Of a stretch of DNA of 64,000 nt, positions 1 to 64,000 are shown in pieces. The DNA is taken from IMG/VR virus record IMGVR_UViG_3300003771_000090, positions 1-64,000 of that record; one strand, given 5' to 3'. This DNA comes from a virus. Position 1 is the stretch's first letter; every line of letters begins with the position of its first letter. Below the pieces are notes generated by a model. It worked only from the letters and a program-made list of their open reading frames with translations. It had not been told where the DNA came from and did no database searches. A program made the translations under genes and the position numbers.

Positions 1-1023
1 ATGGCTTCCTTCCGGAAGGTCAAGAACGGCTGGCGCGCCGAGGTCTATGTGCAGGGCACGCGCGACTCCAAGAACCTGGACACCAAGGCCGAGGCCCAAG
101 CATGGGCGTCGCAACGGGAGACCGAGCTGCGCTCGATCAGCGGCGGAATGGGGAGCAAGACCCACACCGTTGGCGACGTGCTGAAAACCTACGCCGAGAA
201 GGTGAGCTCAGCCAAGAAGGGCGAGCGGTGGGAGGTGATCCGGCTAGACCTCATTGGCGACATTGTCGTGCTAGGGCGGAAGTTCGGAGACATCAAACTG
301 GTGGACCTCCAGCCCGCCCACATTGCTGCCTGGCGCGACGTCAGGCAGCGTGGGACGGACGAGCAGCCGGGAATCGCTGGCGCTTCGGTATCCCGCGAAA
401 TGTCCCTAATGTCTCACGCCTTCAAGGTGGCGCATGAGGAGTGGGGCTGGCTGACGCACAACCCCATGAAGAACGTCCGGCGCCCGCCCGACTCGCCGCC
501 GCGCGACCGGCGCATCTCAGACAAAGAGATTGAGGATATGACCCTGGCCTTGGGCTACTACGAGGGGCATCCCGTTTCGTTGTCGTCCCAGCGTGTGGCG
601 GTGTCGTTTCTGTTGGCAATCGAAACGGCCATGCGCTCTGGCGAGTTGCTGGGCCTGACCTCGCACACCGTCGATCTGGAGCGCCGGGTCGCTCACCTTC
701 CGATGACCAAAAATGGCGGTGCCCGGGACGTGCCGCTGTCCACGCGCGCGATTGAGCTGCTGAAGATGCTGCCGAAGGTGAAGGACGGCGAGCCGCTGTT
801 TGCGTTGCCGGCGGCCAGCCGCGATGCTCTCTTCCGGAAGGCAAAGAAAAAGGCCGGCATTGCCGACCTGACATTCCACGACACCCGCCACGAAGCCATC
901 ACCAGGCTTTCGACGAAGCTCGACGTGCTCGCGCTGGCCCGGATGACCGGGCACACCAACCTCAGCGAGCTGCGGACCTACTACAACGAGTCGGCGGCCG
1001 AGCTCGCGCTGCGGCTGGGCTAG
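1..1023 (+). CDS. int: Tyrosine recombinase integrase of prophage A
   Basis: This 340-residue protein catalyses site-specific integration and excision. The catalytic set of the tyrosine recombinase family is visible: Arg212 in ETAMRSGELLGL, the HDTR box with His293 and Arg296, His318 in the GHTN motif and Tyr327/Tyr328 near the C-terminus. An N-terminal AP2-like arm-binding segment and a SAM-like core-binding domain (about 55-160) precede it. By eye it is about two thirds identical to the integrase at 41280-42287, which suggests the same attachment target. Its stop overlaps the convergent Xis-like gene. The start is the first base of the window, so its promoter and att site are not visible. 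Confidence 0.95.
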   Translation: MASFRKVKNGWRAEVYVQGTRDSKNLDTKAEAQAWASQRETELRSISGGMGSKTHTVGDVLKTYAEKVSSAKKGERWEVIRLDLIGDIVVLGRKFGDIKLVDLQPAHIAAWRDVRQRGTDEQPGIAGASVSREMSLMSHAFKVAHEEWGWLTHNPMKNVRRPPDSPPRDRRISDKEIEDMTLALGYYEGHPVSLSSQRVAVSFLLAIETAMRSGELLGLTSHTVDLERRVAHLPMTKNGGARDVPLSTRAIELLKMLPKVKDGEPLFALPAASRDALFRKAKKKAGIADLTFHDTRHEAITRLSTKLDVLALARMTGHTNLSELRTYYNESAAELALRLG

Positions 1024-1322
1024 TCCGGCTTGCGGGGGCGGCCCATCTTGCCGCCCTGGTACGACTCCACCCACTTGATGACCTCGATGGCCTTCCACCG
1101 CGGCTGAGCCTTCCCGAGGCTGCCGGGGTTCGGGAGGCGGATCGGTACCGGGAAGCCGGGCACGTTCACCACGCGCTCGCGCACCACCTTCGCGGGCCGC
1201 TGCAGGTATTCGCCGATCTCTTTCGTCGACCACAACTGCGCCTCGATCGGGATGTTCGCCATCGGACGGATTCTCTTGTCCAGCTCTTCAATGATGCGGT
1301 CGAGCAATTCTTGTTCGCTCAT
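1020..1322 (-). CDS. AlpA/excisionase-like DNA-binding protein
   Basis: A 100-residue protein with a short acidic helix followed by a MerR/AlpA-type winged helix (LWSTKEIGEYLQRPAKVV at about residues 31-48) and a basic GRPRKPD tail. It lies convergent to int and overlaps its stop by four bases. Position and fold suggest a recombination directionality factor or AlpA-type regulator; this is inferred. A relative occupies the same place next to the second integrase (42312-42620). A GGAG eight bases upstream supports the start. Confidence 0.8.
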   Translation of the reverse strand: MSEQELLDRIIEELDKRIRPMANIPIEAQLWSTKEIGEYLQRPAKVVRERVVNVPGFPVPIRLPNPGSLGKAQPRWKAIEVIKWVESYQGGKMGRPRKPD

Positions 1323-1325
1323 TTC

Positions 1326-1394
1326 TCACTCCAAATTCCAGGCCTTGCGTGTTGTTTCGATGATGCGTTGTGCTGCAGCGGCGAAGTCCGTCAT
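1326..1394 (-). CDS. Tiny coupled ORF (22 aa)
   Basis: The ATG overlaps the stop of the upstream gene in an ATGA junction, and the ORF ends just before the Shine-Dalgarno of the Xis-like gene. The product is an Ala-rich amphipathic peptide ending in WNLE. Support is only the tight coupling pattern, which is repeated throughout this operon. No function is recognised. Confidence 0.4.
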   Translation of the reverse strand: MTDFAAAAQRIIETTRKAWNLE

Positions 1395-1996
1395 CGATAC
1401 GCCGCCCTGAATGCGTCGTGATCGGACTGGCATACCCAAGCGGTGTCGCCCTCGCCGAACTTGTACTTCGCTTGATACTGGCCACCGGGGAAGGTGAAGT
1501 GGGCGACGCTATGGCCGTCTTTGGCCTCTAGGCGGTCGCTGTACACATTCACATGGGTAACCGTGCTACCCGGGAACTTGGTTTCGACCAGTTCAATCAG
1601 TGCCGCCTGGGCAGCCTTCCGCGCGCGCCTCTCCGCGCGCTCCATTGCTGCGCATGACTGACTGCAATAGACCATCTGCCCAACTGCGACGGCGCCGAGG
1701 TCGGACGCATCGAAGTCGGGATCCGGCTCTGCATCCTCCATGTCTTCATCTACCTGGCAACCGCAATGTCCGCACTCGTAGTGCCAGCCAGAGGCAATCA
1801 ATGCCAGCGGCGGCACTGGACCCGGAGCAAACTGATCGAGATCGGGTTTGCGGCGGCAATGGTCGACGTCTTCCCAGTCGCACCCCATTTCCCCGGCGCC
1901 CTCGCGGCGCGCACTTGCCGAGTTGGTTGCGTAGACGATTGTCCAGTTGTCGCCGCCGTCATAGACCTCGTAGGCCTTCAGGGGTTTGGTATCCAT
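1391..1996 (-). CDS. Cysteine-containing phage protein, unknown function
   Basis: About 201 residues. The start at 1996 is chosen over the upstream ATG at 2038 because a strong GGAGG sits seven bases before it. A central cluster (CGHCGC near residues 74-79, then CSQSC about 40 residues later) looks like a four-cysteine zinc knuckle. An Arg/Ala-rich helix and a beta-rich C-terminus follow. It belongs to the leftward early operon of prophage A. No defined family is recognised. Confidence 0.7.
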   Translation of the reverse strand: MDTKPLKAYEVYDGGDNWTIVYATNSASARREGAGEMGCDWEDVDHCRRKPDLDQFAPGPVPPLALIASGWHYECGHCGCQVDEDMEDAEPDPDFDASDLGAVAVGQMVYCSQSCAAMERAERRARKAAQAALIELVETKFPGSTVTHVNVYSDRLEAKDGHSVAHFTFPGGQYQAKYKFGEGDTAWVCQSDHDAFRAAYR

Positions 1997-2076
1997 AATT
2001 CCTCCAGCGGATAGGGCGAGTTCGTCATGGATGTTCATGCTAGGATCGCCCCACGAACAAAGAAGAAGGGGGCACC

Positions 2077-2373
2077 ATGATTCCTGGACCGAGCGTAAAG
2101 CTGGCGGCATCTCCTGACATCGGGGAGGGCGGGCTCACTCTGTACCTCACGGTTACGAGTGGCGAGCGCGATTGGAGCTATAGCGGATTCGCAACTAGCG
2201 AAGGGCTTGCGAAGTTTGGCGATCCCTCCAACTTGGAAGCAATTTTCGAGAGCAAGAGGCTTTTCTTTTGCGGAAAGGCGCTGGAGCTGTGGAAAGCGCA
2301 GCCTGAGTCTGCCAAGTACATGATCACCGCCGACAACGCCGAGGCGGGCGGTGGTTTTGTGAATAACGGCTAG
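2077..2373 (+). CDS. Small orphan protein on the opposite strand of the early operon
   Basis: A 98-residue ORF reading against its neighbours, preceded by AAGGGGG. The composition is protein-like (TLYLTVTSGERDWSYSGF) with a probable beta-rich core, more convincing than the overlapping minus-strand frame. It may be a separately transcribed accessory gene. No homologue is recognised, and an opposite-strand gene inside a leftward operon is unusual. Confidence 0.5.
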   Translation: MIPGPSVKLAASPDIGEGGLTLYLTVTSGERDWSYSGFATSEGLAKFGDPSNLEAIFESKRLFFCGKALELWKAQPESAKYMITADNAEAGGGFVNNG

Positions 2374-2389
2374 TTTCACGCTCCGCCCC

Positions 2390-2647
2390 TCACTTGATCG
2401 AGTGCCGGCGCACGCCGGTGATACCGGGAGGCAGCGCCGGGCCCTCGGAGCCGTCGAGGAAATCGGCGTTGGACTGACCGGTCACTTTCAGGTAGTCCAC
2501 CTCCACCTTGGCACTGTCGACCAGTACCCGAGCGACGTCGGCCACTGCGCGAGCGCGATCGACCTCCATCGGGTTTTCCCGGTTCCTGAGATCCGATAGG
2601 GTGGCCAACAGGTGTTCGCGCACGGTGGCTATGTTGTTTGTGCTCAT
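2390..2647 (-). CDS. Hypothetical phage protein (85 aa)
   Basis: A mainly helical protein (residues 1-60) with a Gly/Pro-rich end. The start overlaps the stop of the upstream HNH gene by an ATGA junction, so it is translationally coupled in the leftward operon. Residues such as VARVLVDSAKVEVDYLKVTG suggest a small helical oligomer or DNA-associated protein, but function is unknown. Confidence 0.65.
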   Translation of the reverse strand: MSTNNIATVREHLLATLSDLRNRENPMEVDRARAVADVARVLVDSAKVEVDYLKVTGQSNADFLDGSEGPALPPGITGVRRHSIK

Positions 2648-3330
2648 GACTGATCCTCCTTCGCCTCACGGGCAATGCGATTAACCTGGCGCGTTATGGC
2701 GCCCTTGAGCTGCACAAGCTTGGCCAATTCGGGCGACCTGCTGCGCGGGTGGTTTCGACGGAGTAGTTCCGCTCGACTCACCAGCTCGAGCGCATCCAGC
2801 GTAATTAGCGTGGCGTCGGTGGTGTGCCGTCCAGGCAGAAACGCCACGGCGTGCCTCGGAGGGATGGGTCCGTTTGCGGCTTCCCACACTAGGCGATGTA
2901 CAGCAACCCATCGGCGAGCCGGCACGATGGAGGGATCGTCTGTGACCTTACGCTCCAGGTAACCATCCTTCGTGATCTTCTCGCTACCGATCGGCACGTA
3001 GTTCCGGTTTGCCGCCCCGCGCCGCTCACCTTTCTTGAACTGATTGGGGCGGCAGTTCGGATGCTGCCCGGACACGCCCTTCGTTCCCTTATTCCAGGAG
3101 GCCTGGCCTTTCGTGAAGCGAGAGGCAGCGCCACGAACGCCATCCAACCGGCCTGCGTCGGGGCCCGCCAGGTACTCTGCAGACTTCCGCAAGCCCATGC
3201 CGATGGCCTTGCCATAGACGGAATGAGTTGGGCGGCCCAGCGCGGCAGCAATGTCCGCAGTCGGGCTGTCCGGGTAGTGCTCACGCAGTACTTCGAGCTC
3301 GACATCAGTCCAGGGCTTCCGCTTGTTCAT
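2644..3330 (-). CDS. HNH homing-type endonuclease
   Basis: A 228-residue protein. Residues 1-50 form a SANT/HTH-like module (WTDVELEVLREHYPDSPTADIAAALGR pattern) used in phage HNH proteins for DNA recognition. The C-terminal half carries the HNH fold (VHRLVWEAANGPIPPRHAV) followed by an Ile/Leu-rich helix and a basic tail. It is embedded in the early operon with 1-4 base overlaps at both ends, so it is maintained with the phage rather than freshly inserted. The ATG at 3330 is preferred; the upstream GTG at 3333 is less likely. Confidence 0.8.
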   Translation of the reverse strand: MNKRKPWTDVELEVLREHYPDSPTADIAAALGRPTHSVYGKAIGMGLRKSAEYLAGPDAGRLDGVRGAASRFTKGQASWNKGTKGVSGQHPNCRPNQFKKGERRGAANRNYVPIGSEKITKDGYLERKVTDDPSIVPARRWVAVHRLVWEAANGPIPPRHAVAFLPGRHTTDATLITLDALELVSRAELLRRNHPRSRSPELAKLVQLKGAITRQVNRIAREAKEDQS

Positions 3331-3959
3331 CACGAACCCCTTTTCTCGCTGGCCAGCGGGGCCTGGGGCTGGAGCATCCAGTGCGTAGGGCCGCCATCAA
3401 AATCGCTGATCGGGATGTTGTAAGGCCCCACCCACCCGTCAGAAAGACCGTGCCAATCGCTATCGCACAGCGAACCCATCTCCCCACAGCAGTGATGTGG
3501 GAGTCCCCAATAGCAATCTGGTTCGCGACGGGCGAATTCACCGCCGATCCAAAGATCGACGACCGTCCCATCCTTCGGCGCCGTCTCGATCGGCTGCCAA
3601 CCTTTGGACGCTTGGGTGGCGAGGGCGCTGATGATCTTCGGGTGTTTTGCGATATGGTCGAGATCAGGATCGACCAACTCGTTCTTCGGGTTCAGAAGCA
3701 CCGTCAGACCGAATGCAGCCCGGAACAGGCCACCGCGTTCGTCGGCACGCAGCAGCATTGCCACCGCGTGACGGCAATGGTCAGGATCTTCCTCGTCGAA
3801 GAATTCGTCGTCGGGTTTGTCTTCGCCACCGTCATCGTGCTGGAGTTCCGGCATCCAGCCTTTGGCCATGGCTTCGATGATGTTCGCCACATCGAGCATC
3901 GCGCGCATGTCGGCCTCGTCCGCCTTTGCGACCTGTAGTTGGACTATTTGCTCAGCCAT
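3330..3959 (-). CDS. DUF551-like phage protein
   Basis: About 209 residues. The C-terminal part has the signature GWQPIETAPKDGTVV followed by a Cys/His/Trp-rich stretch ending in THWMLQP, typical of DUF551-type small phage proteins. The N-terminal 110 residues are acidic and helical. Function in the family is not established. It overlaps both neighbours in the leftward early operon. Confidence 0.65.
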   Translation of the reverse strand: MAEQIVQLQVAKADEADMRAMLDVANIIEAMAKGWMPELQHDDGGEDKPDDEFFDEEDPDHCRHAVAMLLRADERGGLFRAAFGLTVLLNPKNELVDPDLDHIAKHPKIISALATQASKGWQPIETAPKDGTVVDLWIGGEFARREPDCYWGLPHHCCGEMGSLCDSDWHGLSDGWVGPYNIPISDFDGGPTHWMLQPQAPLASEKRGS

Positions 3960-4278
3960 TACCGACCTCCGTGCTGATCTGGATCTCTCGACGGACTTCC
4001 ATAGCCATCTTCAGTACCGCGGCGCGCTTCTCTGGCGATACCTTTGCCACGATCTCCCGTGCCAGGCGGATGGCGAAGTCGATGCTGTCGCCGCCGGCGA
4101 CACGCCAACCGCTCTCGATATGCGATACGGCATACAGAGGTGCATCACCTGCGTTGACGAGCGCATGGACAGCGCAGGAGCCAACCGGGAATCCGGGGAT
4201 GTCAACGACATCGCCGATCACTTCTTCGAGGTAGCTCAGACCGGATAGCGGATCCTTGCAAGAAATGTGAAATCTCAT
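3952..4278 (-). CDS. Hypothetical phage protein (108 aa)
   Basis: A compact alpha/beta protein with an N-terminal strand (MRFHISCKDPLSG) and C-terminal helices. It overlaps the start of the downstream gene by eight bases. I do not recognise the family; context is the early leftward operon of prophage A. Confidence 0.6.
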   Translation of the reverse strand: MRFHISCKDPLSGLSYLEEVIGDVVDIPGFPVGSCAVHALVNAGDAPLYAVSHIESGWRVAGGDSIDFAIRLAREIVAKVSPEKRAAVLKMAMEVRREIQISTEVGNG

Positions 4279-4287
4279 GGTCAGCTC

Positions 4288-4794
4288 CTAGTCCGGCTTC
4301 CGGCCCGCTGCGTAGCGGCCCTTTGGCACGTGCTTCCACCATTGGGAGGGCTTCCCTTTGGCGCCATAGTCGAAAGGCGTGAACACCTGGGCGTTGCTAC
4401 CCTTGTCGCGCAGGAAGCCCCACACCTTCACGTCCTTGGCCGGCACAATGAACAGCGACCAGACTTCGGGCGGCGTGTGAACGCCTTGCAGCGGGCCCGG
4501 GCTCAGGATCACGCGATGGAACGTGTCGCCGGTCAGGAAGTTGAACCAGTGCACCTGGCGGAGGCCTCGGCGGGTGGACTCGTAGTACCAGCCGCGCAGG
4601 ATGAACGACACGGCCCAGCGCCACGGATGGTCGTGCAGGCCGCGATCGGGATCGGAGCCGACGAAGCGGTGCAGGTAGATGCGGATCCCGAGGAACGCGC
4701 ACACGAAGTAGCGCTCCAGGTAGGGGCAGCCGGCCTCGCTGATGATCTTGCAGGGGCGTGTGGCTGAATAGGCGAGCAGCAGGCGGCGGATCAT
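4288..4794 (-). CDS. Cupin-like phage protein
   Basis: A 168-residue protein with LHDHPWRWAVSFILRGWYYE, a His-x-His plus Glu arrangement typical of cupin metal sites, and a later HRV...WSLFIVP strand that could supply the third ligand. Similar small cupin-like proteins occur in phage early regions, but their role is not defined. The start overlaps the upstream gene by ATGA. Confidence 0.6.
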   Translation of the reverse strand: MIRRLLLAYSATRPCKIISEAGCPYLERYFVCAFLGIRIYLHRFVGSDPDRGLHDHPWRWAVSFILRGWYYESTRRGLRQVHWFNFLTGDTFHRVILSPGPLQGVHTPPEVWSLFIVPAKDVKVWGFLRDKGSNAQVFTPFDYGAKGKPSQWWKHVPKGRYAAGRKPD

Positions 4795-5102
4795 TGAAAC
4801 AGTCTCCCGTGGATCTCGTCGAGCTTCTCCACTTCGTCGGCGGTCAGGTCGACGATGCGGCAGTGCTTGACCTTCTCTTTGAGGCCTCGCACGAAACTAA
4901 GCTCGTCCATGCGGAGGCGGCGCTCGTCTACCAGGCCAACCAGGCGATCGATCATCGTCGCAGTGCTGACGATTCTCATTGGGAAGTCTCCTTCTGCAAT
5001 CCGCTGCATCCAGCGGTGGTTTGCGTAAGCCGCCACGCCGAGCGCCACGAATGGGGCAATCAGGGCCGGGGCTGCGGCGAGGGCGGTAATCACGGTTGGC
5101 AT
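4791..5102 (-). CDS. Small membrane-anchored hypothetical protein
   Basis: Residues 5-28 form one hydrophobic segment (Ala/Leu/Ile/Val-rich), followed by a soluble region with charged helices (RIVSTATMIDRLVGLVDERR). It is probably an inner-membrane protein of 103 residues in the leftward early operon. Function unknown. Confidence 0.55.
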   Translation of the reverse strand: MPTVITALAAAPALIAPFVALGVAAYANHRWMQRIAEGDFPMRIVSTATMIDRLVGLVDERRLRMDELSFVRGLKEKVKHCRIVDLTADEVEKLDEIHGRLFQ

Positions 5103-5110
5103 GGCGATGA

Positions 5111-5425
5111 TTAGGCAGCCATTTCCAGGGGGAAGAGCGTCGGGACGTCTTCGGGCTCACCGATGAGGTGGCCGTTGATGTCCGACATTGCGTAGACGCC
5201 ATCGGAACGCATCCACTGGATACGGGTTTCTCCATTCGGCCCGGCGCCTCGGAACAGTCGGACGGGCGAAGCGAGGATCACCGCGCGGTCGCCGTCGTAG
5301 CTGGAGTCGGCCACGGTGAGTGGAACGGCGATCTTGATGTAGGCAAGTTCCAGCGCATCCATCTTTGCCACGTCGCCGCGTCTTGCCGCCTTGGCTGCTT
5401 GCCGCTTGAGTTCGTCGATAGTCAT
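5111..5425 (-). CDS. Hypothetical phage protein (104 aa)
   Basis: The N-terminus has a basic amphipathic helix (DELKRQAAKAARRGDVAKM), followed by a beta-rich domain. It lies between the sliding clamp and the membrane protein gene in the same operon. No family recognised. Confidence 0.6.
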   Translation of the reverse strand: MTIDELKRQAAKAARRGDVAKMDALELAYIKIAVPLTVADSSYDGDRAVILASPVRLFRGAGPNGETRIQWMRSDGVYAMSDINGHLIGEPEDVPTLFPLEMAA

Positions 5426-5438
5426 GTCAGAGTCCTCG

Positions 5439-6578
5439 TTACACGCGAAGGGAGGTGAGAATGCCGCGCCAGCTACCGTCCTGAAGGAGGTAGACGGAGA
5501 AGTCCTGCTTCTCCTTGCTGGCCCACGAAAGCGCGACGTCGTCTGTTTTCACCTGGCCGAGCAGGCGCAGGAGATTCGGGCCGTCGAAAGAGTTGTCCAG
5601 GTGCGCTTCATCGCTACGCGCCTTGATGGGAATGTCGGCGTCGACGGCTTGGGTCCCGTCGGTGATCGTGATTGCGCAATCGGCGCCGTCCTGCTCGAAG
5701 CGGATCACGCCTTTCTGGTCGAACACGCGATGCAGGGGGCAGATCTGCAACAGCTCGTCGCGCGAGAACGTCACGAACTGGTCCGCCTTGGGGATCATCC
5801 GGCGCCAGTCGAAGTACTTGGCGCCCTGGTGGCCACACTCGATGCGGATCCCGTCCCGGCTGCCGACAATGTGCTTTTCGTAGATCTCGAACCGGGTGGC
5901 GCCGACCTTCGAGAGGAGATCAGCGCCATCAGCTGCAAGGCAAACGCCGAAGGGGGCAATGGTTTGCCCAAACTCTGCCGGAGCGACCTGCAGCGAGTTG
6001 GCAGCAAGCATGAAGCTATCGCAGCCAACCATGTGCACCGCCTCGCCATCGCACTCGATCCAGAGGTTTCGCAGGATGGGCTTGTCATGGCGGAACATCC
6101 CAGCCACCGCGAACGACACCGTCGGAATCAGTTCCGTGAGCCCCGGCGCGTCGAGCACAGCTATGGGATCGCCCTCAATCCTTGCCTCGGGGAAGTCCCG
6201 CCCAGGCAGTGACGGAATGGTCAGGCGGCAGGATCCAGCACGCGCAATGACTTTCGAGTCCTTTGCCGTGAAACTGACGTCGTCTGCAGTCATCCCGACC
6301 AGAGCAGCGATCTTGTCGGCGGGCAAGCAAATGTCGATGCGGTCGCCGTAGATCTCGGCCGGAACCGTCGCCCGGACGGTCATGTGGGTGTTTGACCCCG
6401 TGAATGTCACGGCCTGGACTTCCTCCGTGGCCTGCAGCCTGATGTGGGTCAGGATGTTTAGCGGCGATTTGGACGGTGCAGCCTGGCTGGCGGCCTTGAA
6501 GGCCTCGCTCAGGTGCTTTCTCGTTATGGTGAGCATCAGCGACTCGGTGTTCGTTGGTTTGGTCTTTGGCTTGGCCAT
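5439..6578 (-). CDS. Phage-encoded DNA polymerase III beta (sliding clamp) homologue
   Basis: A 379-residue protein with the length and three-repeat organisation of bacterial DnaN: an LTITRKHLSEAF start, the VTFTGSNTHMTVRA strand, LPADKIAALVG, an SLPGRDFPE turn and C-terminal LLQDGSWRGILTSLRV. Bacterial clamps encircle DNA and tether polymerase; they end in a short PM(R/K)L-type tail, replaced here by LTSLRV. It lies in the early leftward operon. It may displace or supplement the host clamp during phage replication. An internal ATG (Met15) is an alternative start. Confidence 0.85.
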   Translation of the reverse strand: MAKPKTKPTNTESLMLTITRKHLSEAFKAASQAAPSKSPLNILTHIRLQATEEVQAVTFTGSNTHMTVRATVPAEIYGDRIDICLPADKIAALVGMTADDVSFTAKDSKVIARAGSCRLTIPSLPGRDFPEARIEGDPIAVLDAPGLTELIPTVSFAVAGMFRHDKPILRNLWIECDGEAVHMVGCDSFMLAANSLQVAPAEFGQTIAPFGVCLAADGADLLSKVGATRFEIYEKHIVGSRDGIRIECGHQGAKYFDWRRMIPKADQFVTFSRDELLQICPLHRVFDQKGVIRFEQDGADCAITITDGTQAVDADIPIKARSDEAHLDNSFDGPNLLRLLGQVKTDDVALSWASKEKQDFSVYLLQDGSWRGILTSLRV

Positions 6579-6586
6579 GGCGGATC

Positions 6587-6700
6587 TCAGTGGAGGCGGA
6601 CGTATTCGAGGTCGCCGTTAGGCAGCAGGCGGCCGCTCAGCTTCCAGCCCTTGGCGCGCATCTCGCGCACGTGGTCGAGCATGAAGACGTCGTTGTTCAT
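6587..6700 (-). CDS. Tiny hypothetical protein (37 aa)
   Basis: The ATG overlaps the stop of the upstream small membrane ORF (ATGA) and is preceded by GGAGG. The product has an REMRAKGWKLSGRLLPNGDLEYVRL core, with a helix and hairpin. It looks like a genuine mini-protein of the early operon. Function unknown. Confidence 0.55.
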   Translation of the reverse strand: MNNDVFMLDHVREMRAKGWKLSGRLLPNGDLEYVRLH

Positions 6701-6822
6701 GACTGCCTCCAGATAGGGGTGGCGGTGGGCGAGTCCGGATTGAACGCGGCATAGAGGCCGGAGAGGGCGATAACGCCGATGGCGGTACCGACCCAGAAGG
6801 CGATGGCGCGGAGGAGCTTCAC
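6697..6822 (-). CDS. Tiny single-pass membrane protein (41 aa)
   Basis: A GTG start overlaps the upstream stop (GTGA), and the stop overlaps the next ATG (ATGA). The product has one membrane segment, about residues 6-27 (AIAFWVGTAIGVIALSGLYA), and a short polar tail. The two coupled junctions make it credible. Function unknown. Confidence 0.55.
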   Translation of the reverse strand: MKLLRAIAFWVGTAIGVIALSGLYAAFNPDSPTATPIWRQS

Positions 6823-7109
6823 GACTGCACCTCGAACATGTCGAGGGTGTTCGTGTCGCGAACCGGCTCGGTCTGCGGAAGAAGCTCGGACAGCCGGGTC
6901 TCGCCGTCACCGCCGTAGGGCAGCGCATGGGCATCCCACCCTTGCGGCAACTGGTCGAGTCCTTTGATCTCCCCCACGGCTTCAACTTCAGGATCGCTGT
7001 CACCGCAGATGTCGCGCTTGTCGTATTCCGCAGCGCTGATGGCTTCCATCTCGTTCTCGGCCTCGACGACGGCGATCCAGCGCAGTTCCACCTCGAAGTA
7101 CCTGGTCAT
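6819..7109 (-). CDS. Hypothetical phage protein (96 aa)
   Basis: An acidic protein starting MTRYFEVELRWIAVVEAENE, with a beta-alpha-beta start. It is coupled at both ends in the early operon by 4-base overlaps. Family not recognised. Confidence 0.6.
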   Translation of the reverse strand: MTRYFEVELRWIAVVEAENEMEAISAAEYDKRDICGDSDPEVEAVGEIKGLDQLPQGWDAHALPYGGDGETRLSELLPQTEPVRDTNTLDMFEVQS

Positions 7110-7339
7110 GCGGCACTCCCCGTGGCTTCGGCGATGACGGCTGCTCCAGCGGCCTTGCAGGCGGGGCTGAGGCGGGCGGCGGCGGTGGCATTCCGCTCAC
7201 CCCACACCAGGCGCTGACTCACGCTCATGAGCTGTTGAGCGTTACCGATGATGATTTGGGCCAGCTGCAGCTCGCGCAACAGCTTCTCGTGGTCATTCAC
7301 CACGGCGGCCTGGCGCTGGGCGGCTTGGTCGGGCGTCAT
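7106..7339 (-). CDS. Hypothetical helical phage protein (77 aa)
   Basis: The start at 7339 (MTPDQAAQRQ) follows GAGGG and is preferred to the upstream in-frame Met. The protein is mostly one long helix plus an Ala-rich tail. It is coupled to the downstream gene by four bases. Function unknown. Confidence 0.5.
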   Translation of the reverse strand: MTPDQAAQRQAAVVNDHEKLLRELQLAQIIIGNAQQLMSVSQRLVWGERNATAAARLSPACKAAGAAVIAEATGSAA

Positions 7340-7343
7340 GGCT

Positions 7344-7445
7344 TCAGCCCTCGCCGCCAACGCGGACGGATTGAACGCCGACGACCGACACAATGATCGT
7401 CACCAGCGTCCAGACCATGATTCCGATAGGTACGAGCAGTTCCAT
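7344..7445 (-). CDS. Tiny single-pass membrane protein (33 aa), first gene of the leftward early operon
   Basis: An ATG with AGGAGA six to nine bases upstream opens a 33-codon ORF whose product is nearly all hydrophobic (VPIGIMVWTLVTIIVSVVGV). It is the first gene after the operator-like repeats at 7484-7520, so it would be the first product from the leftward promoter. Function unknown. Confidence 0.5.
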   Translation of the reverse strand: MELLVPIGIMVWTLVTIIVSVVGVQSVRVGGEG

Positions 7446-7483
7446 CCCGTGTCTCCTGCAAAGAGTGATTGCACGGGAGGAAG

Positions 7484-7520
7484 TAAAGCATGCTTTAAAC
7501 AGGAAAGCAAGTATGCTTTA
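7484..7520. promoter_or_regulatory. Operator-like palindromes upstream of the leftward early operon
   Basis: A perfect 14-base palindrome TAAAGCATGCTTTA (7484-7497) is followed by AAAGCA-AGTA-TGCTTT (7504-7519). Related sequences lie between the repressor and cro genes at 8760-8775. This is the position expected for the left operator of a lambdoid phage. Confidence 0.6.
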
Positions 7521-7533
7521 TTTCATGGGGCGT

Positions 7534-7749
7534 TCAGTCATCGAGGACACGATCCAGAACCTTGGTCATTGCCTGGGCGGAAAGCCGCCTAGACGTCGTG
7601 AAAATTCCGTTCAGCTCGTACGCAAGTTCTCCAGTCGGCAGCCTTTCGATGACGATCGTGTCGTGTTGTTGTTCTGCGTCACCACCCCCTCCACTGCACC
7701 TTCGACCCTTCCTTTCCCTGAACGCAAGCAAATCCAGTACATCACCCAT
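7534..7749 (-). CDS. Small hypothetical protein upstream of the left operator (71 aa)
   Basis: The start at 7749 (MGDVLDLLAFRERKGRR) has GGAG upstream. The sequence includes a beta hairpin IERLPTGELAYELNG and a C-terminal helix. An AATGCTTTAA half-site, like the phage operators, lies just upstream at about 7802-7811, suggesting shared control. Function unknown. Confidence 0.5.
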   Translation of the reverse strand: MGDVLDLLAFRERKGRRCSGGGGDAEQQHDTIVIERLPTGELAYELNGIFTTSRRLSAQAMTKVLDRVLDD

Positions 7750-7900
7750 TGGGCTGTTCTCCGCTGCCCGCCGTGTTATCCGGCAGTGATCAGATGAGCA
7801 CAATGCTTTAACGCGTTTGGAGTAGCGCCCACACCCCCATTTGGTTGGAGGCAGTAGTGTTTGTGGGGAATCTGGCAGATGCGTTTGCCACGGCCGCGCA

Positions 7901-7930
7901 AAACAAAAAGCCCGCCATGTGGGCGGGCTT
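7901..7930 (-). terminator. Rho-independent terminator for the leftward repressor-side transcript
   Basis: Read on the minus strand, a 9-base stem AAGCCCGCC/GGCGGGCTT is followed by TTTGTTTT. It lies just past the stop of the gene at 7949-8203 and would end the repressor transcript. Confidence 0.75.
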
Positions 7931-7948
7931 ATAGGGCGCAGTGGGAGC

Positions 7949-8203
7949 TCAGATCTTCAGTATCTCGCTAAATCTGGCGGGCATCGCCTCGACGGTCTTG
8001 AGTGTGGCGAGGCTACTGTCCCAGAGGGTCTGCCAGTGCTTGGCGCGGAATTCGTAGGCCTCCGCCGGGGTGAGTTGTTTGTCGCCAAGTTCATCCATGG
8101 ACATGGCGTCATACAGCGTCTTGGAGATCTCGTCGAAGGCATCCTGGGCGGCTGTGAGTGCCGTCCAAAGGTCTTCCATGGATACATGCGAAACGTCGGC
8201 CAT
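7949..8203 (-). CDS. Hypothetical protein co-transcribed with the repressor (84 aa)
   Basis: A helical, acidic protein (LTAAQDAFDEISKTLYDAMS) immediately downstream of the repressor and ended by a terminator, so probably expressed in the lysogen. It could be a lysogeny accessory factor. No family recognised. Confidence 0.6.
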   Translation of the reverse strand: MADVSHVSMEDLWTALTAAQDAFDEISKTLYDAMSMDELGDKQLTPAEAYEFRAKHWQTLWDSSLATLKTVEAMPARFSEILKI

Positions 8204-8230
8204 CCAGAGATCTCCTAGGGTAAGAATGCG

Positions 8231-8713
8231 TTATCCGTGCTTAATCCGCTTGGCCGTCGCCGATTTGGGTGCAGGGATTGTGCCGCTCGCTTTCGGGGCG
8301 CCCCAGTCCTTATCCGACGCGGTGTTGTCGGCGTGCTTGGCCACGGAATAGAACTCGAAAAGAACCCTGTCCAAGGCCTTGAGCTGCTCTGGCGACAGGT
8401 CCGACACCATTTCTTGGGTAACGCGCAGAAATGGCCAATAGGGATGCTCGTGCTCCTTCGTGCTGGAGTGCTTCAGTTGCACGAGGTTGACGGTCGCCTC
8501 TCCTTCGCCGGTCGACAGCCACATCATGTCCACGCCGAGTTCCCGCGCGGCGCGCGCAGCATTCTCGGCCGTAAGGGCTTTGGTCTTTCCAACGATGACC
8601 TGGGAAAGGGCCTGAACGCTGATGCCGAGGGCGTTCGCCAGCTCCTGGCGGTCCTTCTTCGCCAGGCCCAGGGCCTCTTCCAGCCGCTCACCAAAAGTGC
8701 TCGTCGATTTCAT
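8231..8713 (-). CDS. Repressor with N-terminal HTH (CI-like, no peptidase domain)
   Basis: About 160 residues from the ATG at 8713. An XRE-type helix-turn-helix occupies roughly residues 10-60 (RQELANALGISVQALSQVIV). The remainder lacks the Ser-Lys peptidase of LexA-type repressors, so induction would not be by simple autocleavage. It diverges from the cro gene at 8784 across operator-like repeats. It is the likely lysogeny repressor of prophage A. Confidence 0.8.
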   Translation of the reverse strand: MKSTSTFGERLEEALGLAKKDRQELANALGISVQALSQVIVGKTKALTAENAARAARELGVDMMWLSTGEGEATVNLVQLKHSSTKEHEHPYWPFLRVTQEMVSDLSPEQLKALDRVLFEFYSVAKHADNTASDKDWGAPKASGTIPAPKSATAKRIKHG

Positions 8714-8735
8714 GGCGAAAGAATACTTACAACGG

Positions 8736-8775
8736 TTTAAAGTATGGTTGCGTTCTGTGTTAAAGAATGCTTTAA
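8736..8775. promoter_or_regulatory. Repressor/Cro intergenic operator region
   Basis: Between the divergent regulators are TTTAAAGTATGG (8736-8747) and TTAAAGAATGCTTTAA (8760-8775), a near palindrome matching the TAAAGCATGCTTTA motif at 7484. Repetition at both early promoters supports operator function for the repressor and Cro. Confidence 0.6.
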
Positions 8776-8783
8776 TTGAGCGC

Positions 8784-8987
8784 ATGGAAAAGTCCAAAGC
8801 AACCGAGCTCCTAGGGGGCACGACGTCAGACGCAGCGAAGGCCATCGGCATTTCGCCGCAGGCGTATTCGCAGTGGCCGGATCAGTTGCCCAAGCGGCTT
8901 ACTGATCGGGTGGTCGCTGCGATCGCGCGACGTCACCTGCCTGCCGATCTGCTCGGTGTCGATCCTCAGCCCGTAGCCGGGCATTAG
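8784..8987 (+). CDS. Cro-like regulator
   Basis: A 67-residue protein with the Cro/DicC layout: GGTTSDAAKAIGISPQAYSQ forms the helix-turn-helix, followed by LPKRLTDRVVAAIAR. It is divergent from the repressor and just right of the operators. Unusually, its end overlaps the end of a second, convergent repressor gene by four bases instead of leading directly into a rightward operon. Confidence 0.75.
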   Translation: MEKSKATELLGGTTSDAAKAIGISPQAYSQWPDQLPKRLTDRVVAAIARRHLPADLLGVDPQPVAGH

Positions 8988-9328
8988 TTCCCGGTCTGGC
9001 CGTCTTCCAGTGCTTGTGCGATGCGTTCCAGTCGCGCAAGGAGTTCGCGCGTCGCGCGGATGCAGTCCTGTAGTGCAGGGCGCTGGTCGACTGGCTGGCG
9101 TCGGCCCCGGTGGGGTTTGCCTTTTCCAGTCGCGAGCCATTGGGCAGAAACGCCAAGGGCGCGCGCGATGGCTTCAGTGTGGCGGCTGCCCGTCGCGTTG
9201 CGATTCGGGTCAGCCAGGTACTGGATGGATTGGTACTCGACGCCGACCTGCAAAGCCAGAGCGCGCCGAGAGGTCGGCGGGTCTGTCTGTTGCATGGCCC
9301 AGAGAAGGCGTTCGGCGTACGTGTACAT
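8984..9328 (-). CDS. Second HTH repressor
   Basis: A 114-residue protein with a complete HTH (ALALQVGVEYQSIQYLADP) and the GVSAQWLATGKG element common after phage repressor HTH domains. A C-terminal helix (LLARLERIAQALE) may dimerise. It is convergent with cro and divergent from the CII-like gene at 9496, so it probably governs the promoter region at 9329-9495. Two repressors in series is an unusual immunity layout. Confidence 0.75.
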   Translation of the reverse strand: MYTYAERLLWAMQQTDPPTSRRALALQVGVEYQSIQYLADPNRNATGSRHTEAIARALGVSAQWLATGKGKPHRGRRQPVDQRPALQDCIRATRELLARLERIAQALEDGQTGN

Positions 9329-9369
9329 GCGGTGGAGTTTGTCATTGCCTCTGTGCAGATGTGTCTGTG

Positions 9370-9425
9370 TTTTGCCGGCAGAAGCTTTTGCCGGGCCGGG
9401 CGAAGCAGTGACCGCCTGGCAAAAA
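9370..9425. promoter_or_regulatory. Candidate operator repeats for the second repressor
   Basis: TTTTGCCGGC (9370-9379), CTTTTGCCGG (9385-9394) and an inverted CTGGCAAAAA (9416-9425) lie between the divergent genes at 8984-9328 and 9496-9894. Spacing and repetition suggest binding sites; no protein assignment is proven. Confidence 0.45.
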
Positions 9426-9495
9426 AATTTTCGGTCCCGCGCAACTGTGGATTCAACCGTGGAACCGATGAAATCTTTCTATAAGGACAAGAACG

Positions 9496-9894
9496 ATGCG
9501 GACAGCGAACCTGCTTGAATGCGGCCCCAGTACTGGCTTGCAGCCGGTCAGCGAGCAGCAATCGGGCGCGCAAGGCCCGTTTCTCTCGCCCCACCTGATC
9601 GCGGAGTGCAAGACGTTCCGTGATGCGTGCGCGCTCGCTTGGGAACACCGGGCGAACCAGGGCTTGACGAAGCAGATCCTTGCCGCGGCAGCCGGTCTGT
9701 ACTCGTCGCACTCGAGCGACTACTTCCTCCGGGAAAAGGCCAATGCGAACGGCAAGCCGCGTCGCGACCTCCCGGCGGAACGGATCGCGGACGTGGAGAA
9801 GATCCTTGGCAACCGGGCAATCAGCCAGTACCTGGCGCGCCGAGCGATGCTGACCCTCATGGAAGAAGTCATCGCAGCGAGGGCTCATGGATGA
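9496..9894 (+). CDS. CII-like early regulator
   Basis: About 132 residues. After a low-complexity N-terminus, residues 35-110 are helical with an HTH-like part (LTKQILAAAAGLYSSHSSDY) and a C-terminal helix (MLTLMEEVIAARA). It is the first gene of the rightward operon after the second repressor, the position of cII in lambdoid phages. AAGGA precedes the ATG. Assignment to CII is by position and general fold only. Confidence 0.6.
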   Translation: MRTANLLECGPSTGLQPVSEQQSGAQGPFLSPHLIAECKTFRDACALAWEHRANQGLTKQILAAAAGLYSSHSSDYFLREKANANGKPRRDLPAERIADVEKILGNRAISQYLARRAMLTLMEEVIAARAHG

Positions 9895-10075
9895 AGGGGT
9901 GGCTCTGGGGATCGCCAGAAGTGCGGTCCGACAGGCGATACGGAAGTACGGAGACGACAGGCAACGCGTGATCCGAGAGCTGCAGGAGATGGCCGAAAAG
10001 GATCCGCAATTGAACGAGGCATTCACCGTCACTGGCTACGTCGGGTTGGATTCCGAGCAGTCGGTGAAGCACTAG
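9887..10075 (+). CDS. Small hypothetical protein (62 aa)
   Basis: An all-helical, charged protein (RKYGDDRQRVIRELQEMAE) whose start overlaps the CII-like gene by eight bases. It is part of the rightward early operon. No function known. Confidence 0.6.
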   Translation: MDEGVALGIARSAVRQAIRKYGDDRQRVIRELQEMAEKDPQLNEAFTVTGYVGLDSEQSVKH

Positions 10076-10088
10076 GGGAGCGGGAGAG

Positions 10089-10259
10089 GTGATTCACGAG
10101 CTGATGCCGCGCACCGTGGTGCGAGAGCAGGGCGCCGCGGCGTTTCGCCAGGGGCGCCCGGCGGAGGACAACCCGCACTGGCCCGGTACCGACGCCCACC
10201 TGGAGTGGAACGCCGGCTACATGGGCGAGAAGTACCAGCCGACCAGACAGCAGGGCTAG
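10089..10259 (+). CDS. Ribosome-modulation-factor/CrpP-like small protein (56 aa)
   Basis: A GTG start with GGGAGAG immediately upstream. The pattern AAFRQGRPAEDNPHWPG...LEWNAGYMGE resembles the Rmf/CrpP fold, in which G-x-R, N-P and W-x-x-G-Y residues recur. Rmf proteins dimerise 70S ribosomes in stationary phase. Small phage and plasmid homologues exist, but their roles are not settled. Confidence 0.55.
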   Translation: MIHELMPRTVVREQGAAAFRQGRPAEDNPHWPGTDAHLEWNAGYMGEKYQPTRQQG

Positions 10260-10271
10260 GAGGGGGAGAGC

Positions 10272-10568
10272 ATGCACACACAAGTCGCGCACACCAGTAT
10301 CAAGACCTACCACGCCATCAAGCAGGATGGCACGGTCGCCACCAGACAGCGCCAGATCATGGCGGTGGTCCAGCCGTACCCGGCTGATTACTCGCTGCAG
10401 GAGTTGTGCGAGTTGACCGGGCTACCCGTCAATATCGTCAGTGGCCGCGTCCACGAGTTGCGAGAGGAGCTGGGCGAGCTGGAGCGCGCACCGACCCGCA
10501 AGTGTCGCATCACTGGCCGCCCCATCAAACCGGTCCGCCGCCCGCATCCGCAGGGGGCGCTGTTCTGA
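10272..10568 (+). CDS. Winged-helix phage protein (98 aa)
   Basis: Residues 25-70 look like a winged helix (SLQELCELTGLPVNIVSGRV), and the C-terminus is basic (RKCRITGRPIKPVRR). It is probably a DNA-binding protein of the replication block. The stop overlaps the next ATG. Confidence 0.65.
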   Translation: MHTQVAHTSIKTYHAIKQDGTVATRQRQIMAVVQPYPADYSLQELCELTGLPVNIVSGRVHELREELGELERAPTRKCRITGRPIKPVRRPHPQGALF

Positions 10569-10927
10569 TGCAGGTCGTCATCATTGCGAATGGCAAGGCC
10601 ATCCGCGTCAACCCGCTGCTGCACCCGGACCTCCTGTGTCATGGCCAGCAGTGCTATCTCCGTTTCCCCGGCATCTGCCGGAACAACCCCGACACCGTGG
10701 TGCCGGCCCATTCCAACCAGCTGAAGCACGGCAAGGGGAAGGGGATCAAGGCGGACGACCGGATGACGGTTCCGGCCTGCTACCTCTGTCACTACGAGCT
10801 CGACCAGGGAAAACGCTTCACCAAGGAGCAGAAGATCGCGCGCTGGGACCTCGGCTATGACCGCTGGGCCCCGTACCGTGAACGGCTTTACGGCGTGCCG
10901 GCGGCGCGTGTGGAGGCGGGTGCATGA
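10568..10927 (+). CDS. YbcO/DUF1364-type putative nuclease
   Basis: A 119-residue protein with Cys/His motifs CYLRFPGIC, VPAHSN and CYLCHYELDQGKRF, matching the zinc-dependent fold of the DUF1364 family found in the nin region of lambdoid phages. These are thought to act in DNA recombination or processing. Coupled to both neighbours by four-base or shorter overlaps. Confidence 0.75.
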   Translation: MQVVIIANGKAIRVNPLLHPDLLCHGQQCYLRFPGICRNNPDTVVPAHSNQLKHGKGKGIKADDRMTVPACYLCHYELDQGKRFTKEQKIARWDLGYDRWAPYRERLYGVPAARVEAGA

Positions 10928-11910
10928 GCGTTGAGGCAATCACCTGGGCCCTGAAGCAGAAGGTCGGCCGCTCGTCGACCAAGCACGTGCTCATGCTGCT
11001 GGCCAACTGCACCACGGCGCCGCTCAACCGCATCTACACGTCGCTTGGCTACTTGGTCGACTCCACCGAGATGGACCGCAAGACCATCATCTCGGCGATC
11101 CAGAAGCTGCAGGCCATGGGCTTTATCTCGGACACCGGTGACCGGATCGGCAATACGGGCCAGATCCCTGTCTATCAGCTGAACATGATTGAGTCCGGTC
11201 CCGAAGCGGGCGAGGAAAAACGGAACGATTCCGAAAACGGAACAGTTCCGAAAGTGGATGAAAACAGTACCAAAAACGGCGGCAAACAGTACCAAAAACG
11301 GTCGACAACGGTTCCGAAAACGGTACACGGAACTAAAGGAACTAAAGGAACGAAGGGAACGCAAACGCGCGGCAAGCGCGCGAGTGTGTGTGTCCAACTT
11401 CCCGAATGGCTACCTCAGGCTGCATGGGAGGACTGGCTGGCGCATCGGAAGGCCATGAAGGCGCCGTTCACCCAGCGTGCCGCCGAGTTGTCGATCAGCG
11501 TGCTGGACCGTCTGCGTGGCGAGGGGCAGGACCCGGTGGCCGTGATCAACGAGAGTGTCCTGCGGGGCTGGACGGGTTTGTTTCCGCTGCGCCAGGCCTC
11601 GGCCGGTGGCGCGCCGGCGCAGGGCGGCACGGCTCCGGGTGGCACCTGGTGGGAGACCTCAGAGGGCGTCCGGCAGATGGGCGCCAGTTTGGGTTTGCCG
11701 TACGACGGCACCGAAAACGCCCGCCGGTACATGTTCCGCGTCTTCAAGGCCGCCGGCCCGGGGCCGTGGGTGGAGCGCGAGCTCGCCGCGGCGTCGCGGA
11801 TGAACGAGTTCGAGTACGAGCGCGTGTTTGCCTATTTCATGGGTGAAAAGCCCGTGTCGCAGCAGCAGCTGGCGCAGCGCGCGGCGGGCCAGCAGGGGGA
11901 TGCGGCATGA
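10924..11910 (+). CDS. O-like replication initiator
   Basis: A 328-residue protein. The N-terminal 80 residues form a winged helix (STEMDRKTIISAIQKLQAMG), the domain that binds iterons in phage initiators. Residues about 95-155 are a low-complexity linker encoded by the iteron repeats at 11225-11323. The C-terminal part (WLPQAAWEDWLAHRKAMK) resembles the helicase-interacting end of phage replication proteins. The origin sits inside the gene, as in lambda O. Confidence 0.8.
   Translation: MSVEAITWALKQKVGRSSTKHVLMLLANCTTAPLNRIYTSLGYLVDSTEMDRKTIISAIQKLQAMGFISDTGDRIGNTGQIPVYQLNMIESGPEAGEEKRNDSENGTVPKVDENSTKNGGKQYQKRSTTVPKTVHGTKGTKGTKGTQTRGKRASVCVQLPEWLPQAAWEDWLAHRKAMKAPFTQRAAELSISVLDRLRGEGQDPVAVINESVLRGWTGLFPLRQASAGGAPAQGGTAPGGTWWETSEGVRQMGASLGLPYDGTENARRYMFRVFKAAGPGPWVERELAAASRMNEFEYERVFAYFMGEKPVSQQQLAQRAAGQQGDAA
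11225..11323 (+). repeat. Five iterons inside the initiator gene: candidate replication origin
   Basis: Five copies of a 16-mer of type ACRGTWCCRAAAACGG start at 11225, 11242, 11264, 11286 and 11308; the last four are spaced exactly 22 bases. They fall in all three reading frames of the gene, so conservation is of DNA and not of peptide. An A/G-rich direct repeat (GGAACTAAA type) follows at about 11330-11360 and could be the unwinding region. Confidence 0.8.
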
Positions 11911-12416
11911 GCATGTGGGGGCGCTATGCGAACGGACGAGGCCTGGCGGCACGAGTGCGAGGTGCGGTGGCTGGCGGCAAAGCCGGACGATCGGGTGACC
12001 GAGTACCTGACCAAGGTGGAAAAGTTCAGGGGGCGGCCGGCGGCGGTGCAGTTGGCATCGGACATACGGGTGTACCGGCGCGCAAGCCGAGCAAGTACCG
12101 CAACGAGCGGCTGACAGTCAACGGCGAGACGTTCGACAGCCGCCGGGAGATGGAGCGGTACTTCCACCTCCTGGTGCTACAGCGCGCCGGCCGCATCCAG
12201 CAGCTCCAGCGCCAGGTGGTCTTCATCCTGTCGCCGTCCGTAGTGATCGGCGGTCGGAAGCGCCCGCCGCTGAAGTACGTGGCCGATTTCACCTATGTGG
12301 AAGAGGGCGCCACGGCGCGGACGGTGGAGGACGTGAAAGGGGTGGTGACCGAGGCGTACCGGATCAAACGCCACCTGATGGCAGCTATGGGTTTGCAGAT
12401 CAAGGAGACGAAATGA
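11907..12416 (+). CDS. DUF1064 phage protein (N-terminus uncertain)
   Basis: The C-terminal 110 residues are clearly a DUF1064 domain: KYRNERLTVNGETFDSRREM, LQRQVVFILSPSV, and VADFTYVEEG...VEDVKGV, a PD-(D/E)xK-like nuclease pattern with E, D and ExK. The first 55 residues are Gly/Arg-rich and overlap a better-looking ORF in another frame (11926-12114), so translation may begin later or overlap. The ATG at 11907 is coupled to the initiator stop. Confidence 0.7.
   Translation: MSMWGRYANGRGLAARVRGAVAGGKAGRSGDRVPDQGGKVQGAAGGGAVGIGHTGVPARKPSKYRNERLTVNGETFDSRREMERYFHLLVLQRAGRIQQLQRQVVFILSPSVVIGGRKRPPLKYVADFTYVEEGATARTVEDVKGVVTEAYRIKRHLMAAMGLQIKETK
11926..12114 (+). CDS. Small helical protein overlapping the DUF1064 gene (62 aa)
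   Basis: MRTDEAWRHECEVRWLAAKP and the helical continuation have natural protein composition, unlike the overlapping frame. Similar 55-65 residue acidic/basic helical proteins are common in beta-proteobacterial phages. It is entirely overlapped by the 5' part of the DUF1064 ORF. Confidence 0.55.
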   Translation: MRTDEAWRHECEVRWLAAKPDDRVTEYLTKVEKFRGRPAAVQLASDIRVYRRASRASTATSG

Positions 12417-12700
12417 GCGACATCAAAGTGCAGGAGTCGTTGGTAGACGAGCGGCGGTTCCGTGCTGTTCTGGATCACGACACGATTCTGGGTGTTGTTG
12501 CTTCGATGGTTGCAGCCCAGGCCGGGGTGGATCTCAACGCCGACAACGTTTCGATTCGCACCCTGCACCTGAGCGCCCGAACAGGCGGCTTGGGTGCAAG
12601 CAAGTACGAGGCGGTTTGCGAAATCGTGGTGGACCGCAAGGCCGAATATGGAAAGACGCAGGACTGCGAAATCCGGGAGCGGACCCATGAGCAGCGATGA
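12413..12700 (+). CDS. Hypothetical phage protein (95 aa)
   Basis: An alpha/beta protein of the early operon, coupled to the DUF1064 gene by ATGA and overlapping the next small ORF by 14 bases. No family recognised. Confidence 0.6.
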   Translation: MSDIKVQESLVDERRFRAVLDHDTILGVVASMVAAQAGVDLNADNVSIRTLHLSARTGGLGASKYEAVCEIVVDRKAEYGKTQDCEIRERTHEQR

Positions 12701-12773
12701 GATCTGCACGGCTTTCGCGGGCGCCTTCATGGCTGGCGTCATGCTTTCTATTCTGTGGGGGATGACGAGATGA
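12687..12773 (+). CDS. Tiny single-pass membrane protein (28 aa)
   Basis: The ATG opens a 28-codon ORF (AFAGAFMAGVMLSILWGM) whose stop overlaps the next ATG. Nearly the whole peptide is a membrane helix. Supported by coupling at the 3' end. Function unknown. Confidence 0.45.
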   Translation: MSSDEICTAFAGAFMAGVMLSILWGMTR

Positions 12774-13339
12774 TCAGGAGACCGTGGACCGAGGCCGATG
12801 ACGCGGCGCTGGCCCAGTGCTACCGGGATGGTATCCAGTCCCCGGAGATCGCCGCAAGGCTGGGGCGCCCGCGCGGCTCAATCCATTGTCGCGCCGTGAA
12901 GCTGGGCATCGCCAAGAAGGCACAGCGCGGCGACCAGAACCCGGTTTGGATCGCCATCAAGGAGATCTGCGCGGACGGCCAGGGCCGGACGGTGCGGGAT
13001 TTGGCGATTGCCACTGGCGAAAAGGAAAAGAACGTCGAGCGGCTGTTCTACGTCCGCCGAGACCAGAACCAGGCGCACATCGTTGACTACGAGCCGTCCA
13101 TTCGCGGCACGTCCCGCCCGATGTGGCTCCCAGTGCGAGGACAGGACGTCCCGCGGCCGGCACCGACCGACCATGCGCTGGCCCAGAAGGTGCGCCGCGA
13201 GATGCGAAAGGCTGAACTGGACCAGGACCTGACGCCGGACATGCCGACCATCCAGAAGAACAGCCCGGCGCCGCGCTTCATGGGCGGCCAGCAGCACGAA
13301 ATCATCCGGGCGATGTACGGCATGGGGGTGGCGGCATGA
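12770..13339 (+). CDS. HTH (Myb/SANT-like) DNA-binding protein
   Basis: The start at 12770 is coupled to the upstream tiny ORF. Residues 1-45 (WTEADDAALAQCYRDGIQSP, then a GRPRGSIHCRAVKLG recognition helix) form a homeodomain-like HTH. A second winged helix may lie at residues 60-100 (TVRDLAIATGEKEKNVERLF). Likely a phage early DNA-binding protein; target unknown. Confidence 0.7.
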   Translation: MIRRPWTEADDAALAQCYRDGIQSPEIAARLGRPRGSIHCRAVKLGIAKKAQRGDQNPVWIAIKEICADGQGRTVRDLAIATGEKEKNVERLFYVRRDQNQAHIVDYEPSIRGTSRPMWLPVRGQDVPRPAPTDHALAQKVRREMRKAELDQDLTPDMPTIQKNSPAPRFMGGQQHEIIRAMYGMGVAA

Positions 13340-13590
13340 CCGAGAAGCGAAAGGGCGGCCCGCTATCCAACCTGGCGGCGGTACTGGGCGAGAACCCCGA
13401 ATTCCGCCGCATGGTGGCCGTCAGGACCGGGCGGCCGTGCGAGACGCCGGAGGATGCCCGGGCCCGCATCCTGGAGCGTTGCGACGTCACCTCCCGGGCA
13501 GACTTGGACCACGTGGCCAAGGCGGAGGCGGAGTTCCACGCGGCATTCCGTCTGCCGTGGATGCGGTGGCAACAAGGGGCGAGACGATGA
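13336..13590 (+). CDS. Hypothetical phage protein (84 aa)
   Basis: A basic N-terminus followed by a helical region (TPEDARARILERCDVTSRAD). Coupled to its neighbours by four-base overlaps in the rightward operon. No function recognised. Confidence 0.6.
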   Translation: MTEKRKGGPLSNLAAVLGENPEFRRMVAVRTGRPCETPEDARARILERCDVTSRADLDHVAKAEAEFHAAFRLPWMRWQQGARR

Positions 13591-13802
13591 AAGAGATCCA
13601 CGTAGCAGCAGAAGAGTGGGACAGCCACTACGAGTCGCCCGAGGGGTACATCGCCGAGGGGCGCAAGTGGGGCGAGTGCGCGGATGGCGAAGAATTCACA
13701 CTGGTGCGGCTGCAGGTTTTCGCCCAGACCACGTACCGCATCGTGGACGGCAAGCCGGTTCCAGTCCAAGTGGCATTCCCGAAAGAGCTCGTACAGAGAT
13801 AA
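13587..13802 (+). CDS. Hypothetical phage protein (71 aa)
   Basis: A small beta-rich acidic protein (EEWDSHYESPEGYIAEGRKW). The ATG overlaps the upstream stop. Unknown function. Confidence 0.6.
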   Translation: MKEIHVAAEEWDSHYESPEGYIAEGRKWGECADGEEFTLVRLQVFAQTTYRIVDGKPVPVQVAFPKELVQR

Positions 13803-13805
13803 GAC

Positions 13806-14429
13806 ATGACCGAGACCGAGATCCTATTCAACAGCGTGGACGACGCCTTGCGCTTCGCGTTCTCGTACTCGACGCAGCAGTACAGCCCGACGCCGATGGC
13901 GCGGGCGATGCGGGGCGGCAACGTCGGTACCGGAAAAGGGCTGGTGGGGGTGGATGGCGCTGGCCAGGCAGGGATGATCCGGGCGGAGCTGAAGGAATTC
14001 AGCGAACTTGACCGGTCGCTGCTGATTGCCCAGTTTGCGCCCGTCGAGATGCCCTGCGACTGCACCAGGGCGTGCTGCTCTGGCAACCGCCCGAACGTGG
14101 AGTGGGCGGATGCGGTGAGCTACCTGACTGAGCACACCACCTACCTGTTCGCCGGGCACCTCTCCAGCTACAAACTGAGACGGACGCTGGTGGAGCGGCA
14201 TTTCGGCGCGCACCGAGACGTGCACGGGAAGAAGATGACGATCGAGCGCTTGGCGCAGAAGTGCGACATCCACCGCCAGACCGTCTCGACGCACCACCAG
14301 AAGCTGATGGCCTACTTTCGGGGTACCAAGGGCGTGAACGGGGCGGTGGGCGCCCAGGCGGTGGCCCTGCAGCGGGCGGACGAACAGCTGCGCGACCGTG
14401 GCTTTGTGGGGATGGAGGAGGCGGCATGA
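13806..14429 (+). CDS. Putative antitermination/late regulator (Q-like position)
   Basis: A 207-residue protein with a cysteine motif CDCTRACC (about residues 81-88) and a C-terminal HTH (IERLAQKCDIHRQTVSTHHQ). It lies at the end of the early block, where lambdoid phages carry Q or its equivalent. DNA binding is well supported; the antitermination role is inferred from position. Confidence 0.6.
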   Translation: MTETEILFNSVDDALRFAFSYSTQQYSPTPMARAMRGGNVGTGKGLVGVDGAGQAGMIRAELKEFSELDRSLLIAQFAPVEMPCDCTRACCSGNRPNVEWADAVSYLTEHTTYLFAGHLSSYKLRRTLVERHFGAHRDVHGKKMTIERLAQKCDIHRQTVSTHHQKLMAYFRGTKGVNGAVGAQAVALQRADEQLRDRGFVGMEEAA

Positions 14430-14992
14430 GCGAAAAGCTGGATTTGGATGGGCTGGAGCGCTTGGCGAAAGCTGCGACGCCTGGCCCTTGGGAGTGGTGG
14501 ACCAGCAACAGCTTCCTGCGTCTGACGGGCCGCCAGCAACAGGGTGGCGCACACGGCCAGGATGGTGGCGTCCTCAGCGGGGCGAAGCTGTCCGACGGTT
14601 GCGCGACTGTAGTGGCTTCTAACAGCGATCGCGAGTTCATTGCCTCCGCGCGCTCTGCGGTTCCGGCCCTGATTGATCGCGTCCGCGAACTGGAGAGCGA
14701 GAAGCGTGATTGGATCGCTGCAAATGCTCCCGGGGGATGGATCGATGATCTGCGCCGCGCCAGCCAGCCTGGGGGCGGGGATGACACGAAGCGGCTTGAT
14801 GCGCTACGTGACGAATCATGGGATGTCCGATCCTTTTGCATCGGCGAAGAGGACATTGGCTGGCGCGTGATCGAATTCCATCAGGCCGCGCCACATGAAC
14901 GTGTAGTGGCCGAGGTCTTCAAAGACGATCCTCGTGCAGCCATCGACGCAGCCCGCGCCGCAACGGGTGCGGGGAATGGGGAGGGGGCATGA
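14426..14992 (+). CDS. Hypothetical Ead/Ea22-like early protein
   Basis: About 188 residues from the coupled ATG at 14426. It begins LDLDGLERLAKAATPGPWEWW, a motif seen in many phage Ead/Ea22-like proteins, with NSDREFIASARSAVPALIDRVRELE further on, the family's conserved helix. Function in the family is unknown. Confidence 0.65.
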   Translation: MSEKLDLDGLERLAKAATPGPWEWWTSNSFLRLTGRQQQGGAHGQDGGVLSGAKLSDGCATVVASNSDREFIASARSAVPALIDRVRELESEKRDWIAANAPGGWIDDLRRASQPGGGDDTKRLDALRDESWDVRSFCIGEEDIGWRVIEFHQAAPHERVVAEVFKDDPRAAIDAARAATGAGNGEGA

Positions 14993-15666
14993 GCCAAGAC
15001 ACGATTTCGGAAACGGCCGAGAAGATCTGCCGGGCGCTGGTGGGCGATGCGCGAAAGGTAGATTGCGACATCATCGAGAGCCACATCCGGGAAATGATTG
15101 TCACCCACCCCTCCGACAGTGCAGAGACGCGCGGGCCAGCAAAGAAAGATTGGCTTAACGGATGGCGGGAAGCAATCGAGCAACTTCCAGTAAGTCGAGA
15201 CGCCGCCCCAGCAGCGACGCGGGCACAGGGGGCGGGGACACTCACGACCGAACTCATTCGTAAGATCAGTGCGTTCTACGACCCTAACGTGCGCAATTTC
15301 GTAATGAGTGGGCTCGAACAGGCCCGCGCCATTCTCGCCGCCCCGGCCCAAGGGGAGCAGGATGGCGAATCGCTCACACAGGAAGGCGACAAGCGCCTGA
15401 TGGACATGCTGATGCAGGCTTTCGGTACCAGCCACCAGGCTATCGACGATCTGGCCGCGCTGATCCTCCGCGCCAATGCGATCTGCCGTGACGTGGCGCG
15501 GTACCGGTGGCTTGAGAAGCGATGCGAGAACGGTCTCGGGTTGAGCTATGGGGCGCATTCGGATGCGGTCAGAGCATGGTTTGTTCGGTTCCCGGTCCTT
15601 GAATCCGGCGTGGGAATGCCACTGGGCGAGGCCATCGACGCCGCCATGAAGGGGGAGAAGGCATGA
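14989..15666 (+). CDS. Hypothetical phage protein (225 aa)
   Basis: Two helical segments separated by an Ala/Gly-rich linker; the C-terminal part (RDVARYRWLEKRC and GEAIDAAMKGEKA) is a recurrent phage ending that also occurs in Ead-like proteins. Coupled to both neighbours. Function unknown. Confidence 0.6.
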   Translation: MSQDTISETAEKICRALVGDARKVDCDIIESHIREMIVTHPSDSAETRGPAKKDWLNGWREAIEQLPVSRDAAPAATRAQGAGTLTTELIRKISAFYDPNVRNFVMSGLEQARAILAAPAQGEQDGESLTQEGDKRLMDMLMQAFGTSHQAIDDLAALILRANAICRDVARYRWLEKRCENGLGLSYGAHSDAVRAWFVRFPVLESGVGMPLGEAIDAAMKGEKA

Positions 15667-16052
15667 GCGCAGTATCGGAAGCCCAGCTCCGCGCCGAGTT
15701 CGAGCGCCAGCACGCCGGCCGGAACCTCAAGCAGCACTGTCTACGCGGCACCTATGTTGCATCGCAGATCGCTGCTCTGTGGAACCAGCACCGGCGCACC
15801 GCCGCCTGGATGGAGTCTCGTGCGGCCCTATCCCGTGCGGATCGCGTGCCGGCCAGCGGGCAATGGGTGGACGACTGGAACCGCTTGGCGTCCCCCGCAG
15901 TGCAGGAGGCCTTCGTGCGCGACTGCTGTGCCGGCATGTCGAAGCCAACCGAATGGGGCCAGCAGACCATGGACTTCATGACGTTCGCGCTGAAAATGTA
16001 CCAAGCCGGCTGGGCTGCGGCCCAGCAAGCCACCACAACGGAGAGACCATGA
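15663..16052 (+). CDS. Hypothetical phage protein (129 aa)
   Basis: A helical protein with conserved-looking Trp residues (AALWNQHRRTAAWMESRAAL, YQAGWAAAQQA). The YQAGW-AA pattern is common at the ends of phage early proteins of this operon type. Overlaps both neighbours by four bases. Function unknown. Confidence 0.6.
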   Translation: MSAVSEAQLRAEFERQHAGRNLKQHCLRGTYVASQIAALWNQHRRTAAWMESRAALSRADRVPASGQWVDDWNRLASPAVQEAFVRDCCAGMSKPTEWGQQTMDFMTFALKMYQAGWAAAQQATTTERP

Positions 16053-16234
16053 ACGACGCACAGGAACAACTCGGACAGGTAATCGATCGCCTGGACGCTA
16101 TCGGCCACGCCCTGCAGATCCCGATGCCGGCGCAGATGCATGTCCAGAGCCTCAAGGCGGTGATTCCCGAGTTGGTGAGTGAGGCCAAGGCCGCTTTCGT
16201 CAGAGCGACTGGCGAGAATCCGTGGGCCTGCTGA
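16049..16234 (+). CDS. Hypothetical phage protein (61 aa)
   Basis: A short amphipathic helical protein, last member of the coupled rightward early chain. A 68-base gap with a change in composition follows. No family recognised. Confidence 0.6.
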   Translation: MNDAQEQLGQVIDRLDAIGHALQIPMPAQMHVQSLKAVIPELVSEAKAAFVRATGENPWAC

Positions 16235-16302
16235 GGCGGCGAAGGTGTGTCCGGGGCGCGTGACAGGCATACTTACGCCATCTCGCGCTACCAGGAACTT
16301 CT

Positions 16303-16956
16303 ATGAAAGTGGGTAACTCCGTCCGCAAGGCTATTGACGATTGGGAAGCCAAGGAATACGAGTCGGCGATGTTGCATGCCTGCAATGCTATCGATGGGAC
16401 TGCCAAGAAGGCATATCCCAATGCAGATGTCGGCAACAAGAAGCGATTTACCGACTTTCTTCGAGGCAACTATGCGATCCTCGGCCCGATGGGTCTGCCG
16501 CAGATCGACATCGTGAGGCAGCGGTTCCATGTCCCAATTGGTGGGAAAGCTACAACGGCAGACGGCATTCCGGATCTCGCCGACGTCATCTATGGGGTTC
16601 ACCGATGCACTCATGGGCATGGCGATGAGCTGCCAGAGGGCTTTGAGCTGATGCCGGATGCTGCAGGGCCGGCTGGGTACACTAGGGTCAGATTTGATCC
16701 TGGGGCCGTTAGGCTTAGTGACCGCATAATCTTTGCCCTGATTGCCGTCGCAGTGCTTTCTCCGCATAACCGTGATCAGCACGTTCCGGCCGGTTATCAC
16801 CTCACATTTGGCAGTGCGGCCATCCGATTGGAGATCAACGAATGGTGGGGGCGAAGCGCTGATTTCGGCGAAGTCCTCGCTTTGGATCCAAGTATTTCCG
16901 TCAACATCGACTTTTCGAAAGTGCTGGATGAATGGGCGGCGAAAACATCTTCTTGA
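16303..16956 (+). CDS. HEPN-like accessory (moron) protein
   Basis: A 217-residue protein not coupled to its neighbours, lower in GC, and followed by a hairpin and a terminator, the usual features of an independently expressed phage accessory gene. The helical N-terminus (SAMLHACNAIDGTAKKAYP) and an Arg101-x4-His106 motif (RCTHGH) match the RNase signature of HEPN domains, which occur in abortive-infection and toxin systems. Function as a defence or toxin gene is inferred. Confidence 0.55.
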   Translation: MKVGNSVRKAIDDWEAKEYESAMLHACNAIDGTAKKAYPNADVGNKKRFTDFLRGNYAILGPMGLPQIDIVRQRFHVPIGGKATTADGIPDLADVIYGVHRCTHGHGDELPEGFELMPDAAGPAGYTRVRFDPGAVRLSDRIIFALIAVAVLSPHNRDQHVPAGYHLTFGSAAIRLEINEWWGRSADFGEVLALDPSISVNIDFSKVLDEWAAKTSS

Positions 16957-16958
16957 CC

Positions 16959-16979
16959 TTTCGACATTTTGTGTCGAAA
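16959..16979. repeat. Perfect hairpin after the HEPN-like gene
   Basis: TTTCGACA (16959-16966) and TGTCGAAA (16972-16979) form an 8-base stem with a five-base loop, starting three bases after the stop codon. It may be an mRNA 3' hairpin or weak terminator. Confidence 0.5.
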
Positions 16980-17015
16980 ATAGGCCTCATTCTGATACAC
17001 CGCAGAATTGCCCCC

Positions 17016-17048
17016 AAAGCCCGCTAAGCGAAAGCCAGCGGGCTTTTT
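17016..17048 (+). terminator. Rho-independent terminator closing the early/moron region
   Basis: AAAGCCCGCT and AGCGGGCTTT form a strong 10-base stem with an 11-base loop followed by further T residues. It separates the early and accessory genes from the packaging module. Confidence 0.85.
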
Positions 17049-17181
17049 GCATTGGTGCATCGGGTTTGTAGTACCCCAATTCCGCTGTCCCGTCTGTCTC
17101 CTCCCGGTAGTTGCCTCGGGTTTGGGTATGCCGGCCGCTGGCCGCCGTACCCGTTTCTTCTTCATGCTGTTGGATCTCACC

Positions 17182-17439
17182 ATGATGCCTCCCATCAATA
17201 CCAAGCACACCAATGTCGTGCTGGGAGCGCCAGCGGACTGGGACCCAGCAGTGCATGGTCAGTGCATTGGCCTGCCTGCGCACCGTGACCCATCCACTGG
17301 GCTATGGCATTCGTTCTGGCAGCCCACTGAGCAGGACATCGCAAACATCCTGGCAGGCTCACCTATCAGGCTGACCGTCTTCAGCGGTTCGCATCCGCCT
17401 GTGTCCATCTCTGTCACTGACGGACTCGGCGAGGTGTGA
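17182..17439 (+). CDS. Hypothetical protein preceding the HNH gene (85 aa)
   Basis: The start at 17182 (MMPPINTKHTNVVLGAPADW) is chosen because the longer frame runs through the terminator at 17016-17048. The protein is beta-rich with conserved-looking HGQCIGLPAHRD and LWHSFWQPTEQD segments. It stands one base before the packaging HNH gene. Function unknown. Confidence 0.55.
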   Translation: MMPPINTKHTNVVLGAPADWDPAVHGQCIGLPAHRDPSTGLWHSFWQPTEQDIANILAGSPIRLTVFSGSHPPVSISVTDGLGEV

Positions 17440-17440
17440 C

Positions 17441-17782
17441 ATGGAAGGAAAGAAGCGAGGCAAGCTGGCGATGCTCGGTACCAGGCTAGCCATGGCGCAG
17501 CCTAGGACCACATCCGTGGCCCCGACCCAGAGCGAGCAGCGCATGACTGGTCGTCGGCTGCAGGCGCGGCGTGAGCGCGTGTGGACCAATGATCCAGCGT
17601 GCGCTGAGTGCGGTCGCGTGACTGAGTATCCGTCTGGCTTCGAGCTGGACCACAAGGTGCCGCTGCATCAGGGCGGTGCTGACACGGAAGCGAACTGCCA
17701 GGTGCTGTGCTCAGGCCCCGACGGGTGCCACGCTCGCAAGACGGCTCGCGACCTCGGGCATAGGGGTCGTCAACGACGATAA
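17441..17782 (+). CDS. HNH endonuclease of the packaging module
   Basis: A 113-residue HNH protein with Cys54-x2-Cys57, the DH pair (Asp70-His71) in ELDHKVPLHQGG, Asn85, and CH at 96-97, the classic HNH/zinc layout. HNH proteins beside terminase genes in HK97-like phages are needed with the terminase for cos cleavage. It lies just upstream of a candidate cos region and the small terminase. Confidence 0.88.
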   Translation: MEGKKRGKLAMLGTRLAMAQPRTTSVAPTQSEQRMTGRRLQARRERVWTNDPACAECGRVTEYPSGFELDHKVPLHQGGADTEANCQVLCSGPDGCHARKTARDLGHRGRQRR

Positions 17783-18047
17783 ATGTGGCGTTTGCGGCGC
17801 TGCGAAGGGCCGCGAAGGGCATCAAGGCGCACAAATCGCATGAGGGGAGGGGGCGGTCGAATCTCTGGCGGTCTTATGGCCGGAAACCACACGTTCTCTC
17901 ACGCGCAGAAAATTTCCCCTCCCATGGAATTTGTTAATGGGCTTAACACGGCGACCACGTTAAGAAATCGGCGCAAACCGTTGAGCGCAAACGGTAAACG
18001 TCCCCCGAGATGTTTAACTTTTGGCCCGCGTTGAGCGGGGTTTCAAC
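17783..18047. other. Non-coding packaging region, candidate cos
   Basis: No convincing gene lies here. It contains a G-rich motif GAGGGGAGGGGGCGG (17842-17856) leading into TCGAATCTCTGG, the type of sequence seen near cohesive ends of HNH-encoding phages, and a direct repeat GCGCAAAC (17971 and 17985, 14 bases apart). A cos and terminase-binding role is inferred from position. Confidence 0.4.
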
Positions 18048-18545
18048 ATGGCTCTGACCGGCAAGAAGCAGAAGTTTGCCGCGGCCAAAGGCAAGGGCAT
18101 GTCCAACAAGGACGCCGCGATCGAGGCGGGGTATAGCCCCGCGTCGGCGGGGGCGGCCGGCTCACGCTTGGCGAAGGATCCGGATGTCTTGGCCGCCTTG
18201 GATCGCAAGGCCAAGGTCAGGGCGGTGAAGAAGGTGCCGCCTGCGAAAGAGGGGTCCCCGCCGAAATCCAGGCCGGCCGCAGATGCGCCCAAGCCCAAGT
18301 TCGACCTTGCTACGGCACTGTCGCACAGCGATCCGAAAGCGTTTCTCCTGGCGGCGATGAATGACATCGAGCTGGAACCTCGCCAGCGCATCGAGGCGGC
18401 CAAGACGTTGATGCCGTTCATGCACCAGAAGCTTGGCGAGGGCGGCAAGAAGGACCAGCAGGCGGCGGAAGCCAAGAAGGCAGCCAGTCGATTTGCTCCG
18501 GCCGCACCACCTAAGGTGGTCGCGGCCGGAGGCAAGAAGGTGTGA
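18048..18545 (+). CDS. terS: Terminase small subunit
   Basis: A 165-residue protein. The N-terminal KKQKFAAAKGKGMSNKDAAI and GYSPASAGAAGSRLAKDP segments are the HTH DNA-recognition part of small terminases (Terminase_2 type). A Lys/Pro-rich linker leads to a helical oligomerisation and TerL-binding part. It directly precedes the large subunit with a GTGA overlap. Confidence 0.85.
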   Translation: MALTGKKQKFAAAKGKGMSNKDAAIEAGYSPASAGAAGSRLAKDPDVLAALDRKAKVRAVKKVPPAKEGSPPKSRPAADAPKPKFDLATALSHSDPKAFLLAAMNDIELEPRQRIEAAKTLMPFMHQKLGEGGKKDQQAAEAKKAASRFAPAAPPKVVAAGGKKV

Positions 18546-20200
18546 ATATGGAATGGTCGACTGCATGCACGGACTGGGAGTCCAGGCTGGTAGAGCGGCG
18601 GTCGATCATCCCTGCGCCCATCTTCCCGGAAGAGGCCGAGCGTGCCCTGGCGATCTTCAAGGAACTGCGCGTCGTCGATCTGCCTGGCAAGCCGACCTTT
18701 GGCGAGTGCAGCGAACAGTGGGTGTTCGATTACGTGGCGGCGATCTTCGGCGGTTACGAATCGGACACCGGCAAGCAGCTCATCCGCGAGTACGGACTGC
18801 TGATCAGCAAGAAAAACACGAAGTCGACCATCGCGGCCGGCATCATGCTGACGGCGCTGATCTTGTGCTGGCGCGATGAGGAAGAGCATCTGATCCTCGC
18901 GCCGACCAAGGAAGTCGCGGACAACAGTTTCAAGCCGGCCGCCAGCATGGTGCGCGAGGATGAGGAGCTCGCGGCCCTGTTCCACATTCAGGACCACATC
19001 CGGACTATCACGCATCGCGTGAACCGGAACAGTCTGAAGGTGGTTGCGGCAGACACGGACACCGTATCCGGGAAAAAGTCCGGCAAGGTGCTGGTGGACG
19101 AGCTCTGGCTCTTCGGTAAGCGGGCCAATGCCAGTGCCATGTTCATGGAAGCGCTGGGCGGCCAGGTGTCGCGCGACGAAGGTTGGGTGATCTATCTGAC
19201 CACACAGTCCGACGATTCCCCCGCCGGCGTGTTCAAAGAGAAGCTGGACTACTGGCGAGACGTCCGCGACGGGAAGATCGTCGATCCCAAGACGCTGCCG
19301 GTCCTTTACGAGTTCCCGCAGCGGCTGATCGACGCCAAAGCCTATCTGGATCCGCAGTATTTCTACGTCACGAACCCGAATATCGGCCGATCTGTCAGCG
19401 CTGAGTGGCTGGAAGACCAGCTGCGGAAAGTCCTGCAGAAGACGGATGGAACCCTACAGCAATTCCTGGCCAAGCACCTCAACGTCGAAATCGGCTTGAA
19501 TCTCCGGTCGGACCGATGGTCGGGTGCCGATTTCTGGATTGTCCAGACTGACCGCCGCCTGGTGATGGAAGACATCTTCGACCGCTCGGAGGTGATAACG
19601 GCAGGGATCGACGGTGGGGGGCTCGATGACTTGCTGGGCGCCGGTTTGATCGGACGTGAGCGTCGCACTGGGAACTGGTTGCATTGGGGGAAAGCCTGGG
19701 CGCACAAATCCGTGCTGGCCCGCCGCAAGACTGAGGCACCGCGCTTCCGCGATTTCGAGAGCGACTGCGATCTGATGATCGTCGAGCAATTGGGTGAGGA
19801 CGTTGACGACCTCACTTCAATCATGGCGAAGGTCTACGCCAGTGGGCTACTGGAAAAAATCGGCGTTGACCCTAGCGGTGTCAATTTCGACGACGAGCTG
19901 GTCACCGCCGGCATCCCGGCAGAGATGCTGATAGGCATTTCGCAGGGGTGGAAGCTCGGCGGCACCATCAAGACGGTTGAGCGGAAGCTGGCCGAGGGCA
20001 CGTTCTGGCATGCCGGACGGCCAATGATGGCCTGGTGCGTTGGTAACGCGAAAGTCGAGCAGCGTGCCAACGGCATCCTGATCACGAAGCAGGCGAGCGG
20101 AACGGCCAAGATCGACCCACTGATGGCGCTGCTGAACGCGGCGCACCTCATGAGCCTGAACCCCGGCCCCAAGGGTCGGTCCTTCTGGGACACAGCATGA
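18542..20200 (+). CDS. terL: Terminase large subunit
   Basis: A 552-residue packaging motor of the HK97 class. The deviant Walker A SKKNTKST (89-96) lies in the N-terminal ATPase, with Walker B VLVDELW (183-189). The C-terminal nuclease domain has an acidic strand (ITAGIDGGG) and conserved Asp residues. It translocates DNA into the prohead and cuts at cos. The GTG at 18542 is coupled to the small subunit; the ATG at 18548 is an alternative start. Confidence 0.93.
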   Translation: MNMEWSTACTDWESRLVERRSIIPAPIFPEEAERALAIFKELRVVDLPGKPTFGECSEQWVFDYVAAIFGGYESDTGKQLIREYGLLISKKNTKSTIAAGIMLTALILCWRDEEEHLILAPTKEVADNSFKPAASMVREDEELAALFHIQDHIRTITHRVNRNSLKVVAADTDTVSGKKSGKVLVDELWLFGKRANASAMFMEALGGQVSRDEGWVIYLTTQSDDSPAGVFKEKLDYWRDVRDGKIVDPKTLPVLYEFPQRLIDAKAYLDPQYFYVTNPNIGRSVSAEWLEDQLRKVLQKTDGTLQQFLAKHLNVEIGLNLRSDRWSGADFWIVQTDRRLVMEDIFDRSEVITAGIDGGGLDDLLGAGLIGRERRTGNWLHWGKAWAHKSVLARRKTEAPRFRDFESDCDLMIVEQLGEDVDDLTSIMAKVYASGLLEKIGVDPSGVNFDDELVTAGIPAEMLIGISQGWKLGGTIKTVERKLAEGTFWHAGRPMMAWCVGNAKVEQRANGILITKQASGTAKIDPLMALLNAAHLMSLNPGPKGRSFWDTA

Positions 20201-20388
20201 AGCGACTGAAAGAGATCCTGACGCGCGCCGGATCGTTGGCCATTTCCTGGGTTCCGGATGCGGTAATGGTCGCTGGCGCCAGTGCAATTTCCTACGGTGC
20301 CTGGCAGATCTACGAGCCGGCAGGTTCTATTGTTGGCGGTGCACTGGCGCTCACAGGTGGCGTGTTGTTGGCGAGGAGCGCGAAATAA
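20197..20388 (+). CDS. Small membrane protein between terminase and portal
   Basis: 63 residues with two hydrophobic stretches (VMVAGASAISYGAWQIY and GGALALTGGVLLA). It overlaps both neighbours. Such tiny membrane proteins occur between terL and portal in related phages; role unknown. Confidence 0.6.
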   Translation: MKRLKEILTRAGSLAISWVPDAVMVAGASAISYGAWQIYEPAGSIVGGALALTGGVLLARSAK

Positions 20389-21605
20389 TGGGATTCCTTG
20401 CTAAGGCGGTCAGCGAGCGAAAAGCGACTGAGCTGACCTATGACCAGATCGCAGGCCTGATTGACGGCGTTGGCGGCGGCAAGATTGCTGGTGTTGTCGT
20501 CACTGACAAGACGGCACTACAGGTGGCCACCGTCCTTGCCTGCGTCAAGGCGATTGCGGACGGCTGCGCCACGCCAAACCTGCACGTCTACCGTGAGACG
20601 AAGGACGGCGGCCGTGAGAAGGCCACGAACATTCCTGAGTATCGACTCTTGTCGCGCCGCCCGAACGAGTGGCAGACATCGTTCGAGTGGCGACGTCAGA
20701 TGACAGTGCATGCGGCGCTGACTGGCACCGGCCTGTCTATCAAGGTGCGGGGCGACAACCGACGCGTGCGTGAGTTGATCCCGATCGAGCCAGGCCAGTG
20801 GGATGTCCGTCGCGTCTCGCGATACGAGGTGCGGTATCGATGTTGGGATCAGTGGGGCATGATCGGCGAGTTCGAGCCGGATGATGTTTTCGTCATCAAC
20901 GGCCTGCAATGGGACTGGCTGAAGAGCATGAATGCCGTAATGCTGGCCCGATCCGCGATCGGTCTAGCGATTGCGACGGAGAAGAGCCAGGCGTCCATGC
21001 ACGCCAATGGACTTCGGCCCAGCGGCACCTACTCCGTGACAGGCACCCTGGATCCGGAGCAGCACGAGCGCCTGACCGCGTGGATCAAGCGAAAGGCTGG
21101 CCCGGAGAACGCTGGAACGCCACTGGTCCTCGACCGTGACGCGAAATGGTTCAACACCGGTCTGTCCGGTGTGGACGCACAAAGCGTGGAGACGCGGCGG
21201 CTGCAGGTAGAGGAAATCTGTCGCAGCTACGGCGTTTTCCCAATCATGGTCGGCCATTCGGACAAGACGGCGACGTTTGCTAGTTCGGAAGCGTTCTTCG
21301 CCGCGCACGTCAAGCATACGTTGGCGCCCTGGCACCGCACTTGGTGCCAGCGCATGGACGAAATGCTCCTCGATGGCTCCGGCCCGCTCTATGCGGAATT
21401 TGACGTCCGGTACCTGATGGCGGGCTCCATGAAGGACCGAGCAGTTTGGGCTCGGACTATGGCCGAGATGGGCATCTACACCCGGAACGAGATTCGAGAT
21501 GAGGACGGCAAGGAACCCCTGCCGGGCCTCGATGAGCCCCTGACGCCGCTAAACATGACGCGCGGCAACCCGCAAGGAACCAACGATGAAACGGGCAATG
21601 CTTGA
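20388..21605 (+). CDS. HK97-type portal protein
   Basis: A 405-residue protein. The regions ALQVATVLACVKAIADGCAT, LLSRRPNEWQTSFEW and RLQVEEICRSYGVFPIMVGH are hallmark stretches of the HK97 gp3 portal family, whose dodecamer forms the DNA gate of the capsid. It overlaps the protease by 20 bases. Confidence 0.92.
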   Translation: MGFLAKAVSERKATELTYDQIAGLIDGVGGGKIAGVVVTDKTALQVATVLACVKAIADGCATPNLHVYRETKDGGREKATNIPEYRLLSRRPNEWQTSFEWRRQMTVHAALTGTGLSIKVRGDNRRVRELIPIEPGQWDVRRVSRYEVRYRCWDQWGMIGEFEPDDVFVINGLQWDWLKSMNAVMLARSAIGLAIATEKSQASMHANGLRPSGTYSVTGTLDPEQHERLTAWIKRKAGPENAGTPLVLDRDAKWFNTGLSGVDAQSVETRRLQVEEICRSYGVFPIMVGHSDKTATFASSEAFFAAHVKHTLAPWHRTWCQRMDEMLLDGSGPLYAEFDVRYLMAGSMKDRAVWARTMAEMGIYTRNEIRDEDGKEPLPGLDEPLTPLNMTRGNPQGTNDETGNA

Positions 21606-22278
21606 GTGTCGCAACGCACCAGGTGGTCGCGAAGTGCGCAACGTCGCGCTTCAGATCAAAGCCATCTCCGATGATGGAACGATCGAGGGCTACGGGTCGG
21701 TGTTCGGCGTACGTGACAACTACGACGATGTCATCGCAAAGGGCGCGTTCGCTGGCAGTCTGACCCTGCATAAGTCGGAAGGAACGATGCCGGCCATGCT
21801 CTGGCAGCATGATCCGAACGAGCCGATCGGAGTGTGGTCGGAAATGTCCGAGGATGACCGTGGCCTGCTCGTCAAGGGGAAGCTCGCCCTTGAGACGACT
21901 CGCGGTAAGGAGGCCTACGCGCTGCTGAAGCTCGGTGCCATCTCCGGCCTGTCGATTGGCTTTATGTCCAAACAGTGGACGTACGACCGCGAAACCGACG
22001 TCCGCACGCTTACCGAGATTGACCTGTGGGAAGTCTCGATGGTTACGTTCCCGGCCAATGAGAAGGCCCGGATCACCAACGTCAAGGCTGCATCGGAAGA
22101 CCTTGCAGCCCCGAAAGATGCTGAGCGAATCCTGCGTGATGCCGGATTCAGCAAAGCCGACGCGACGGCATTTGTGTCGCGCGTCATGCAGATGGGAGAA
22201 GAGCGGAGGGATTCCGCGGATTCGACCGTGCAGGCAATGAAGGCCGCCCAGCGGCTGTTGTCCTCCCTTAACTCCTGA
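21586..22278 (+). CDS. HK97 prohead protease
   Basis: A 230-residue serine protease of the herpesvirus-assemblin/U35 type. Catalytic candidates are His75 in MLWQHDPNEPIG, Ser123 in ISGLSIGF and Glu149 in DLWEVSMVTFPAN. It cleaves the delta domain of the capsid protein during maturation. The downstream capsid gene follows after 12 bases. Confidence 0.92.
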   Translation: MKRAMLECRNAPGGREVRNVALQIKAISDDGTIEGYGSVFGVRDNYDDVIAKGAFAGSLTLHKSEGTMPAMLWQHDPNEPIGVWSEMSEDDRGLLVKGKLALETTRGKEAYALLKLGAISGLSIGFMSKQWTYDRETDVRTLTEIDLWEVSMVTFPANEKARITNVKAASEDLAAPKDAERILRDAGFSKADATAFVSRVMQMGEERRDSADSTVQAMKAAQRLLSSLNS

Positions 22279-22290
22279 AATAGGTACACC

Positions 22291-23679
22291 ATGAACCAAA
22301 TGCACCGCGATTTCGGCGCGTTCCGCGCCAAGATGCTGGCCCTGACCGCCATCGGCATGATTGCCACGCTCCAGCTGCGCGACGATCCGACCATCAAGTC
22401 GGTAGCCGATGCAATCGATGCGATCGGTAAGGCCTTCGATGAGTACAAGAAGACCAACGACCAGCGTATCGAGGCCATCAAGAAGGGCCAGTCCACGGAT
22501 GCGCTGGACGCCAAGCTCGCCAAGATGGACGAGCACATGAATGGCCTGTCCGATCAAAAGGGCCGGCTGGAGAGGCTGGAGGCAAAGTTGGCCCGCCCGG
22601 GCGCGCTGCCGAGCGGTGGACGTCAGGACGACGAGACACCCGAGGTCGCTGAGTATCGCGAAGCACTTGCCAACTGGATCCGCAAGTCGAACGACATCGA
22701 TCGTGAGGCGCGGCTGAAGGAGACGATTGGCGCGATCACCGCAAAGTCCAACGGCAATCAACTGGAGCGGCGCGCCGCCCAGGTGATCACCTCGACCGGT
22801 TCGGCCGGTGGCTTCGCGCTCCCGGAGATCATCGAACGCCAGATCGCACGCCTGACGGTGGATATTTCGCCGATCCGCCAGCTGGCGACTGTCCGTACGG
22901 TGGGCAGCCCCGACTACAAGGAACTGATTGACATCGGGGGCGCCGCATTTGAATGGCTGGGCGAAGGCGACACCCGCAACCAGACGAATACGTCGGATCT
23001 GGCGGAAGTCGCGCCGACCTTCGGCATGGCATCGGCCAAGCCGCAGGCGTCGGAAGAGTCGCTGGACGACCTGTTCTTTGATGTCGAGAGTTGGCTGATC
23101 CAGACGGCGTCCGAGGCAATTGGCCAGGGTGAGGGGGCGGCGTTTATCAACGGCAACGGCACCAAGAAGCCCACCGGCATCCTGGCGGGCCCGGCTCCGG
23201 TGGCGACCGCCGATTCCACGCGCGCCTTTGGCACCCTCCAGTACGTGGCATCGGCCCAGGCCGCAGCACTGCCCACTTCGGCCGACGTGTTCTACGACCT
23301 GGTGTACTCGCTGCGCGCGCGCTACCGCAACAACGCAAACTGGCTGACGAGCAAGCTGGTGCTGGCCGCGATGCGCAAGTACAAGGACTCGACCGGTCAG
23401 TATCTGTGGCAGCCGTCTGTGGCAGCCGGCCAACCGTCGATGTTCATGGGCTACGGCGTGACCGAGGCCGAAGACATGCCGGCTGTGGCGGCCAACGCAT
23501 TCCCCGTCGCGTTCGGTGACTTCAAGGAGGGCTATCTGATCGTTGACCGCGTGGGCATGCGTATCACCCGCGATGAGATCACCACGCCTGGCTTCGTGAA
23601 GTTCTACGTGCGCAAGCGCGTGGGCGGCAAGCTCCGCAACACCCAGGCCATCAAGCTGCTGAAGGTCGCAGCCTCCTGA
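22291..23679 (+). CDS. HK97-fold major capsid protein with N-terminal delta domain
   Basis: A 462-residue protein. Residues 1-130 form a coiled-coil scaffold segment (EYKKTNDQRIEAIKKGQS) expected to be removed by the protease. The HK97 core begins near ITSTGSAGGFALPEIIERQ and continues with LATVRTVGSPDYKELIDIGG and the C-terminal RVGGKLRNTQAIKLLKVA. It forms the icosahedral shell. Confidence 0.93.
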   Translation: MNQMHRDFGAFRAKMLALTAIGMIATLQLRDDPTIKSVADAIDAIGKAFDEYKKTNDQRIEAIKKGQSTDALDAKLAKMDEHMNGLSDQKGRLERLEAKLARPGALPSGGRQDDETPEVAEYREALANWIRKSNDIDREARLKETIGAITAKSNGNQLERRAAQVITSTGSAGGFALPEIIERQIARLTVDISPIRQLATVRTVGSPDYKELIDIGGAAFEWLGEGDTRNQTNTSDLAEVAPTFGMASAKPQASEESLDDLFFDVESWLIQTASEAIGQGEGAAFINGNGTKKPTGILAGPAPVATADSTRAFGTLQYVASAQAAALPTSADVFYDLVYSLRARYRNNANWLTSKLVLAAMRKYKDSTGQYLWQPSVAAGQPSMFMGYGVTEAEDMPAVAANAFPVAFGDFKEGYLIVDRVGMRITRDEITTPGFVKFYVRKRVGGKLRNTQAIKLLKVAAS

Positions 23680-23709
23680 TCGACCCCGATCGAATGACCT
23701 GAACCGCAC

Positions 23710-23731
23710 GGCGGCCTTGTAGTAGGCCGCC
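23710..23731. repeat. Hairpin after the capsid gene
   Basis: GGCGGCC (23710-23716) and GGCCGCC (23725-23731) form a 7-base stem with an 8-base loop, without a T tract. It may attenuate transcription or protect the abundant capsid mRNA. Confidence 0.5.
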
Positions 23732-23747
23732 GCGCACGGAGAACTTC

Positions 23748-24200
23748 ATGAAACTCATTGCATTGCAGGACTTCAAGTGGGCCCACCGCGGCTGCATCGT
23801 CGAGGAATTCGAGAAGGGTCAGGAAATCCATACGGATGACCAGGATCTGATCGATGTATCCCGGCGCGAGGGTTGGGCCGAGGATGGCGACGCGGCTGAC
23901 CGTGCGCGGGAGGAGGCTGCCGTCGCCGCTCGTGCGGCTGCTGATGCCGAGGCGAAGGCAAAGGCGGAAGCCGCAGCCCGCGAAGCCGCCGAAGCGGAGG
24001 CACGGGCTAAGGCAGCAGCAGAGGCGGAAGCTGCCGAAAAGGCGAGGGTGGAAGCCGAAGCTGCTGAAAAGGCCAAGGCCGATGCAGAAGCCGCTGAGAA
24101 AGCAAAGGCTGAGGCAGAAGCCGCCGCCAAGGACGCTGAAGAAAAGGCCAACAAGCCTGCCGATAACAAGGCGCGCAAGGCCGCACCGGAGAACAAGTAA
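23748..24200 (+). CDS. Ala/Glu/Lys-rich coiled-coil structural protein
   Basis: Residues 1-45 form a folded DUF7210-like start (MKLIALQDFKWAHRG). Residues 60-140 are heptad-like repeats of EAEAAEKAK type, a long helical rod. Placed between capsid and connector genes, it may be a head decoration or accessory protein. The exact role is unknown. Confidence 0.65.
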   Translation: MKLIALQDFKWAHRGCIVEEFEKGQEIHTDDQDLIDVSRREGWAEDGDAADRAREEAAVAARAAADAEAKAKAEAAAREAAEAEARAKAAAEAEAAEKARVEAEAAEKAKADAEAAEKAKAEAEAAAKDAEEKANKPADNKARKAAPENK

Positions 24201-24203
24201 GCC

Positions 24204-24740
24204 ATGGCTCTGCGACGCACAACACAACCGACCGCTGAGCCGGTTCTGCTCGCAGAGGCCAAGCTGCATCTCCGCGTCGACCATGACGACGAGGATGAGC
24301 TGATCGACGAGCTCATCACTGCCGCTCGGGAGACCTGCGAGAAGCGTCTGCGTCGCACGCTGCTGACAAGCGGCTGGACTCTTACGCTGGACAGCTTCTC
24401 GGAGTTGCGCTGCCTCGAGAACCCACCGGTGGTCAGCGTGGGCAGTATCAGCTATCTGGACTCGTTGTCGGCATCGCAGACGCTGGACCCGGCGGCGTAC
24501 GACGTTGATTTTGCCAGTGAGCCGGCACGCATCCGGCCGGCGTCGAGCTGGCCTTCCACCGCAGCAAAGATGGCGGCCGTGACCGTCGTCTACACGGCTG
24601 GTTACCAGAGTGCGGCTGACATTCCCCGACCGATCAAACAGTGGATGCTGCTGGCGATCGGCGAGATGTACGAAAACCGCGAAGGGCTGCCGGAGAACTT
24701 CAACGACCGGTTGCTCGACCCCTACAAGATCTGGGGCTGA
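24204..24740 (+). CDS. Head-tail connector (gp6-like)
   Basis: A 178-residue protein. The motif LAEAKLHLRVDHDDEDELID followed by LITAARETCEKRLRRTLL is diagnostic of the HK97 gp6/SPP1 gp15-like adaptor family that docks below the portal. Confidence 0.88.
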   Translation: MALRRTTQPTAEPVLLAEAKLHLRVDHDDEDELIDELITAARETCEKRLRRTLLTSGWTLTLDSFSELRCLENPPVVSVGSISYLDSLSASQTLDPAAYDVDFASEPARIRPASSWPSTAAKMAAVTVVYTAGYQSAADIPRPIKQWMLLAIGEMYENREGLPENFNDRLLDPYKIWG

Positions 24741-24742
24741 CC

Positions 24743-25069
24743 ATGAAGGCTGGAAAACTCAATCGGCGCATCAGGATCGAGCGGCCTGGCGCTGTGCCGG
24801 ATGCCTTGGGTCAGCCGACCCCTGGGTGGTCGCTTGTTGCAGAGGTCTGGGCGGACATTCGGCACCTGAATGGCCTTGAGACGCTGAAGGCCGACCAGCC
24901 GAAGTCTGTGGTGAAGGCCAGCATGCGGATTCGATACCGGGCTGACATCGACGCGTCGATGCGGGTCGTGTACGGTGCCGCCGTCTATGACATTCAGGCG
25001 GTTCTGCCGGATGAAGAGGACCGTGACCGGCTGGACTTGGCGTGCGAGATTGGAGCATCGGATGGCTGA
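24743..25069 (+). CDS. Head-tail adaptor / head closure protein
   Basis: About 108 residues starting MKAGKLNRRIRIERPGAVPD, a pattern typical of the SPP1 gp16/HK97 gp7-like head-closure family, with WADIRHLNGLETLKADQ and IRYRADIDASMRVVYG continuing the beta-barrel. Overlaps the next gene by eight bases. Confidence 0.85.
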   Translation: MKAGKLNRRIRIERPGAVPDALGQPTPGWSLVAEVWADIRHLNGLETLKADQPKSVVKASMRIRYRADIDASMRVVYGAAVYDIQAVLPDEEDRDRLDLACEIGASDG

Positions 25070-25409
25070 ATCCGCAGAATCAACTGTCGCGACGGCCTTG
25101 GGCGGAACCGGGATCAAGTTCTTCCCGGATGTCGCACCTACAGGCACGGCGGGTCCATATCTCACCTACCAGGCGGTCGGAGGTCAGGACGTCAACGACA
25201 TGTCGGGCCCTGCTGACCTTGAGAACGCCCGGATGCAGATCAACGCGTGGGCGGTGACCCGCGCGGGCGCAATAGCCGCTTTGCGTAGCGCGCGAAGCGC
25301 GCTGGTGGCGGTCGGTGGACTCCCAATCGGAGCGCCGGTAAGTACCTACGAACCGGACACCAAGCTTTACGGATCCAGGCTCGACTTTAGCCTTTGGTTC
25401 AAGCCGTAA
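25062..25409 (+). CDS. Tail completion protein (DUF3168/gp17-like)
   Basis: A 115-residue protein with FFPDVAPTGTAGPYLTYQAV and RMQINAWAVTRAGAIAALR, the conserved parts of the DUF3168 tail-terminator family. It caps the tail tube and joins it to the head. A terminator follows. Confidence 0.82.
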   Translation: MAESAESTVATALGGTGIKFFPDVAPTGTAGPYLTYQAVGGQDVNDMSGPADLENARMQINAWAVTRAGAIAALRSARSALVAVGGLPIGAPVSTYEPDTKLYGSRLDFSLWFKP

Positions 25410-25429
25410 CTCTAAAACGGCTTTTCCCT

Positions 25430-25451
25430 GCCCGCTCTGCGCGGGCTTTTT
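25430..25451 (+). terminator. Terminator between head-completion and tail-tube genes
   Basis: GCCCGC and GCGGGC form a 6-base GC stem followed by TTTTTC. It lies between the tail completion gene and the major tail protein gene. Confidence 0.7.
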
Positions 25452-25468
25452 CATTTGACGAGGTCAAA

Positions 25469-26110
25469 ATGCCATCTACCGCAATTTCCGCGCAGGGGTC
25501 GAAACTCGAAATCTCCAGCACTGCTGGGTCGGGCAAGACGATTACCGCTGTGGCGGTTGGATTTCCCACCGTTCTTACGTCCGCCGCACACGGCCTGAGC
25601 AACGGCGACGTTGTGACGCTGGCCGGTCTGACTGGCGCGGACGCCGCGCTGCTGAACGGTCAGACCGCCGTGGTCAAGTACAAGTCGGCGAACACGATCG
25701 CCGTGGACATCGATACGACGGGCAAAACGATCACCGCGGCCGGCACGTTCACCCCCCTGGGTTGGACCAAGGTCGAGAACCTGGTGTCCTTCAAGGGCTT
25801 CGACGGTCAGGCCAGCGAACTGGACGTCACCGACCTGGACTCGACGGCCAAGGAATTCATGCTCGGGCTGCAGGACTGGGGTACCTTCAGCTTCGATGTG
25901 AACCGTGACATGAACGACGCCGGCCAGCAAGCCGTCGATGCGTCCAAGCGCGCGGGGACGCAGAAGGCCTACAAGCTGACCATGCCGAATGGCAAGACCA
26001 AGACCTTCAATGCCTACTGCAAGAACAGCCCGCTGGAAGGCGGCGTTGACCAGGTGCTGAAGACCTCCGGTGTGACGCTGCGCATTACCGGCGACGTGGT
26101 GGACGCATAA
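25469..26110 (+). CDS. Major tail (tube) protein
   Basis: A 213-residue protein of the lambda V/phage tail-tube fold: an SAQGSKLEISSTAGSG start, KVENLVSFKGFDGQASELDV strand, and GVTLRITGDVV end. It is preceded by a terminator and followed at once by the G/GT chaperones, as in lambda (V-G-T-H). Confidence 0.85.
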   Translation: MPSTAISAQGSKLEISSTAGSGKTITAVAVGFPTVLTSAAHGLSNGDVVTLAGLTGADAALLNGQTAVVKYKSANTIAVDIDTTGKTITAAGTFTPLGWTKVENLVSFKGFDGQASELDVTDLDSTAKEFMLGLQDWGTFSFDVNRDMNDAGQQAVDASKRAGTQKAYKLTMPNGKTKTFNAYCKNSPLEGGVDQVLKTSGVTLRITGDVVDA

Positions 26111-26111
26111 C

Positions 26112-26516
26112 ATGGGCATGCTCACGAAAGCAGCAATTCTGGCCGCGGTGGACCTCGAAACGAAAGACGTCGAGGTCCCCGAGTGGGGCGGTACCGTTCG
26201 TGTTGCCATGATGTCGGGCAAGGCCCGCGACGAGTTTTTCGCACGGCAGGGCGAGGGCAAGGTGCCATACAGCCAATTTTCCGCCAGCGTACTGGTGGCG
26301 ACTGTGGTGGGCGAGGACGGAGCGGCGCTCTTCGAAGATGCCGACATCGAGGCGCTCCGGGCAAAAAGCCTGGCAGCTATGGAGCGCGTCCTGGCGGTGT
26401 CCCTCAAGCTCAACGGCATCGGCGCCAACGCGACCGAGGAAGCGGAAAAAAACTCCGGCGCCGCCCCGAGCGGCGATTCTGGTTCCGTCTCGCCCTCGCC
26501 CTTGGAAAGTCAGTAG
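26112..26516 (+). CDS. Tail assembly chaperone G
   Basis: A 134-residue zero-frame product with a helical N-terminal domain (MLTKAAILAAVDLETKDV) and an acidic tail. It binds the tape measure during tail assembly in related phages. A fraction of ribosomes shift to -1 at 26447-26453 and make the longer GT protein. Confidence 0.85.
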   Translation: MGMLTKAAILAAVDLETKDVEVPEWGGTVRVAMMSGKARDEFFARQGEGKVPYSQFSASVLVATVVGEDGAALFEDADIEALRAKSLAAMERVLAVSLKLNGIGANATEEAEKNSGAAPSGDSGSVSPSPLESQ

Positions 26517-26806
26517 CCGAGGCGCAGGCGTGCATCTCTGGCGCCGAGTTCAACGAGTGGATGGCCTTCCACAAGCTTGAGCCGTGGGGCAGCCACTACG
26601 ACGACCTCCGGGCCGGGGTGGTGACGTCGATGATCGGCAACGTGCATCGAGACAGGAAGAGGCAGGCGAATCCGTTCGGCGATCTGGACTTCATTCCGTG
26701 GAATGAGCATTCCCGCGCAGGACGCGCAGCGGAGCCCATCTTGCTGGACGACGCGGAAGCCCAGTCGAACCTGATCGATCAGATGATGTTCCCAAAGAGG
26801 CAGTAA
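26112..26806 (+). CDS. Tail assembly chaperone GT, made by -1 frameshift
   Basis: The zero frame is read to 26453 (114 codons) and then the -1 frame to 26806, giving about 231 residues. The added part (FRLALALGKSVAEAQA and FNEWMAFHKLEPWG) is the conserved T-like domain (DUF4035-like). Existence of the fused product is inferred from the canonical slippery site and the coding potential of the second frame, which has no ribosome-binding site of its own at the junction. Confidence 0.85.
26447..26453 (+). promoter_or_regulatory. Slippery site A AAA AAC for programmed -1 frameshift
   Basis: The heptamer stands in exact X-XXY-YYZ phase with the G frame (GAA AAA AAC) and gives access to the downstream T-like frame. 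A AAA AAC is one of the most efficient known slippery sequences. Confidence 0.9.
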
Positions 26807-27249
26807 TGGCGAAGCCGAGATCCGTCACAGTCGAGAACGAGGACGCGCTGAAGGCAGCGCTCAACGACCTGGATGAGATCGCCAGTGAGTCGGTGCTCCG
26901 CCAGGCCGCCGTCGCCGGCGCGCGCGAGATCCATGCCGAAGTGAAGCTGCGCGCGCCGGTCGACAAGGGCATCTATGAGGGCAAGCAGAGCAAGCGTCCG
27001 TTCGGGTTCCTGCGCGAGCACATCATCATCGCGTACGACGAGGAAGTGTCCATTCCTGGCCGATTGGCATCGTACATCGTGACGTGGTCCAAGGAGGCGT
27101 TCTACGGCCGGTTCCTCGAGTACGGCACGTCGAAGATGGCCGCGCAGCCGTTCCTCCGACCCGGCTTCGAGGCAAAGCGGAAGGCCGCCTCCGCCGCAGT
27201 CGACGAGGTCATCCAGCAAAAGGCGAAGGAGTTTTCCGGTGGCAAATGA
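26806..27249 (+). CDS. HK97 gp10-like tail protein
   Basis: A 147-residue protein with the gp10-family pattern: basic N-terminal helix, [13 protein letters not shown] (start of the conserved beta domain), and [21 protein letters not shown] at the C-terminal half. These proteins act in head-tail joining or tail completion. Here it lies between GT and the tape measure. Overlaps the next gene. Confidence 0.82.
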
Positions 27250-29980
27250 AACCGTAGTTCGCGTCACAGCTGACGCCAGCGGATACAAGGCCGAGCTGGA
27301 CAAGGCCCGGGCCAGCGCTGATGCCTTCATTGCGAAGCAGGAAGAGGCAGCACGCCGCACAAAGGCAGCGCAGGACGCAGTGGCAGAGGCGGCCAAGAAC
27401 GGTTCCGACGCCAGCGCACGTGCGATCAACGCGTACGTCCAGCAGGTTGCGCGCTTGTCGGAGTCGGCCGGCAAGACCCGTGTTCAGCTGCTCGAGCAAA
27501 AGGCTGCCCAGCTGGGCGTGACCGAGGCCGTCGCCGACTACCTCAACAAGCTGAAAGAGGTGGAGCGCAACTCCGGCGGCGGAAAGAAGGTGCAGGACGC
27601 GCTCGAGGGCGTGGGCGTATCGGCCAGGCAGACGGCCGCCGCCATGCGCATGGTGCCGGCCCAGATGACGGACATTGTGACGCAGCTGGCCGGCGGGCAG
27701 AGCCCGCTGCTGATCCTGACGCAACAGGGTGGTCAGCTGAAGGACATGTTCGGCGGCATCGGGCCGGCAGTGCGCGCGGTTGGGACGTACGTGTCCAGCT
27801 TGATTAATCCGTTGACGGTCACCGCCGCTGCAGCGGCAGCGCTGGGCTATGCGTTCTACGCAGGCAACAAGGAAGCCAAGGAGTTCAACAATACCCTGGC
27901 TCTGACGGGTAACTATGCCGCTCAGACCGCGTCGTCGTTCCAGGGGCTGGCGCGCCAGGTGGCTTCGGATGCCAATTCATCGTTCGGCGATGCGCGTGAC
28001 GTGCTGCTGGACCTCACGAAGAGCGGACGCTATACCTCCAGCGAGATGGAGTCGCTGGCCGCGGTGATCCTTCGGACCTCTCGGGCAACGGGCGAGTCGC
28101 TGGAAAACGTCAGCAAGGACTACGCAAAGCTGGCCGAAGATCCGGCAAAGTGGGCAGCAGAGCACAACCAGTCCATGCACTTCATGGACGTGGCGACCTA
28201 CCAGCACATCGTGGCGCTGCAGGAGTCAGGAGACAAGCACGCCGCCCTGAAGGCGGTAATTGACGCCACGACGGCCCAGGTTGCCAGTTCTTCTGTCGCC
28301 AATCTGTCCAAGGCTGAGCAGGCGTGGCGCAGTGCCACCGCGGCAGTCTCCCGCTTCTGGGAAGAAACCAAGAAGGGACTGTCTACCGGCCCGACGCTGC
28401 AGGACCGGATCGACACGCTGATGGGCGAGCGTAGTGACATCCAGAGCAACCCTCTGGCCGCCGGCCGCGTCAAGCAAATCGATCAGCAGGTCGCACTACT
28501 TCAAGAGCAGCAGCGCATCGAGCAACGGGCGGCTGAGACGCAGGCGGCGAACGCCAAGCGGCAGGAAGCTGCCATCGCCGCCCAGCAGCGTGTCGACAAG
28601 ATGGCCGACACGGTGATGTCGAACGCCCAGCGCCGCCAGAAGGAGCTGGAGAAGCTGCAGAAGGACCGCGAGGCGATCTTGGCCGGTGGCGGCAAGTTCT
28701 CGGACGAAGACTATGCCAAGCTGGTGGCGGGGATCAACGACAAGTACAAGGATCCGAAAACCCCGAAGGCCAAGGCCGTTCAGGATGACGCGGCAACTCG
28801 TTTCATCCAGCAAATCCGCGATCAGGACGCTGCTACCCGCGCCGCGTTGGAGTCGAGCGACAAGCTGACAAACGCCGAAAGGATGCAGGCCAAGTTCCTC
28901 CAGGACATTTCCGACCTGAAGGAAAAGAAAATCCTCACGGCGGACCAGAAGAGCTTGCTGGCGCGGCAAGATGAAATCAAAGCGACGCTTCAGCAGTACG
29001 TCGCCGATGATCGGCGCCTTAAAGTGAAGGAGGACATCGCCAAGCTGGAGGAGCGGTCGGCAGCAGTAAATGCCCAGATCAGCAACTACCAGAAGTCTCA
29101 GAACGAGCAGTACCAGCGGCAACTGGACGCCATCGGGCGCGGCGGTGAGGCGCAGCGCCAGGCGGAGGCAGTCAAGTCGATCCACACCCAGTACGAGAAT
29201 CTGCAGCTGCAGTTGGAGAAGGCAACGCCGGCGGCTGCGCGCAACTCCGAGGCCTACGTAAAGGCGCAGAAGGACATCAGCGACGGCCTCCAGCAGTCGC
29301 TGGCGGACTACGATACCTACTACTCGACGCTTCGCGAGAAGCAGACGGACTGGGTGAACGGCGCCACCGAGGCCATGGCCAACTACGCTGATTCGTCGCG
29401 CAATGCGATGGCTCAGGCCAGCAATGCCGCGACCAATGCGTTCAAACGTATGGAGGACGGCATTGTCGCCTTCGCGACCACCGGTAAGTTCAACTTCGGC
29501 GACTTCGCCCAGGCGGTGATTGCGGACCTGATCCGCATTCAGGCTCGCGCGGCGTTGTCAGGGCTGTTCGGACAACTGGTAGGGCTGGCCACCGGCGCGT
29601 TGGGCGGCGCCGGCGGTACCGACACCGGTACGGCGGGCATCTCCAGTACGTCCCCTGTGGACATGAGCACGGTAACCGGGGTGGAAATGCGCGCCGGTGG
29701 CGGCTCTGTAAATGCTGGTCAGCCGTATATCGTCGGGGAAGTCGGCCCTGAGTTGTTCGTGCCCCCTGCCTCTGGAAGCATTGTTCCGAACGGCGCGCTT
29801 GGCAGCGTCGGCGCGGCTGGTGGTGGGGATGTGACGATCAATCAAAACATCCACATCGACAGTCGCTCCGACCAGGCGGTGATCTTGACGGCAATGAGGC
29901 AAGCGAAGGACGCCGCGGTCGCGGAGGTCAAGAAGAACTTCGCGCGTGGCGGAGACATCAGCCAAACAGCCAGGAGATAA
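27239..29980 (+). CDS. Tail tape measure protein
   Basis: A 913-residue protein. An N-terminal coiled coil (20-110) is followed by the TMP_2 block [20 protein letters not shown] near residue 138, hydrophobic helices (about 180-205), long coiled coils (380-700) and the lambda-type C-terminal region [20 protein letters not shown]. Its length sets tail length, and its hydrophobic part may enter the host membrane. GTG start overlapping the gp10-like gene. Confidence 0.92.
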
Positions 29981-29982
29981 GC

Positions 29983-30576
29983 ATGGCAGTCCTCGACTGG
30001 CCTGACGGCATTGTTCCGTCGAAGGCGACGTGGAACCTGAAGTCGAATACGGAAAGCTTCACGTCGCCGCTTAACGGCTCGTCGCAAACCATTGAGCGGC
30101 CTGGTGCGCGATGGAAGGTTTCACTGGAGTTCCCGCCTCTGAAGGATCCCGATCGTGGTCGGCTGGAGGCCTTCCTTGCCGCCCTCAACGGCATGGCGGG
30201 TCGATTCACAATCTGGCCGCATGGGCGGCCTGGTAGCTCTCCCTACAGCCCGCTTGTCAACGGAACTCTGACGGACTTTAAATCACTTCCGACCAAGTCT
30301 TGGCCAGCTTCAACGGTGGTCCTGCGCGCGGGAGATTTTCTAGCCGTAAATGGCGAACTGAAGATGGTTACTGCGGACGTGACCAGCGATTCGAGTGGGC
30401 TGGCTAGTGTTCCGGTATCGCCACCGTTCCGAAAGGCTCCGGCGGCAAACTCGGTGATCACGCTGAACAAGCCGCGGGCGACGATGATGCTGGCCTCAGA
30501 CGAAAACGGGATAGCGGTCGTCCAGGGAAGGTTCTCGGACTCTGTGGCGATAGGGATGATTGAGGTGTTCTTATGA
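29983..30576 (+). CDS. Distal tail protein (M-like position)
   Basis: A 197-residue protein with WPDGIVPSKATWNLKSNTES and a DRGRLEAFLAALNGMAGRF motif typical of the tail-tip component that follows the tape measure in phages of this type. Coupled to the next gene by four bases. Confidence 0.7.
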   Translation: MAVLDWPDGIVPSKATWNLKSNTESFTSPLNGSSQTIERPGARWKVSLEFPPLKDPDRGRLEAFLAALNGMAGRFTIWPHGRPGSSPYSPLVNGTLTDFKSLPTKSWPASTVVLRAGDFLAVNGELKMVTADVTSDSSGLASVPVSPPFRKAPAANSVITLNKPRATMMLASDENGIAVVQGRFSDSVAIGMIEVFL

Positions 30577-31127
30577 CGCGCGCCTTGGATGGAGGGACTG
30601 TCTCGGCAGTTACTTCCGGCCATGTTCCATACCTGTTCTTCGTGGAGTTGGGGTTCTCGAGTCCGCTTCGTGTCTGCAGCGCCGGCTATGACATGGATTG
30701 GAACGGATTTACGTGGATGGGGCTCGGTGCACTCGGCAGTATCGAGCCTGTCGAGGAGCAGGCGGGCCTGGAGGCCATCGGCGTTAGCCTGACTTTGACT
30801 GGCGTCCCGAGCGATATGGTCGCGATCTCGTTGCTGGAGCAGTACCAGGGTAAGCCTTGCCAGATATGGTTTGCACCGCTCCGCGAGGACATGCAGCTCG
30901 TGGTGCAGCCAACGCGTCTGTTCTCTGGACGGATGGACACGATGAACACGGAAGTGGGCGATACGGCGACAATCACCCTTTCGGCTGAGTCCCGCATGGT
31001 TTCCTGGGATCGACCGAGAACCCGTCGCTTTAACAACGAGGATCAGCAGAGCCGCTATCCGGGGGACCGCGGCCTCGAGTTCGTGGCGCAGATGGTAGAG
31101 AAAAACCTGACTTGGGGGCGTGGATGA
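30573..31127 (+). CDS. Minor tail protein (L-like position)
   Basis: A 184-residue beta-rich protein (LFFVELGFSSPLRVCSAG, then LEAIGVSLTLTGVP). It resembles DUF2163-like tail-tip proteins by pattern. It sits second in the tip cluster and probably forms the hub between tube and J. Confidence 0.68.
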   Translation: MTRALDGGTVSAVTSGHVPYLFFVELGFSSPLRVCSAGYDMDWNGFTWMGLGALGSIEPVEEQAGLEAIGVSLTLTGVPSDMVAISLLEQYQGKPCQIWFAPLREDMQLVVQPTRLFSGRMDTMNTEVGDTATITLSAESRMVSWDRPRTRRFNNEDQQSRYPGDRGLEFVAQMVEKNLTWGRG

Positions 31128-31525
31128 TGCGTCTGGATGACTGGCCTACGAGACTGGCCGCCTTTGTCGAAGCCCGCCGAGAGCGGGCTTTTTCTTGGGG
31201 CGAATCCGACTGCTGCCTTTTTGTCTGTGACGGCGTGGAAGCGATTACCGGTGTGGATCCTGCGGCCCGTTGGCGCGGTCTGTACACGAGCGAGAAGGGA
31301 GCGCGCCGGCTCCTGCGAGACAACGGCGGAGTGGCGGGGCTGGCGGAACTGGCCTTCGGCTCTCCGATTCAGACACCACTGGCTGGCCGTGGCGATGTGG
31401 TGCTTATCGATACGCCGGCCGGAGAGGCACTTGCCCTATGCACTGGGCAAGTGATTGCCGCGCAAGGTGAGGTCGGTCTCGAATTCCATCCCATTGGCGC
31501 CGCAAAGGCTGCATGGAAAATTTAG
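31124..31525 (+). CDS. DUF6950/NlpC-P60-like tail-tip protein (K-like position)
   Basis: A 133-residue protein. RAFSWGESDCCLFVCDGVEA contains a candidate catalytic Cys in the context seen in NlpC/P60-like tail hydrolases. A His/Gly-containing strand AGRGDVVLIDTP follows. It may cut peptidoglycan at infection; the second catalytic residue is not certain. ATGA overlap with the upstream gene. Confidence 0.65.
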   Translation: MMRLDDWPTRLAAFVEARRERAFSWGESDCCLFVCDGVEAITGVDPAARWRGLYTSEKGARRLLRDNGGVAGLAELAFGSPIQTPLAGRGDVVLIDTPAGEALALCTGQVIAAQGEVGLEFHPIGAAKAAWKI

Positions 31526-31534
31526 GAGAAGCGC

Positions 31535-34500
31535 ATGCCAGCAGCTGCAGCAGCTGCAGTAGCTTCAGCAATCTTTAGTGCAGCAGGTGGTGTTGCGGCC
31601 GGTGCATTTGCTGTGGCTGCTGCAACGATAGCGTACGGCGCCGCGTTCGCGGTGGTATCGCTTGGTATTTCCTTCGCCATTGGCTCCCTCATGGGCGCGG
31701 TGTTCAAGCCCCGCAGTCAGAACGGCTTCTCGGCAGAGGCGCAAGGCCGCTCACAGGTCGTGCGGTCCAATATCCAGCCGCGCAATCTCATCTACGGCCG
31801 GGCCATGACATCTGGCCCTTTGGTGTTTGCGGCAAGCACCGACGAGGGTGACGCCAAGAACCGATACATGCACCTGGTTATCGCGCTGGCAGACCATGAG
31901 TGCGACGCGATCGAGGAAATCTATCTAGGGGAGGATCCGGTCGGGCCGTTGGACGGCAGTGGGTATGTCACGAACAGCAAGTTCATGAAGAACTACGGTC
32001 AGGTGCGTACGGACGTCATGCCCGTGAGCATGGGTGGCGGTGAACAAGCGGTCATCTCGATGCCGTACTTTATCTGGCGCGTGATCTCCGTGGTGGCCAA
32101 CCTTTCGGATGGGTCCTCGCAGGTCGTCAAGGACTTCACTTGGGACGAAAATAGCCCCACGCTTCGGATGCGCGGCATGTCACCCGACACCACGTCTGTC
32201 ACCGTGAACTACGAAACGCGCTATGTACGCGCCTTCGTCAGGGTGAAGAAGCATCTGGGCAGCGCCGACCAGGCCGCCGACAACGATCTGGTTTCCGAGG
32301 TGTCAGACTGGACATATGACCACCGGTTGCAGGGAATTTGCTACATCTACGTCCGCCTGGAATACAACTCGGATCTGTTCCCGAACGGCATTCCGAATGT
32401 GAAGGCGCTGGTGAGAGGCAAGCGGCTCTATGATCCACGTAAGGGGATCACGGCGTTCACGGATAACTGGGCGCTGTGCGTTTACGACTACCTGCGCGAC
32501 GAGCGGGGTTTCGGATGCGCTGACTCGGACATCGATCTGCAGTCGGTAGTGACTGCGGCGAACATCAGCGACGAGACTGTTGCCCTGGCAGGCGGCGCTG
32601 GCCAGTTCCGCTATCGCTGCAATGGGGTGGTGATGTCGGACAAGTCGCCACGTGACAACTTGTCGGAGATGGCTTCGGCGGGCGGCGGCCCGATCGTGAT
32701 CAGTGGAGGTGTCTTCCGCGTTTTCGCGGGGGCGTACGACATTCCAACGGTCACGCTCACGGAAGATGACCTGCGCGGACCGGTCAAGGTATCACCTCGG
32801 ATCTCCCGCAAGGACCTGTTCAATGTCGTGAAGGGCACTTTCGTTGATCCGTCGAACGCATGGCAGCCTTCGGATTTTTCGGCAGTAAAGAACTCCACCT
32901 ATGCGACGCAGGACGGAGAGGTCATCGAGCGCGACATAGAGCTGCCTTTCACTACGGACGCGATCATGGCCCAGCGCCTGGCCAAGATCATCCTGGAGCG
33001 GTCGCGGCAAGGCATCGTCGTTGACTTCCCGGCGAAGCTGACGGCCTTTCGGCTGATGGCCTACAGCACGGTCTATCTGAAGCTGGACAAGTTCGGTTGG
33101 ACCAATAAGGTCTTCCGTGTCATGTCGTGGAAGATGAGCTCCGATGGCGGCATTGACCTGGTGCTGAACGAGGAAGGCTCAACGGTCTACGACTGGAATT
33201 ACGGAGACGCGACAGTAACAGACCCGGCGCCGGACACCAATCTTCCGGACCCGTACGTGGTGGAAGCGCTCGGCCAGATCAGCATGGATTCTGGCGAGGA
33301 TCAGCTGATTTTGAGCCAGAGCGGCGTGGTGACGTCACGGATTCTTGTGTCATGGCCGCCGGCTCGGGAATCGTCGCTCGCGCAGACTGGCCGAGTGGAG
33401 ATGCAGTACATCCGGGCCGATGGCGGGGATTGGACGCCGCTCGCGCCGCTGACCGCGGACACGACCAGCACCTACATTTCGCCGGTGGACGACGGCAAGC
33501 CGTACGTGGTCAGGGGCCGGTTTGTTTCAGCCCTGGGCGTTCGCAGTCCGGATTGGACTTACTCCGTGGTCCACATCGTAGTCGGGAAGTTGTCGCCGCC
33601 GGCCAACATGACGGGCCTGTCGCTGAATGCCCTGAACGGCATGGCCAATCTGACGTGGGACAGCGCGGTTGATCTGGACGTACGTAATGGCGGCCAGGCA
33701 AGAATTCGGCACACGACGGATCTGGTGCAGCCGAGCTGGGGCAGCGCCATCGACATCGGCGGGTTGATCTCGGGCGCGGCGAACTCGGCACAGTTGCCGC
33801 TGCTGACGGGGGTGTATCTCGGGAAGTGGATCGACTCGACCGGGCACGAGTCACCACAGGCAGACATTGTGATCACCACGGCGCCGTCGCTGGTGGATCT
33901 GAACATTGTCGCAACCGTCGCCGAACATCCGACGTTCGCGGGCGCAAAGACGGACGTGGTGCTGGACCCTGCGCTCAACGGTATCAAGCTCGTCGGTGCT
34001 GGACTGATCGATGATCAGGGGCTGATTGATGCGACAGGGTTGTGGGATACCCAACCTGCTATCGATGGGCTCGGAAAGATCGACGACGTGGTCGGGCAGG
34101 GCGGCTGGGGGCTGATCGACTCTCTCGGTGGTGTCGTTGGAAGTGGGTCTTACGCTTTCGCTCAGTCGCTGGATCTCGGTGTGGTCGAGAAGTCCAGGTT
34201 GACGGCGACGATAGACGCGGTGTCGTTTGATACCGGCGACATGATCGACTTCCGCACAGATCTCATTGATTCGTGGTTGGACATCGATGGAGCCCTGATT
34301 AACGACACGTCGGTTGTGCTGTATGTGCGAACCACGGAGGACGACCCCGCCGGCTCGCCCGCCTGGACGGAATGGCAGCGGTTTGCCATGGGTGACTACG
34401 AGGCCCGCGCATTCCAGTGGAAAGTCGACATGGCAAGCGAGTCGGCTACGCACAACGTCGTCGTGACTGGCTTGTCGGTCAGCGTGGATATGCCAGATCG

Positions 34501-34726
34501 CATCGACTACGCGCGCGGCGTGGTGTCTGCTGCCGGCCCGCAGCTCGTGACGTTTGACCGGGCATTTCGGATCGTGCCAGCCATTGGCGTCACCGCCCAG
34601 AACATGGCGCAGGGCGACTACTTCACCGTCACCTCGCCAGGCCAGGCCGGATTCACGGTCAACTTCTTCAACGCAGCAGGTACGCCGATCTCCCGCAGAT
34701 TCGACTGGGACGCGAAAGGCTATTAA
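31535..34726 (+). CDS. Central tail fibre / host-specificity protein J-like
   Basis: A 1063-residue protein. The N-terminus is hydrophobic with two possible membrane helices (residues 2-55). The hub region (80-560) carries IQPRNLIYGRAMTSGP and the VFRVMSWKMSSDGG type strands of gpJ. Fibronectin-III-like domains follow (about 600-740), then a beta-rich tip. It is expected to recognise the receptor with the distal fibre. Confidence 0.85.
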   Translation: MPAAAAAAVASAIFSAAGGVAAGAFAVAAATIAYGAAFAVVSLGISFAIGSLMGAVFKPRSQNGFSAEAQGRSQVVRSNIQPRNLIYGRAMTSGPLVFAASTDEGDAKNRYMHLVIALADHECDAIEEIYLGEDPVGPLDGSGYVTNSKFMKNYGQVRTDVMPVSMGGGEQAVISMPYFIWRVISVVANLSDGSSQVVKDFTWDENSPTLRMRGMSPDTTSVTVNYETRYVRAFVRVKKHLGSADQAADNDLVSEVSDWTYDHRLQGICYIYVRLEYNSDLFPNGIPNVKALVRGKRLYDPRKGITAFTDNWALCVYDYLRDERGFGCADSDIDLQSVVTAANISDETVALAGGAGQFRYRCNGVVMSDKSPRDNLSEMASAGGGPIVISGGVFRVFAGAYDIPTVTLTEDDLRGPVKVSPRISRKDLFNVVKGTFVDPSNAWQPSDFSAVKNSTYATQDGEVIERDIELPFTTDAIMAQRLAKIILERSRQGIVVDFPAKLTAFRLMAYSTVYLKLDKFGWTNKVFRVMSWKMSSDGGIDLVLNEEGSTVYDWNYGDATVTDPAPDTNLPDPYVVEALGQISMDSGEDQLILSQSGVVTSRILVSWPPARESSLAQTGRVEMQYIRADGGDWTPLAPLTADTTSTYISPVDDGKPYVVRGRFVSALGVRSPDWTYSVVHIVVGKLSPPANMTGLSLNALNGMANLTWDSAVDLDVRNGGQARIRHTTDLVQPSWGSAIDIGGLISGAANSAQLPLLTGVYLGKWIDSTGHESPQADIVITTAPSLVDLNIVATVAEHPTFAGAKTDVVLDPALNGIKLVGAGLIDDQGLIDATGLWDTQPAIDGLGKIDDVVGQGGWGLIDSLGGVVGSGSYAFAQSLDLGVVEKSRLTATIDAVSFDTGDMIDFRTDLIDSWLDIDGALINDTSVVLYVRTTEDDPAGSPAWTEWQRFAMGDYEARAFQWKVDMASESATHNVVVTGLSVSVDMPDRIDYARGVVSAAGPQLVTFDRAFRIVPAIGVTAQNMAQGDYFTVTSPGQAGFTVNFFNAAGTPISRRFDWDAKGY

Positions 34727-34741
34727 CGAGAGAGGAAAAGC

Positions 34742-35386
34742 ATGTCTCAACATGACATGGACATTGCCAACCAGTCTGGGGCCAGCTTCCGCGCTGACCT
34801 GAATCTGGCGTTGCAGGCGCTGGCTGGCAACAGTTCTGGCACGTCTGCCCCAACGGCGACGTTCCCGTATCAATTCTGGGCGGACTCCAGTGCAGGCGTT
34901 CTGAAGATGCGCAATGCAGCGAACACCGCGTGGATCTCGCTCGGTCTGCTCGGCGTCGCCAACCTTGGGCACATCCTTCCCGGCGCGATCGTTTATCACG
35001 GGAAGAACGCCGCGCCGGCAGGCTACCTGAAGTGCAACGGTGGCGCAGTCTCCAGGGCGACATATTCTGACCTTTTCGCTGAGATTGGCATTACGTTCGG
35101 CGCGGGCGACGGTTCTACCACGTTCAACGTTCCGGAACTGAGAGGCGAGTTCATCCGGGTGTGGGACGACAGTCGAGGCATCGACGCCGGGCGCACGTTT
35201 GGTAGCGCGCAGGCTGACGATTTCAAATCTCACTTTCACAACTGGGGTGCGAATAACTTGACTCAAACGTCTGTGGGCGCTGGTATGCCCGGGTTTAGTG
35301 GAACGCCGGCTGGTCAAACTAGTTCCACCGGAGGCACGGAAACCCGTCCCCGAAATATCGCGTTGCTGGCCTGCATCAAGTACTAG
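34742..35386 (+). CDS. Tail fibre with phage collar domain
   Basis: A 214-residue protein. A short N-terminal attachment region (DMDIANQSGASFRADLNLAL) precedes a Tail_Collar domain (GYLKCNGGAVSRATYSDLF and FNVPELRGEFIRVWDDSRGI) and a terminal RPRNIALLACIKY segment. The terminal parts are closely similar to those of the fibre at 62283-63617 in prophage B. Confidence 0.85.
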   Translation: MSQHDMDIANQSGASFRADLNLALQALAGNSSGTSAPTATFPYQFWADSSAGVLKMRNAANTAWISLGLLGVANLGHILPGAIVYHGKNAAPAGYLKCNGGAVSRATYSDLFAEIGITFGAGDGSTTFNVPELRGEFIRVWDDSRGIDAGRTFGSAQADDFKSHFHNWGANNLTQTSVGAGMPGFSGTPAGQTSSTGGTETRPRNIALLACIKY

Positions 35387-35395
35387 AGGGATCCC

Positions 35396-35998
35396 ATGGA
35401 CATCTACAACTACCACCCATTGACAGGTGAATATCTGGGCACCGGTCGTGCGGACGACAACCCGCTGGAGCCGGACAACCCGATTGTGAGCGGTTGGGCG
35501 ACAAAGCTGGCACCTCCGGACGCGTCAACTGGGAGGGTAGCGGTCTACCGGACGCCGTCCGGGATCGCACCGCAGAACTGGCCGGACGGCGCATGGACGT
35601 TGGTGCCTGACTATCGCAGCACGCCTCTGTTCCGTACGGCAGACGGCTCGGCATTCGAGTTGGGGCCGGAATACAACGGTATCGGCGACCTGCTGCCGTT
35701 CCTGACGGACGAGCCGCGCCCGTCCCCTGCTCACGTCTGGCAGAACGACGAATGGGCGCTTGACCAAGCACTGGAGACCTCGCAGCTGACGGCGGCTGCC
35801 GGGGCGAAGCGTGACGCGCTGCTCGTAGAAGCCGATGCGGAAATGCAGCCGCTGATCGATAGCTTCTTCCTCGGCGAGAACACGCCGGGGGAAGACGTCA
35901 AGCGCATTGCGCTGAGTCAATACCGTAAGGCGTTGCGCGCGATCACGTCGCAGCCCGGATTCCCGCGCACCATCAACTGGCCGGTGAAGCCGGCGTAA
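35396..35998 (+). CDS. Tail fibre assembly chaperone (Tfa-like)
   Basis: A 200-residue protein starting IYNYHPLTGEYLGTGRADDN, the characteristic opening of Tfa-like chaperones that fold and cap fibre tips. The C-terminal helix region contains RKALRAITSQPGFPRTINWP, another family hallmark. It directly follows the fibre gene. Confidence 0.88.
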   Translation: MDIYNYHPLTGEYLGTGRADDNPLEPDNPIVSGWATKLAPPDASTGRVAVYRTPSGIAPQNWPDGAWTLVPDYRSTPLFRTADGSAFELGPEYNGIGDLLPFLTDEPRPSPAHVWQNDEWALDQALETSQLTAAAGAKRDALLVEADAEMQPLIDSFFLGENTPGEDVKRIALSQYRKALRAITSQPGFPRTINWPVKPA

Positions 35999-36021
35999 CC
36001 GCCAGTCGCAGTGCTCCCAAC

Positions 36022-36045
36022 GGCCGCCTTAGAGCGGCCTTTTTT
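36022..36045 (+). terminator. Terminator after the fibre chaperone
   Basis: GGCCGC/GCGGCC forms a 6-base stem with a 6-base loop followed by TTTTTT. It ends the main tail operon transcript before the adhesin cluster. Confidence 0.8.
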
Positions 36046-36062
36046 AATTCTGGAGTTTGCAA

Positions 36063-36476
36063 ATGGCATCGAACTTGAAGTACTCGGCTGCTCTGAAGAA
36101 CGCCCAACAGAACGCGATCACGTCAACCCTTGGTGCGAATGCGGTACTCGATCTCTATAGCGGGTCGCAGCCGGCGAGCCCAGACACTGCCGTCTCCTCG
36201 CAGGTACTGTTGGCGTCCCTGACCTGTAACGCGACGTTCGCGCCGGCGGCCTCGGGTGGCGTGCTCACTCTTAACGCCATCTCCAACGGAACCGGCACGG
36301 CTGGCGCTGGCGCTGGCACCGTCGCCACCTGGTATCGGCTCCGCACGTCCGGCGGAACGGCCCATATCGACGGTACCGTCGGTATCTCAGGCGCCGACCT
36401 GAACATCAACAACACCAACATCGCGACCGGGCAGACGGTCAGCGTGACATCCAGCACCTACACCAACGCCAACTAA
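36063..36476 (+). CDS. Small structural protein upstream of the Gly-rich adhesin
   Basis: A 137-residue Ser/Thr/Ala-rich beta protein (LKYSAALKNAQQNAITSTLG, then NGTGTAGAGAGTVATWYRLR), with GGAG before the ATG. Similar proteins precede glycine-rich tail proteins in related phages. Possibly a fibre-associated virion protein. Confidence 0.65.
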   Translation: MASNLKYSAALKNAQQNAITSTLGANAVLDLYSGSQPASPDTAVSSQVLLASLTCNATFAPAASGGVLTLNAISNGTGTAGAGAGTVATWYRLRTSGGTAHIDGTVGISGADLNINNTNIATGQTVSVTSSTYTNAN

Positions 36477-36488
36477 AGGTAGTCCATC

Positions 36489-38075
36489 GTGCCGACTATC
36501 GTCTTAACTAGCGGCACCTCTTGGACAGTCCCGCCGGACTGGACCAACATCAACACCGTGCGCTCGCACGGGGCAGGCGGTGGGGGCGGAGGCGCCAACG
36601 GTGCCAGCGGCCACGCCGGCGGCGGCGGTGGCGGCGGCGCCTTCTCGGAGATCGCCAACCTGGCGCTAACGCCGGGGCAGGCCGTCACCTACCAGATCGG
36701 CGCCGGCGGCGCGGGCGGGGCGGCGGCCGACGGTAACGGCGGCACCGGCGGCGATACCTGGTTCAACGGCACCACGCTCGCGGGCGCGTCCTGTAGCGCT
36801 AAGGGCGGATCCGGCGGATCCGGCGGTGCTGCGGGTGCGGCAGGCGCGGGCGGCACCACGGCCGGGGTCGGCACGACCAAATTTGCAGGTGGCGCGGGCG
36901 GCTCGGCGGTCACCAGCCCGTCGGGGGCCGGTGCAGGTGGCGGCGGCGCCGGTGGGCCGAATGGCGCCGGGCTAGCGGGCGCCGGCATCAGTAGTACGAA
37001 CGGCGGAGCTGGCGGAGCTGGGAATAATGGCAGCGGCGGCGCGGGCGGTACGGCCAGCGCGAATGCTGGGGCAGTTGGCGCTGCCAACGTCAACGGCGGT
37101 GGGGGTGGCGCTGGCGGCGGGGCGGGCACGCCGGAAACCGGCGGCGCGGGGGGTGCGCCAGGCGGAGGCGGCGGCGGGGCTGGGGGAGCTTCTGGTAATA
37201 ACCAGGGCGGAAAGGGCGGTGATGGGCAGATTGTCATCACATATACCGCCGCATCAGGAAGCACTGGCACTGCGGCATCCACGCAGACGACGAACTCTGG
37301 CGCCTCATCGGGATCGGTGAGCATCGCCGGAACGGCTTCGTCGGCTCAGCGCGGTAACGCAGCGGCGGACTCCGGATCCGTCGGAGTTGCCGGCGCGGGC
37401 GCGGCGGCAGAGTCGAACGACGTAGGCTCGGCAGCAGGCGCGGTTGGCATTGCAGGCGCAGGCGCCGTCACCGAGAACAAGGACGCAGCCTCGGGCGGCG
37501 GATCAGTGGCGGTTTCTGGCTCTGCGGCCGCCACGCAATTAGCGCAGGGAGCAGCTTCCAGCGGGGCAGTAGTGGCGTCGGGCGCCTCGGCGATCGCGCA
37601 GCGGCCGAACACTGGCATCGCATCTGGGGCCGCCGCAACTTCTGGCACTGGGGCCGCCGCTCAGTCACCGAATGCGGCGAACACTACAGGGGCGATCGGA
37701 AACGTATCGCAAGGCAGCGCAGCCAGTACTCAGGCTAGGAACGTCGCCTCAGCATCCGGTGGCGTTTCAGTTTCCGGGGCGGCCGGCGCAGTCCAGGCGA
37801 GAGGCGCGGCATCGGCAGTGGCGGCAAGTTCCGTCTCTGGTGTAGCCGCGAGCAGCCAGCAAGCAGACATAGCAAGCGCGACTGGTCGCGTCGACGGCGG
37901 TATCGAGCCCGATCCCATCGTTATCACCGTCTTCGCAGAAACGCGCGCCATCTCCGTCCTGTCCGAGATTCGGTCGGTATCCATGACCGCCGAGGCCCGG
38001 CTCGTCAGCATCCAAGCGGAATCGTGCGTGGCAATCGTTGGCCACGAACTCCGCGTCTTGGAGATCCCATCATGA
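36489..38075 (+). CDS. Glycine/alanine-rich putative tail adhesin
   Basis: A 528-residue protein with a GTG start. Residues 1-35 form a strand-rich cap (TSGTSWTVPPDWTNINTVRS). Residues 35-255 are a mesh of glycine-rich tracts such as GGGGGG and GGAGGAGG, typical of polyglycine-II sandwich adhesins and glycine-rich phage proteins; the cap ends QIVITYTA. Residues 260-470 are degenerate Ala/Ser/Gly repeats of about 18 residues (G-S-V-x-V-A-G-A-G-A-A type). The ending is an ordinary beta sheet. A receptor-binding role is inferred. Confidence 0.75.
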   Translation: MPTIVLTSGTSWTVPPDWTNINTVRSHGAGGGGGGANGASGHAGGGGGGGAFSEIANLALTPGQAVTYQIGAGGAGGAAADGNGGTGGDTWFNGTTLAGASCSAKGGSGGSGGAAGAAGAGGTTAGVGTTKFAGGAGGSAVTSPSGAGAGGGGAGGPNGAGLAGAGISSTNGGAGGAGNNGSGGAGGTASANAGAVGAANVNGGGGGAGGGAGTPETGGAGGAPGGGGGGAGGASGNNQGGKGGDGQIVITYTAASGSTGTAASTQTTNSGASSGSVSIAGTASSAQRGNAAADSGSVGVAGAGAAAESNDVGSAAGAVGIAGAGAVTENKDAASGGGSVAVSGSAAATQLAQGAASSGAVVASGASAIAQRPNTGIASGAAATSGTGAAAQSPNAANTTGAIGNVSQGSAASTQARNVASASGGVSVSGAAGAVQARGAASAVAASSVSGVAASSQQADIASATGRVDGGIEPDPIVITVFAETRAISVLSEIRSVSMTAEARLVSIQAESCVAIVGHELRVLEIPS

Positions 38076-38359
38076 CCGCTGCATTCCCGCCGAAAGACCC
38101 GGCCGCCGTGCTCGATTACGCGTTCGACTGGTCGGCGTGGCTGGCCGAAGGGGAGACGATCACGGGCACGCCAGTGATCGCGGCAGCTGGCCTGACCATC
38201 AATCCTGAAGGTAAGCAGACCTCCGTGCAGGCCGGAAAGGTCGTCTTCTGGTTGGGTAGCGGTATCGCGGAGACCTTCTATGACGTGTCCTGCCAGATCA
38301 CTACATCCAGCGGCCGAACGGATCGACGAACCGCCCAGTTGCGCGTCGCCGCGCGCTGA
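38072..38359 (+). CDS. Ig-like/beta-sandwich small phage protein
   Basis: A 95-residue protein with alternating hydrophobic strands (AFDWSAWLAEGETITG and YDVSCQITTSSGRTDRRTAQL), the pattern of short phage beta-sandwich proteins that follow fibre genes. ATGA-coupled to the adhesin; a terminator follows. Confidence 0.65.
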   Translation: MTAAFPPKDPAAVLDYAFDWSAWLAEGETITGTPVIAAAGLTINPEGKQTSVQAGKVVFWLGSGIAETFYDVSCQITTSSGRTDRRTAQLRVAAR

Positions 38360-38363
38360 TTCC

Positions 38364-38387
38364 AGCCACCTTCGGGTGGCTTTTTTA
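38364..38387 (+). terminator. Terminator before the lysis cassette
   Basis: AGCCACC-TTCG-GGTGGCT, a stem capped by a UUCG tetraloop and followed by TTTTTA, lies between the adhesin cluster and the holin gene. Confidence 0.85.
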
Positions 38388-38401
38388 TTGGAGCAGGTCC
38401 C

Positions 38402-38647
38402 ATGCAACTCATCGAAGACTGGAAGAAGCAATTCCCCAAGCTCTGGAGCGTGCGTCTCTCGCTGCTGGCCGGCGTGATGTCGAGCGCGGAAGCGGGCCTT
38501 GAGCTGTATTTCACTGGCCGTCCGGCACTGGTGTCCCTGGCTGCAGCACTCGTGTCGTTCGGTGCGGCATTCGCCCGCGTTGTTTCGCAGCCGGACCTGC
38601 AGGCCATCCTGCAGGAGATCCAGGACGCACGGAAGTCTGACGAATGA
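38402..38647 (+). CDS. Holin
   Basis: An 81-residue protein. Two hydrophobic segments (LSLLAGVMSSAEAGLELYF and ALVSLAAALVSFGAAFARVV) and a charged C-terminal tail match small class II-type holins (DUF7940-like). It would form membrane pores at lysis and immediately precedes the lysozyme gene with a four-base overlap. Confidence 0.75.
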   Translation: MQLIEDWKKQFPKLWSVRLSLLAGVMSSAEAGLELYFTGRPALVSLAAALVSFGAAFARVVSQPDLQAILQEIQDARKSDE

Positions 38648-39123
38648 AGCCAGCGGCCAAGCGAACCCTGCAGGCGTCCGTCGGCGCCAGCGCTGCGGCT
38701 CTCCTGCTGTCGTACGTCCCGAAGTTCGAAGGTGTTGTGCTACGCGGCTACAAGGACCCGATCGGCATCGTGACGGCATGCGCCGGCCATACCAAGACCG
38801 CCGTGCTGGGCCGCCCTTACACACCAGGCGAATGCTCGTCGCTGCTCGATAGCGACCTGGTTGAGCATGCAGACGGCGTGCTGGCCTGCACACCGGGGCT
38901 GAAGGGCCAGACCTACCGGCTCGCTGCAGCGACGAGCTTCGCGTTCAACGTGGGGGTGGCGGCCTACTGCAAGTCGTCCATGGCCCGAAAGTTCAATGCC
39001 GGCGACTACGCCGGCGCGTGCGCCGAGTTCTCGCGGTGGGTCTACGCCGGCGGCCGGCAGTTGCCAGGCCTGGTGAAGCGTCGGGAGACTGAGCGCGCTA
39101 TGTGCGAGGGGAGGATCTCATGA
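38644..39123 (+). CDS. Endolysin, GH24 lysozyme with N-terminal anchor
   Basis: A 159-residue T4/P22-type muramidase. Candidate catalytic triad Glu29 (FEG), Asp38 (YKDP) and Thr44 (GIVTACAGHT). Residues 10-25 (ASVGASAAALLLSYV) form a weakly hydrophobic signal-anchor-release-like segment, suggesting Sec export and membrane tethering until the membrane is de-energised. Coupled to holin and Rz. Confidence 0.88.
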   Translation: MKPAAKRTLQASVGASAAALLLSYVPKFEGVVLRGYKDPIGIVTACAGHTKTAVLGRPYTPGECSSLLDSDLVEHADGVLACTPGLKGQTYRLAAATSFAFNVGVAAYCKSSMARKFNAGDYAGACAEFSRWVYAGGRQLPGLVKRRETERAMCEGRIS

Positions 39124-39548
39124 ATCCATTGGCCAGGATCGGGGCGGGCGTAGTAGCCGCCGCGCTCGCCGTGGCGCTGCTGGTTGCCGGGGTGCTCGTC
39201 TGGCGCAAGGACGTGTACCAACGTGGCTTCAGTGCCGGACAGGCGGAGATCAAGGCCGCCATCGACGCGCGCAACAAGGAAGTGGCTCGGCTGAACAAGC
39301 AGCTCGTGGACAAAGACCAGGAAGTCATCGCGGCCAAAGAGGAGGACCGCGAAAAGATCGTCACCATCTACCGGACCATCCGGGAACAAGTGGAGCCCCA
39401 AATTGTTGAAAAGCCCGTGTTTCGTGATTGCCGCGTTGGCTCTGGCGTCCTGCGCAGCCTCGTCGCCGCCGCCGAGGGCAGAGTGCCAACCGATCCCGGC
39501 CAGCCTGCGGAAGCCGCCTCCGGAAAAGCTCCCGGCGCCAGCCGATGA
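39120..39548 (+). CDS. Rz: Inner-membrane spanin (Rz)
   Basis: A 142-residue type II membrane protein: one N-terminal helix (about 8-28) and a periplasmic coiled coil (EIKAAIDARNKEVARLNKQL). It ends past the start of an embedded outer-membrane spanin in another frame. ATGA-coupled to the lysozyme. Confidence 0.85.
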   Translation: MNPLARIGAGVVAAALAVALLVAGVLVWRKDVYQRGFSAGQAEIKAAIDARNKEVARLNKQLVDKDQEVIAAKEEDREKIVTIYRTIREQVEPQIVEKPVFRDCRVGSGVLRSLVAAAEGRVPTDPGQPAEAASGKAPGASR

Positions 39549-39672
39549 CAGCATGGGGGCGGTGGTCCGCGCGTACGTCGCGGCGGCCGAGATCTATCAC
39601 AACTTCCGTCGCGACTGGGTTGCACTGGACTCCGCGATCACAGCCAGGGAGGGCTGCTATGCAGGGGAATGA
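39403..39672 (+). CDS. Rz1: Outer-membrane spanin lipoprotein (Rz1), overlapping Rz
   Basis: A TTG-started ORF in a shifted frame inside the Rz end. Signal sequence and lipobox (IAALALASC) and a Pro-rich mature N-terminus (SSPPPRAE, RKPPPEKLPAPAD) are the Rz1 hallmarks. At 89 residues it is longer than classic Rz1. With Rz it fuses the two membranes at lysis. Confidence 0.82.
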   Translation: MLKSPCFVIAALALASCAASSPPPRAECQPIPASLRKPPPEKLPAPADDSMGAVVRAYVAAAEIYHNFRRDWVALDSAITAREGCYAGE

Positions 39673-39961
39673 GCATCTGCCAGTGCGAATGGAGAGACCC
39701 ACGATCCCGTTCTGGGGGCTGCTGGTGGCGCTGGTAGCCACCATGGCCGCCTACTTCGGCCAGCGGGAGGCCACGAACTCGGCGCTGATCGAGATCAAGA
39801 CCGAGATGGTGGCCATGAAGAAGACCATTGAGCGGATGGAGTCTGACCGCTACACGGCCGCCGATGCCAGAAGGGACTTTGCCTGGCGTGACGAGCGGGC
39901 GGCGGAGCAGGGAAAGCGGCTGGCGGACATCGAGCAGGAGGTGAGGGCGCGCCGTCGGTAG
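39659..39961 (+). CDS. Small membrane protein with coiled coil after the lysis genes
   Basis: A 100-residue protein. TM helix at about residues 17-34 (IPFWGLLVALVATMAAYF), then a charged coiled coil (VAMKKTIERMESDRYTAADA). It overlaps Rz1. Could act in lysis control or as a virion-associated protein; role unknown. Confidence 0.6.
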   Translation: MQGNEHLPVRMERPTIPFWGLLVALVATMAAYFGQREATNSALIEIKTEMVAMKKTIERMESDRYTAADARRDFAWRDERAAEQGKRLADIEQEVRARRR

Positions 39962-39964
39962 CCA

Positions 39965-40345
39965 TCAGCTACGCTCTTCGTATTTAACCGGGTCGGGCAG
40001 TGGCACGGGCTTGTACGTCGTGCAGCCCTTGTTGTAAGCAGCCAGCTCGAGATCGTAGGTGCGGCGATACGCGCTATCGATGGCGGCGGAGTGCGCCATC
40101 GAGTTTCCGATTCCAAGGTCGCCGAAGGCCGCCAGGATGTCCCGGCCGTCAAACTGATTTTCCTTGTTGGCCTGCTGCATGAAGCCGATCACCTTCGCCT
40201 TCTCCAGGTCAATCTCGCGGCAGCTGAGGTTCTGGCGCTCGAAATCGGTAAGGGCGGGCTGGGTGCCGAAATTCTTGGTGGCGCAGCCGGACAAGCCAGC
40301 GGCGGTCAATGCAACGGCGCACAGGGCGGCGAAGGTCAGCTTCAC
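39965..40345 (-). CDS. Lipoprotein, possible lysogenic-conversion gene
   Basis: A GTG start with GGAGA upstream gives a 126-residue protein with signal peptide and lipobox (AALTAAGLSGC at about residues 11-21) and Cys-containing mature part. It reads against the lysis genes at the right edge of the prophage, the usual place of lysogen-expressed surface genes. Function in superinfection exclusion is possible but unproven. Confidence 0.65.
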   Translation of the reverse strand: MKLTFAALCAVALTAAGLSGCATKNFGTQPALTDFERQNLSCREIDLEKAKVIGFMQQANKENQFDGRDILAAFGDLGIGNSMAHSAAIDSAYRRTYDLELAAYNKGCTTYKPVPLPDPVKYEERS

Positions 40346-40450
40346 GGTGGTTCTCCGGAGTCGGCCAGGTGGCCAACGGGATTGTATCCACGGCGCCGAT
40401 GCTCGGACAGTCACCCCGAGGAGGGAGGCAGAGGCGTCTGCCACGCCGGC

Positions 40451-40481
40451 AAAAAAAAAGCCACGGCCGGGTGGTCGTGGC
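40451..40481 (-). terminator. Terminator for the LexA-box gene
   Basis: On the minus strand, GCCACG/CGTGGC with a 10-base loop is followed by nine T residues. It lies downstream of the gene at 40568-40954. Confidence 0.75.
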
Positions 40482-40567
40482 GCGAAGTGAATGAACGAAG
40501 TAGTGCCGGTTTCCCAGCGGGGCAGAGGATGGCACGCTGCGGGCGGCGGCGCCATCACCCGAACGGG

Positions 40568-40954
40568 TCAATCCTTGCGCGGCAGGGTGGCCCGGACCTT
40601 TTCCAGTACCCGCCGGTGCTTGTCCTCCGCCTCTTCCCATGTCTCCGATTCAAAGGACTTGCTTAGGCAGCCGCTGATCGTCGTCAGGAACATGGGCGGC
40701 TTGTCGTCCTTCAGGCTGGCCCAGCCCGAGAAGTAGGTCCAGACGTCGACAGCGTAAGCCGGCAGGATGTCTTTGATCTGCCAGGCCTTGCCCTCGCAGC
40801 ACTGCCACATGGAATGCTCGGTGTAGTCGTAGCACCGGACCGGCCGGCCGGCGTCGTCCAGGGTGTAGTAGCGGTCGTAGTCCGGGAGGATCGGGTTGAC
40901 AGGCAGACCGCCTGGCGGGACGGGTGGGCGAGGCTTGGGAGCAAGGCGCGGCAT
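40568..40954 (-). CDS. Hypothetical protein under an SOS box
   Basis: A 128-residue protein: a Pro-rich N-terminus (APKPRPPVPPGGLP), then an alpha/beta domain with YTLDDAGRPVRCYDYTEHSM and EAEDKHRRVLEKVRA. It has its own terminator, and a LexA box only 12 bases before its start codon. A DNA-damage-induced prophage gene acting near excision or induction is a reasonable guess. The family is not recognised. Confidence 0.65.
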   Translation of the reverse strand: MPRLAPKPRPPVPPGGLPVNPILPDYDRYYTLDDAGRPVRCYDYTEHSMWQCCEGKAWQIKDILPAYAVDVWTYFSGWASLKDDKPPMFLTTISGCLSKSFESETWEEAEDKHRRVLEKVRATLPRKD

Positions 40955-40965
40955 GGCGAAGTGAA

Positions 40966-40985
40966 TACTGTATGGACATACAGTA
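40966..40985. promoter_or_regulatory. LexA (SOS) box
   Basis: TACTGTATGGACATACAGTA contains CTGT-N8-ACAG and is a 9-base perfect inverted repeat about a GA centre, essentially the E. coli-type consensus used in beta- and gamma-proteobacteria. It stands 12 bases upstream of the gene at 40568-40954. Confidence 0.88.
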
Positions 40986-41071
40986 TATCGCTGCCGGTGA
41001 TTCCTGGACTCTTCCGAGCGGTTACGCCCGTATTACGCCGTTGTGCGCTACAGGCAATATTTACGCGGTTG

Positions 41072-41094
41072 TTCGAGTCCCCTCCCTCGCACCA
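41072..41094 (+). other. Attachment-site core: 3' end of a leucine-type tRNA gene
   Basis: TTCGAGTCCCCTCCCTCGCACCA reads as T-loop, 3' T-stem, acceptor strand CCCTCGC, discriminator A and CCA. The sequence upstream (GCGGTTG) does not pair as a T-stem and no full tRNA body is present, so this is a duplicated 3' end left by integration. GCGAGGG acceptor pairing suits tRNA-Leu. It lies between the two prophages, 185 bases before the second integrase. Confidence 0.75.
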
Positions 41095-41101
41095 ATCCAC
41101 C

Positions 41102-41127
41102 TATAAGTTGCGTAATCGCAACTTATA
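41102..41127. repeat. Perfect inverted repeat beside the att core
   Basis: TATAAGTTGCG-TAAT-CGCAACTTATA is an 11-base perfect palindrome with a four-base centre. It begins eight bases after the attachment core and before the integrase gene. It could bind Xis/Int accessory factors or terminate tRNA transcription; no T tract follows. Confidence 0.6.
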
Positions 41128-41279
41128 CACTCCGCGCCATTCAGTGGCACTACACGCCGCGAAGCCAAGCCCAGCAAAGGCTGGCGGATGTTTTGCGTGC
41201 TTGACCTCGGCCGAGGCGCGCCACTTCCTGGCACTATAGAATCACCCCGCGCTCCCCATTTTTTCCCCACGGATTCCCC

Positions 41280-42287
41280 ATGGCATCCTTTCAGAAAGTG
41301 GCGAAGGGCTGGCGAGTGCAGATTGCTATCAAGGGTCAGCGCGATAGCCGAATTTTTCCGAACAAGTTGCTGGCCACCGAGTGGGCGGCCCACCGCGAGG
41401 CCGATCTTCGCTCCATCGACAACCGCCAGGGCAGCAAAACCCACACCATCGGCGACGTCCTCGACGACTATCAACGCAAGATCAGCCCGACCAAGCGCGG
41501 CGCCCGGTGGGAAAAGCTCCGCCTGGACCTCATTGGCCGCAAGGAGGTTGAGGGCAGTCGCTTCCGCGACATCCTTCTGGTCAATCTGCGGCCCGCCCAC
41601 ATCGCCGCCTGGCGCGATGCCAGACTGCGCGATGGCGTGGCCGGGTCGTCTGTGTCCCGCGAGATGTCCCTGCTGTCGCACGCCCTGCAGGTGGCGCGCA
41701 CCGAATGGGGCTGGCTGGTGACGGATCCGATGAAAGAGGTGCGCCGGCCGCCCGACAATCCGCCGCGTGAGCGCCTGGTCCCCCAGGCGGAGATCGAGGC
41801 GGTACTTATCGCCCTCGGGTACATAGAAGGCATGCCGGTCGTGCGGGCGTCCCAGCGCGTTGCCGTGGCGTTCCTGTTTGCGCTGGAGACGGCCATGCGG
41901 TCAGGCGAGATCCTTGGCCTGACCAGCTTCACAGTGGATTTTGAGCGACGGGTGGCGCGGCTGCCGCTGACCAAGAACGGCCTGGCGCGGGAGGTGCCGT
42001 TGTCGACTCGCGCCATCGAGCTGCTGCGGATGCTGCCGGCGGTGAACGAAGGGGCGCCGCTGTTCAGCCTGGTGCCGGCCAGCCGCGACGCGCTGTTCCG
42101 CAAGGCCAGAAACAAGGCCTGCATCGCGGACCTGACGTTCCACGACACGCGGCACGAAGCCATCACGCGCCTGGCGAAGAAACTGCAGCCGCTGGATCTG
42201 GCCCGGATGACGGGCCATACCAACTTGCAGGAGCTGATGACTTACTACAACGAGTCGGCGTCCAGCATCGCGCAGCGCCTGGGCTGA
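41280..42287 (+). CDS. int: Tyrosine recombinase integrase of prophage B
   Basis: A 335-residue protein homologous over its full length to the first integrase. The catalytic motifs ETAMRSGEILGL (Arg), HDTRHEA (His, Arg), GHTN (His) and MTYYNES (Tyr) are intact. Differences concentrate in the N-terminal arm-binding part, as expected for phages with different arm sites but the same core. It starts 185 bases after the tRNA-like attachment core. Confidence 0.95.
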   Translation: MASFQKVAKGWRVQIAIKGQRDSRIFPNKLLATEWAAHREADLRSIDNRQGSKTHTIGDVLDDYQRKISPTKRGARWEKLRLDLIGRKEVEGSRFRDILLVNLRPAHIAAWRDARLRDGVAGSSVSREMSLLSHALQVARTEWGWLVTDPMKEVRRPPDNPPRERLVPQAEIEAVLIALGYIEGMPVVRASQRVAVAFLFALETAMRSGEILGLTSFTVDFERRVARLPLTKNGLAREVPLSTRAIELLRMLPAVNEGAPLFSLVPASRDALFRKARNKACIADLTFHDTRHEAITRLAKKLQPLDLARMTGHTNLQELMTYYNESASSIAQRLG

Positions 42288-42311
42288 CGCTGCGAACGAT
42301 GAAACATGTGG

Positions 42312-42620
42312 TCAGTCCGCATTGCGCGGACGACCACGCGGCTTGTCCTTGTACGACTCTGCCCAGGCCACCACCTCCGAGGCCTTCCAGCGAGGCAGGG
42401 CCTTGGCCGCCGCACCGCCGCCCGACTGCACGGACGGAATCCGGATCGCCTTCGGAAAATCCGGCAGCGTAACAATCCGCTCCCGCACCACCTTGGGCGA
42501 GCGCACCAGGAACTCGGCGATCCGATCCACATCCCACAGCGCCACGCTCACCGGCAGCGCCGGCCGCACATGATCGGCAACGGCCACGGCGATGCGTTCG
42601 ATCAGATCCCCGTTATTCAT
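42312..42620 (-). CDS. AlpA/excisionase-like DNA-binding protein of prophage B
   Basis: About 102 residues from MNNGDLIER. The core WDVDRIAEFLVRSPKVVRER and the KGRPRNAD-like basic end correspond to the protein at 1020-1322, and it holds the same convergent place beside int. Probably the directionality factor. It is the distal gene of the leftward early operon. Confidence 0.78.
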   Translation of the reverse strand: MNNGDLIERIAVAVADHVRPALPVSVALWDVDRIAEFLVRSPKVVRERIVTLPDFPKAIRIPSVQSGGGAAAKALPRWKASEVVAWAESYKDKPRGRPRNAD

Positions 42621-43110
42621 CGCGCGCTCCGTCGATACGAGCATGCACCGCGCGCCACCTGGGCGCGTTGTCGCCGTGGTTTTGCTGGTCCTCCACCGCC
42701 AACGTCACCTCCAACAACTCCCTCCTCGTACACATCTGCTGAATTTCATCGGTCAGATTCAGCGCCCGCCCAATCACCCTGAACTCGTCTCCAGTAACCC
42801 CCAGCCGGCCCCGAGCCCGATACCGCTTTCCCACCGCAGCAATCGCCTCCACCGCCGCATCCATCGCCTCGCGCAGCTCACGGTTCTCGGCGAAGTAGAG
42901 AGCTGCGGCGAGCTGGCCGACATTCACACGAAAGCCCAGCGTGAACCAGGCATTTTCCGTGGCCGTGCCGTCCAGAATCTTGCTTAGCTCCACATGGGGA
43001 ATGAGTTGCAGATCCACCTCGGCCTTGTTGCTAAATCGATAGCACGACGGCAGACGGGCCACACGCGGCTGGTGCGCCCGCCGGTTCTTCCGATGTTTAC
43101 TCGCTGGCAT
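42613..43110 (-). CDS. Hypothetical P2-like early protein (165 aa)
   Basis: The N-terminus is very basic (SKHRKNRRAHQPRVARLP) and the remainder helical with acidic and hydrophobic repeats. Overlaps the Xis-like gene by eight bases. Seen as an early protein in P2-like phages of beta-proteobacteria; function unknown. Confidence 0.65.
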   Translation of the reverse strand: MPASKHRKNRRAHQPRVARLPSCYRFSNKAEVDLQLIPHVELSKILDGTATENAWFTLGFRVNVGQLAAALYFAENRELREAMDAAVEAIAAVGKRYRARGRLGVTGDEFRVIGRALNLTDEIQQMCTRRELLEVTLAVEDQQNHGDNAPRWRAVHARIDGARDE

Positions 43111-43112
43111 GG

Positions 43113-43316
43113 TCAGTCCTCAAAATCGCCGGCTGCGCGGCGTTTCAGGTCGATGGGATTAGCGCGCGGCCGAACCTGGTCACGCGCAGCCATGGCACGG
43201 GCTGCGGCGGCCACGGTGCGGCGCAGCAGGTTCGACATGGCGTCGAAAGGGGTGGCAATGCGCAGTGCCCGGTGCGTACGTCGCAGTTGCGCTTCGGTGA
43301 CGAGCGGTCTATCCAC
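43113..43316 (-). CDS. Small basic hypothetical protein (67 aa)
   Basis: GTG start at 43316 preceded by GGGAGA, preferred over the longer frame. Helical and Arg-rich (LLRRTVAAAARAMAARDQVR). Overlaps the upstream membrane gene by eight bases. Function unknown. Confidence 0.55.
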   Translation of the reverse strand: MDRPLVTEAQLRRTHRALRIATPFDAMSNLLRRTVAAAARAMAARDQVRPRANPIDLKRRAAGDFED

Positions 43317-43551
43317 GGCGGTCTCCCTGGCGAATGAACCCATCCCACACGCCCCGGCCGTAGCACAGCGTGAAAAACAGGCTGACCACGAACATGCCGG
43401 GTTCGTCGGTGGCCATCGTCAGGTGCAGCCAGGCAGGCTGCCCGGCCAGGCCGAGCAACGCCCCCCAGCGCACCCGGTGTGCGCCGGCGTTGAACAGGTA
43501 GACCGACGCCACGGCCGTGGCGATCATCCAGACATTCAGCAGGGCGTACAT
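43309..43551 (-). CDS. Small membrane protein (80 aa)
   Basis: Two to three hydrophobic helices (LLNVWMIATAVASVYLFNAG, GALLGLAGQPAWLHL, FVVSLFFTLCYGRG). GGGAGGG precedes the ATG. It is translationally coupled upstream (TGATG). Possibly a superinfection-exclusion or membrane adaptor; no evidence beyond topology. Confidence 0.6.
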   Translation of the reverse strand: MYALLNVWMIATAVASVYLFNAGAHRVRWGALLGLAGQPAWLHLTMATDEPGMFVVSLFFTLCYGRGVWDGFIRQGDRRG

Positions 43552-43709
43552 CACGCAGCCCTCCCGATGGCGGATGCGCGACAGAAGCGCGGAGGCTCGG
43601 TCAGGCGATCCAGCGCGCGCAGCTGCGCATCCAGGCGTGTGCGCGCCAGCGTGGTGAACTCGCTGCGGATGCCGGTATGGGAAACGATGCATACGATAAA
43701 AGCAGACAT
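43551..43709 (-). CDS. Small hypothetical protein (52 aa)
   Basis: Begins MSAFIVCIVSHTGIRSEF and continues as a basic helical peptide. It is flanked tightly by the primase gene and the membrane gene, with TGATG coupling. Function unknown. Confidence 0.5.
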   Translation of the reverse strand: MSAFIVCIVSHTGIRSEFTTLARTRLDAQLRALDRLTEPPRFCRASAIGRAA

Positions 43710-43711
43710 AC

Positions 43712-46420
43712 TCAAGCTCCCAAATTCGCCGGCCGATCCTCGAACACCCAGCACTTCACAGTGGCAGGGCGTTTCGGCTGATGGATGTGCTCGGCGTTAA
43801 ATCGCGCGTTGATCGCGCTGTTGACGACCCGCAGATCAATGAACTTGCGGTGCCGAGATGTCTTCAGCACGCGTTTCAGTTCGGGCAGCGGGGGAAGGTT
43901 CAGGCGGCGGTCGTTTGCCACCTGTTCGAAATGACGCAGGCTGATGGCGATAACGCCATCGCCTCGGGCGTGGTTCAGCACCGCCTGGTCGTCGGCGGCA
44001 GACTCGATGTGGTCGTACAGTTCCCAGAAGTCCTGCACCAGCGGGTGATCGGCGCCGATGGCCTGCTGGCGTTCCACGGCCATCTGCACCAGCTGGCGCT
44101 GTGCGGCATCGCGGTATTCAGCCGGCACCGGCAACACCATGGGCAGGCAGTCGACCATCGCCATGATCTGCGCGTGGTTCTTCGCCAGGCGCTGGTTCTT
44201 GACGTCGGGATTTCGTATCAGCGTGTCCTGGTAGTGCGGCATGCGCTCGACAAAGCGCGCCAGAATGTCGTCTTCCTTCAGGATGGCCGACAGCAGGAAG
44301 CCCGACACATCCTCCACCGGCATCTGTTCCAGCGCGCGGGCGGCGGCGAAAGTGTCGGCGTCCTGGCCCGAGCGGTCGAAGTACAGATGAACGATCCGCT
44401 GCAGGATGGCGTCGCTGGCGCACACGTCGGCGTTCTGACTGATCACCACCGCGCCACGGAAGGGCGATTCGTCGGTCTCGTTCCCCGAATTCTTCACGCC
44501 GCGCGAGCGAGAGCTGCGGCCGTTGTAGGCAGTTTTCAGCTCGTTCCAGTCGAAGCCCTTGACCTTGGCGCCGTCATCGCCACGGTCGGCCTCGATCATC
44601 ACGACTGGCAGATTCGACACCTGCGAGAAATTGCGCGCCCGCGCCGCGATAGACGCCTTGGACGGGTCAAAGCCCTCGTAGTCGCGCCGGCCGCACAGTT
44701 TCCACAGGAACTCGATCAGCGTGGATTTGCCGGCGCCGGGCTCGCCCACTACCTCCAGGAACGGGTAGCTCTTCTGCTTGATGCCGTCGCCTTCACGGAT
44801 CTGCTCCACAAACAGCGACCCGAGCCAGAACGCCAGCGCCACGATGGCCTTCGCGCCGAACGCGCGCCACAGCGTGTCCAGCCAGTCGTGCCGGAAAGCC
44901 TTCAGGTCAGTGTTCAGGGAAAGGCCGGCCGAGCCGAGAATGCTCTTGATCGACAGCCGGCCGATGTCGAAAAAATCCTCGTCGTTGAGCGTGTAGAGCT
45001 TGCCGTCCTTCACCGCTACATCGGAGTACACATAGCACCCGCTTTCCCTGGTGTAGCCGACATAGTTGATCGTCTGCACGCTCTTGATGCGGTGCATTTG
45101 CTCTTTCAGATAAGTGTCCAGCTGCCCGTTCGATCCGGTGTAGAACGCCCCCGGCGCCACGGCCAGCAGGCGCTTCTTGAACTCGGTAGCCGACGCCACC
45201 TGGGCGCTGGTGAACGTGTTCTTGATCGGCGCGGCATCGTGCGGAAAGGCGACGCGGAAGTAGTACCAGGCCTCGTCGGTGGCCGCGTTCGCCTGGTAGT
45301 AAAGGACGGTGGGCAGGCACGTCGCGATGTTCGTGACTACCCCGGCCTTTAGCATCGCTTCGTCGCGGATCTCTGTTTCATCGAGATGTCTGTGCGTGCT
45401 GCGCACCGCATCCATCTCGCGCGTCAGCGCGTCCAGGTCGAGCTTGAACCAGTAAAGCCTGCTCTCGAAGTCGAACGCGAACTGGCTCATGCTGGTGCGG
45501 CCATAGATCAGTCGTGCCTTCTCGGCCGCCGTGGGAGCGGCCAGCAGGTCGCCCAGATACCGGTACTCGGCAATGTCCTGCTCGGTCAGCTTGTCCAGCT
45601 GATGCAGATCGTTCCAATCGAGCTTCTTCTTGCCTCTCTGCCTTGGCAGCGCGATGGAGGCTTGCCAGCCGTCCTCGCGACTGCGCTTGAGCCATTGCCT
45701 GGCATACCGCATGCCGGCCTTGTCCGCATCCAGCGCCCACACCAGCCGTGGTCGTGGCTTGCCATTGGCCGCGCACTGTTCGGCCACGCCGCGCAAGGCG
45801 TGCGCGGGGTAGTTCGTGCAGGACAGGGCCGACGCTGCGGCGATGCCGTGGTGGAGCAGGGCGATGGCATCGAACACGCCCTCCACAATCCACAGTTCTT
45901 CGGCGCCGCCAAGGTTCGCTCCCGGTGGTTGCCACCACATCCCCGCGTAACTGCCGTGGAAGGTCGCCTTGCGGTCCCCAAAGCGATGCGCCTGGTCGAT
46001 GATCCGTTCCCAATAGGCGCCGGGCGCCAGCGCAAAGCGCACCGTGGCGCTGCCGATCTTGAGTTCGTGGCTGTAGTAACTCTCCTGCGTGTACCAGTCG
46101 CGCACTTTCGCCAGATCGAAGCCGCGGCCGTCACGCATGTACGCATCGGCCGACGCCTTCGGGTTCTCAGGCGTGGGGCGGAAGCGGTCTGACCAGCTCT
46201 CAAAAAGATCGGGGTACAGATCCTTGATATGCAGCTCCGCACCGCATTTGTTCAGCCGGTTGCAGCGGATCACCCACGGCGCATCGCCAAACGCCCATAG
46301 CGCGTTCTTGCCGCAGGATGGGCAGTGGCCCGCCTCCAGCTTCGCGCCGGACTGCTTCTGCTTGAACGCGTAGTCGCGCAGCAGGCGGCTGGTGACATCG
46401 GAATGCAGGGATGGGTCCAT
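43712..46420 (-). CDS. P4-alpha-like primase/helicase replication protein
   Basis: A 902-residue multi-domain replication protein. Zinc-binding motif (Cys33, Cys36, Cys53, Cys59), Toprim primase core (Glu180 in LWIVEGVFDAI; Asp231-x-Asp233 in VWALDADKAG), and a helicase domain with Walker A GEPGAGKST (559-567) and Walker B VVMIEAD (606-612). The combination primes and unwinds DNA at the phage origin, a role filled by gene A and B products in P2 itself. It is the main gene of the leftward early operon. Confidence 0.9.
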   Translation of the reverse strand: MDPSLHSDVTSRLLRDYAFKQKQSGAKLEAGHCPSCGKNALWAFGDAPWVIRCNRLNKCGAELHIKDLYPDLFESWSDRFRPTPENPKASADAYMRDGRGFDLAKVRDWYTQESYYSHELKIGSATVRFALAPGAYWERIIDQAHRFGDRKATFHGSYAGMWWQPPGANLGGAEELWIVEGVFDAIALLHHGIAAASALSCTNYPAHALRGVAEQCAANGKPRPRLVWALDADKAGMRYARQWLKRSREDGWQASIALPRQRGKKKLDWNDLHQLDKLTEQDIAEYRYLGDLLAAPTAAEKARLIYGRTSMSQFAFDFESRLYWFKLDLDALTREMDAVRSTHRHLDETEIRDEAMLKAGVVTNIATCLPTVLYYQANAATDEAWYYFRVAFPHDAAPIKNTFTSAQVASATEFKKRLLAVAPGAFYTGSNGQLDTYLKEQMHRIKSVQTINYVGYTRESGCYVYSDVAVKDGKLYTLNDEDFFDIGRLSIKSILGSAGLSLNTDLKAFRHDWLDTLWRAFGAKAIVALAFWLGSLFVEQIREGDGIKQKSYPFLEVVGEPGAGKSTLIEFLWKLCGRRDYEGFDPSKASIAARARNFSQVSNLPVVMIEADRGDDGAKVKGFDWNELKTAYNGRSSRSRGVKNSGNETDESPFRGAVVISQNADVCASDAILQRIVHLYFDRSGQDADTFAAARALEQMPVEDVSGFLLSAILKEDDILARFVERMPHYQDTLIRNPDVKNQRLAKNHAQIMAMVDCLPMVLPVPAEYRDAAQRQLVQMAVERQQAIGADHPLVQDFWELYDHIESAADDQAVLNHARGDGVIAISLRHFEQVANDRRLNLPPLPELKRVLKTSRHRKFIDLRVVNSAINARFNAEHIHQPKRPATVKCWVFEDRPANLGA

Positions 46421-46501
46421 GAGATCCAGGCAAAAGGGTGGCCCTCACGGCCCGCTGGACGCGCCGTGAACGAAAGAAACCGGAATGGGAAAGTCAGGCC
46501 G

Positions 46502-46750
46502 CTACGTGGGCAGCAGATCCATCTGCCGCGTGTCCTGCGGGGTGCCGCGCGCCCTGCCTTGCGGCAGGTACGCCTTGGGGTTGGGCATCATGCTCGGCGC
46601 GATGGTGTGCACGGCGGAGAGCAGCATCTTGCAGGTGTAGGCGCACTCGACGTTCGGGCACTGGACATACAGCTCGCGGGAGAGCAGAGAGACGGCGCGG
46701 CTGGTGCGGATCTGCAGGCGGTAGGCGCAGTGAGGGCAGAGCATCATCAT
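46502..46750 (-). CDS. ogr: Ogr/Delta late-gene activator
   Basis: An 82-residue zinc-finger protein. Cysteines 5, 8, 31 and 36 (C-x2-C-x22-C-x4-C) have the same spacing as P2 Ogr as I recall it, and the LQIRTSRAVSLL helix aligns with the Ogr HARTSRYIT segment. It activates late promoters by contacting RNA polymerase alpha. In the same operon as the primase, coupled to the RHH gene by four bases. Confidence 0.88.
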   Translation of the reverse strand: MMMLCPHCAYRLQIRTSRAVSLLSRELYVQCPNVECAYTCKMLLSAVHTIAPSMMPNPKAYLPQGRARGTPQDTRQMDLLPT

Positions 46751-46971
46751 CTGGCGCCGCTCCGCAGTGGGGTCGTGCGTGCCGGTTTGCACTCGTAGGC
46801 AGACAGCCCTTCGAGCAGGATCAACCGCGCTAGGCTCGACAGCGAGCGGTTTTCCACAAGTGCCAGCCGCTCTAGCTGCTCACGTTCCTGGGAGAGCAGA
46901 CGCATGCTGATTGGCTTGTCCTTCAGCACCCCTCGCGGGGCGCGCGTTACCGGTGTTTTCGCACGAGACAT
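46747..46971 (-). CDS. Ribbon-helix-helix (Arc/CopG-like) regulator
   Basis: A 74-residue protein from the ATG at 46971. KPISMRLLSQEREQLERLA supplies the ribbon strand and first helix, and ENRSLSSLARLILLEGL the second helix of an RHH dimer. First gene of the leftward operon and divergent from the repressor at 47042, so it is positioned like a Cro/antirepressor. Confidence 0.72.
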   Translation of the reverse strand: MSRAKTPVTRAPRGVLKDKPISMRLLSQEREQLERLALVENRSLSSLARLILLEGLSAYECKPARTTPLRSGAR

Positions 46972-47041
46972 GGCGGATATACTCTGTGTGAAAGTTAGCG
47001 ATGCACAACACGAGTATCTAACCAATCGGTTTGTTTTTGCA
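46972..47041. promoter_or_regulatory. Divergent promoter/operator region of prophage B
   Basis: Seventy bases separate the RHH gene and the repressor. Inverted elements GTTAG...CTAAC (about 46993-47023), ATACTC...GAGTAT (about 46979-47018) and AACC-AATC-GGTT (47021-47032) could be operators for the two regulators. Exact sites cannot be decided by eye. Confidence 0.5.
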
Positions 47042-47476
47042 ATGACTGAAACCATCTCAGAAAGCAGTTTCGGAGAACGGCTATGTGAGGAACGAAAGCG
47101 GGCCGGACTCACTCAGGCAGCCTTTGCCGTATTGGGCGGCGTGACACCCAAATCGCAGGTTCTGTACGAAAAGTCAGAGCGGTTGCCGGATGCGGGCTAC
47201 CTCGCCGCCATCGCCAACGAAGGCTTCGACGTGATGTACATCCTCATCGGCCAGCGCGTGGCGGAAGCGTTGTCGGTGGAAGAGAGCGCGCTGCTGACGG
47301 GATATCGCAACGTCGACCAGAGAGCGCGTGCTGGCGTCCTGGCACTGCTCAGCGGCATTCAGCCCGAGCCGGTGCGACGTGTCGCCGTGAAAGGCGATGT
47401 TGGCCAGTTCGTCGAAGGCAATCTGCACGTGTCGGCGCCGTTGACCATCAACATGCGAAAGAGGCGAAAGAATTGA
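47042..47476 (+). CDS. Lysogeny repressor of prophage B (HTH)
   Basis: A 144-residue protein. Residues 8-65 form an XRE HTH (FGERLCEERKRAGLTQAAFA, then SQVLYEKSERLP, DAGYLAAIANEGFDV). The C-terminus has a beta segment VKGDVGQFVEGNLHV without a peptidase. Divergent from the early operon, as expected for a P2 C-like or CI-like repressor. Confidence 0.78.
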   Translation: MTETISESSFGERLCEERKRAGLTQAAFAVLGGVTPKSQVLYEKSERLPDAGYLAAIANEGFDVMYILIGQRVAEALSVEESALLTGYRNVDQRARAGVLALLSGIQPEPVRRVAVKGDVGQFVEGNLHVSAPLTINMRKRRKN

Positions 47477-47554
47477 CTCACACATGGCGTGTGCCACGAC
47501 GCGCGCCAAAAGGCAGGGGTCGACCGCAGTCGTTGTTTCTTTTTTGGGAATGCG

Positions 47555-48013
47555 ATGAAGAAAGAAAAAAGCGATCTGGTTGTTGACGGAGATGTGGGCC
47601 AGGTGGTGATGGCGTCGAGCGTGGTGTACCACGCGGGCAGCGGGCCAGGGCAGGTCAGCAACGCCATAAATATGGCCGGCTCAGTAGAGCGGGCCAACGC
47701 CGGCACTGAGCCCGGAAGTAAGCCCTCGGCCAAGTGCCACAAGTGCGCCGCAGTAGCGCAACGCTTCCGCCGGATCAAGCTGGCCGTGGCCCTCGCCGCA
47801 GCGGCTGCGTGCGGGGCTCTTGTAGCCACTGTCCGAAGCCACTTCGCGGAATGCGAACCAGCTCAGGCGGTGGCAAGCCAGTGCCATTTCGATGGTCGGC
47901 AATACTCAGCCGGCAGCATCGTCAAGATGTCCGATGGCCTGGCCCGAGAGTGCCTGGAGTCGGTCGGCGGCAGGGCTCACAGATGGTCGGAGTTTGCGCT
48001 GCGACCGATCTAG
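47555..48013 (+). CDS. Membrane protein with GDVGQ motif, lysogeny-side gene
   Basis: 152 residues: an N-terminal beta-type repeat (DLVVDGDVGQVVMASS...SNAINMAGS) like the end of the adjacent repressor, a Cys pair (CHKC), one TM helix (LAVALAAAAACGALVATV) and a DUF1496-like C-terminus (CHFDGRQYSAGSIVKM). Co-directional with the repressor; may be expressed in the lysogen. Function unknown. Confidence 0.6.
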   Translation: MKKEKSDLVVDGDVGQVVMASSVVYHAGSGPGQVSNAINMAGSVERANAGTEPGSKPSAKCHKCAAVAQRFRRIKLAVALAAAAACGALVATVRSHFAECEPAQAVASQCHFDGRQYSAGSIVKMSDGLARECLESVGGRAHRWSEFALRPI

Positions 48014-48140
48014 GTTTTTCGAATCGAAGCGCCCCCCAAATTGTCCGTGGTTCATGTCGACGCCACGGATCACAACCCGGAACACCCGTTTGCCTGATGT
48101 TCTGGCATGCGGGCTTGCGCCGGAATGGGAGGATGTATCG

Positions 48141-48845
48141 ATGGCTCTGTTGAATTGCACCGAATGCAACAAGGAAATCTCCGACAAGGCACCCGCATGC
48201 CCGCATTGCGGCGTAAAGAGGAAGTCGAAGCTTAAAGAGGTGCTCGCCGGTGTTGTGGGTATCGCCGTTGTGATCGGCGTACTGGCTCAATGCGTGGGCA
48301 GTCCAGAGGACCAGAGCGATTCAAAACAAGTTGGCCCAGCCGTGGAAAAGTCAGGGGAGGCAAAAGGGGACGCAACTGCCGCCGTCACCACTGCCACCAT
48401 CGGCCGTAGCACCGACGAGGTGTTGGGAAATCTCACCGTTATCGAACGCTCCCCAAGCGTCCCCTTGCGGGACGGCAGCTCGCGCGAGTCCATCAAGTTG
48501 GGCAAGTATCTCCATCTCGAAACGGTTGGAGATCCGGCCGACTTGGTTGCGTACACCATGATGTTCGGGGCACCGAGCGACGACAAGCCGGCGGCGGTTC
48601 AGGCCACCATGTACGTAGGGGAAGTCCTGGCAAACACGTTTCCGCATTGGGGGAAAGCGGGCAATGGCGATACTGTTGGGAAATGGATGGTGACCGCCTC
48701 AAAACAACTCAGCGCGAATGTCAGGAAGAACAAGGACGACCCCGATCCTGTGATCCTGGAGCGAGATGGGCTTCGCATCCGTTACACGGCAAACACGTTC
48801 CTCGGACTGTTCTTTATTACGGTGGAGCCGCTGGCCGCTTCATAG
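48141..48845 (+). CDS. Zinc-ribbon membrane protein
   Basis: A 234-residue protein. The N-terminal zinc ribbon has CTECNKE and CPHCGVKRK, a TM helix spans about residues 33-53 (VLAGVVGIAVVIGVLAQCV), and the remaining exterior part is beta-rich. GGGAGG precedes the ATG. Likely a membrane-anchored accessory protein of the lysogen; function unknown. Confidence 0.65.
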   Translation: MALLNCTECNKEISDKAPACPHCGVKRKSKLKEVLAGVVGIAVVIGVLAQCVGSPEDQSDSKQVGPAVEKSGEAKGDATAAVTTATIGRSTDEVLGNLTVIERSPSVPLRDGSSRESIKLGKYLHLETVGDPADLVAYTMMFGAPSDDKPAAVQATMYVGEVLANTFPHWGKAGNGDTVGKWMVTASKQLSANVRKNKDDPDPVILERDGLRIRYTANTFLGLFFITVEPLAAS

Positions 48846-48849
48846 CCGA

Positions 48850-49554
48850 TCACCGCAGTCGTGCAGAAGCACTGGCATGATACGCCGCCTCAATCTCACA
48901 CCCCACCCACCGATGCCCGTGCTCCTTCGCCGCAGCCAGGAACGTGCCTGAGCCGGCAAAGGGATCGCAGACAACGCTGCCGGCCGGCACCAGGCGCACG
49001 ACCTCGCGGGCCAGGCCGGCGGGCTTCTGCGTCATGTGAGATTTCGGCCGTGGCAGGCGCTCCGCGAACACACCCGGCAGATGCACCTTATGGTCGGTAC
49101 GCACCGCACCCTTCGTCGCCCGCACCATGAATTCCGCCTGCTGCGAAAACCCGCCCAGGCGCGGCCGGGCGCCGCCGGCGGTCTTGTCCCAGACAGCCAC
49201 GCTGCGCCAGATGAAGCCCGCGCCCTGGACGGCATCTGTCAGGCTCGGCAACTGCCGCCAGTCGATGAAGCAGACCAGGTGGCCACCATCCTTGGCAGCG
49301 CGGAACGCCTCGCTCAGCCAGTTCATGCACCAGTAGGTCCAGGACCGCTGATCCTTGTTGTCGTGGCTGAACTCAGGATAGACGGTCTTAACGTCCGCGC
49401 CGATGTACTTCTGGCCCGGTGCCTGGGTGCGGGTGCTGGAATGCAGGCCGCCGGACGAGTAGGGCGGGTCGGTGAAGAATAGGTCAACGGACTGGTCGGG
49501 CAGCCCGCGCAGCATGTCAAGGGCGTTGCTTTGGTAGAGGCGGTCGAGCTTCAT
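48850..49554 (-). CDS. DNA methyltransferase (beta-type, DPPY first)
   Basis: A 234-residue enzyme from the ATG at 49554 (MKLDRLYQ), with GGAG nine bases upstream. Motif IV DPPY (29-32) precedes the AdoMet motif FAGSGT (199-204), the order of N4-cytosine/N6-adenine beta-class enzymes. No restriction partner is present, so it may protect phage DNA or regulate. The start lies inside the end of a Com-like gene. Confidence 0.88.
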   Translation of the reverse strand: MKLDRLYQSNALDMLRGLPDQSVDLFFTDPPYSSGGLHSSTRTQAPGQKYIGADVKTVYPEFSHDNKDQRSWTYWCMNWLSEAFRAAKDGGHLVCFIDWRQLPSLTDAVQGAGFIWRSVAVWDKTAGGARPRLGGFSQQAEFMVRATKGAVRTDHKVHLPGVFAERLPRPKSHMTQKPAGLAREVVRLVPAGSVVCDPFAGSGTFLAAAKEHGHRWVGCEIEAAYHASASARLR

Positions 49555-49714
49555 GGCGGGCATCTCCGGTACACGAAGCTCGCGGGCTCTCGGGTCCGGG
49601 GCGCTCGGCCCTCAGCTGGTTCATCGTGCCGCAGCGCGGGCACTTGATGGCAAGGCGAATGTACTCCCCCATGCCAAGCTTGCGGTTGCAGCTACCGCAG
49701 CGGATTTCCTGCAT
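49517..49714 (-). CDS. com: Com-like zinc-finger translational regulator
   Basis: A 65-residue protein: MQEIRCGSCNRKLGMGEYIR, then CPRC; Cys6, Cys9, Cys25 and Cys28 form the zinc site of the Mu Com family. In Mu, Com binds mRNA overlapping its own end and the start of mom to allow mom translation. Here it overlaps a DNA methyltransferase in the same way (38 bases), suggesting analogous control. Confidence 0.8.
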   Translation of the reverse strand: MQEIRCGSCNRKLGMGEYIRLAIKCPRCGTMNQLRAERPGPESPRASCTGDARHEARPPLPKQRP

Positions 49715-50166
49715 GATTTGCACTCCCAGCGTGTGCTAGGATGCCTGCGCCTCGCGAGGTGGCGCGGCCCTGGCCGGACTGGCAGGCTGGTGCTGCTGGA
49801 ACGGGGCGTGGTTGGTGCTCCAACACCAGTCACGTCGCCGCGTCTTTCTTTCTGCTGACGAATCGATTGTCACGCGCGCGTGCGGGGAGCGCACATGGAG
49901 CCTGTAGTTGCTCACACGCTTACAACAACGCGACAGCGCGGGAAGTCTGGCGCTTCCAGGAAGAAATGCTGGAGAGCCGGCTGACGGCAGAGTTCGGCCA
50001 GTCTCGGCCATTGCCTATGGACTCGCGAGCGTCAGTTGTGCAGTCACGAAGCGACGTTGACTAGGGCTACGGTCGCTCATATAACGTATTGACTTGAACG
50101 TGAAGCAGCACGTCCGAATCGGCTGGCTATGGAGCGCGCCATCGAAGAATCTTCTTTAGGCAAGTA
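49715..50166. other. Intergenic region upstream of com; array boundary
   Basis: No convincing gene; a plus-strand frame at 49741-50064 has shadow-like composition. It holds the com promoter region, a palindrome CACGCGCGCGTG near 49872, and the first copy of the repeat (49993-50009) marking the start of the cassette array. Confidence 0.5.
49993..50009. repeat. Array repeat copy 1
   Basis: TTCGGCCAGTCTCGGCC, related to the 17-mer core GCCGGCCAGAAGCGGCC found at 52997 and elsewhere in the array. It sits before the first accessory gene. Confidence 0.5.
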
Positions 50167-50655
50167 CTAATTCCACAAACCGCCCAGCCCTGCATCCGCA
50201 GCATGCCCTTCGGCGCTGTCGGAGGCACTACTTTCCTTAATCAACTCCAGGAACGAAACAACCGCCTCGGCCTGCTCTGCGGCAAAGCTCATTCGATACT
50301 CCTTCCAGTCAGAACGAGGCTCATACTTGGGATTATCCGGAAGCAGAGCGTCCAGTGCCAAGTACGAATAGTCACTGTCCTGTAGGACCCCAACTAGGAG
50401 CGAAGGCAAATAGTATTTGAAGAAGCCACTATCTGTAGCGCGACGGATGGCAGAAGGACTTATGCTGCGAATCCAGTGGTCAAGTGATATCTCCGTCCAC
50501 ATCCGTCCATAGAACTTCTGAACATCATCGTCCACCTCGTAGTTTGCGATTCCATCATCCCGCCTATGACCCGACGGAATTGGAACGATAGCGAAGGCCG
50601 CTCGAATAGTTGACTGCAATTGTGCAGACCGACGCGCGTATTCGTTAAATTCCAT
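50167..50655 (-). CDS. Putative immunity-type protein (DUF6714-like pattern)
   Basis: A 162-residue cytoplasmic protein with AAFAIVPIPSGHRRDDG, FYGRMWTEISLDHWI and FFKYYLPSLLVGVL, a sequence pattern I associate with DUF6714 proteins that often stand beside polymorphic toxins. No toxin is nearby. It is visibly more AT-rich than the phage genes. First gene of the cassette array. Confidence 0.55.
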   Translation of the reverse strand: MEFNEYARRSAQLQSTIRAAFAIVPIPSGHRRDDGIANYEVDDDVQKFYGRMWTEISLDHWIRSISPSAIRRATDSGFFKYYLPSLLVGVLQDSDYSYLALDALLPDNPKYEPRSDWKEYRMSFAAEQAEAVVSFLELIKESSASDSAEGHAADAGLGGLWN

Positions 50656-50744
50656 TGCAAATATCTACCTGTTGTACAACTTTTACCCAATCCCTTTGAT
50701 GTGCCTTGTCACCGCCACGGAAGCAAACGGATTCGGCGAGGTTG

Positions 50745-51383
50745 TCATTGAGCGATCGCGGCTGAGCGCGCATACCTCATCGAACAGACGCTCGTGAGTT
50801 GTAAGGTGGCGTCTACCCTATACGCTGCAATGCCTTGCCACTTCTCGGCATTCTCTATGAGAATCGCAAACGTCGCGTTGTGCCAGTTGCGGTAGAAAAC
50901 GTAGGACCCGCGACAGTTGCCAGCCTCCGCCGACAATTTATCGAGATCAGGGCTCCTGATCAGCCGATAGCCGCCATCAGCACGCTGCAAGTAAGAATCT
51001 CTTATGCACCTGGCCGAACCAACGTATCGAGCGACTCTCACAATCGGTACGGGCCTTCCAGCAATCGCTATGCGGGAAATGTGCCCCATCGCGCCGACGT
51101 AAGCCAGTAGCTCACCCTTCAGCGCTACCGTGTCCGGATGAGTGGGTTGGTCTGACAAATATCGCTCTGCAGAGATACTACCGGGGGAGCATGGCCCAAG
51201 GTCTGGGAAACAGAGCGTCGTCTTTCCGACCACCCGCTGGGACTCTGCTCCACCGTTAGCGTCAATTCGAGCCGCTTCCTCGTGGAAATGGGCACAGGTA
51301 TCGCTTGCGCCGACGGCATTGCTGCATTCCAAAAGAATCAGCAGACCGGCGCAGGCCCGAACCGCCCAGCCGAAGATAGCCAC
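50745..51383 (-). CDS. Secreted/periplasmic hypothetical protein
   Basis: 212 residues with a signal peptide (VRACAGLLILLECSNAVGAS) and several cysteines in the mature part (CAHFHEEA, CFPDLGPC, CIRDSY, CRGSYVF, CSMRY), so probably disulfide-bonded in the periplasm. It could be a periplasmic immunity protein by context, but no family is recognised. Confidence 0.55.
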   Translation of the reverse strand: MAIFGWAVRACAGLLILLECSNAVGASDTCAHFHEEAARIDANGGAESQRVVGKTTLCFPDLGPCSPGSISAERYLSDQPTHPDTVALKGELLAYVGAMGHISRIAIAGRPVPIVRVARYVGSARCIRDSYLQRADGGYRLIRSPDLDKLSAEAGNCRGSYVFYRNWHNATFAILIENAEKWQGIAAYRVDATLQLTSVCSMRYARSAAIAQ

Positions 51384-51789
51384 AGCGCCTCCCCCAATTC
51401 ACTGAAGCTGACAATCTACCAACGACTCGCTCCTCGCCCAAATACGCCGAAGTGGGGTGTCGGGGTTGCACAACACACGTGAGCGAACCTCTTTCCGAAA
51501 GCGTCGGATGCTACGAGCTATAGCTTCGGGATCGCGCGTCCACGCCCATGCCTGCGTAGCACCGAATGACCGGTTCGGCTAAACAGCAGCCGATTGCAGG
51601 CCAGAGCGGGAATGTCGGAGACGGGTCGCGAACCGCCGATTGAGCTGGACCAAGCCTGTGAATGAGGGCCGACAACCGGGCCCGGCCAGTTGCCGCCGGT
51701 CGCGAATATCGGTTTTTCGGGTAGTCTGAACGACTTTTCCAACGGTGTGGAATGCAGATGACCAAAGCACTACGTATCGGACGAGCTTT
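51384..51789. other. Intergenic array spacer with repeat copy 2
   Basis: No gene is supported. The stretch is rich in ACCGGTTCGGC/GGCCGAC-type palindromic fragments, including GAATGACCGG and GAATGTCGGAG at 51560-51620, and contains the long repeat at 51623-51697. Confidence 0.5.
51623..51697. repeat. Array repeat copy 2 (long form A)
   Basis: The 67 bases from 51623 to 51689 match 52398-52464 at 56 positions by my count; the rest of this entry continues the core CCCGGCCAGTTGCCGCC (51681-51697). Most differences are transitions. Confidence 0.75.
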
Positions 51790-52260
51790 ATGAAGGTTGT
51801 CCACTACGCAAAAAACGCGCCCTGGATCGGCGCAATGAAGTGTCCGTCGTGCGCACGATTAACGCCTGCGTGGCAATCAAGTGGTATGAGCGAGAGCTTT
51901 CCCCACTTCTATTGCGACACCTGCTCAAACGTTCTTCACCGCGAGCAAGACAAAGAGCTCGTGTATCCATCGGAGCCCACGCAGGAGCTGCTTGACCGTA
52001 TTGCGGCCACGTTGCCGAAGTGCCCCTGCGGAGGGCAATTCCGTCCAGGTGCAAATCCAAAGTGTCCGCACTGTCATGTCGAATTCACCCATCACTGGAA
52101 TCCTGTTCAGCGCTTGATAGCCGGCCAAATGGTCTTGCTCGATGGAGCCTGTCTTATTCGAGATCGACTGTATTCGTATCGAATTTCCATCGGATCTAAA
52201 CCCAAGTACTGGTTTCGCACCCTACGAAACGGGCTAGCGCTTCATTTCGGCGGCCGGTGA
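51790..52260 (+). CDS. Zinc-ribbon hypothetical protein
   Basis: 156 residues from MKVVHYAKNAPWIG. Cysteine pairs CPSC, CDTC, CPC and CPHC form two probable zinc ribbons. The C-terminus is basic and aromatic (YSYRISIGSKPKYWFRTLR). It lies between direct repeats A and B, so it looks like a discrete cassette. Function unknown. Confidence 0.6.
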   Translation: MKVVHYAKNAPWIGAMKCPSCARLTPAWQSSGMSESFPHFYCDTCSNVLHREQDKELVYPSEPTQELLDRIAATLPKCPCGGQFRPGANPKCPHCHVEFTHHWNPVQRLIAGQMVLLDGACLIRDRLYSYRISIGSKPKYWFRTLRNGLALHFGGR

Positions 52261-52397
52261 ACTCGAAGCTAAAGCGGTAAACGTCCAGGCGTTTGGGTCG
52301 GACTATTCGTAGTCCGCAGGTGCATGTCCCGTCTTCACTAGCAGTCGAGCTGCCAGTCCTACCAGGATCGATGAAAGCGAGACGGAGTATCTATATT

Positions 52398-52464
52398 GGG
52401 TCGCAAACCGCCCCTTGAGCCGGGCTTAGCCTGTGAATGAGGGTCGACGACCGGGTCCGGTCAG
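52398..52464. repeat. Array repeat copy 3 (long form B)
   Basis: Same strand and length as the copy at 51623-51689; 56 of 67 positions agree by eye. The shared segment AGCCTGTGAATGAGGG is identical. The pair brackets the zinc-ribbon gene. Confidence 0.75.
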
Positions 52465-52539
52465 GAACCGATGTTGGACGGAGAGGGGAAGATTGGTAGC
52501 AATCCCACACTCTAGGGATGACGGTACGAGGCGCTTGCT

Positions 52540-52935
52540 ATGGAAGAATGGGAATCTCGCCTGGGTGTCCTTGCTCAGTCAGAATTGCTCAGAGCTGTTG
52601 CTGCGAGCGTAATAGCAGATTACGGCGAAGACATTTCGCCAACAGTGCTGCACGGAGGCCTTGGCCGAACTCTTGCTCGCGACTTCAATTCGCTATCGAC
52701 GACTGAGAAAACCCAAGTTTTCGATGCGATCGAAGATGCCATGAATAGCGACGATGTGAACCGGCTAGCGCTAGTCGCCACGGGACTTCTTGAAGCACTA
52801 TTTACGGCGTCTGTAGCGCGATCCCACTGGGAGCAAGTTATGCCGTTTCTCGGCATGAAATCAAGTAGCTACCTCTCAGCTTGGGCTCGGTGGGGAGAAG
52901 ACGCGGCCTCGAACGGCCGCTTTGCGGGAAATTGA
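52540..52935 (+). CDS. Putative immunity-type helical protein (DUF7674-like pattern)
   Basis: 131 residues, all helical. VFDAIEDAMNSDDVNRLALV then TGLLEALF resembles the short helical proteins (DUF7674-type) frequently found as immunity or orphan immunity genes. The ATG follows GAGGCGCTTGCT. No neighbouring toxin. Confidence 0.55.
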   Translation: MEEWESRLGVLAQSELLRAVAASVIADYGEDISPTVLHGGLGRTLARDFNSLSTTEKTQVFDAIEDAMNSDDVNRLALVATGLLEALFTASVARSHWEQVMPFLGMKSSSYLSAWARWGEDAASNGRFAGN

Positions 52936-52996
52936 CTGGCAACTTAGGATCGGTCAGAGAGCGATGGCCATGGCAGCGGGCACTCGGTAGACCGAG

Positions 52997-53013
52997 GCCG
53001 GCCAGAAGCGGCC
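52997..53013. repeat. Array repeat copy 4
   Basis: GCCGGCCAGAAGCGGCC, the clearest copy of the 17-mer core, with flanking GGTAGACCGAG. It separates the genes at 52540 and 53120. Confidence 0.6.
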
Positions 53014-53119
53014 GCTCACATGCAGGCCTGGATTGCGCATAATCCCAGTCTTGCCGCTGCAGTTGCTGCGCGGGGACTGCTTTGCACTCCCGTGACTGCA
53101 ACGCGCTGAACGTGGCGTC

Positions 53120-53578
53120 TTATCTGTATATTCTGATTATTTGAACGTTGCACATCGAATCAAGCATGCTCGCCTGATCCGCTATCTCTTCCCCATCGTA
53201 CTTCGTAATTTGGGGGCGCCACCAAGCGCTATTTGGTCCGAGCTCATACGTAAGCCGATATTTTGCTCCGGCTTCTGCGAGAAACCGCATTTCTGCGACT
53301 TCTGACTTTCGACAAAGAAGAAGAAATTGCGCTGCGAGTTCATGCTCGCCGGGCAGCATTTCAATTATCTCTCGGCGTTTCCCCGCGGAATGTACTAGAG
53401 CTCTCTCGCCAGACCCAGCCACCCTACTATCGAAACGATGCACAGCCACATGCGGATCGACATAAAGCTGAGCCACGCTGCCAGTATCCCTTTCCTGTCC
53501 CTCATATAGTTTTACCCTTGAATAGACGGTACATCCAGAGAGTGCAACCGCTACAAGAATGGCGAAAGTAATCCGCAT
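53120..53578 (-). CDS. Lipoprotein of the cassette array
   Basis: About 152 residues from MRITFAILVAVALSGC; the lipobox LSGC gives Cys16 as lipid anchor. The mature beta-rich part contains LPGEHELAAQFLLLCR and ANKYRLTYELGP-like strands. A periplasmic membrane-anchored immunity or envelope protein is possible; not recognised further. Confidence 0.6.
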   Translation of the reverse strand: MRITFAILVAVALSGCTVYSRVKLYEGQERDTGSVAQLYVDPHVAVHRFDSRVAGSGERALVHSAGKRREIIEMLPGEHELAAQFLLLCRKSEVAEMRFLAEAGAKYRLTYELGPNSAWWRPQITKYDGEEIADQASMLDSMCNVQIIRIYR

Positions 53579-54081
53579 TTCCGCGTGCATTAAAAATTTT
53601 GCGATGGAAGATTATACGCGATCAACACGTAGCCATGCCTTCGATCAATTCGATGTGGCTTAATGACAATCGTCCTGTGGCAGATAGCTTGTTGGAGAGA
53701 TGCGGCTTCCGGCTTGACGGGACCCGTCCTAACTCGCGGGCACTGGAAAGACGAACATGATTCGGCGCCGATATACAAAATGTGCAAGCGCCGAGAGCTA
53801 CGAGACGTTTCCCTGCGTTGGGCTGGGCCATCTCGCTAGGCCTTGCGAATGACCGCTTTGGAGAAATCTGGCGGGCCGTTATGGGTCGGTCTGCGACTGC
53901 TGACCACAACGGCGTGCAGTCGGTCGGCCGAGTCCGGCCAGAAGCGGCCATCCGCCGAGGCAAGAAGCGGCTGTTGTAGGGGCCGATCTGCTCACCCAGC
54001 CGACTAGCTCTCGGCTAGACTGAATTCTTTCGAGTTCGAAGTTATCTCAGTTGCTCATCAAGAAACCATTGGGAGGTGGTG
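53579..54081. other. Intergenic array spacer with repeat copy 5
   Basis: Five hundred bases with no supported gene; the minus-strand frame at 53622-53963 has arginine/serine-rich shadow composition, though a gene remnant cannot be excluded. It contains repeat copy 5 (53933-53949) and palindromic GGCCGAG fragments. Confidence 0.45.
53933..53949. repeat. Array repeat copy 5
   Basis: TCCGGCCAGAAGCGGCC differs from copy 4 at the first two bases. It lies before the gene at 54082. Confidence 0.6.
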
Positions 54082-54453
54082 ATGAATGAGGACATTGATC
54101 GCAAAGAGTGGAGACAGCTCTATGACGCAGTGCGGGTCACCTGCTCAGAATATGGAAAGGAAGATTCGTTCGGAACCAAAGATTTCTGGATTTCTGATGA
54201 TAACTGGGGAGGAGTGACACAGACGCTTGTGGTGACATCCCCCTATTTTGTTTGCCCAAAATTGATCTCAGATCTGGCGGACTGCATCGCCAAGAACAAA
54301 TTATATGGGGCTCAAATAATGGTGATCCTGGCGTTCGCCTCACCGGATATGGGGTTGTTGATTGTTGGCTCCAAAGGGGCGACTGAAGAGTGGAATCTTG
54401 ACGCGCTAAGAGAGCGGTACGGCAAGAAATTCTACACAGATAAGGATCGCTAG
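54082..54453 (+). CDS. Putative immunity-type protein of the cassette array
   Basis: 123 residues from MNEDIDRKEWRQLYDAVR, with GGGAGGTG upstream deciding the start. An alpha/beta protein (QTLVVTSPYFVCPKLISDLA, then MVILAFASPDMGLLIVG) typical in size and acidity of small cytoplasmic immunity proteins. It is distinctly AT-richer than the phage genes. Function unknown. Confidence 0.55.
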   Translation: MNEDIDRKEWRQLYDAVRVTCSEYGKEDSFGTKDFWISDDNWGGVTQTLVVTSPYFVCPKLISDLADCIAKNKLYGAQIMVILAFASPDMGLLIVGSKGATEEWNLDALRERYGKKFYTDKDR

Positions 54454-54501
54454 CCGCGGCTCGCACCATGGTGTCCGTGCGTGGGTGGGCCGACAGCCGC
54501 G

Positions 54502-54518
54502 TTCGGCCATGAGCGGCC
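54502..54518. repeat. Array repeat copy 6
   Basis: TTCGGCCATGAGCGGCC, related to copies 4 and 5, before the last array gene. Confidence 0.55.
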
Positions 54519-54583
54519 GGTCGACATCTCCGTCAAGATGATCGAAAATTGCTCTCTTCCTATTAACGGACGGGTAGGCAATC

Positions 54584-54872
54584 TTGAGCGTTAACTCAGA
54601 TCTCATACGAGAGAAGATTCACGCAGCCGCTTATGCGGAGGCATATTCTCTCGGGTCGCATGGCGCTGGAAGTTTGCCCGAACGACCACGAAGTAACCAC
54701 CGCGTTGGGCTATTTGACCGCAGAGCTACGTTGGATCTGCATGGATCTGGCGACGCGAAGGATGGACTACGGTCACGAGTATTGCGTGCTAGAAAGTCTG
54801 CTGAGAGAAGCAAGCAAACTCACCGGCCAAGACTTGTATGGGCAAACATTAGTCTCGCCGCCTAGTCAGTAG
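54584..54872 (+). pseudogene. Last array gene, probably frameshifted
   Basis: A TTG-started frame encodes SVNSDLIREKIHAAAYAEAY and then degrades. A second frame, open from 54633, encodes a natural-looking continuation (TTALGYLTAELRWICMDLAT, then VLESLLREASKLTG). A one-base indel near 54655-54660 would join them into a protein of about 95 residues. Alternatively only the second frame is real. Confidence 0.4.
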
Positions 54873-54950
54873 TTGTGAGGCGTCCAAAGCGCGGCGCGCG
54901 TGTCCGCTTCGGAGCAACCTGACAGGCCGCTTGGGGTCGATACACGACCT

Positions 54951-56084
54951 TCAGGACTCGTCGGCAACTTCCGTACCACGAGTGGCCGCTTCCATCTCTA
55001 ACGCCGATGTGAATCCATTCCCCGAGTATGCGTGCGTAACCTTTGCGACCACCCACCCCGCCCCATCAATCTCCGTCTTCCACCCCCTCACGCTCGCCGC
55101 CAACTCCGGAAACACCTCCGGCCGCCCTCGAGCCAGGGTGATCCGGAACGACGCGACCCCACGTTGGATCCTCTGCCATTCCGCCCGTGCTGCGCGTTCG
55201 GCGTTGGACTTGGTGGCATAGGTATGCCGCAGGACTTTCACATTATCGGGATCGGAATTCACCAGGACGTCAGCCGCCGACGGCTTCTCGGTCGATGCTG
55301 AACCGGTTGAGGTCTTGGACTCGGTCGACCCACCCACCACCACTTCACCTTTCTCTGCCCGCCGTGCGTCCTGGTAGTACGCCTTCACGCCGTTGTAGTT
55401 GTCCCGATCCGCGACCGTAAAGCTGTGGGTGTCCCCGCTGGCCCGTGTGATCGTAACGGTGGGCAGCGGCACGCCTGACGCGCTCTGCGCCGCGCCGGTG
55501 CTGATGAACAGCAGCTTGCCTTGCTTGACCGTGGCGATGGCGTCGTGGTCCTTAGCCAGGCGCGTGAGGAAGTTGGCATCCGATTCGCCGGTCTGATCTA
55601 TATGGTCGATGACCAGGTGGTCGAGGGCGGCGGCGATTGCGGCTGTCAGGCCATGCCGCGCGGCGATGGCCCGGACGATGACGCCGATGGTTTGGCCGCG
55701 GTACGACTGTTCCTTGCGCGTGGTAAGGCCGCTGGCGAGGTCGGCGCTGCGGGCGCGGATGGTTAGGCGGTCTGGTGGGCCGGTGTGTTCCAGCTCGTCG
55801 ACCTTGTACGTGCCCTTGTCGACCACGCCCGTGTCCTGCCAGCCCAGGGCCAGTGACAGCGTGGCGCCTTTGTCGGGCAGGTCGAGCATACCGTCTGCAT
55901 CGTCCAGTTCGATGTCCAGCTGGTCGGCCTCGAAGCCACGGTTGTCGGTCAGCGTCAGGGAGATCAGCCGGCCCTGGAAGCGGCTGGTGATGTCGTGCTT
56001 CCCCTGCATCAGTCGGTACACGGGCACAGCGGCGGTGCCGGAGATGCTGTCGGGCAGGGTGGTGGTCGGCGGGATGGCTGTCAT
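54951..56084 (-). CDS. D: Tail protein D (late control/baseplate hub)
   Basis: A 377-residue P2 gpD homologue: YRLMQGKHDITSRFQGRLIS start, LTIRARSADLASGLTTRKEQ, YRGQTIGVIVRAIAARHG, SDANFLTRLAKDHDAIATV and a C-terminal WVVAKVTHAYSGNGF. gpD is the VgrG/T4 gp27-like hub of the baseplate. It overlaps U by four bases and is the last gene of the late tail operon. Confidence 0.93.
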   Translation of the reverse strand: MTAIPPTTTLPDSISGTAAVPVYRLMQGKHDITSRFQGRLISLTLTDNRGFEADQLDIELDDADGMLDLPDKGATLSLALGWQDTGVVDKGTYKVDELEHTGPPDRLTIRARSADLASGLTTRKEQSYRGQTIGVIVRAIAARHGLTAAIAAALDHLVIDHIDQTGESDANFLTRLAKDHDAIATVKQGKLLFISTGAAQSASGVPLPTVTITRASGDTHSFTVADRDNYNGVKAYYQDARRAEKGEVVVGGSTESKTSTGSASTEKPSAADVLVNSDPDNVKVLRHTYATKSNAERAARAEWQRIQRGVASFRITLARGRPEVFPELAASVRGWKTEIDGAGWVVAKVTHAYSGNGFTSALEMEAATRGTEVADES

Positions 56085-56521
56085 AGGCCTGGTGTTGTGC
56101 GTGGCAGCATACCGAGGAGACCGCCACCGATGACATCCTCGGCCTGGCCGTCCACTCGCGTCAGCCGAACGGAAAACTCGATGCGCCGCGCCTTGCCGTC
56201 GCGGAAGAAGAGGGTGCGGGTGATCGACAGCGAGTCAATTTCGAACATGCCGTAGTAGCGGCCCGAGCCCTCGATCAGCACGTATGGCTGGCCGGTGTCG
56301 CCCATCTGTCGCAGGAGGTCGATGGTGTTGTCACCGCCGCTCAGCTCGGGCAGCAGCACGCCGGACAGCGACACTGTCTCGTCGTCCAGGCCGGTGTACT
56401 GCCGCGATGGCCGGCGACCCACCCGATTGTTCGACGGGTGGCGCCAGCCGATCTGCTGCTGGAATTCCTGGTAGGGCGCCGTCTCCAGGGCGAAGACGAA
56501 CAACCCGAGGGCCATCATCAT
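56081..56521 (-). CDS. U: Tail protein U
   Basis: A 146-residue P2 gpU homologue starting MMMALGLFVFALETAPYQEF with QIGWRHPSNNRVGRRPSRQY, the invariant part of the family. It is a tail/baseplate hub protein required for tail completion. Located between T and D as in P2. Confidence 0.93.
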   Translation of the reverse strand: MMMALGLFVFALETAPYQEFQQQIGWRHPSNNRVGRRPSRQYTGLDDETVSLSGVLLPELSGGDNTIDLLRQMGDTGQPYVLIEGSGRYYGMFEIDSLSITRTLFFRDGKARRIEFSVRLTRVDGQAEDVIGGGLLGMLPRTTPGL

Positions 56522-56524
56522 GGG

Positions 56525-59344
56525 TCAGTCCCTGTCGGTGAGCCGGGATCGGGCGCGGGCGGCGCGCTGCCCCTCCAGCCGCTCGATCCGCTCGGCCACC
56601 AGGCGCGCGATCAGCTGCTCGTCGGCGCCGGCCGGCGGGTGGATGTGGATGACGACCGGCGCCGGAGCTGCCGCCGGCGCGGCACTCGCGGCGCGGGAGG
56701 GGCCTGCGATGGGCGGACGGGTGTCGAACCGGACGGCTGCGGTCGCCTGGCCGGTGCCGATGGCAAGTCCTGCCCCAACGCCGGCCATCGCCGTGGCGAC
56801 GCGCGAGACGACGCCCAGCGGGCCTTGCTGTCCCCGCATGAGACCTTGCTCCAGCCCCTGCATGGTGAAGCCGCCCAGCGCGGCGAAGACGCGGCTGGGG
56901 GAGCGGATGCCGAGTTTGTCTTTGAACCAGCCAATGGTCTTGTCGGCCACTCCGCCAATGGCGTCTTTCACCCAACCAATCGCGCCGGTGATGCCATCAA
57001 CCAGTCCGCGCATCATCATCCGGCCGAAGTCGGAGAACTTGGCAGGCATGTCAAAGCCGAACCAGCTCATGACAGCGGCGAAGGCCTTGTAAAACAACCC
57101 AACTGGTGACCAGTTCAGGATAATTGCCGCCACGCTACCGACGCCGCCCTCGCATGCCTCAGTCACGGCCCTCCAAAGTCCGAGGAAGAACGTCTTGATA
57201 GGCTCCCAGTGCTTGATCAGCAGATAGGCGCCCAGAGCGATGGCGGTAACGGCCAAGCCGATGGGATTGAGCATCAGGGCGCGACCTACGATCCAGAAAA
57301 TCTTCATGAGGAAGTTGAATGCACCGGCCAGCCGGGTAACGATGCCCACGCCACCGCCGAGCTGGATTCCCAGCATCGACATCCCGTAGCGCACGATCAC
57401 TAGCGGGCCCAACGCCGCCGCCAGTGCCAGCGTCAGGGCGCCAAGCACCGTTAGCAACGCACCCACGGCCGCGGCGCCTTTGAGGAGCCAGGACACCAGC
57501 TGCGGATGCGCCTGGGTAAAGGCGTCGAAGCGGTCGATCAGGCGTCCCACCGTATCCATCAGCCCGACGAGCGTCGAGCGCAGCGCCTCGCCGCCGGCGC
57601 TGCTGGTGTTGAACAACTGGTTCTGCAGGCGCTGCCAGCGGGCGGAAACAGTGTCTTGCCGCGCGGCGAACTCGCGCGACATGGAGCCCTTCGCCTTCCC
57701 ACCGTTGGCAAGGTCGAGTTGGCGCCGCAGCTCGTCGGGCTTGTCGACCAGCTTGGCCAGGGTGTCGGAGTGCTCCATGCCGGCCAGCTCAACCATTACA
57801 CCGATGCGCTTGTCCTTGGGGAGCCTTTGGATAGCCTCAATGACCGAAAATATCGTGCCCATCGCATCGGTACCCATGCCTTTCTGGATAGCCTCGGAGG
57901 AGAGACCGATTTCGGCCACAGCGGATTGAAATCGCTTCGTGCCTTTCTCGGCCGCTGCGAACTTTTGCGTGATCGCGTTGATGGCTGTGCCAGCGGTTTC
58001 GGTGCGTTCGCCGAGCGTCAGTAGCGTGGAGGCGAGGGCCGCCGCATCATTCGCGGACATGGCCACCGTGGACACCACGCCAGACGTGCGGTTCAGTACG
58101 TTGATGATGTCGTTGCCCTTGCTGATGGCGTTGTCGTCGAGGTAGTTGATCGTGTCGGCCAGGCCCATGATGGCGCCAGTGGGGATCCGAAAGTTCTTGG
58201 CGACCTTGCCCATGCTCTCGGCGATCTCGTCTGGCACGGCATCAAAGGCGGTGGCCATCATGGCAACGGTACGGGTGTAGGCGATCAGTTCCTCTCTCGG
58301 TACTTCCATGCGGGCGCCAGCTGTGACCATCTCGGCGATACGGGCGGTGGGGATCGACAGGTCCTTGCCCAACTGGCGGATCTCGCGCGCCATGTCGTGA
58401 TAGACCTTCGTCAGCTTGCCGTGCTCGTCGCGCGCGCCTGGCACTTGACGGGCGATGCCGAGCATGGCGTCTTCGAAGGTGACGTAGTCCTTGACGGTCT
58501 TGGCGACGGGTGCCAAAACAATCCCGCCGGCGGCGGCAGTCGAAGCGCCAGCATTGAGCACTGTATTCCGCATTGCCATGCTGTTTCTGTACTTGGTTTG
58601 GGCAGCGGCGAGAGCCCGTTGACGGTCGCCAACCGCCCTCAGCAGCGCTTCCTGTTGCCGGAGCCGTTGGTTTGCACCGGCGAGTCTGTCGGCCAGGTCG
58701 CGCTGATGTTGGCCCAGATCCTTTGTTTTTATGCCAGCGGCCGTCAGGCCGCCACGCATGTCACGCAGCTTGCGAATGTTGTCTGCGTGCGCGCCGCGCA
58801 GCCTCTGGGCCTTGTTTGTCGCATCCGAGACCTCCCGCTGCAGGGCGCGGTACTGTGTGGACGTGACGGACACCTGAGAGGCGGCAGCCTTGTGCGCTGC
58901 CATCAGGCGGACGACTTCCTTGCGAGCTGCCAACTGTTCAGTGGTCAGTTTTCGGTAGGCTTCGGAACTGTGTGCGCCGGCGCGCTGCAATGCCTGGATC
59001 GTAGCGATGTTGGCGTTGTATGCCGCCCGGGCCGACTTGAGCTGGGACGCCAGCTGCGACTTGGTGCGCATGGGGGCATCAAGCTTGTCCAGCCGGGCTC
59101 GCAGAGAGGCCGCGTGATCGTTGGCATTGCGCATAGCCAGCGAACTGTCCTTGAGGCCCCGTTTAAGCTCCCGGAAATCCGCCAGTTGCTTTTGAGATGC
59201 CTCGAGGCTCTTGATCTGAGCCTTGGCCGCCTTCACCGTTCTGGCCAGTTCAGTACTGCCGTCCATGATCGCCTTGAACGGCCGCGTCATCTTGTCAACC
59301 GCCTGCAGCACGACTTCCAGCCTGAGGTTTCTCGGGGTGCTCAT
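56525..59344 (-). CDS. T: Tape measure protein T
   Basis: A 939-residue P2 gpT-type protein: N-terminal LRLEVVLQAVDKMTRPFKAI, long coiled coils (40-260), the TMP domain (VTFEDAMLGIARQVPGAR and AEMVTAGARMEVPREELIAY), hydrophobic helices (about 625-705), and a C-terminal GIRSPSRVFAALGGFTMQGL segment. It sets tail length. The start overlaps the E' stop. Confidence 0.93.
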   Translation of the reverse strand: MSTPRNLRLEVVLQAVDKMTRPFKAIMDGSTELARTVKAAKAQIKSLEASQKQLADFRELKRGLKDSSLAMRNANDHAASLRARLDKLDAPMRTKSQLASQLKSARAAYNANIATIQALQRAGAHSSEAYRKLTTEQLAARKEVVRLMAAHKAAASQVSVTSTQYRALQREVSDATNKAQRLRGAHADNIRKLRDMRGGLTAAGIKTKDLGQHQRDLADRLAGANQRLRQQEALLRAVGDRQRALAAAQTKYRNSMAMRNTVLNAGASTAAAGGIVLAPVAKTVKDYVTFEDAMLGIARQVPGARDEHGKLTKVYHDMAREIRQLGKDLSIPTARIAEMVTAGARMEVPREELIAYTRTVAMMATAFDAVPDEIAESMGKVAKNFRIPTGAIMGLADTINYLDDNAISKGNDIINVLNRTSGVVSTVAMSANDAAALASTLLTLGERTETAGTAINAITQKFAAAEKGTKRFQSAVAEIGLSSEAIQKGMGTDAMGTIFSVIEAIQRLPKDKRIGVMVELAGMEHSDTLAKLVDKPDELRRQLDLANGGKAKGSMSREFAARQDTVSARWQRLQNQLFNTSSAGGEALRSTLVGLMDTVGRLIDRFDAFTQAHPQLVSWLLKGAAAVGALLTVLGALTLALAAALGPLVIVRYGMSMLGIQLGGGVGIVTRLAGAFNFLMKIFWIVGRALMLNPIGLAVTAIALGAYLLIKHWEPIKTFFLGLWRAVTEACEGGVGSVAAIILNWSPVGLFYKAFAAVMSWFGFDMPAKFSDFGRMMMRGLVDGITGAIGWVKDAIGGVADKTIGWFKDKLGIRSPSRVFAALGGFTMQGLEQGLMRGQQGPLGVVSRVATAMAGVGAGLAIGTGQATAAVRFDTRPPIAGPSRAASAAPAAAPAPVVIHIHPPAGADEQLIARLVAERIERLEGQRAARARSRLTDRD

Positions 59345-59768
59345 TCGTCGGATCCGCTACGCTCGTAGGCGCGCTGGCGCCATTCCATCAATTCGGCGAC
59401 CCCCATGGCGTACATCACGTCTGGGGGCCAGTGGAAGATCACTGCAATGTCGGCGACGGCGTGCTCGATTCGGTCTGGAAGTTTTCCTCCCTGGCCGACT
59501 TCGGCAGCAAAAAACTGGCTACCGCCGTGCCTAGCTGGGTCAGGTCGGCCGGGTCCAGCCTACCGACGTCATGCTGCGTCAGCGTGGGATTGGTGATGCG
59601 CGGCAGCACCAGGTGAAGGGCGGACACGTCCATCCGCATCAGGTCGATCAGACTGCAGCCGCGCAACTCGCCGGAGCCCGGCTTGCGCACCTGAATCTTC
59701 GAGATGGTTTGCTCGCCGCGCTGGATAGGCTGGTCGAGGTCGATGTCTACGGTGGTGGGTTGGGTCAT
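59341..59768 (-). CDS. E': Tail assembly chaperone E+E', made by -1 frameshift
   Basis: The zero frame to the slippery site (87 codons) and then -1 gives about 142 residues. The E' part reads DRIEHAVADIAVIFHWPPDV and MGVAELMEWRQRAYERS, the hallmark E' sequence. The stop overlaps the T start by ATGA. Frameshift production is established for P2 E+E'; here it is inferred from the conserved site. Confidence 0.9.
59439..59768 (-). CDS. E: Tail assembly chaperone E
   Basis: A 109-residue zero-frame P2 gpE homologue (VDIDLDQPIQRGEQTISKIQ, RKPGSGELRGCSLIDLMRMD). It contains the slippery site near residue 86 and is normally the major product; a shifted fraction reads into E'. Confidence 0.9.
   Translation of the reverse strand: MTQPTTVDIDLDQPIQRGEQTISKIQVRKPGSGELRGCSLIDLMRMDVSALHLVLPRITNPTLTQHDVGRLDPADLTQLGTAVASFLLPKSAREENFQTESSTPSPTLQ
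59508..59514 (-). promoter_or_regulatory. Slippery site T TTT TTG for programmed -1 frameshift
   Basis: On the minus strand AG-T TTT TTG is in correct phase for a -1 shift from E to E'. The same heptamer is used in P2. Confidence 0.9.
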
Positions 59769-59800
59769 GATCGTTTAGACACAAGTGGTTGGGGGGAGGG

Positions 59801-60310
59801 CTATACGCCCATCGCGCGGCGTTGCTCCGCCAGGCGGTCGACGCCGAAGACGGTTTCGATGAAGTTGACGTGGTCGATTTCGCACCAGACTTCGCCGTTG
59901 ACGGTGAGCTTGTAGTAGCTGATGGAGGACTTGACCTTGAACTGGCTGTTGTCGCCGGCCTTGGCGGCGCCCATGTCCAGCTCCGTGTGCCGGCCACGGA
60001 TGACGACTTCCACGGCATCGACCGCTTCGGAGTCGTCGCGCTGATAGGCACCCGCGAAGCGCAATAGCACGCCGTCGACGGCCGTGATGCCCCATGCCTT
60101 GAAGGGCTCGCGCATCAGGCCGCCATAGGTGGCTTCCGTTTCCATTTTCTCGGCGCCCAGGTCGATGTCGACGGGGCCGTTCATCCCGCCGGCGCGGTAC
60201 TCCTCCAGTTTGCGGGCCAGCTTGGGCTGCGTGAAATCCTCGCACTCGCCCACGTAGCTGACGCCGTCGTGGAACACGTTGAAGTTCTTGAGTTTGCGTG
60301 GCAACGCCAT
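59801..60310 (-). CDS. FII: Tail tube protein FII
   Basis: A 169-residue P2 gpFII homologue (LPRKLKNFNVFHDGVSYVGE, PKLARKLEEYRAGGMNGPVD, KSSISYYKLTVNGEVWCEID). It builds the inner tube of the contractile tail. It follows the sheath gene in the operon. Confidence 0.93.
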   Translation of the reverse strand: MALPRKLKNFNVFHDGVSYVGECEDFTQPKLARKLEEYRAGGMNGPVDIDLGAEKMETEATYGGLMREPFKAWGITAVDGVLLRFAGAYQRDDSEAVDAVEVVIRGRHTELDMGAAKAGDNSQFKVKSSISYYKLTVNGEVWCEIDHVNFIETVFGVDRLAEQRRAMGV

Positions 60311-60344
60311 GGTCTGTTCCTTCGTGTGATGACCGTTCGAACAC

Positions 60345-61517
60345 TCACGCGGTGACTGCGCGGGCGAACTGCATGAGGTAGCGGTCGGTGATGCGCTGGC
60401 GCAGCGTCAGGTTCTCCAGCGGCGGTACGGGGGTGTAGTCGTAGTCGATGGCGAGGGCACCGGACTTCAGCGTGTCCTTGGTATTGATCGAGGCGTCGAA
60501 CCACGCTTCGCCGCCGAGCAGGTAGCCGTTTCGCGTGAGGCCGCGCATCTTGGCGTTAATGCCTTCCAGGATGTCGCGCACCAGGGAAGGGTGCATCGGC
60601 AGGTCCATCGCCCAGGCGTGGGCTTCGGCCATGGTGTCGGCCAGCACCTGCGCCGTGCGGGTGTAGTTTTCGAAGGCGAACAGCGGATCCGCGCTGCAGG
60701 TGCGGGATCCCCAGAACCGGAAACCCTGGAAGTTGACCAGCGTGGTGACTTCGTTCCGGTTCAGGTAGCCGGCATCGGTGGCCGGATCCTGCAGATCCCA
60801 GAACACATCCTTCGACAGTCCCGTCACACCATTGACGGCAACGTTCGACAGCGTCTTGTGCCAGCCCACCTCTTTGTCGAGCTTGGCCCGCAGGCCCAGG
60901 GCGCGGGCAGTGGCCCAGAGCGTCGCTTCGGAGCTGGTGACCGTGTTCCAGCCCACAAACTCGGGCCAGATCGTCATTAGCTCGCGCTGGCCGAAGTTGG
61001 AGCGGTAGGCCACGGCTTCTTCCTTCGTTTCGCAGCCGAAAGCAGACACATAGGCAAAGGCCCGCAGCTTCTGCGCGATGGCGGCCAGCTCGGCGGCCAC
61101 GGGCAGGCTGTCCAGGCCGGGAATGCCCAGGATGCGCGGCGCCACGCCAAGGGTGTTCTTCGCGGACAGCAGCGCCTTCATGCCGGTAAAGCGGCCGTTG
61201 GCGTCGGTGCTGCCGATCAGGTTGGTAGTGGTCTCGGCGGCGCTTTCGCCTTCGGCCACGCGCACCACGACCGTCAGCGGGTTCGCCTGGTCGGTGATGG
61301 CATCGAGCGTCTGGGCCAGCGTGCCCTTGTTGCCAGCCTTGCCCAGGGACGCCAGGGGGTTGGCCAGCAGAATAGGGCGATTCAGCGGGAAGACCGCCGC
61401 GTCTGCGTCGTCGGCGGTGCAGACGATGCCAGGCACGGCAGTAGCGATGGTGCGGATAGGGCGGGTGCCTTCGTTGATTTCAACGACGCGTACGCCGTGG
61501 TGGTAGCCAGTTGGCAT
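60345..61517 (-). CDS. FI: Tail sheath protein FI
   Basis: A 390-residue sheath protein from [20 protein letters not shown], with [20 protein letters not shown] and [20 protein letters not shown]-type conserved parts. It contracts to drive the tube. The longer frame (to 61574) is rejected because the standard gpFI start is clear. Confidence 0.93.
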
Positions 61518-61645
61518 GCAGTCCTCCGGGATGGGCAGGCAAAAGTCAGATCGCCCCGGTAGGATGCTTCGCACGTGCGTGGATGTCGTTCTGCTTGTGA
61601 TGTGTGGTCCGGTGATACAACCAGGAATGCCGCGTCAGCAGCCAG

Positions 61646-62272
61646 TCACAACGGATATTGAGCCGGTTGCTCGCCTTCGGTCCCTTTTGCCTTCGTTGCA
61701 ACCGCATCCTCGTCTGGCTCCTCGGGCCAGACGCGTGACGCGGGGAAGAATTCCTGATCGAGCACCGTGACCAACGCCATCTGGTAGGCCGCCCACGCTT
61801 TGAAGAGAGCCGCCGGGACGGGATCAAGCAGGCCGGCCGCCAGCGCGTCGGCCTTGCCCGCAGTCTTCTTTCTGGCACGTGCCATACGTTGGTCAAACTC
61901 GGCCATCGCGGCTTCCTGCTCGCGTTCCAGCAGCACCCGTGGGTTGATGACCCATTCGCCTTCAATGAAGTGATACTCGTCCGAAGGGCGGGGCGATGAC
62001 GTGAGTCCTGCCTGCTCCGGTGTGATGCCGGCCAGCAGAATTTCAGCAGTGGATCCATCATCCTGGCGATACAGCATGATGCCGCGATAGTCGGGCCGCA
62101 GCTCCCACGCGCCGTCCACATGGAATGGCCACGTGTAGCGTGTGCGATCAGGGAGCGGAGTCGCGGTACTGAAGGCCGGCAGCAGCCAGCGATCCTCATT
62201 GCACGGGTCTGGTTCCGCAAGCGTACTGCCCGTGTATTGGCCTGTCTGCGAATCGTATTTGTGAAGTTGCAT
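61646..62272 (-). CDS. Tail fibre assembly protein (G/Tfa-like)
   Basis: A 208-residue Tfa-type chaperone starting LHKYDSQTGQYTGSTLAEPD with DGAWELRPDYRGIMLYR and a helical C-terminal half. It corresponds to P2 gene G in position and resembles the chaperone at 35396-35998 in layout. It lies directly after fibre gene H. The 128 bases to FI hold no gene. Confidence 0.85.
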   Translation of the reverse strand: MQLHKYDSQTGQYTGSTLAEPDPCNEDRWLLPAFSTATPLPDRTRYTWPFHVDGAWELRPDYRGIMLYRQDDGSTAEILLAGITPEQAGLTSSPRPSDEYHFIEGEWVINPRVLLEREQEAAMAEFDQRMARARKKTAGKADALAAGLLDPVPAALFKAWAAYQMALVTVLDQEFFPASRVWPEEPDEDAVATKAKGTEGEQPAQYPL

Positions 62273-62282
62273 GAGAGTCTCT

Positions 62283-63617
62283 CTAGTAGGCGCGGATCAT
62301 TGCGAGCAGCGCGATGTTGCGAGGGCGGGCTTCGGTCGCGCCGTGGGATGCGACGATGACGTCGTGTCTGTGGGCTCCCACCTCGGCCACGCCAATATTG
62401 TGGGCATGCGTGCCGTCGGGATCGATTGCATGATCGTGTTCGCCGGCGTCGGAGGTGTGGATATCGCTCCTGCGGCTCTCCCCGATATCGTCGGCCGGGC
62501 CACCACCGCCATAGATCATCACGTTGCGCGAGATACCAGACGCGTGCGAGTGTCTTCCGGCAATCCGCGTTCTGCCGTTGTGCTGGTGCCAGCCTTGGGC
62601 GTCGGCCCATGCCCGGTGGCCGTGCCGCCCTGCAGGTGTGGTCGATGCCGTATGCGTGTGCTGCAGATTCTGGGAATCCTGGTAGGTGCCGATCACTCGT
62701 GCTTCGTCGGCGCCACGACCGTCGTCCCAGCAGCGCAGGAACTCGCCGCGCAGCTCGGGAACTCGGAAGGTGCTTTCGTCATCGCCGCCGGAGAAGCATC
62801 CGATAGCCCCCGCCTGCCATTCAGCTTCGGTCACAAGCGCACCGCTCGCACGCGCAAAGGCCCATAGCTGCGGATAGTCGTCCCGATTGAGAAGGGAGCC
62901 GTTCGCCTTCAGGAAGCCAGCTCGGGCGGAGGTTCGCGGCTCCAGCACCACCTGTCCGATGGACGCGTCACGAACGGCCGATTGCACGAAGGCGGTGGTA
63001 GCCAACCGTTGGGTGTCGTCACCGGCCGGCGGTGTGGAAGCCGTGGGTGTGCCAGTGAGCGCCGGGGACGCAAGAGGAGCCAGGAAGCGGAGCCGTGTTG
63101 CCAGTGTTTTCGGGGTGACGGCGCGAACCGCATCGGCCCCGGCGTCGGTCTCGGCCTGCGTGGCAATCTCGATGACGCCTTGCGTTTCGGTGCTGGCAGG
63201 GGGGTTCGCGAAGCTGGCGTCGCCGAACGTCAGCAGCGCTGTATCGATGGACACGAACCGGATGTCGGCCGCCAGCAGGAAGACGGCGCTGGCGGCCTTT
63301 TCGAGAATGGGTGCGTCCTGGACGTAGGTGCCGAACAGGGTGCCGTCGTCGAGATAGAGGCCGAAGCCGTAGGCCGGGTACTGGTCGGCGCTGTCGTCGC
63401 GGATGGTTACATGAATGGTATCGGGCGCCACGTTGATGCCGGCGATGGTTTCAATGCGCTTGTACTCGTTGGGCAGGGTCAGAAGGTCGTCGCTGTGGAT
63501 GAAGGCGGCATTGGCGATACCGATGGACAGAACCTGGCGTGACCGCGTGCCGGCGTTGTCGGGGGATACCAGCGCCGCGCGGCCAGCCTCTGTGAGATGG
63601 ATCAGCGTTCCTGGCAT
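62283..63617 (-). CDS. H: Tail fibre H with collar domain
   Basis: A 444-residue fibre starting MPGTLIHLTEAGRAALVSPD, the phage_tail_fibre attachment type. The middle contains ASTETQGVIEIATQAETDAG, then a collar-like domain (FRVPELRGEFLRCWDDGRGA) and the terminal EARPRNIALLAMIRAY. Its C-terminal elements match the prophage A fibre. It mediates host binding. Confidence 0.9.
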   Translation of the reverse strand: MPGTLIHLTEAGRAALVSPDNAGTRSRQVLSIGIANAAFIHSDDLLTLPNEYKRIETIAGINVAPDTIHVTIRDDSADQYPAYGFGLYLDDGTLFGTYVQDAPILEKAASAVFLLAADIRFVSIDTALLTFGDASFANPPASTETQGVIEIATQAETDAGADAVRAVTPKTLATRLRFLAPLASPALTGTPTASTPPAGDDTQRLATTAFVQSAVRDASIGQVVLEPRTSARAGFLKANGSLLNRDDYPQLWAFARASGALVTEAEWQAGAIGCFSGGDDESTFRVPELRGEFLRCWDDGRGADEARVIGTYQDSQNLQHTHTASTTPAGRHGHRAWADAQGWHQHNGRTRIAGRHSHASGISRNVMIYGGGGPADDIGESRRSDIHTSDAGEHDHAIDPDGTHAHNIGVAEVGAHRHDVIVASHGATEARPRNIALLAMIRAY

Positions 63618-63619
63618 AT

Positions 63620-64000
63620 TTAGACTTCCGAGAGAGTAAAGTGGCGATAGAGCGTCGGTCGGATCGCGGCCGCCACGGCCGTTGCGGATGTTTTCGAGAC
63701 GCTCTGGATGAAGGTGTAATGCGCCCGAACCGGCTTGGTGCGATGAATCTCGGCGAGTGCGTCGGTCACGAAATCTGCAGTAACACCGTCCCCGTCGCGT
63801 TCCCCTACGGTCATGACAAGCTCGAACGTGCCTGGTGTTCCACGAGGTGTCGCTTCCCACCACTCACGCAGGACAATGTCTCTGCCCAAGGCGGCGATCG
63901 CCTCCCGCACAGCGGAGGCGGTGCCGTTCTTGCGCGCGATGGGAATCGCTGTTTTCACCAGCGCGCGCCGGGTCTGTTCGGGCCAGTCACTCTTCCACGC
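63620..64000 (-). CDS. I: Baseplate protein I, truncated by window end
   Basis: The visible C-terminal 126 residues (IPIARKNGTASAVREAIAAL, LREWWEATPRGTPGTFELVM, RAHYTFIQSVSKTSATAVAA) are the end of P2 gpI, a wedge/baseplate component. The frame stays open to base 64000, so the N-terminal part is outside. Confidence 0.88.
   Translation of the reverse strand, partial: AWKSDWPEQTRRALVKTAIPIARKNGTASAVREAIAALGRDIVLREWWEATPRGTPGTFELVMTVGERDGDGVTADFVTDALAEIHRTKPVRAHYTFIQSVSKTSATAVAAAIRPTLYRHFTLSEV

Follow-up and report, generated by a model that had tools for sequence, protein, structure and literature searches.

Two prophages at one tRNA-Leu(UAG) gene

Two unrelated phages with related integrases very probably (about 0.93 by our estimate) form a tandem, or double, lysogen at the 3' end of one tRNA-Leu(UAG) gene within the window, i.e., the whole stretch of DNA analysed, bases 1–64,000 of the 72,685-bp IMG/VR virus record IMGVR_UViG_3300003771_000090. 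The left element, prophage A, and the right element, prophage B, meet at a copy of this 3' end. In relatives, integrases of both types follow a tRNA-Leu(UAG) with a further copy of the attachment core at the far end, which supports the tandem lysogen at a shared tRNA target that an earlier, sequence-only reading had proposed. In the mechanism we propose, both tyrosine integrases would use the 3' end of the host's only tRNA-Leu(UAG) gene as their recombination site, and each phage would carry in a copy of this end, so that the tRNA would stay intact at the outer left and a body-less 3' end would come to lie at each phage boundary. B would have integrated first, A would have entered later by recombination at the attL of B beside the tRNA, and B would since have lost its head genes. 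We infer that the intact tRNA lies to the left of base 1 and that the host is a bacterium of the Cupriavidus group.

The junction is a hybrid of two attachment sites

The attachment core, CCCCTCCCTCGCACCA, lies on the plus strand at 41071–41094. It had been described as a 23-base core at 41072–41094; this 23-mer is real and occurs once in the window, and no chance match was expected from shuffled sequences even when three mismatches were allowed, but the true length is 24 nt, as the identity between the window and the tRNA spans 41071–41094. The 23-mer is the 3' end of tRNA-Leu(UAG) and is identical in Cupriavidus sp. D384 and Ralstonia sp. 25mfcol4.1, which bears out the assignment to a leucine-type tRNA. 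The claim that a tRNA 3' end without a tRNA body lies exactly between the prophages was likewise confirmed: the core is unique, and ARAGORN predicted no tRNA anywhere along the record, inside or outside the window. A search of the junction against Rfam gave no matches. Of 60 genomes of the group, 59 contain the 16-nt 3' end of the tRNA, mostly once, indicating that the target is normally present as a single copy.

To the left of the core, 87 of 129 alignment columns were identical to the attR of an A-type prophage in the relative G047, compared with 71 of 143 for a B-type attR. The right end of A (40568–41070), consisting of a 128-aa minus-strand ORF (40568–40954) and the A-side att arm, matched the G047 attR region at 80% over 632 columns from position 40572 onwards; this match covers 40572–41194 and includes the A-side arm. 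To the right of the core, the B-side arm between core and int B (41095–41279, plus strand) was identical at 179 of 185 positions to the attL arm of a B-type prophage of Cupriavidus sp. D384, which encodes a 99% homolog of int B. One phage thus supplies the left half and the other phage the right half of a hybrid attR(A)/attL(B).

The B-side arm holds a perfect 11-bp hairpin (41102–41127) directly past the CCA of the tRNA end. A hairpin in this position is conserved in the B-type arms of G001, G002, G038, G045 and G047, in most of them as GTTGCG-n4-CGCAAC; with it the phage may provide the restored tRNA with a terminator. On the A side, a perfect palindrome resembling a LexA box, CTGTATGGACATACAG (40968–40983), is situated just upstream of the 128-aa minus-strand ORF. 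The loose LexA-like pattern is expected 0.87 times by chance, and the palindrome itself extends over 22 bp; the ORF may possibly be under SOS control.

Related integrases in two unrelated prophages

Int A (1–1023, plus strand, 340 aa) and int B (41280–42287, plus strand, 335 aa) both possess the PF00589 domain (E = 2.9e-21 and E = 2.1e-18, respectively) with the R, HxxR, H and Y of tyrosine recombinases (AMRSGE, HDTRH, GHTN and TYYN in the alignment); a search of a phage database returned weak integrase matches only. The two proteins are 66% identical, in agreement with the close relationship that had been claimed for them. Both integrase genes are accompanied by a minus-strand gene, encoding a protein of 100 aa in A (1020–1322) and of 110 aa in B (42312–42644), and these proteins share 43% identity as well as a match to phrog_4996, a family without known function. 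The kinship seen by the sequence-only reading between these genes therefore holds, whereas its term 'Xis-like' denotes a candidate excisionase function suggested by their position next to int.

Prophage A is lambda-like and complete. Its plus-strand head module (18542–23679) comprises, by Pfam and PHROG matches, the large terminase subunit (18542–20200), portal (20388–21605), head protease (21586–22278) and major head protein (22291–23679). It is followed on the same strand by a tail module (27239–34726; PF06791, PF09718 and PF13550) with a long, lambda-type tape measure (27239–29980) and a tail-tip protein (31535–34726), and by the lysis genes for holin and endolysin (38402–39123; phrog_1356 and phrog_7), as in a lambda-like siphophage.

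Prophage B encodes a primase-like protein with a Toprim domain (43712–46420, minus strand; PF13155 and PF13362). Measured against the gene order of P2, it has a contractile tail module in P2 order on the minus strand, of which the part within the window (54951–63863; Pfam and PHROGs) includes a D-like tail protein (54951–56084), the tape measure (56525–59344), the sheath (60345–61574) and a tail fibre (62283–63863). The region 54921–66065 is 98% identical to the B-type prophage of D384, and the baseplate genes run on to about position 66042 of the record. Since B has no head module in the record, we limit its classification to the P2-like tail module.

The intact tRNA and the distal core in relatives

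The left end of the record is exactly the ATG of int A, the right end (72685) is the ATG of a minus-strand ORF, and both ends look cut at gene boundaries. Neither the intact tRNA nor the outer attR of the window's own array lies within the trimmed 72,685-bp record, and no further core copy was found in 64001–72685, up to the cut at the right-hand gene start. As the record is trimmed, the presence of a tRNA on the left and of a core on the right was determined in relatives.

In Cupriavidus sp. D384, a complete tRNA-Leu(UAG) is followed after 185 bp by the 99% homolog of int B, and a second copy of the core (attR) lies 39.2 kb away; Ralstonia sp. 25mfcol4.1 has the same layout with a 91% homolog. 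For the A type, G047 has an intact tRNA-Leu(UAG) immediately followed by a 96% homolog of int A, and the core recurs 46 kb further on; G047 also matches several stretches in the left part of prophage A. The IMG/VR record 3300005511_000076 contains a relative of int A (84%) in a 25-kb element bounded by the tRNA on one side and the core on the other. The intact tRNA at the outer left is present in G047, G002 and G023, and G023 displays a full array of tRNA-core, int, 66 kb, core, int, 36 kb and core. Two further tandems are present in G009 and in Pandoraea pneumonica (G003), where a body-less core and an integrase of the same family come after the tRNA-core.

Alternative explanations and the right end of prophage B

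Several other origins of the arrangement were considered. A tandem generated by duplication is ruled out: A is lambda-like, B has a P2-like tail, and the two have no DNA similarity outside int, which marks them as unrelated phages. The int genes themselves are 78% identical at the DNA level over about 440 bp, so that homologous recombination through them, instead of a second site-specific integration, might have brought the prophages together; however, the att core is the exact point of changeover from A to B and is flanked on either side by a phage-specific arm, and we regard this origin as very improbable. Slighter still is the chance that the junction is an assembly artefact joining prophages of different origin, as might be suspected of a trimmed viral record without host flanks. 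The identical junction is crossed by a second record, IMG/VR 3300005511_000058, with 100% identity over 27,883 bp (window positions 17958–45840), albeit the two records could share a strain or study, and other genomes show the same arrangement.

A further explanation extends the tandem lysogen to three elements: next to A, only the left part of B would remain, and a deletion that took away the head genes of B would have joined it to the right end of a third, lambda-like prophage. The homology between the record and the complete B-type prophage of D384 ends at record position 66065, beyond which the D384 prophage continues with tail completion, head (portal, scaffold and major head protein) and terminase genes; none of these D384-type terminase and head genes has a match anywhere in the record. 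The head module of B may thus lie beyond 72685 or may have been deleted. The last 6.6 kb of the record are not B-type sequence and contain two ORFs of 286 and 502 aa, the relic of an IS transposase, an acyltransferase gene in two pieces and a plus-strand lysis cassette. A portion of this cassette (69854–70456) aligns in the same orientation and at 86% identity with the right end of the A-type prophage in G047, which also points to a third element. However, recombination moves lysis cassettes between phages, which would allow for a mosaic B, no core lies between B and the foreign segment, and the record stops before any attR. We consider three elements a real possibility at somewhat less than even odds. 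With either number of elements the tandem lysogen of A and B is retained, and the lack of head genes in the record together with the foreign DNA at its end indicates that prophage B is probably defective.

Some features of the foreign segment were observed in addition. The IS relic (record positions 67387–68091, 234 aa) has an rve domain and appears IS481-like by eye. The Acyltransferase_3 gene (68220–69347), which resembles O-antigen acetylases, is broken into two frames and reads as a decayed surface-modification gene. The hydrophobic-looking 502-aa ORF (71177–72685) matched no Pfam or PHROGs family and has one distant homolog (29%) among 399 genomes of the family; its sole close relative is found in record 3300005511_000859, which ends at the same base.

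Relation to known systems

The arrangement as such is already known. In Mycobacterium abscessus, the tandem prophages prophiT36-2a/2b at a tRNA-Thr with a hybrid attR/attL core have been described and tested (PMC9934374). As in that system, two different phages lie head to tail at one tRNA attB with a hybrid core, whereas host and phages differ; furthermore, in prophiT36-2a/2b the repressor gene contains the attP, which makes immunity dependent on integration, and the tRNA was considered impaired, neither of which is seen here. The Ralstonia phages RSA1, RSY1 and RsoM1USA integrate at tRNA 3' ends (PMC6389784). They share with prophage B the P2-like character, the Burkholderiaceae and the tRNA 3' end as target, but use tRNA-Arg, tRNA-Ser and tRNA-Thr, while B uses tRNA-Leu(UAG). 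The present case is well supported and ordinary phage biology. ICEs and genomic islands with compatible integrases accrete successively at one tRNA att site; the stacking is the same, but those elements are conjugative or mobilizable, and here phages are concerned. The window thus provides a clean, cross-checked example of prophages stacking at one tRNA gene, and calls for caution in that a single 'provirus' record of a database may comprise two or three phages.

Order of arrival

The junction alone tells no order of arrival, as it would look identical either way. Past the attR of several resident prophages in the relatives, about 70–280 bp match the int-side arm of the same or another integrase family. 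In G047 the match of this arm remnant reaches the start of int, and at the body-less core of G045 the arm match amounts to 281 bp and extends into an apparently decayed int start. The scar beyond attR differs in type from the resident element in G047, G002 and G008. The simplest reading, which these scars suggest, is that older elements lie distally and newcomers insert beside the tRNA; where scar and resident are of the same type (G001, G003 and G004), extended homology between phage arm and host flank is an alternative. Taking scars as remnants of older elements, and with B incomplete and A complete, an order of B first and A second is favoured, and the tRNA-proximal A is probably the newcomer. 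The proposal that a second phage integrated beside the first is supported by the hybrid junction and the array in G023, and is refined here by the probable identity of the newcomer and the incompleteness of B. If the element nearest to the tRNA is generally the newest, the order of arrival could be read from sequence.

More broadly, we tentatively propose, with rather less than even confidence, a layered accretion at the tRNA-Leu(UAG) of Cupriavidus, Ralstonia and Pandoraea, in which unrelated phages would carry an exchangeable module of att, int and xis-like gene, newcomers would always be tRNA-proximal and older elements would decay outward into readable arm scars. In G003, 110 kb separate the tRNA-Leu core from the next core (contig 1, 170595–280788), a stretch too long for one usual phage that possibly comprises several elements or an ICE.
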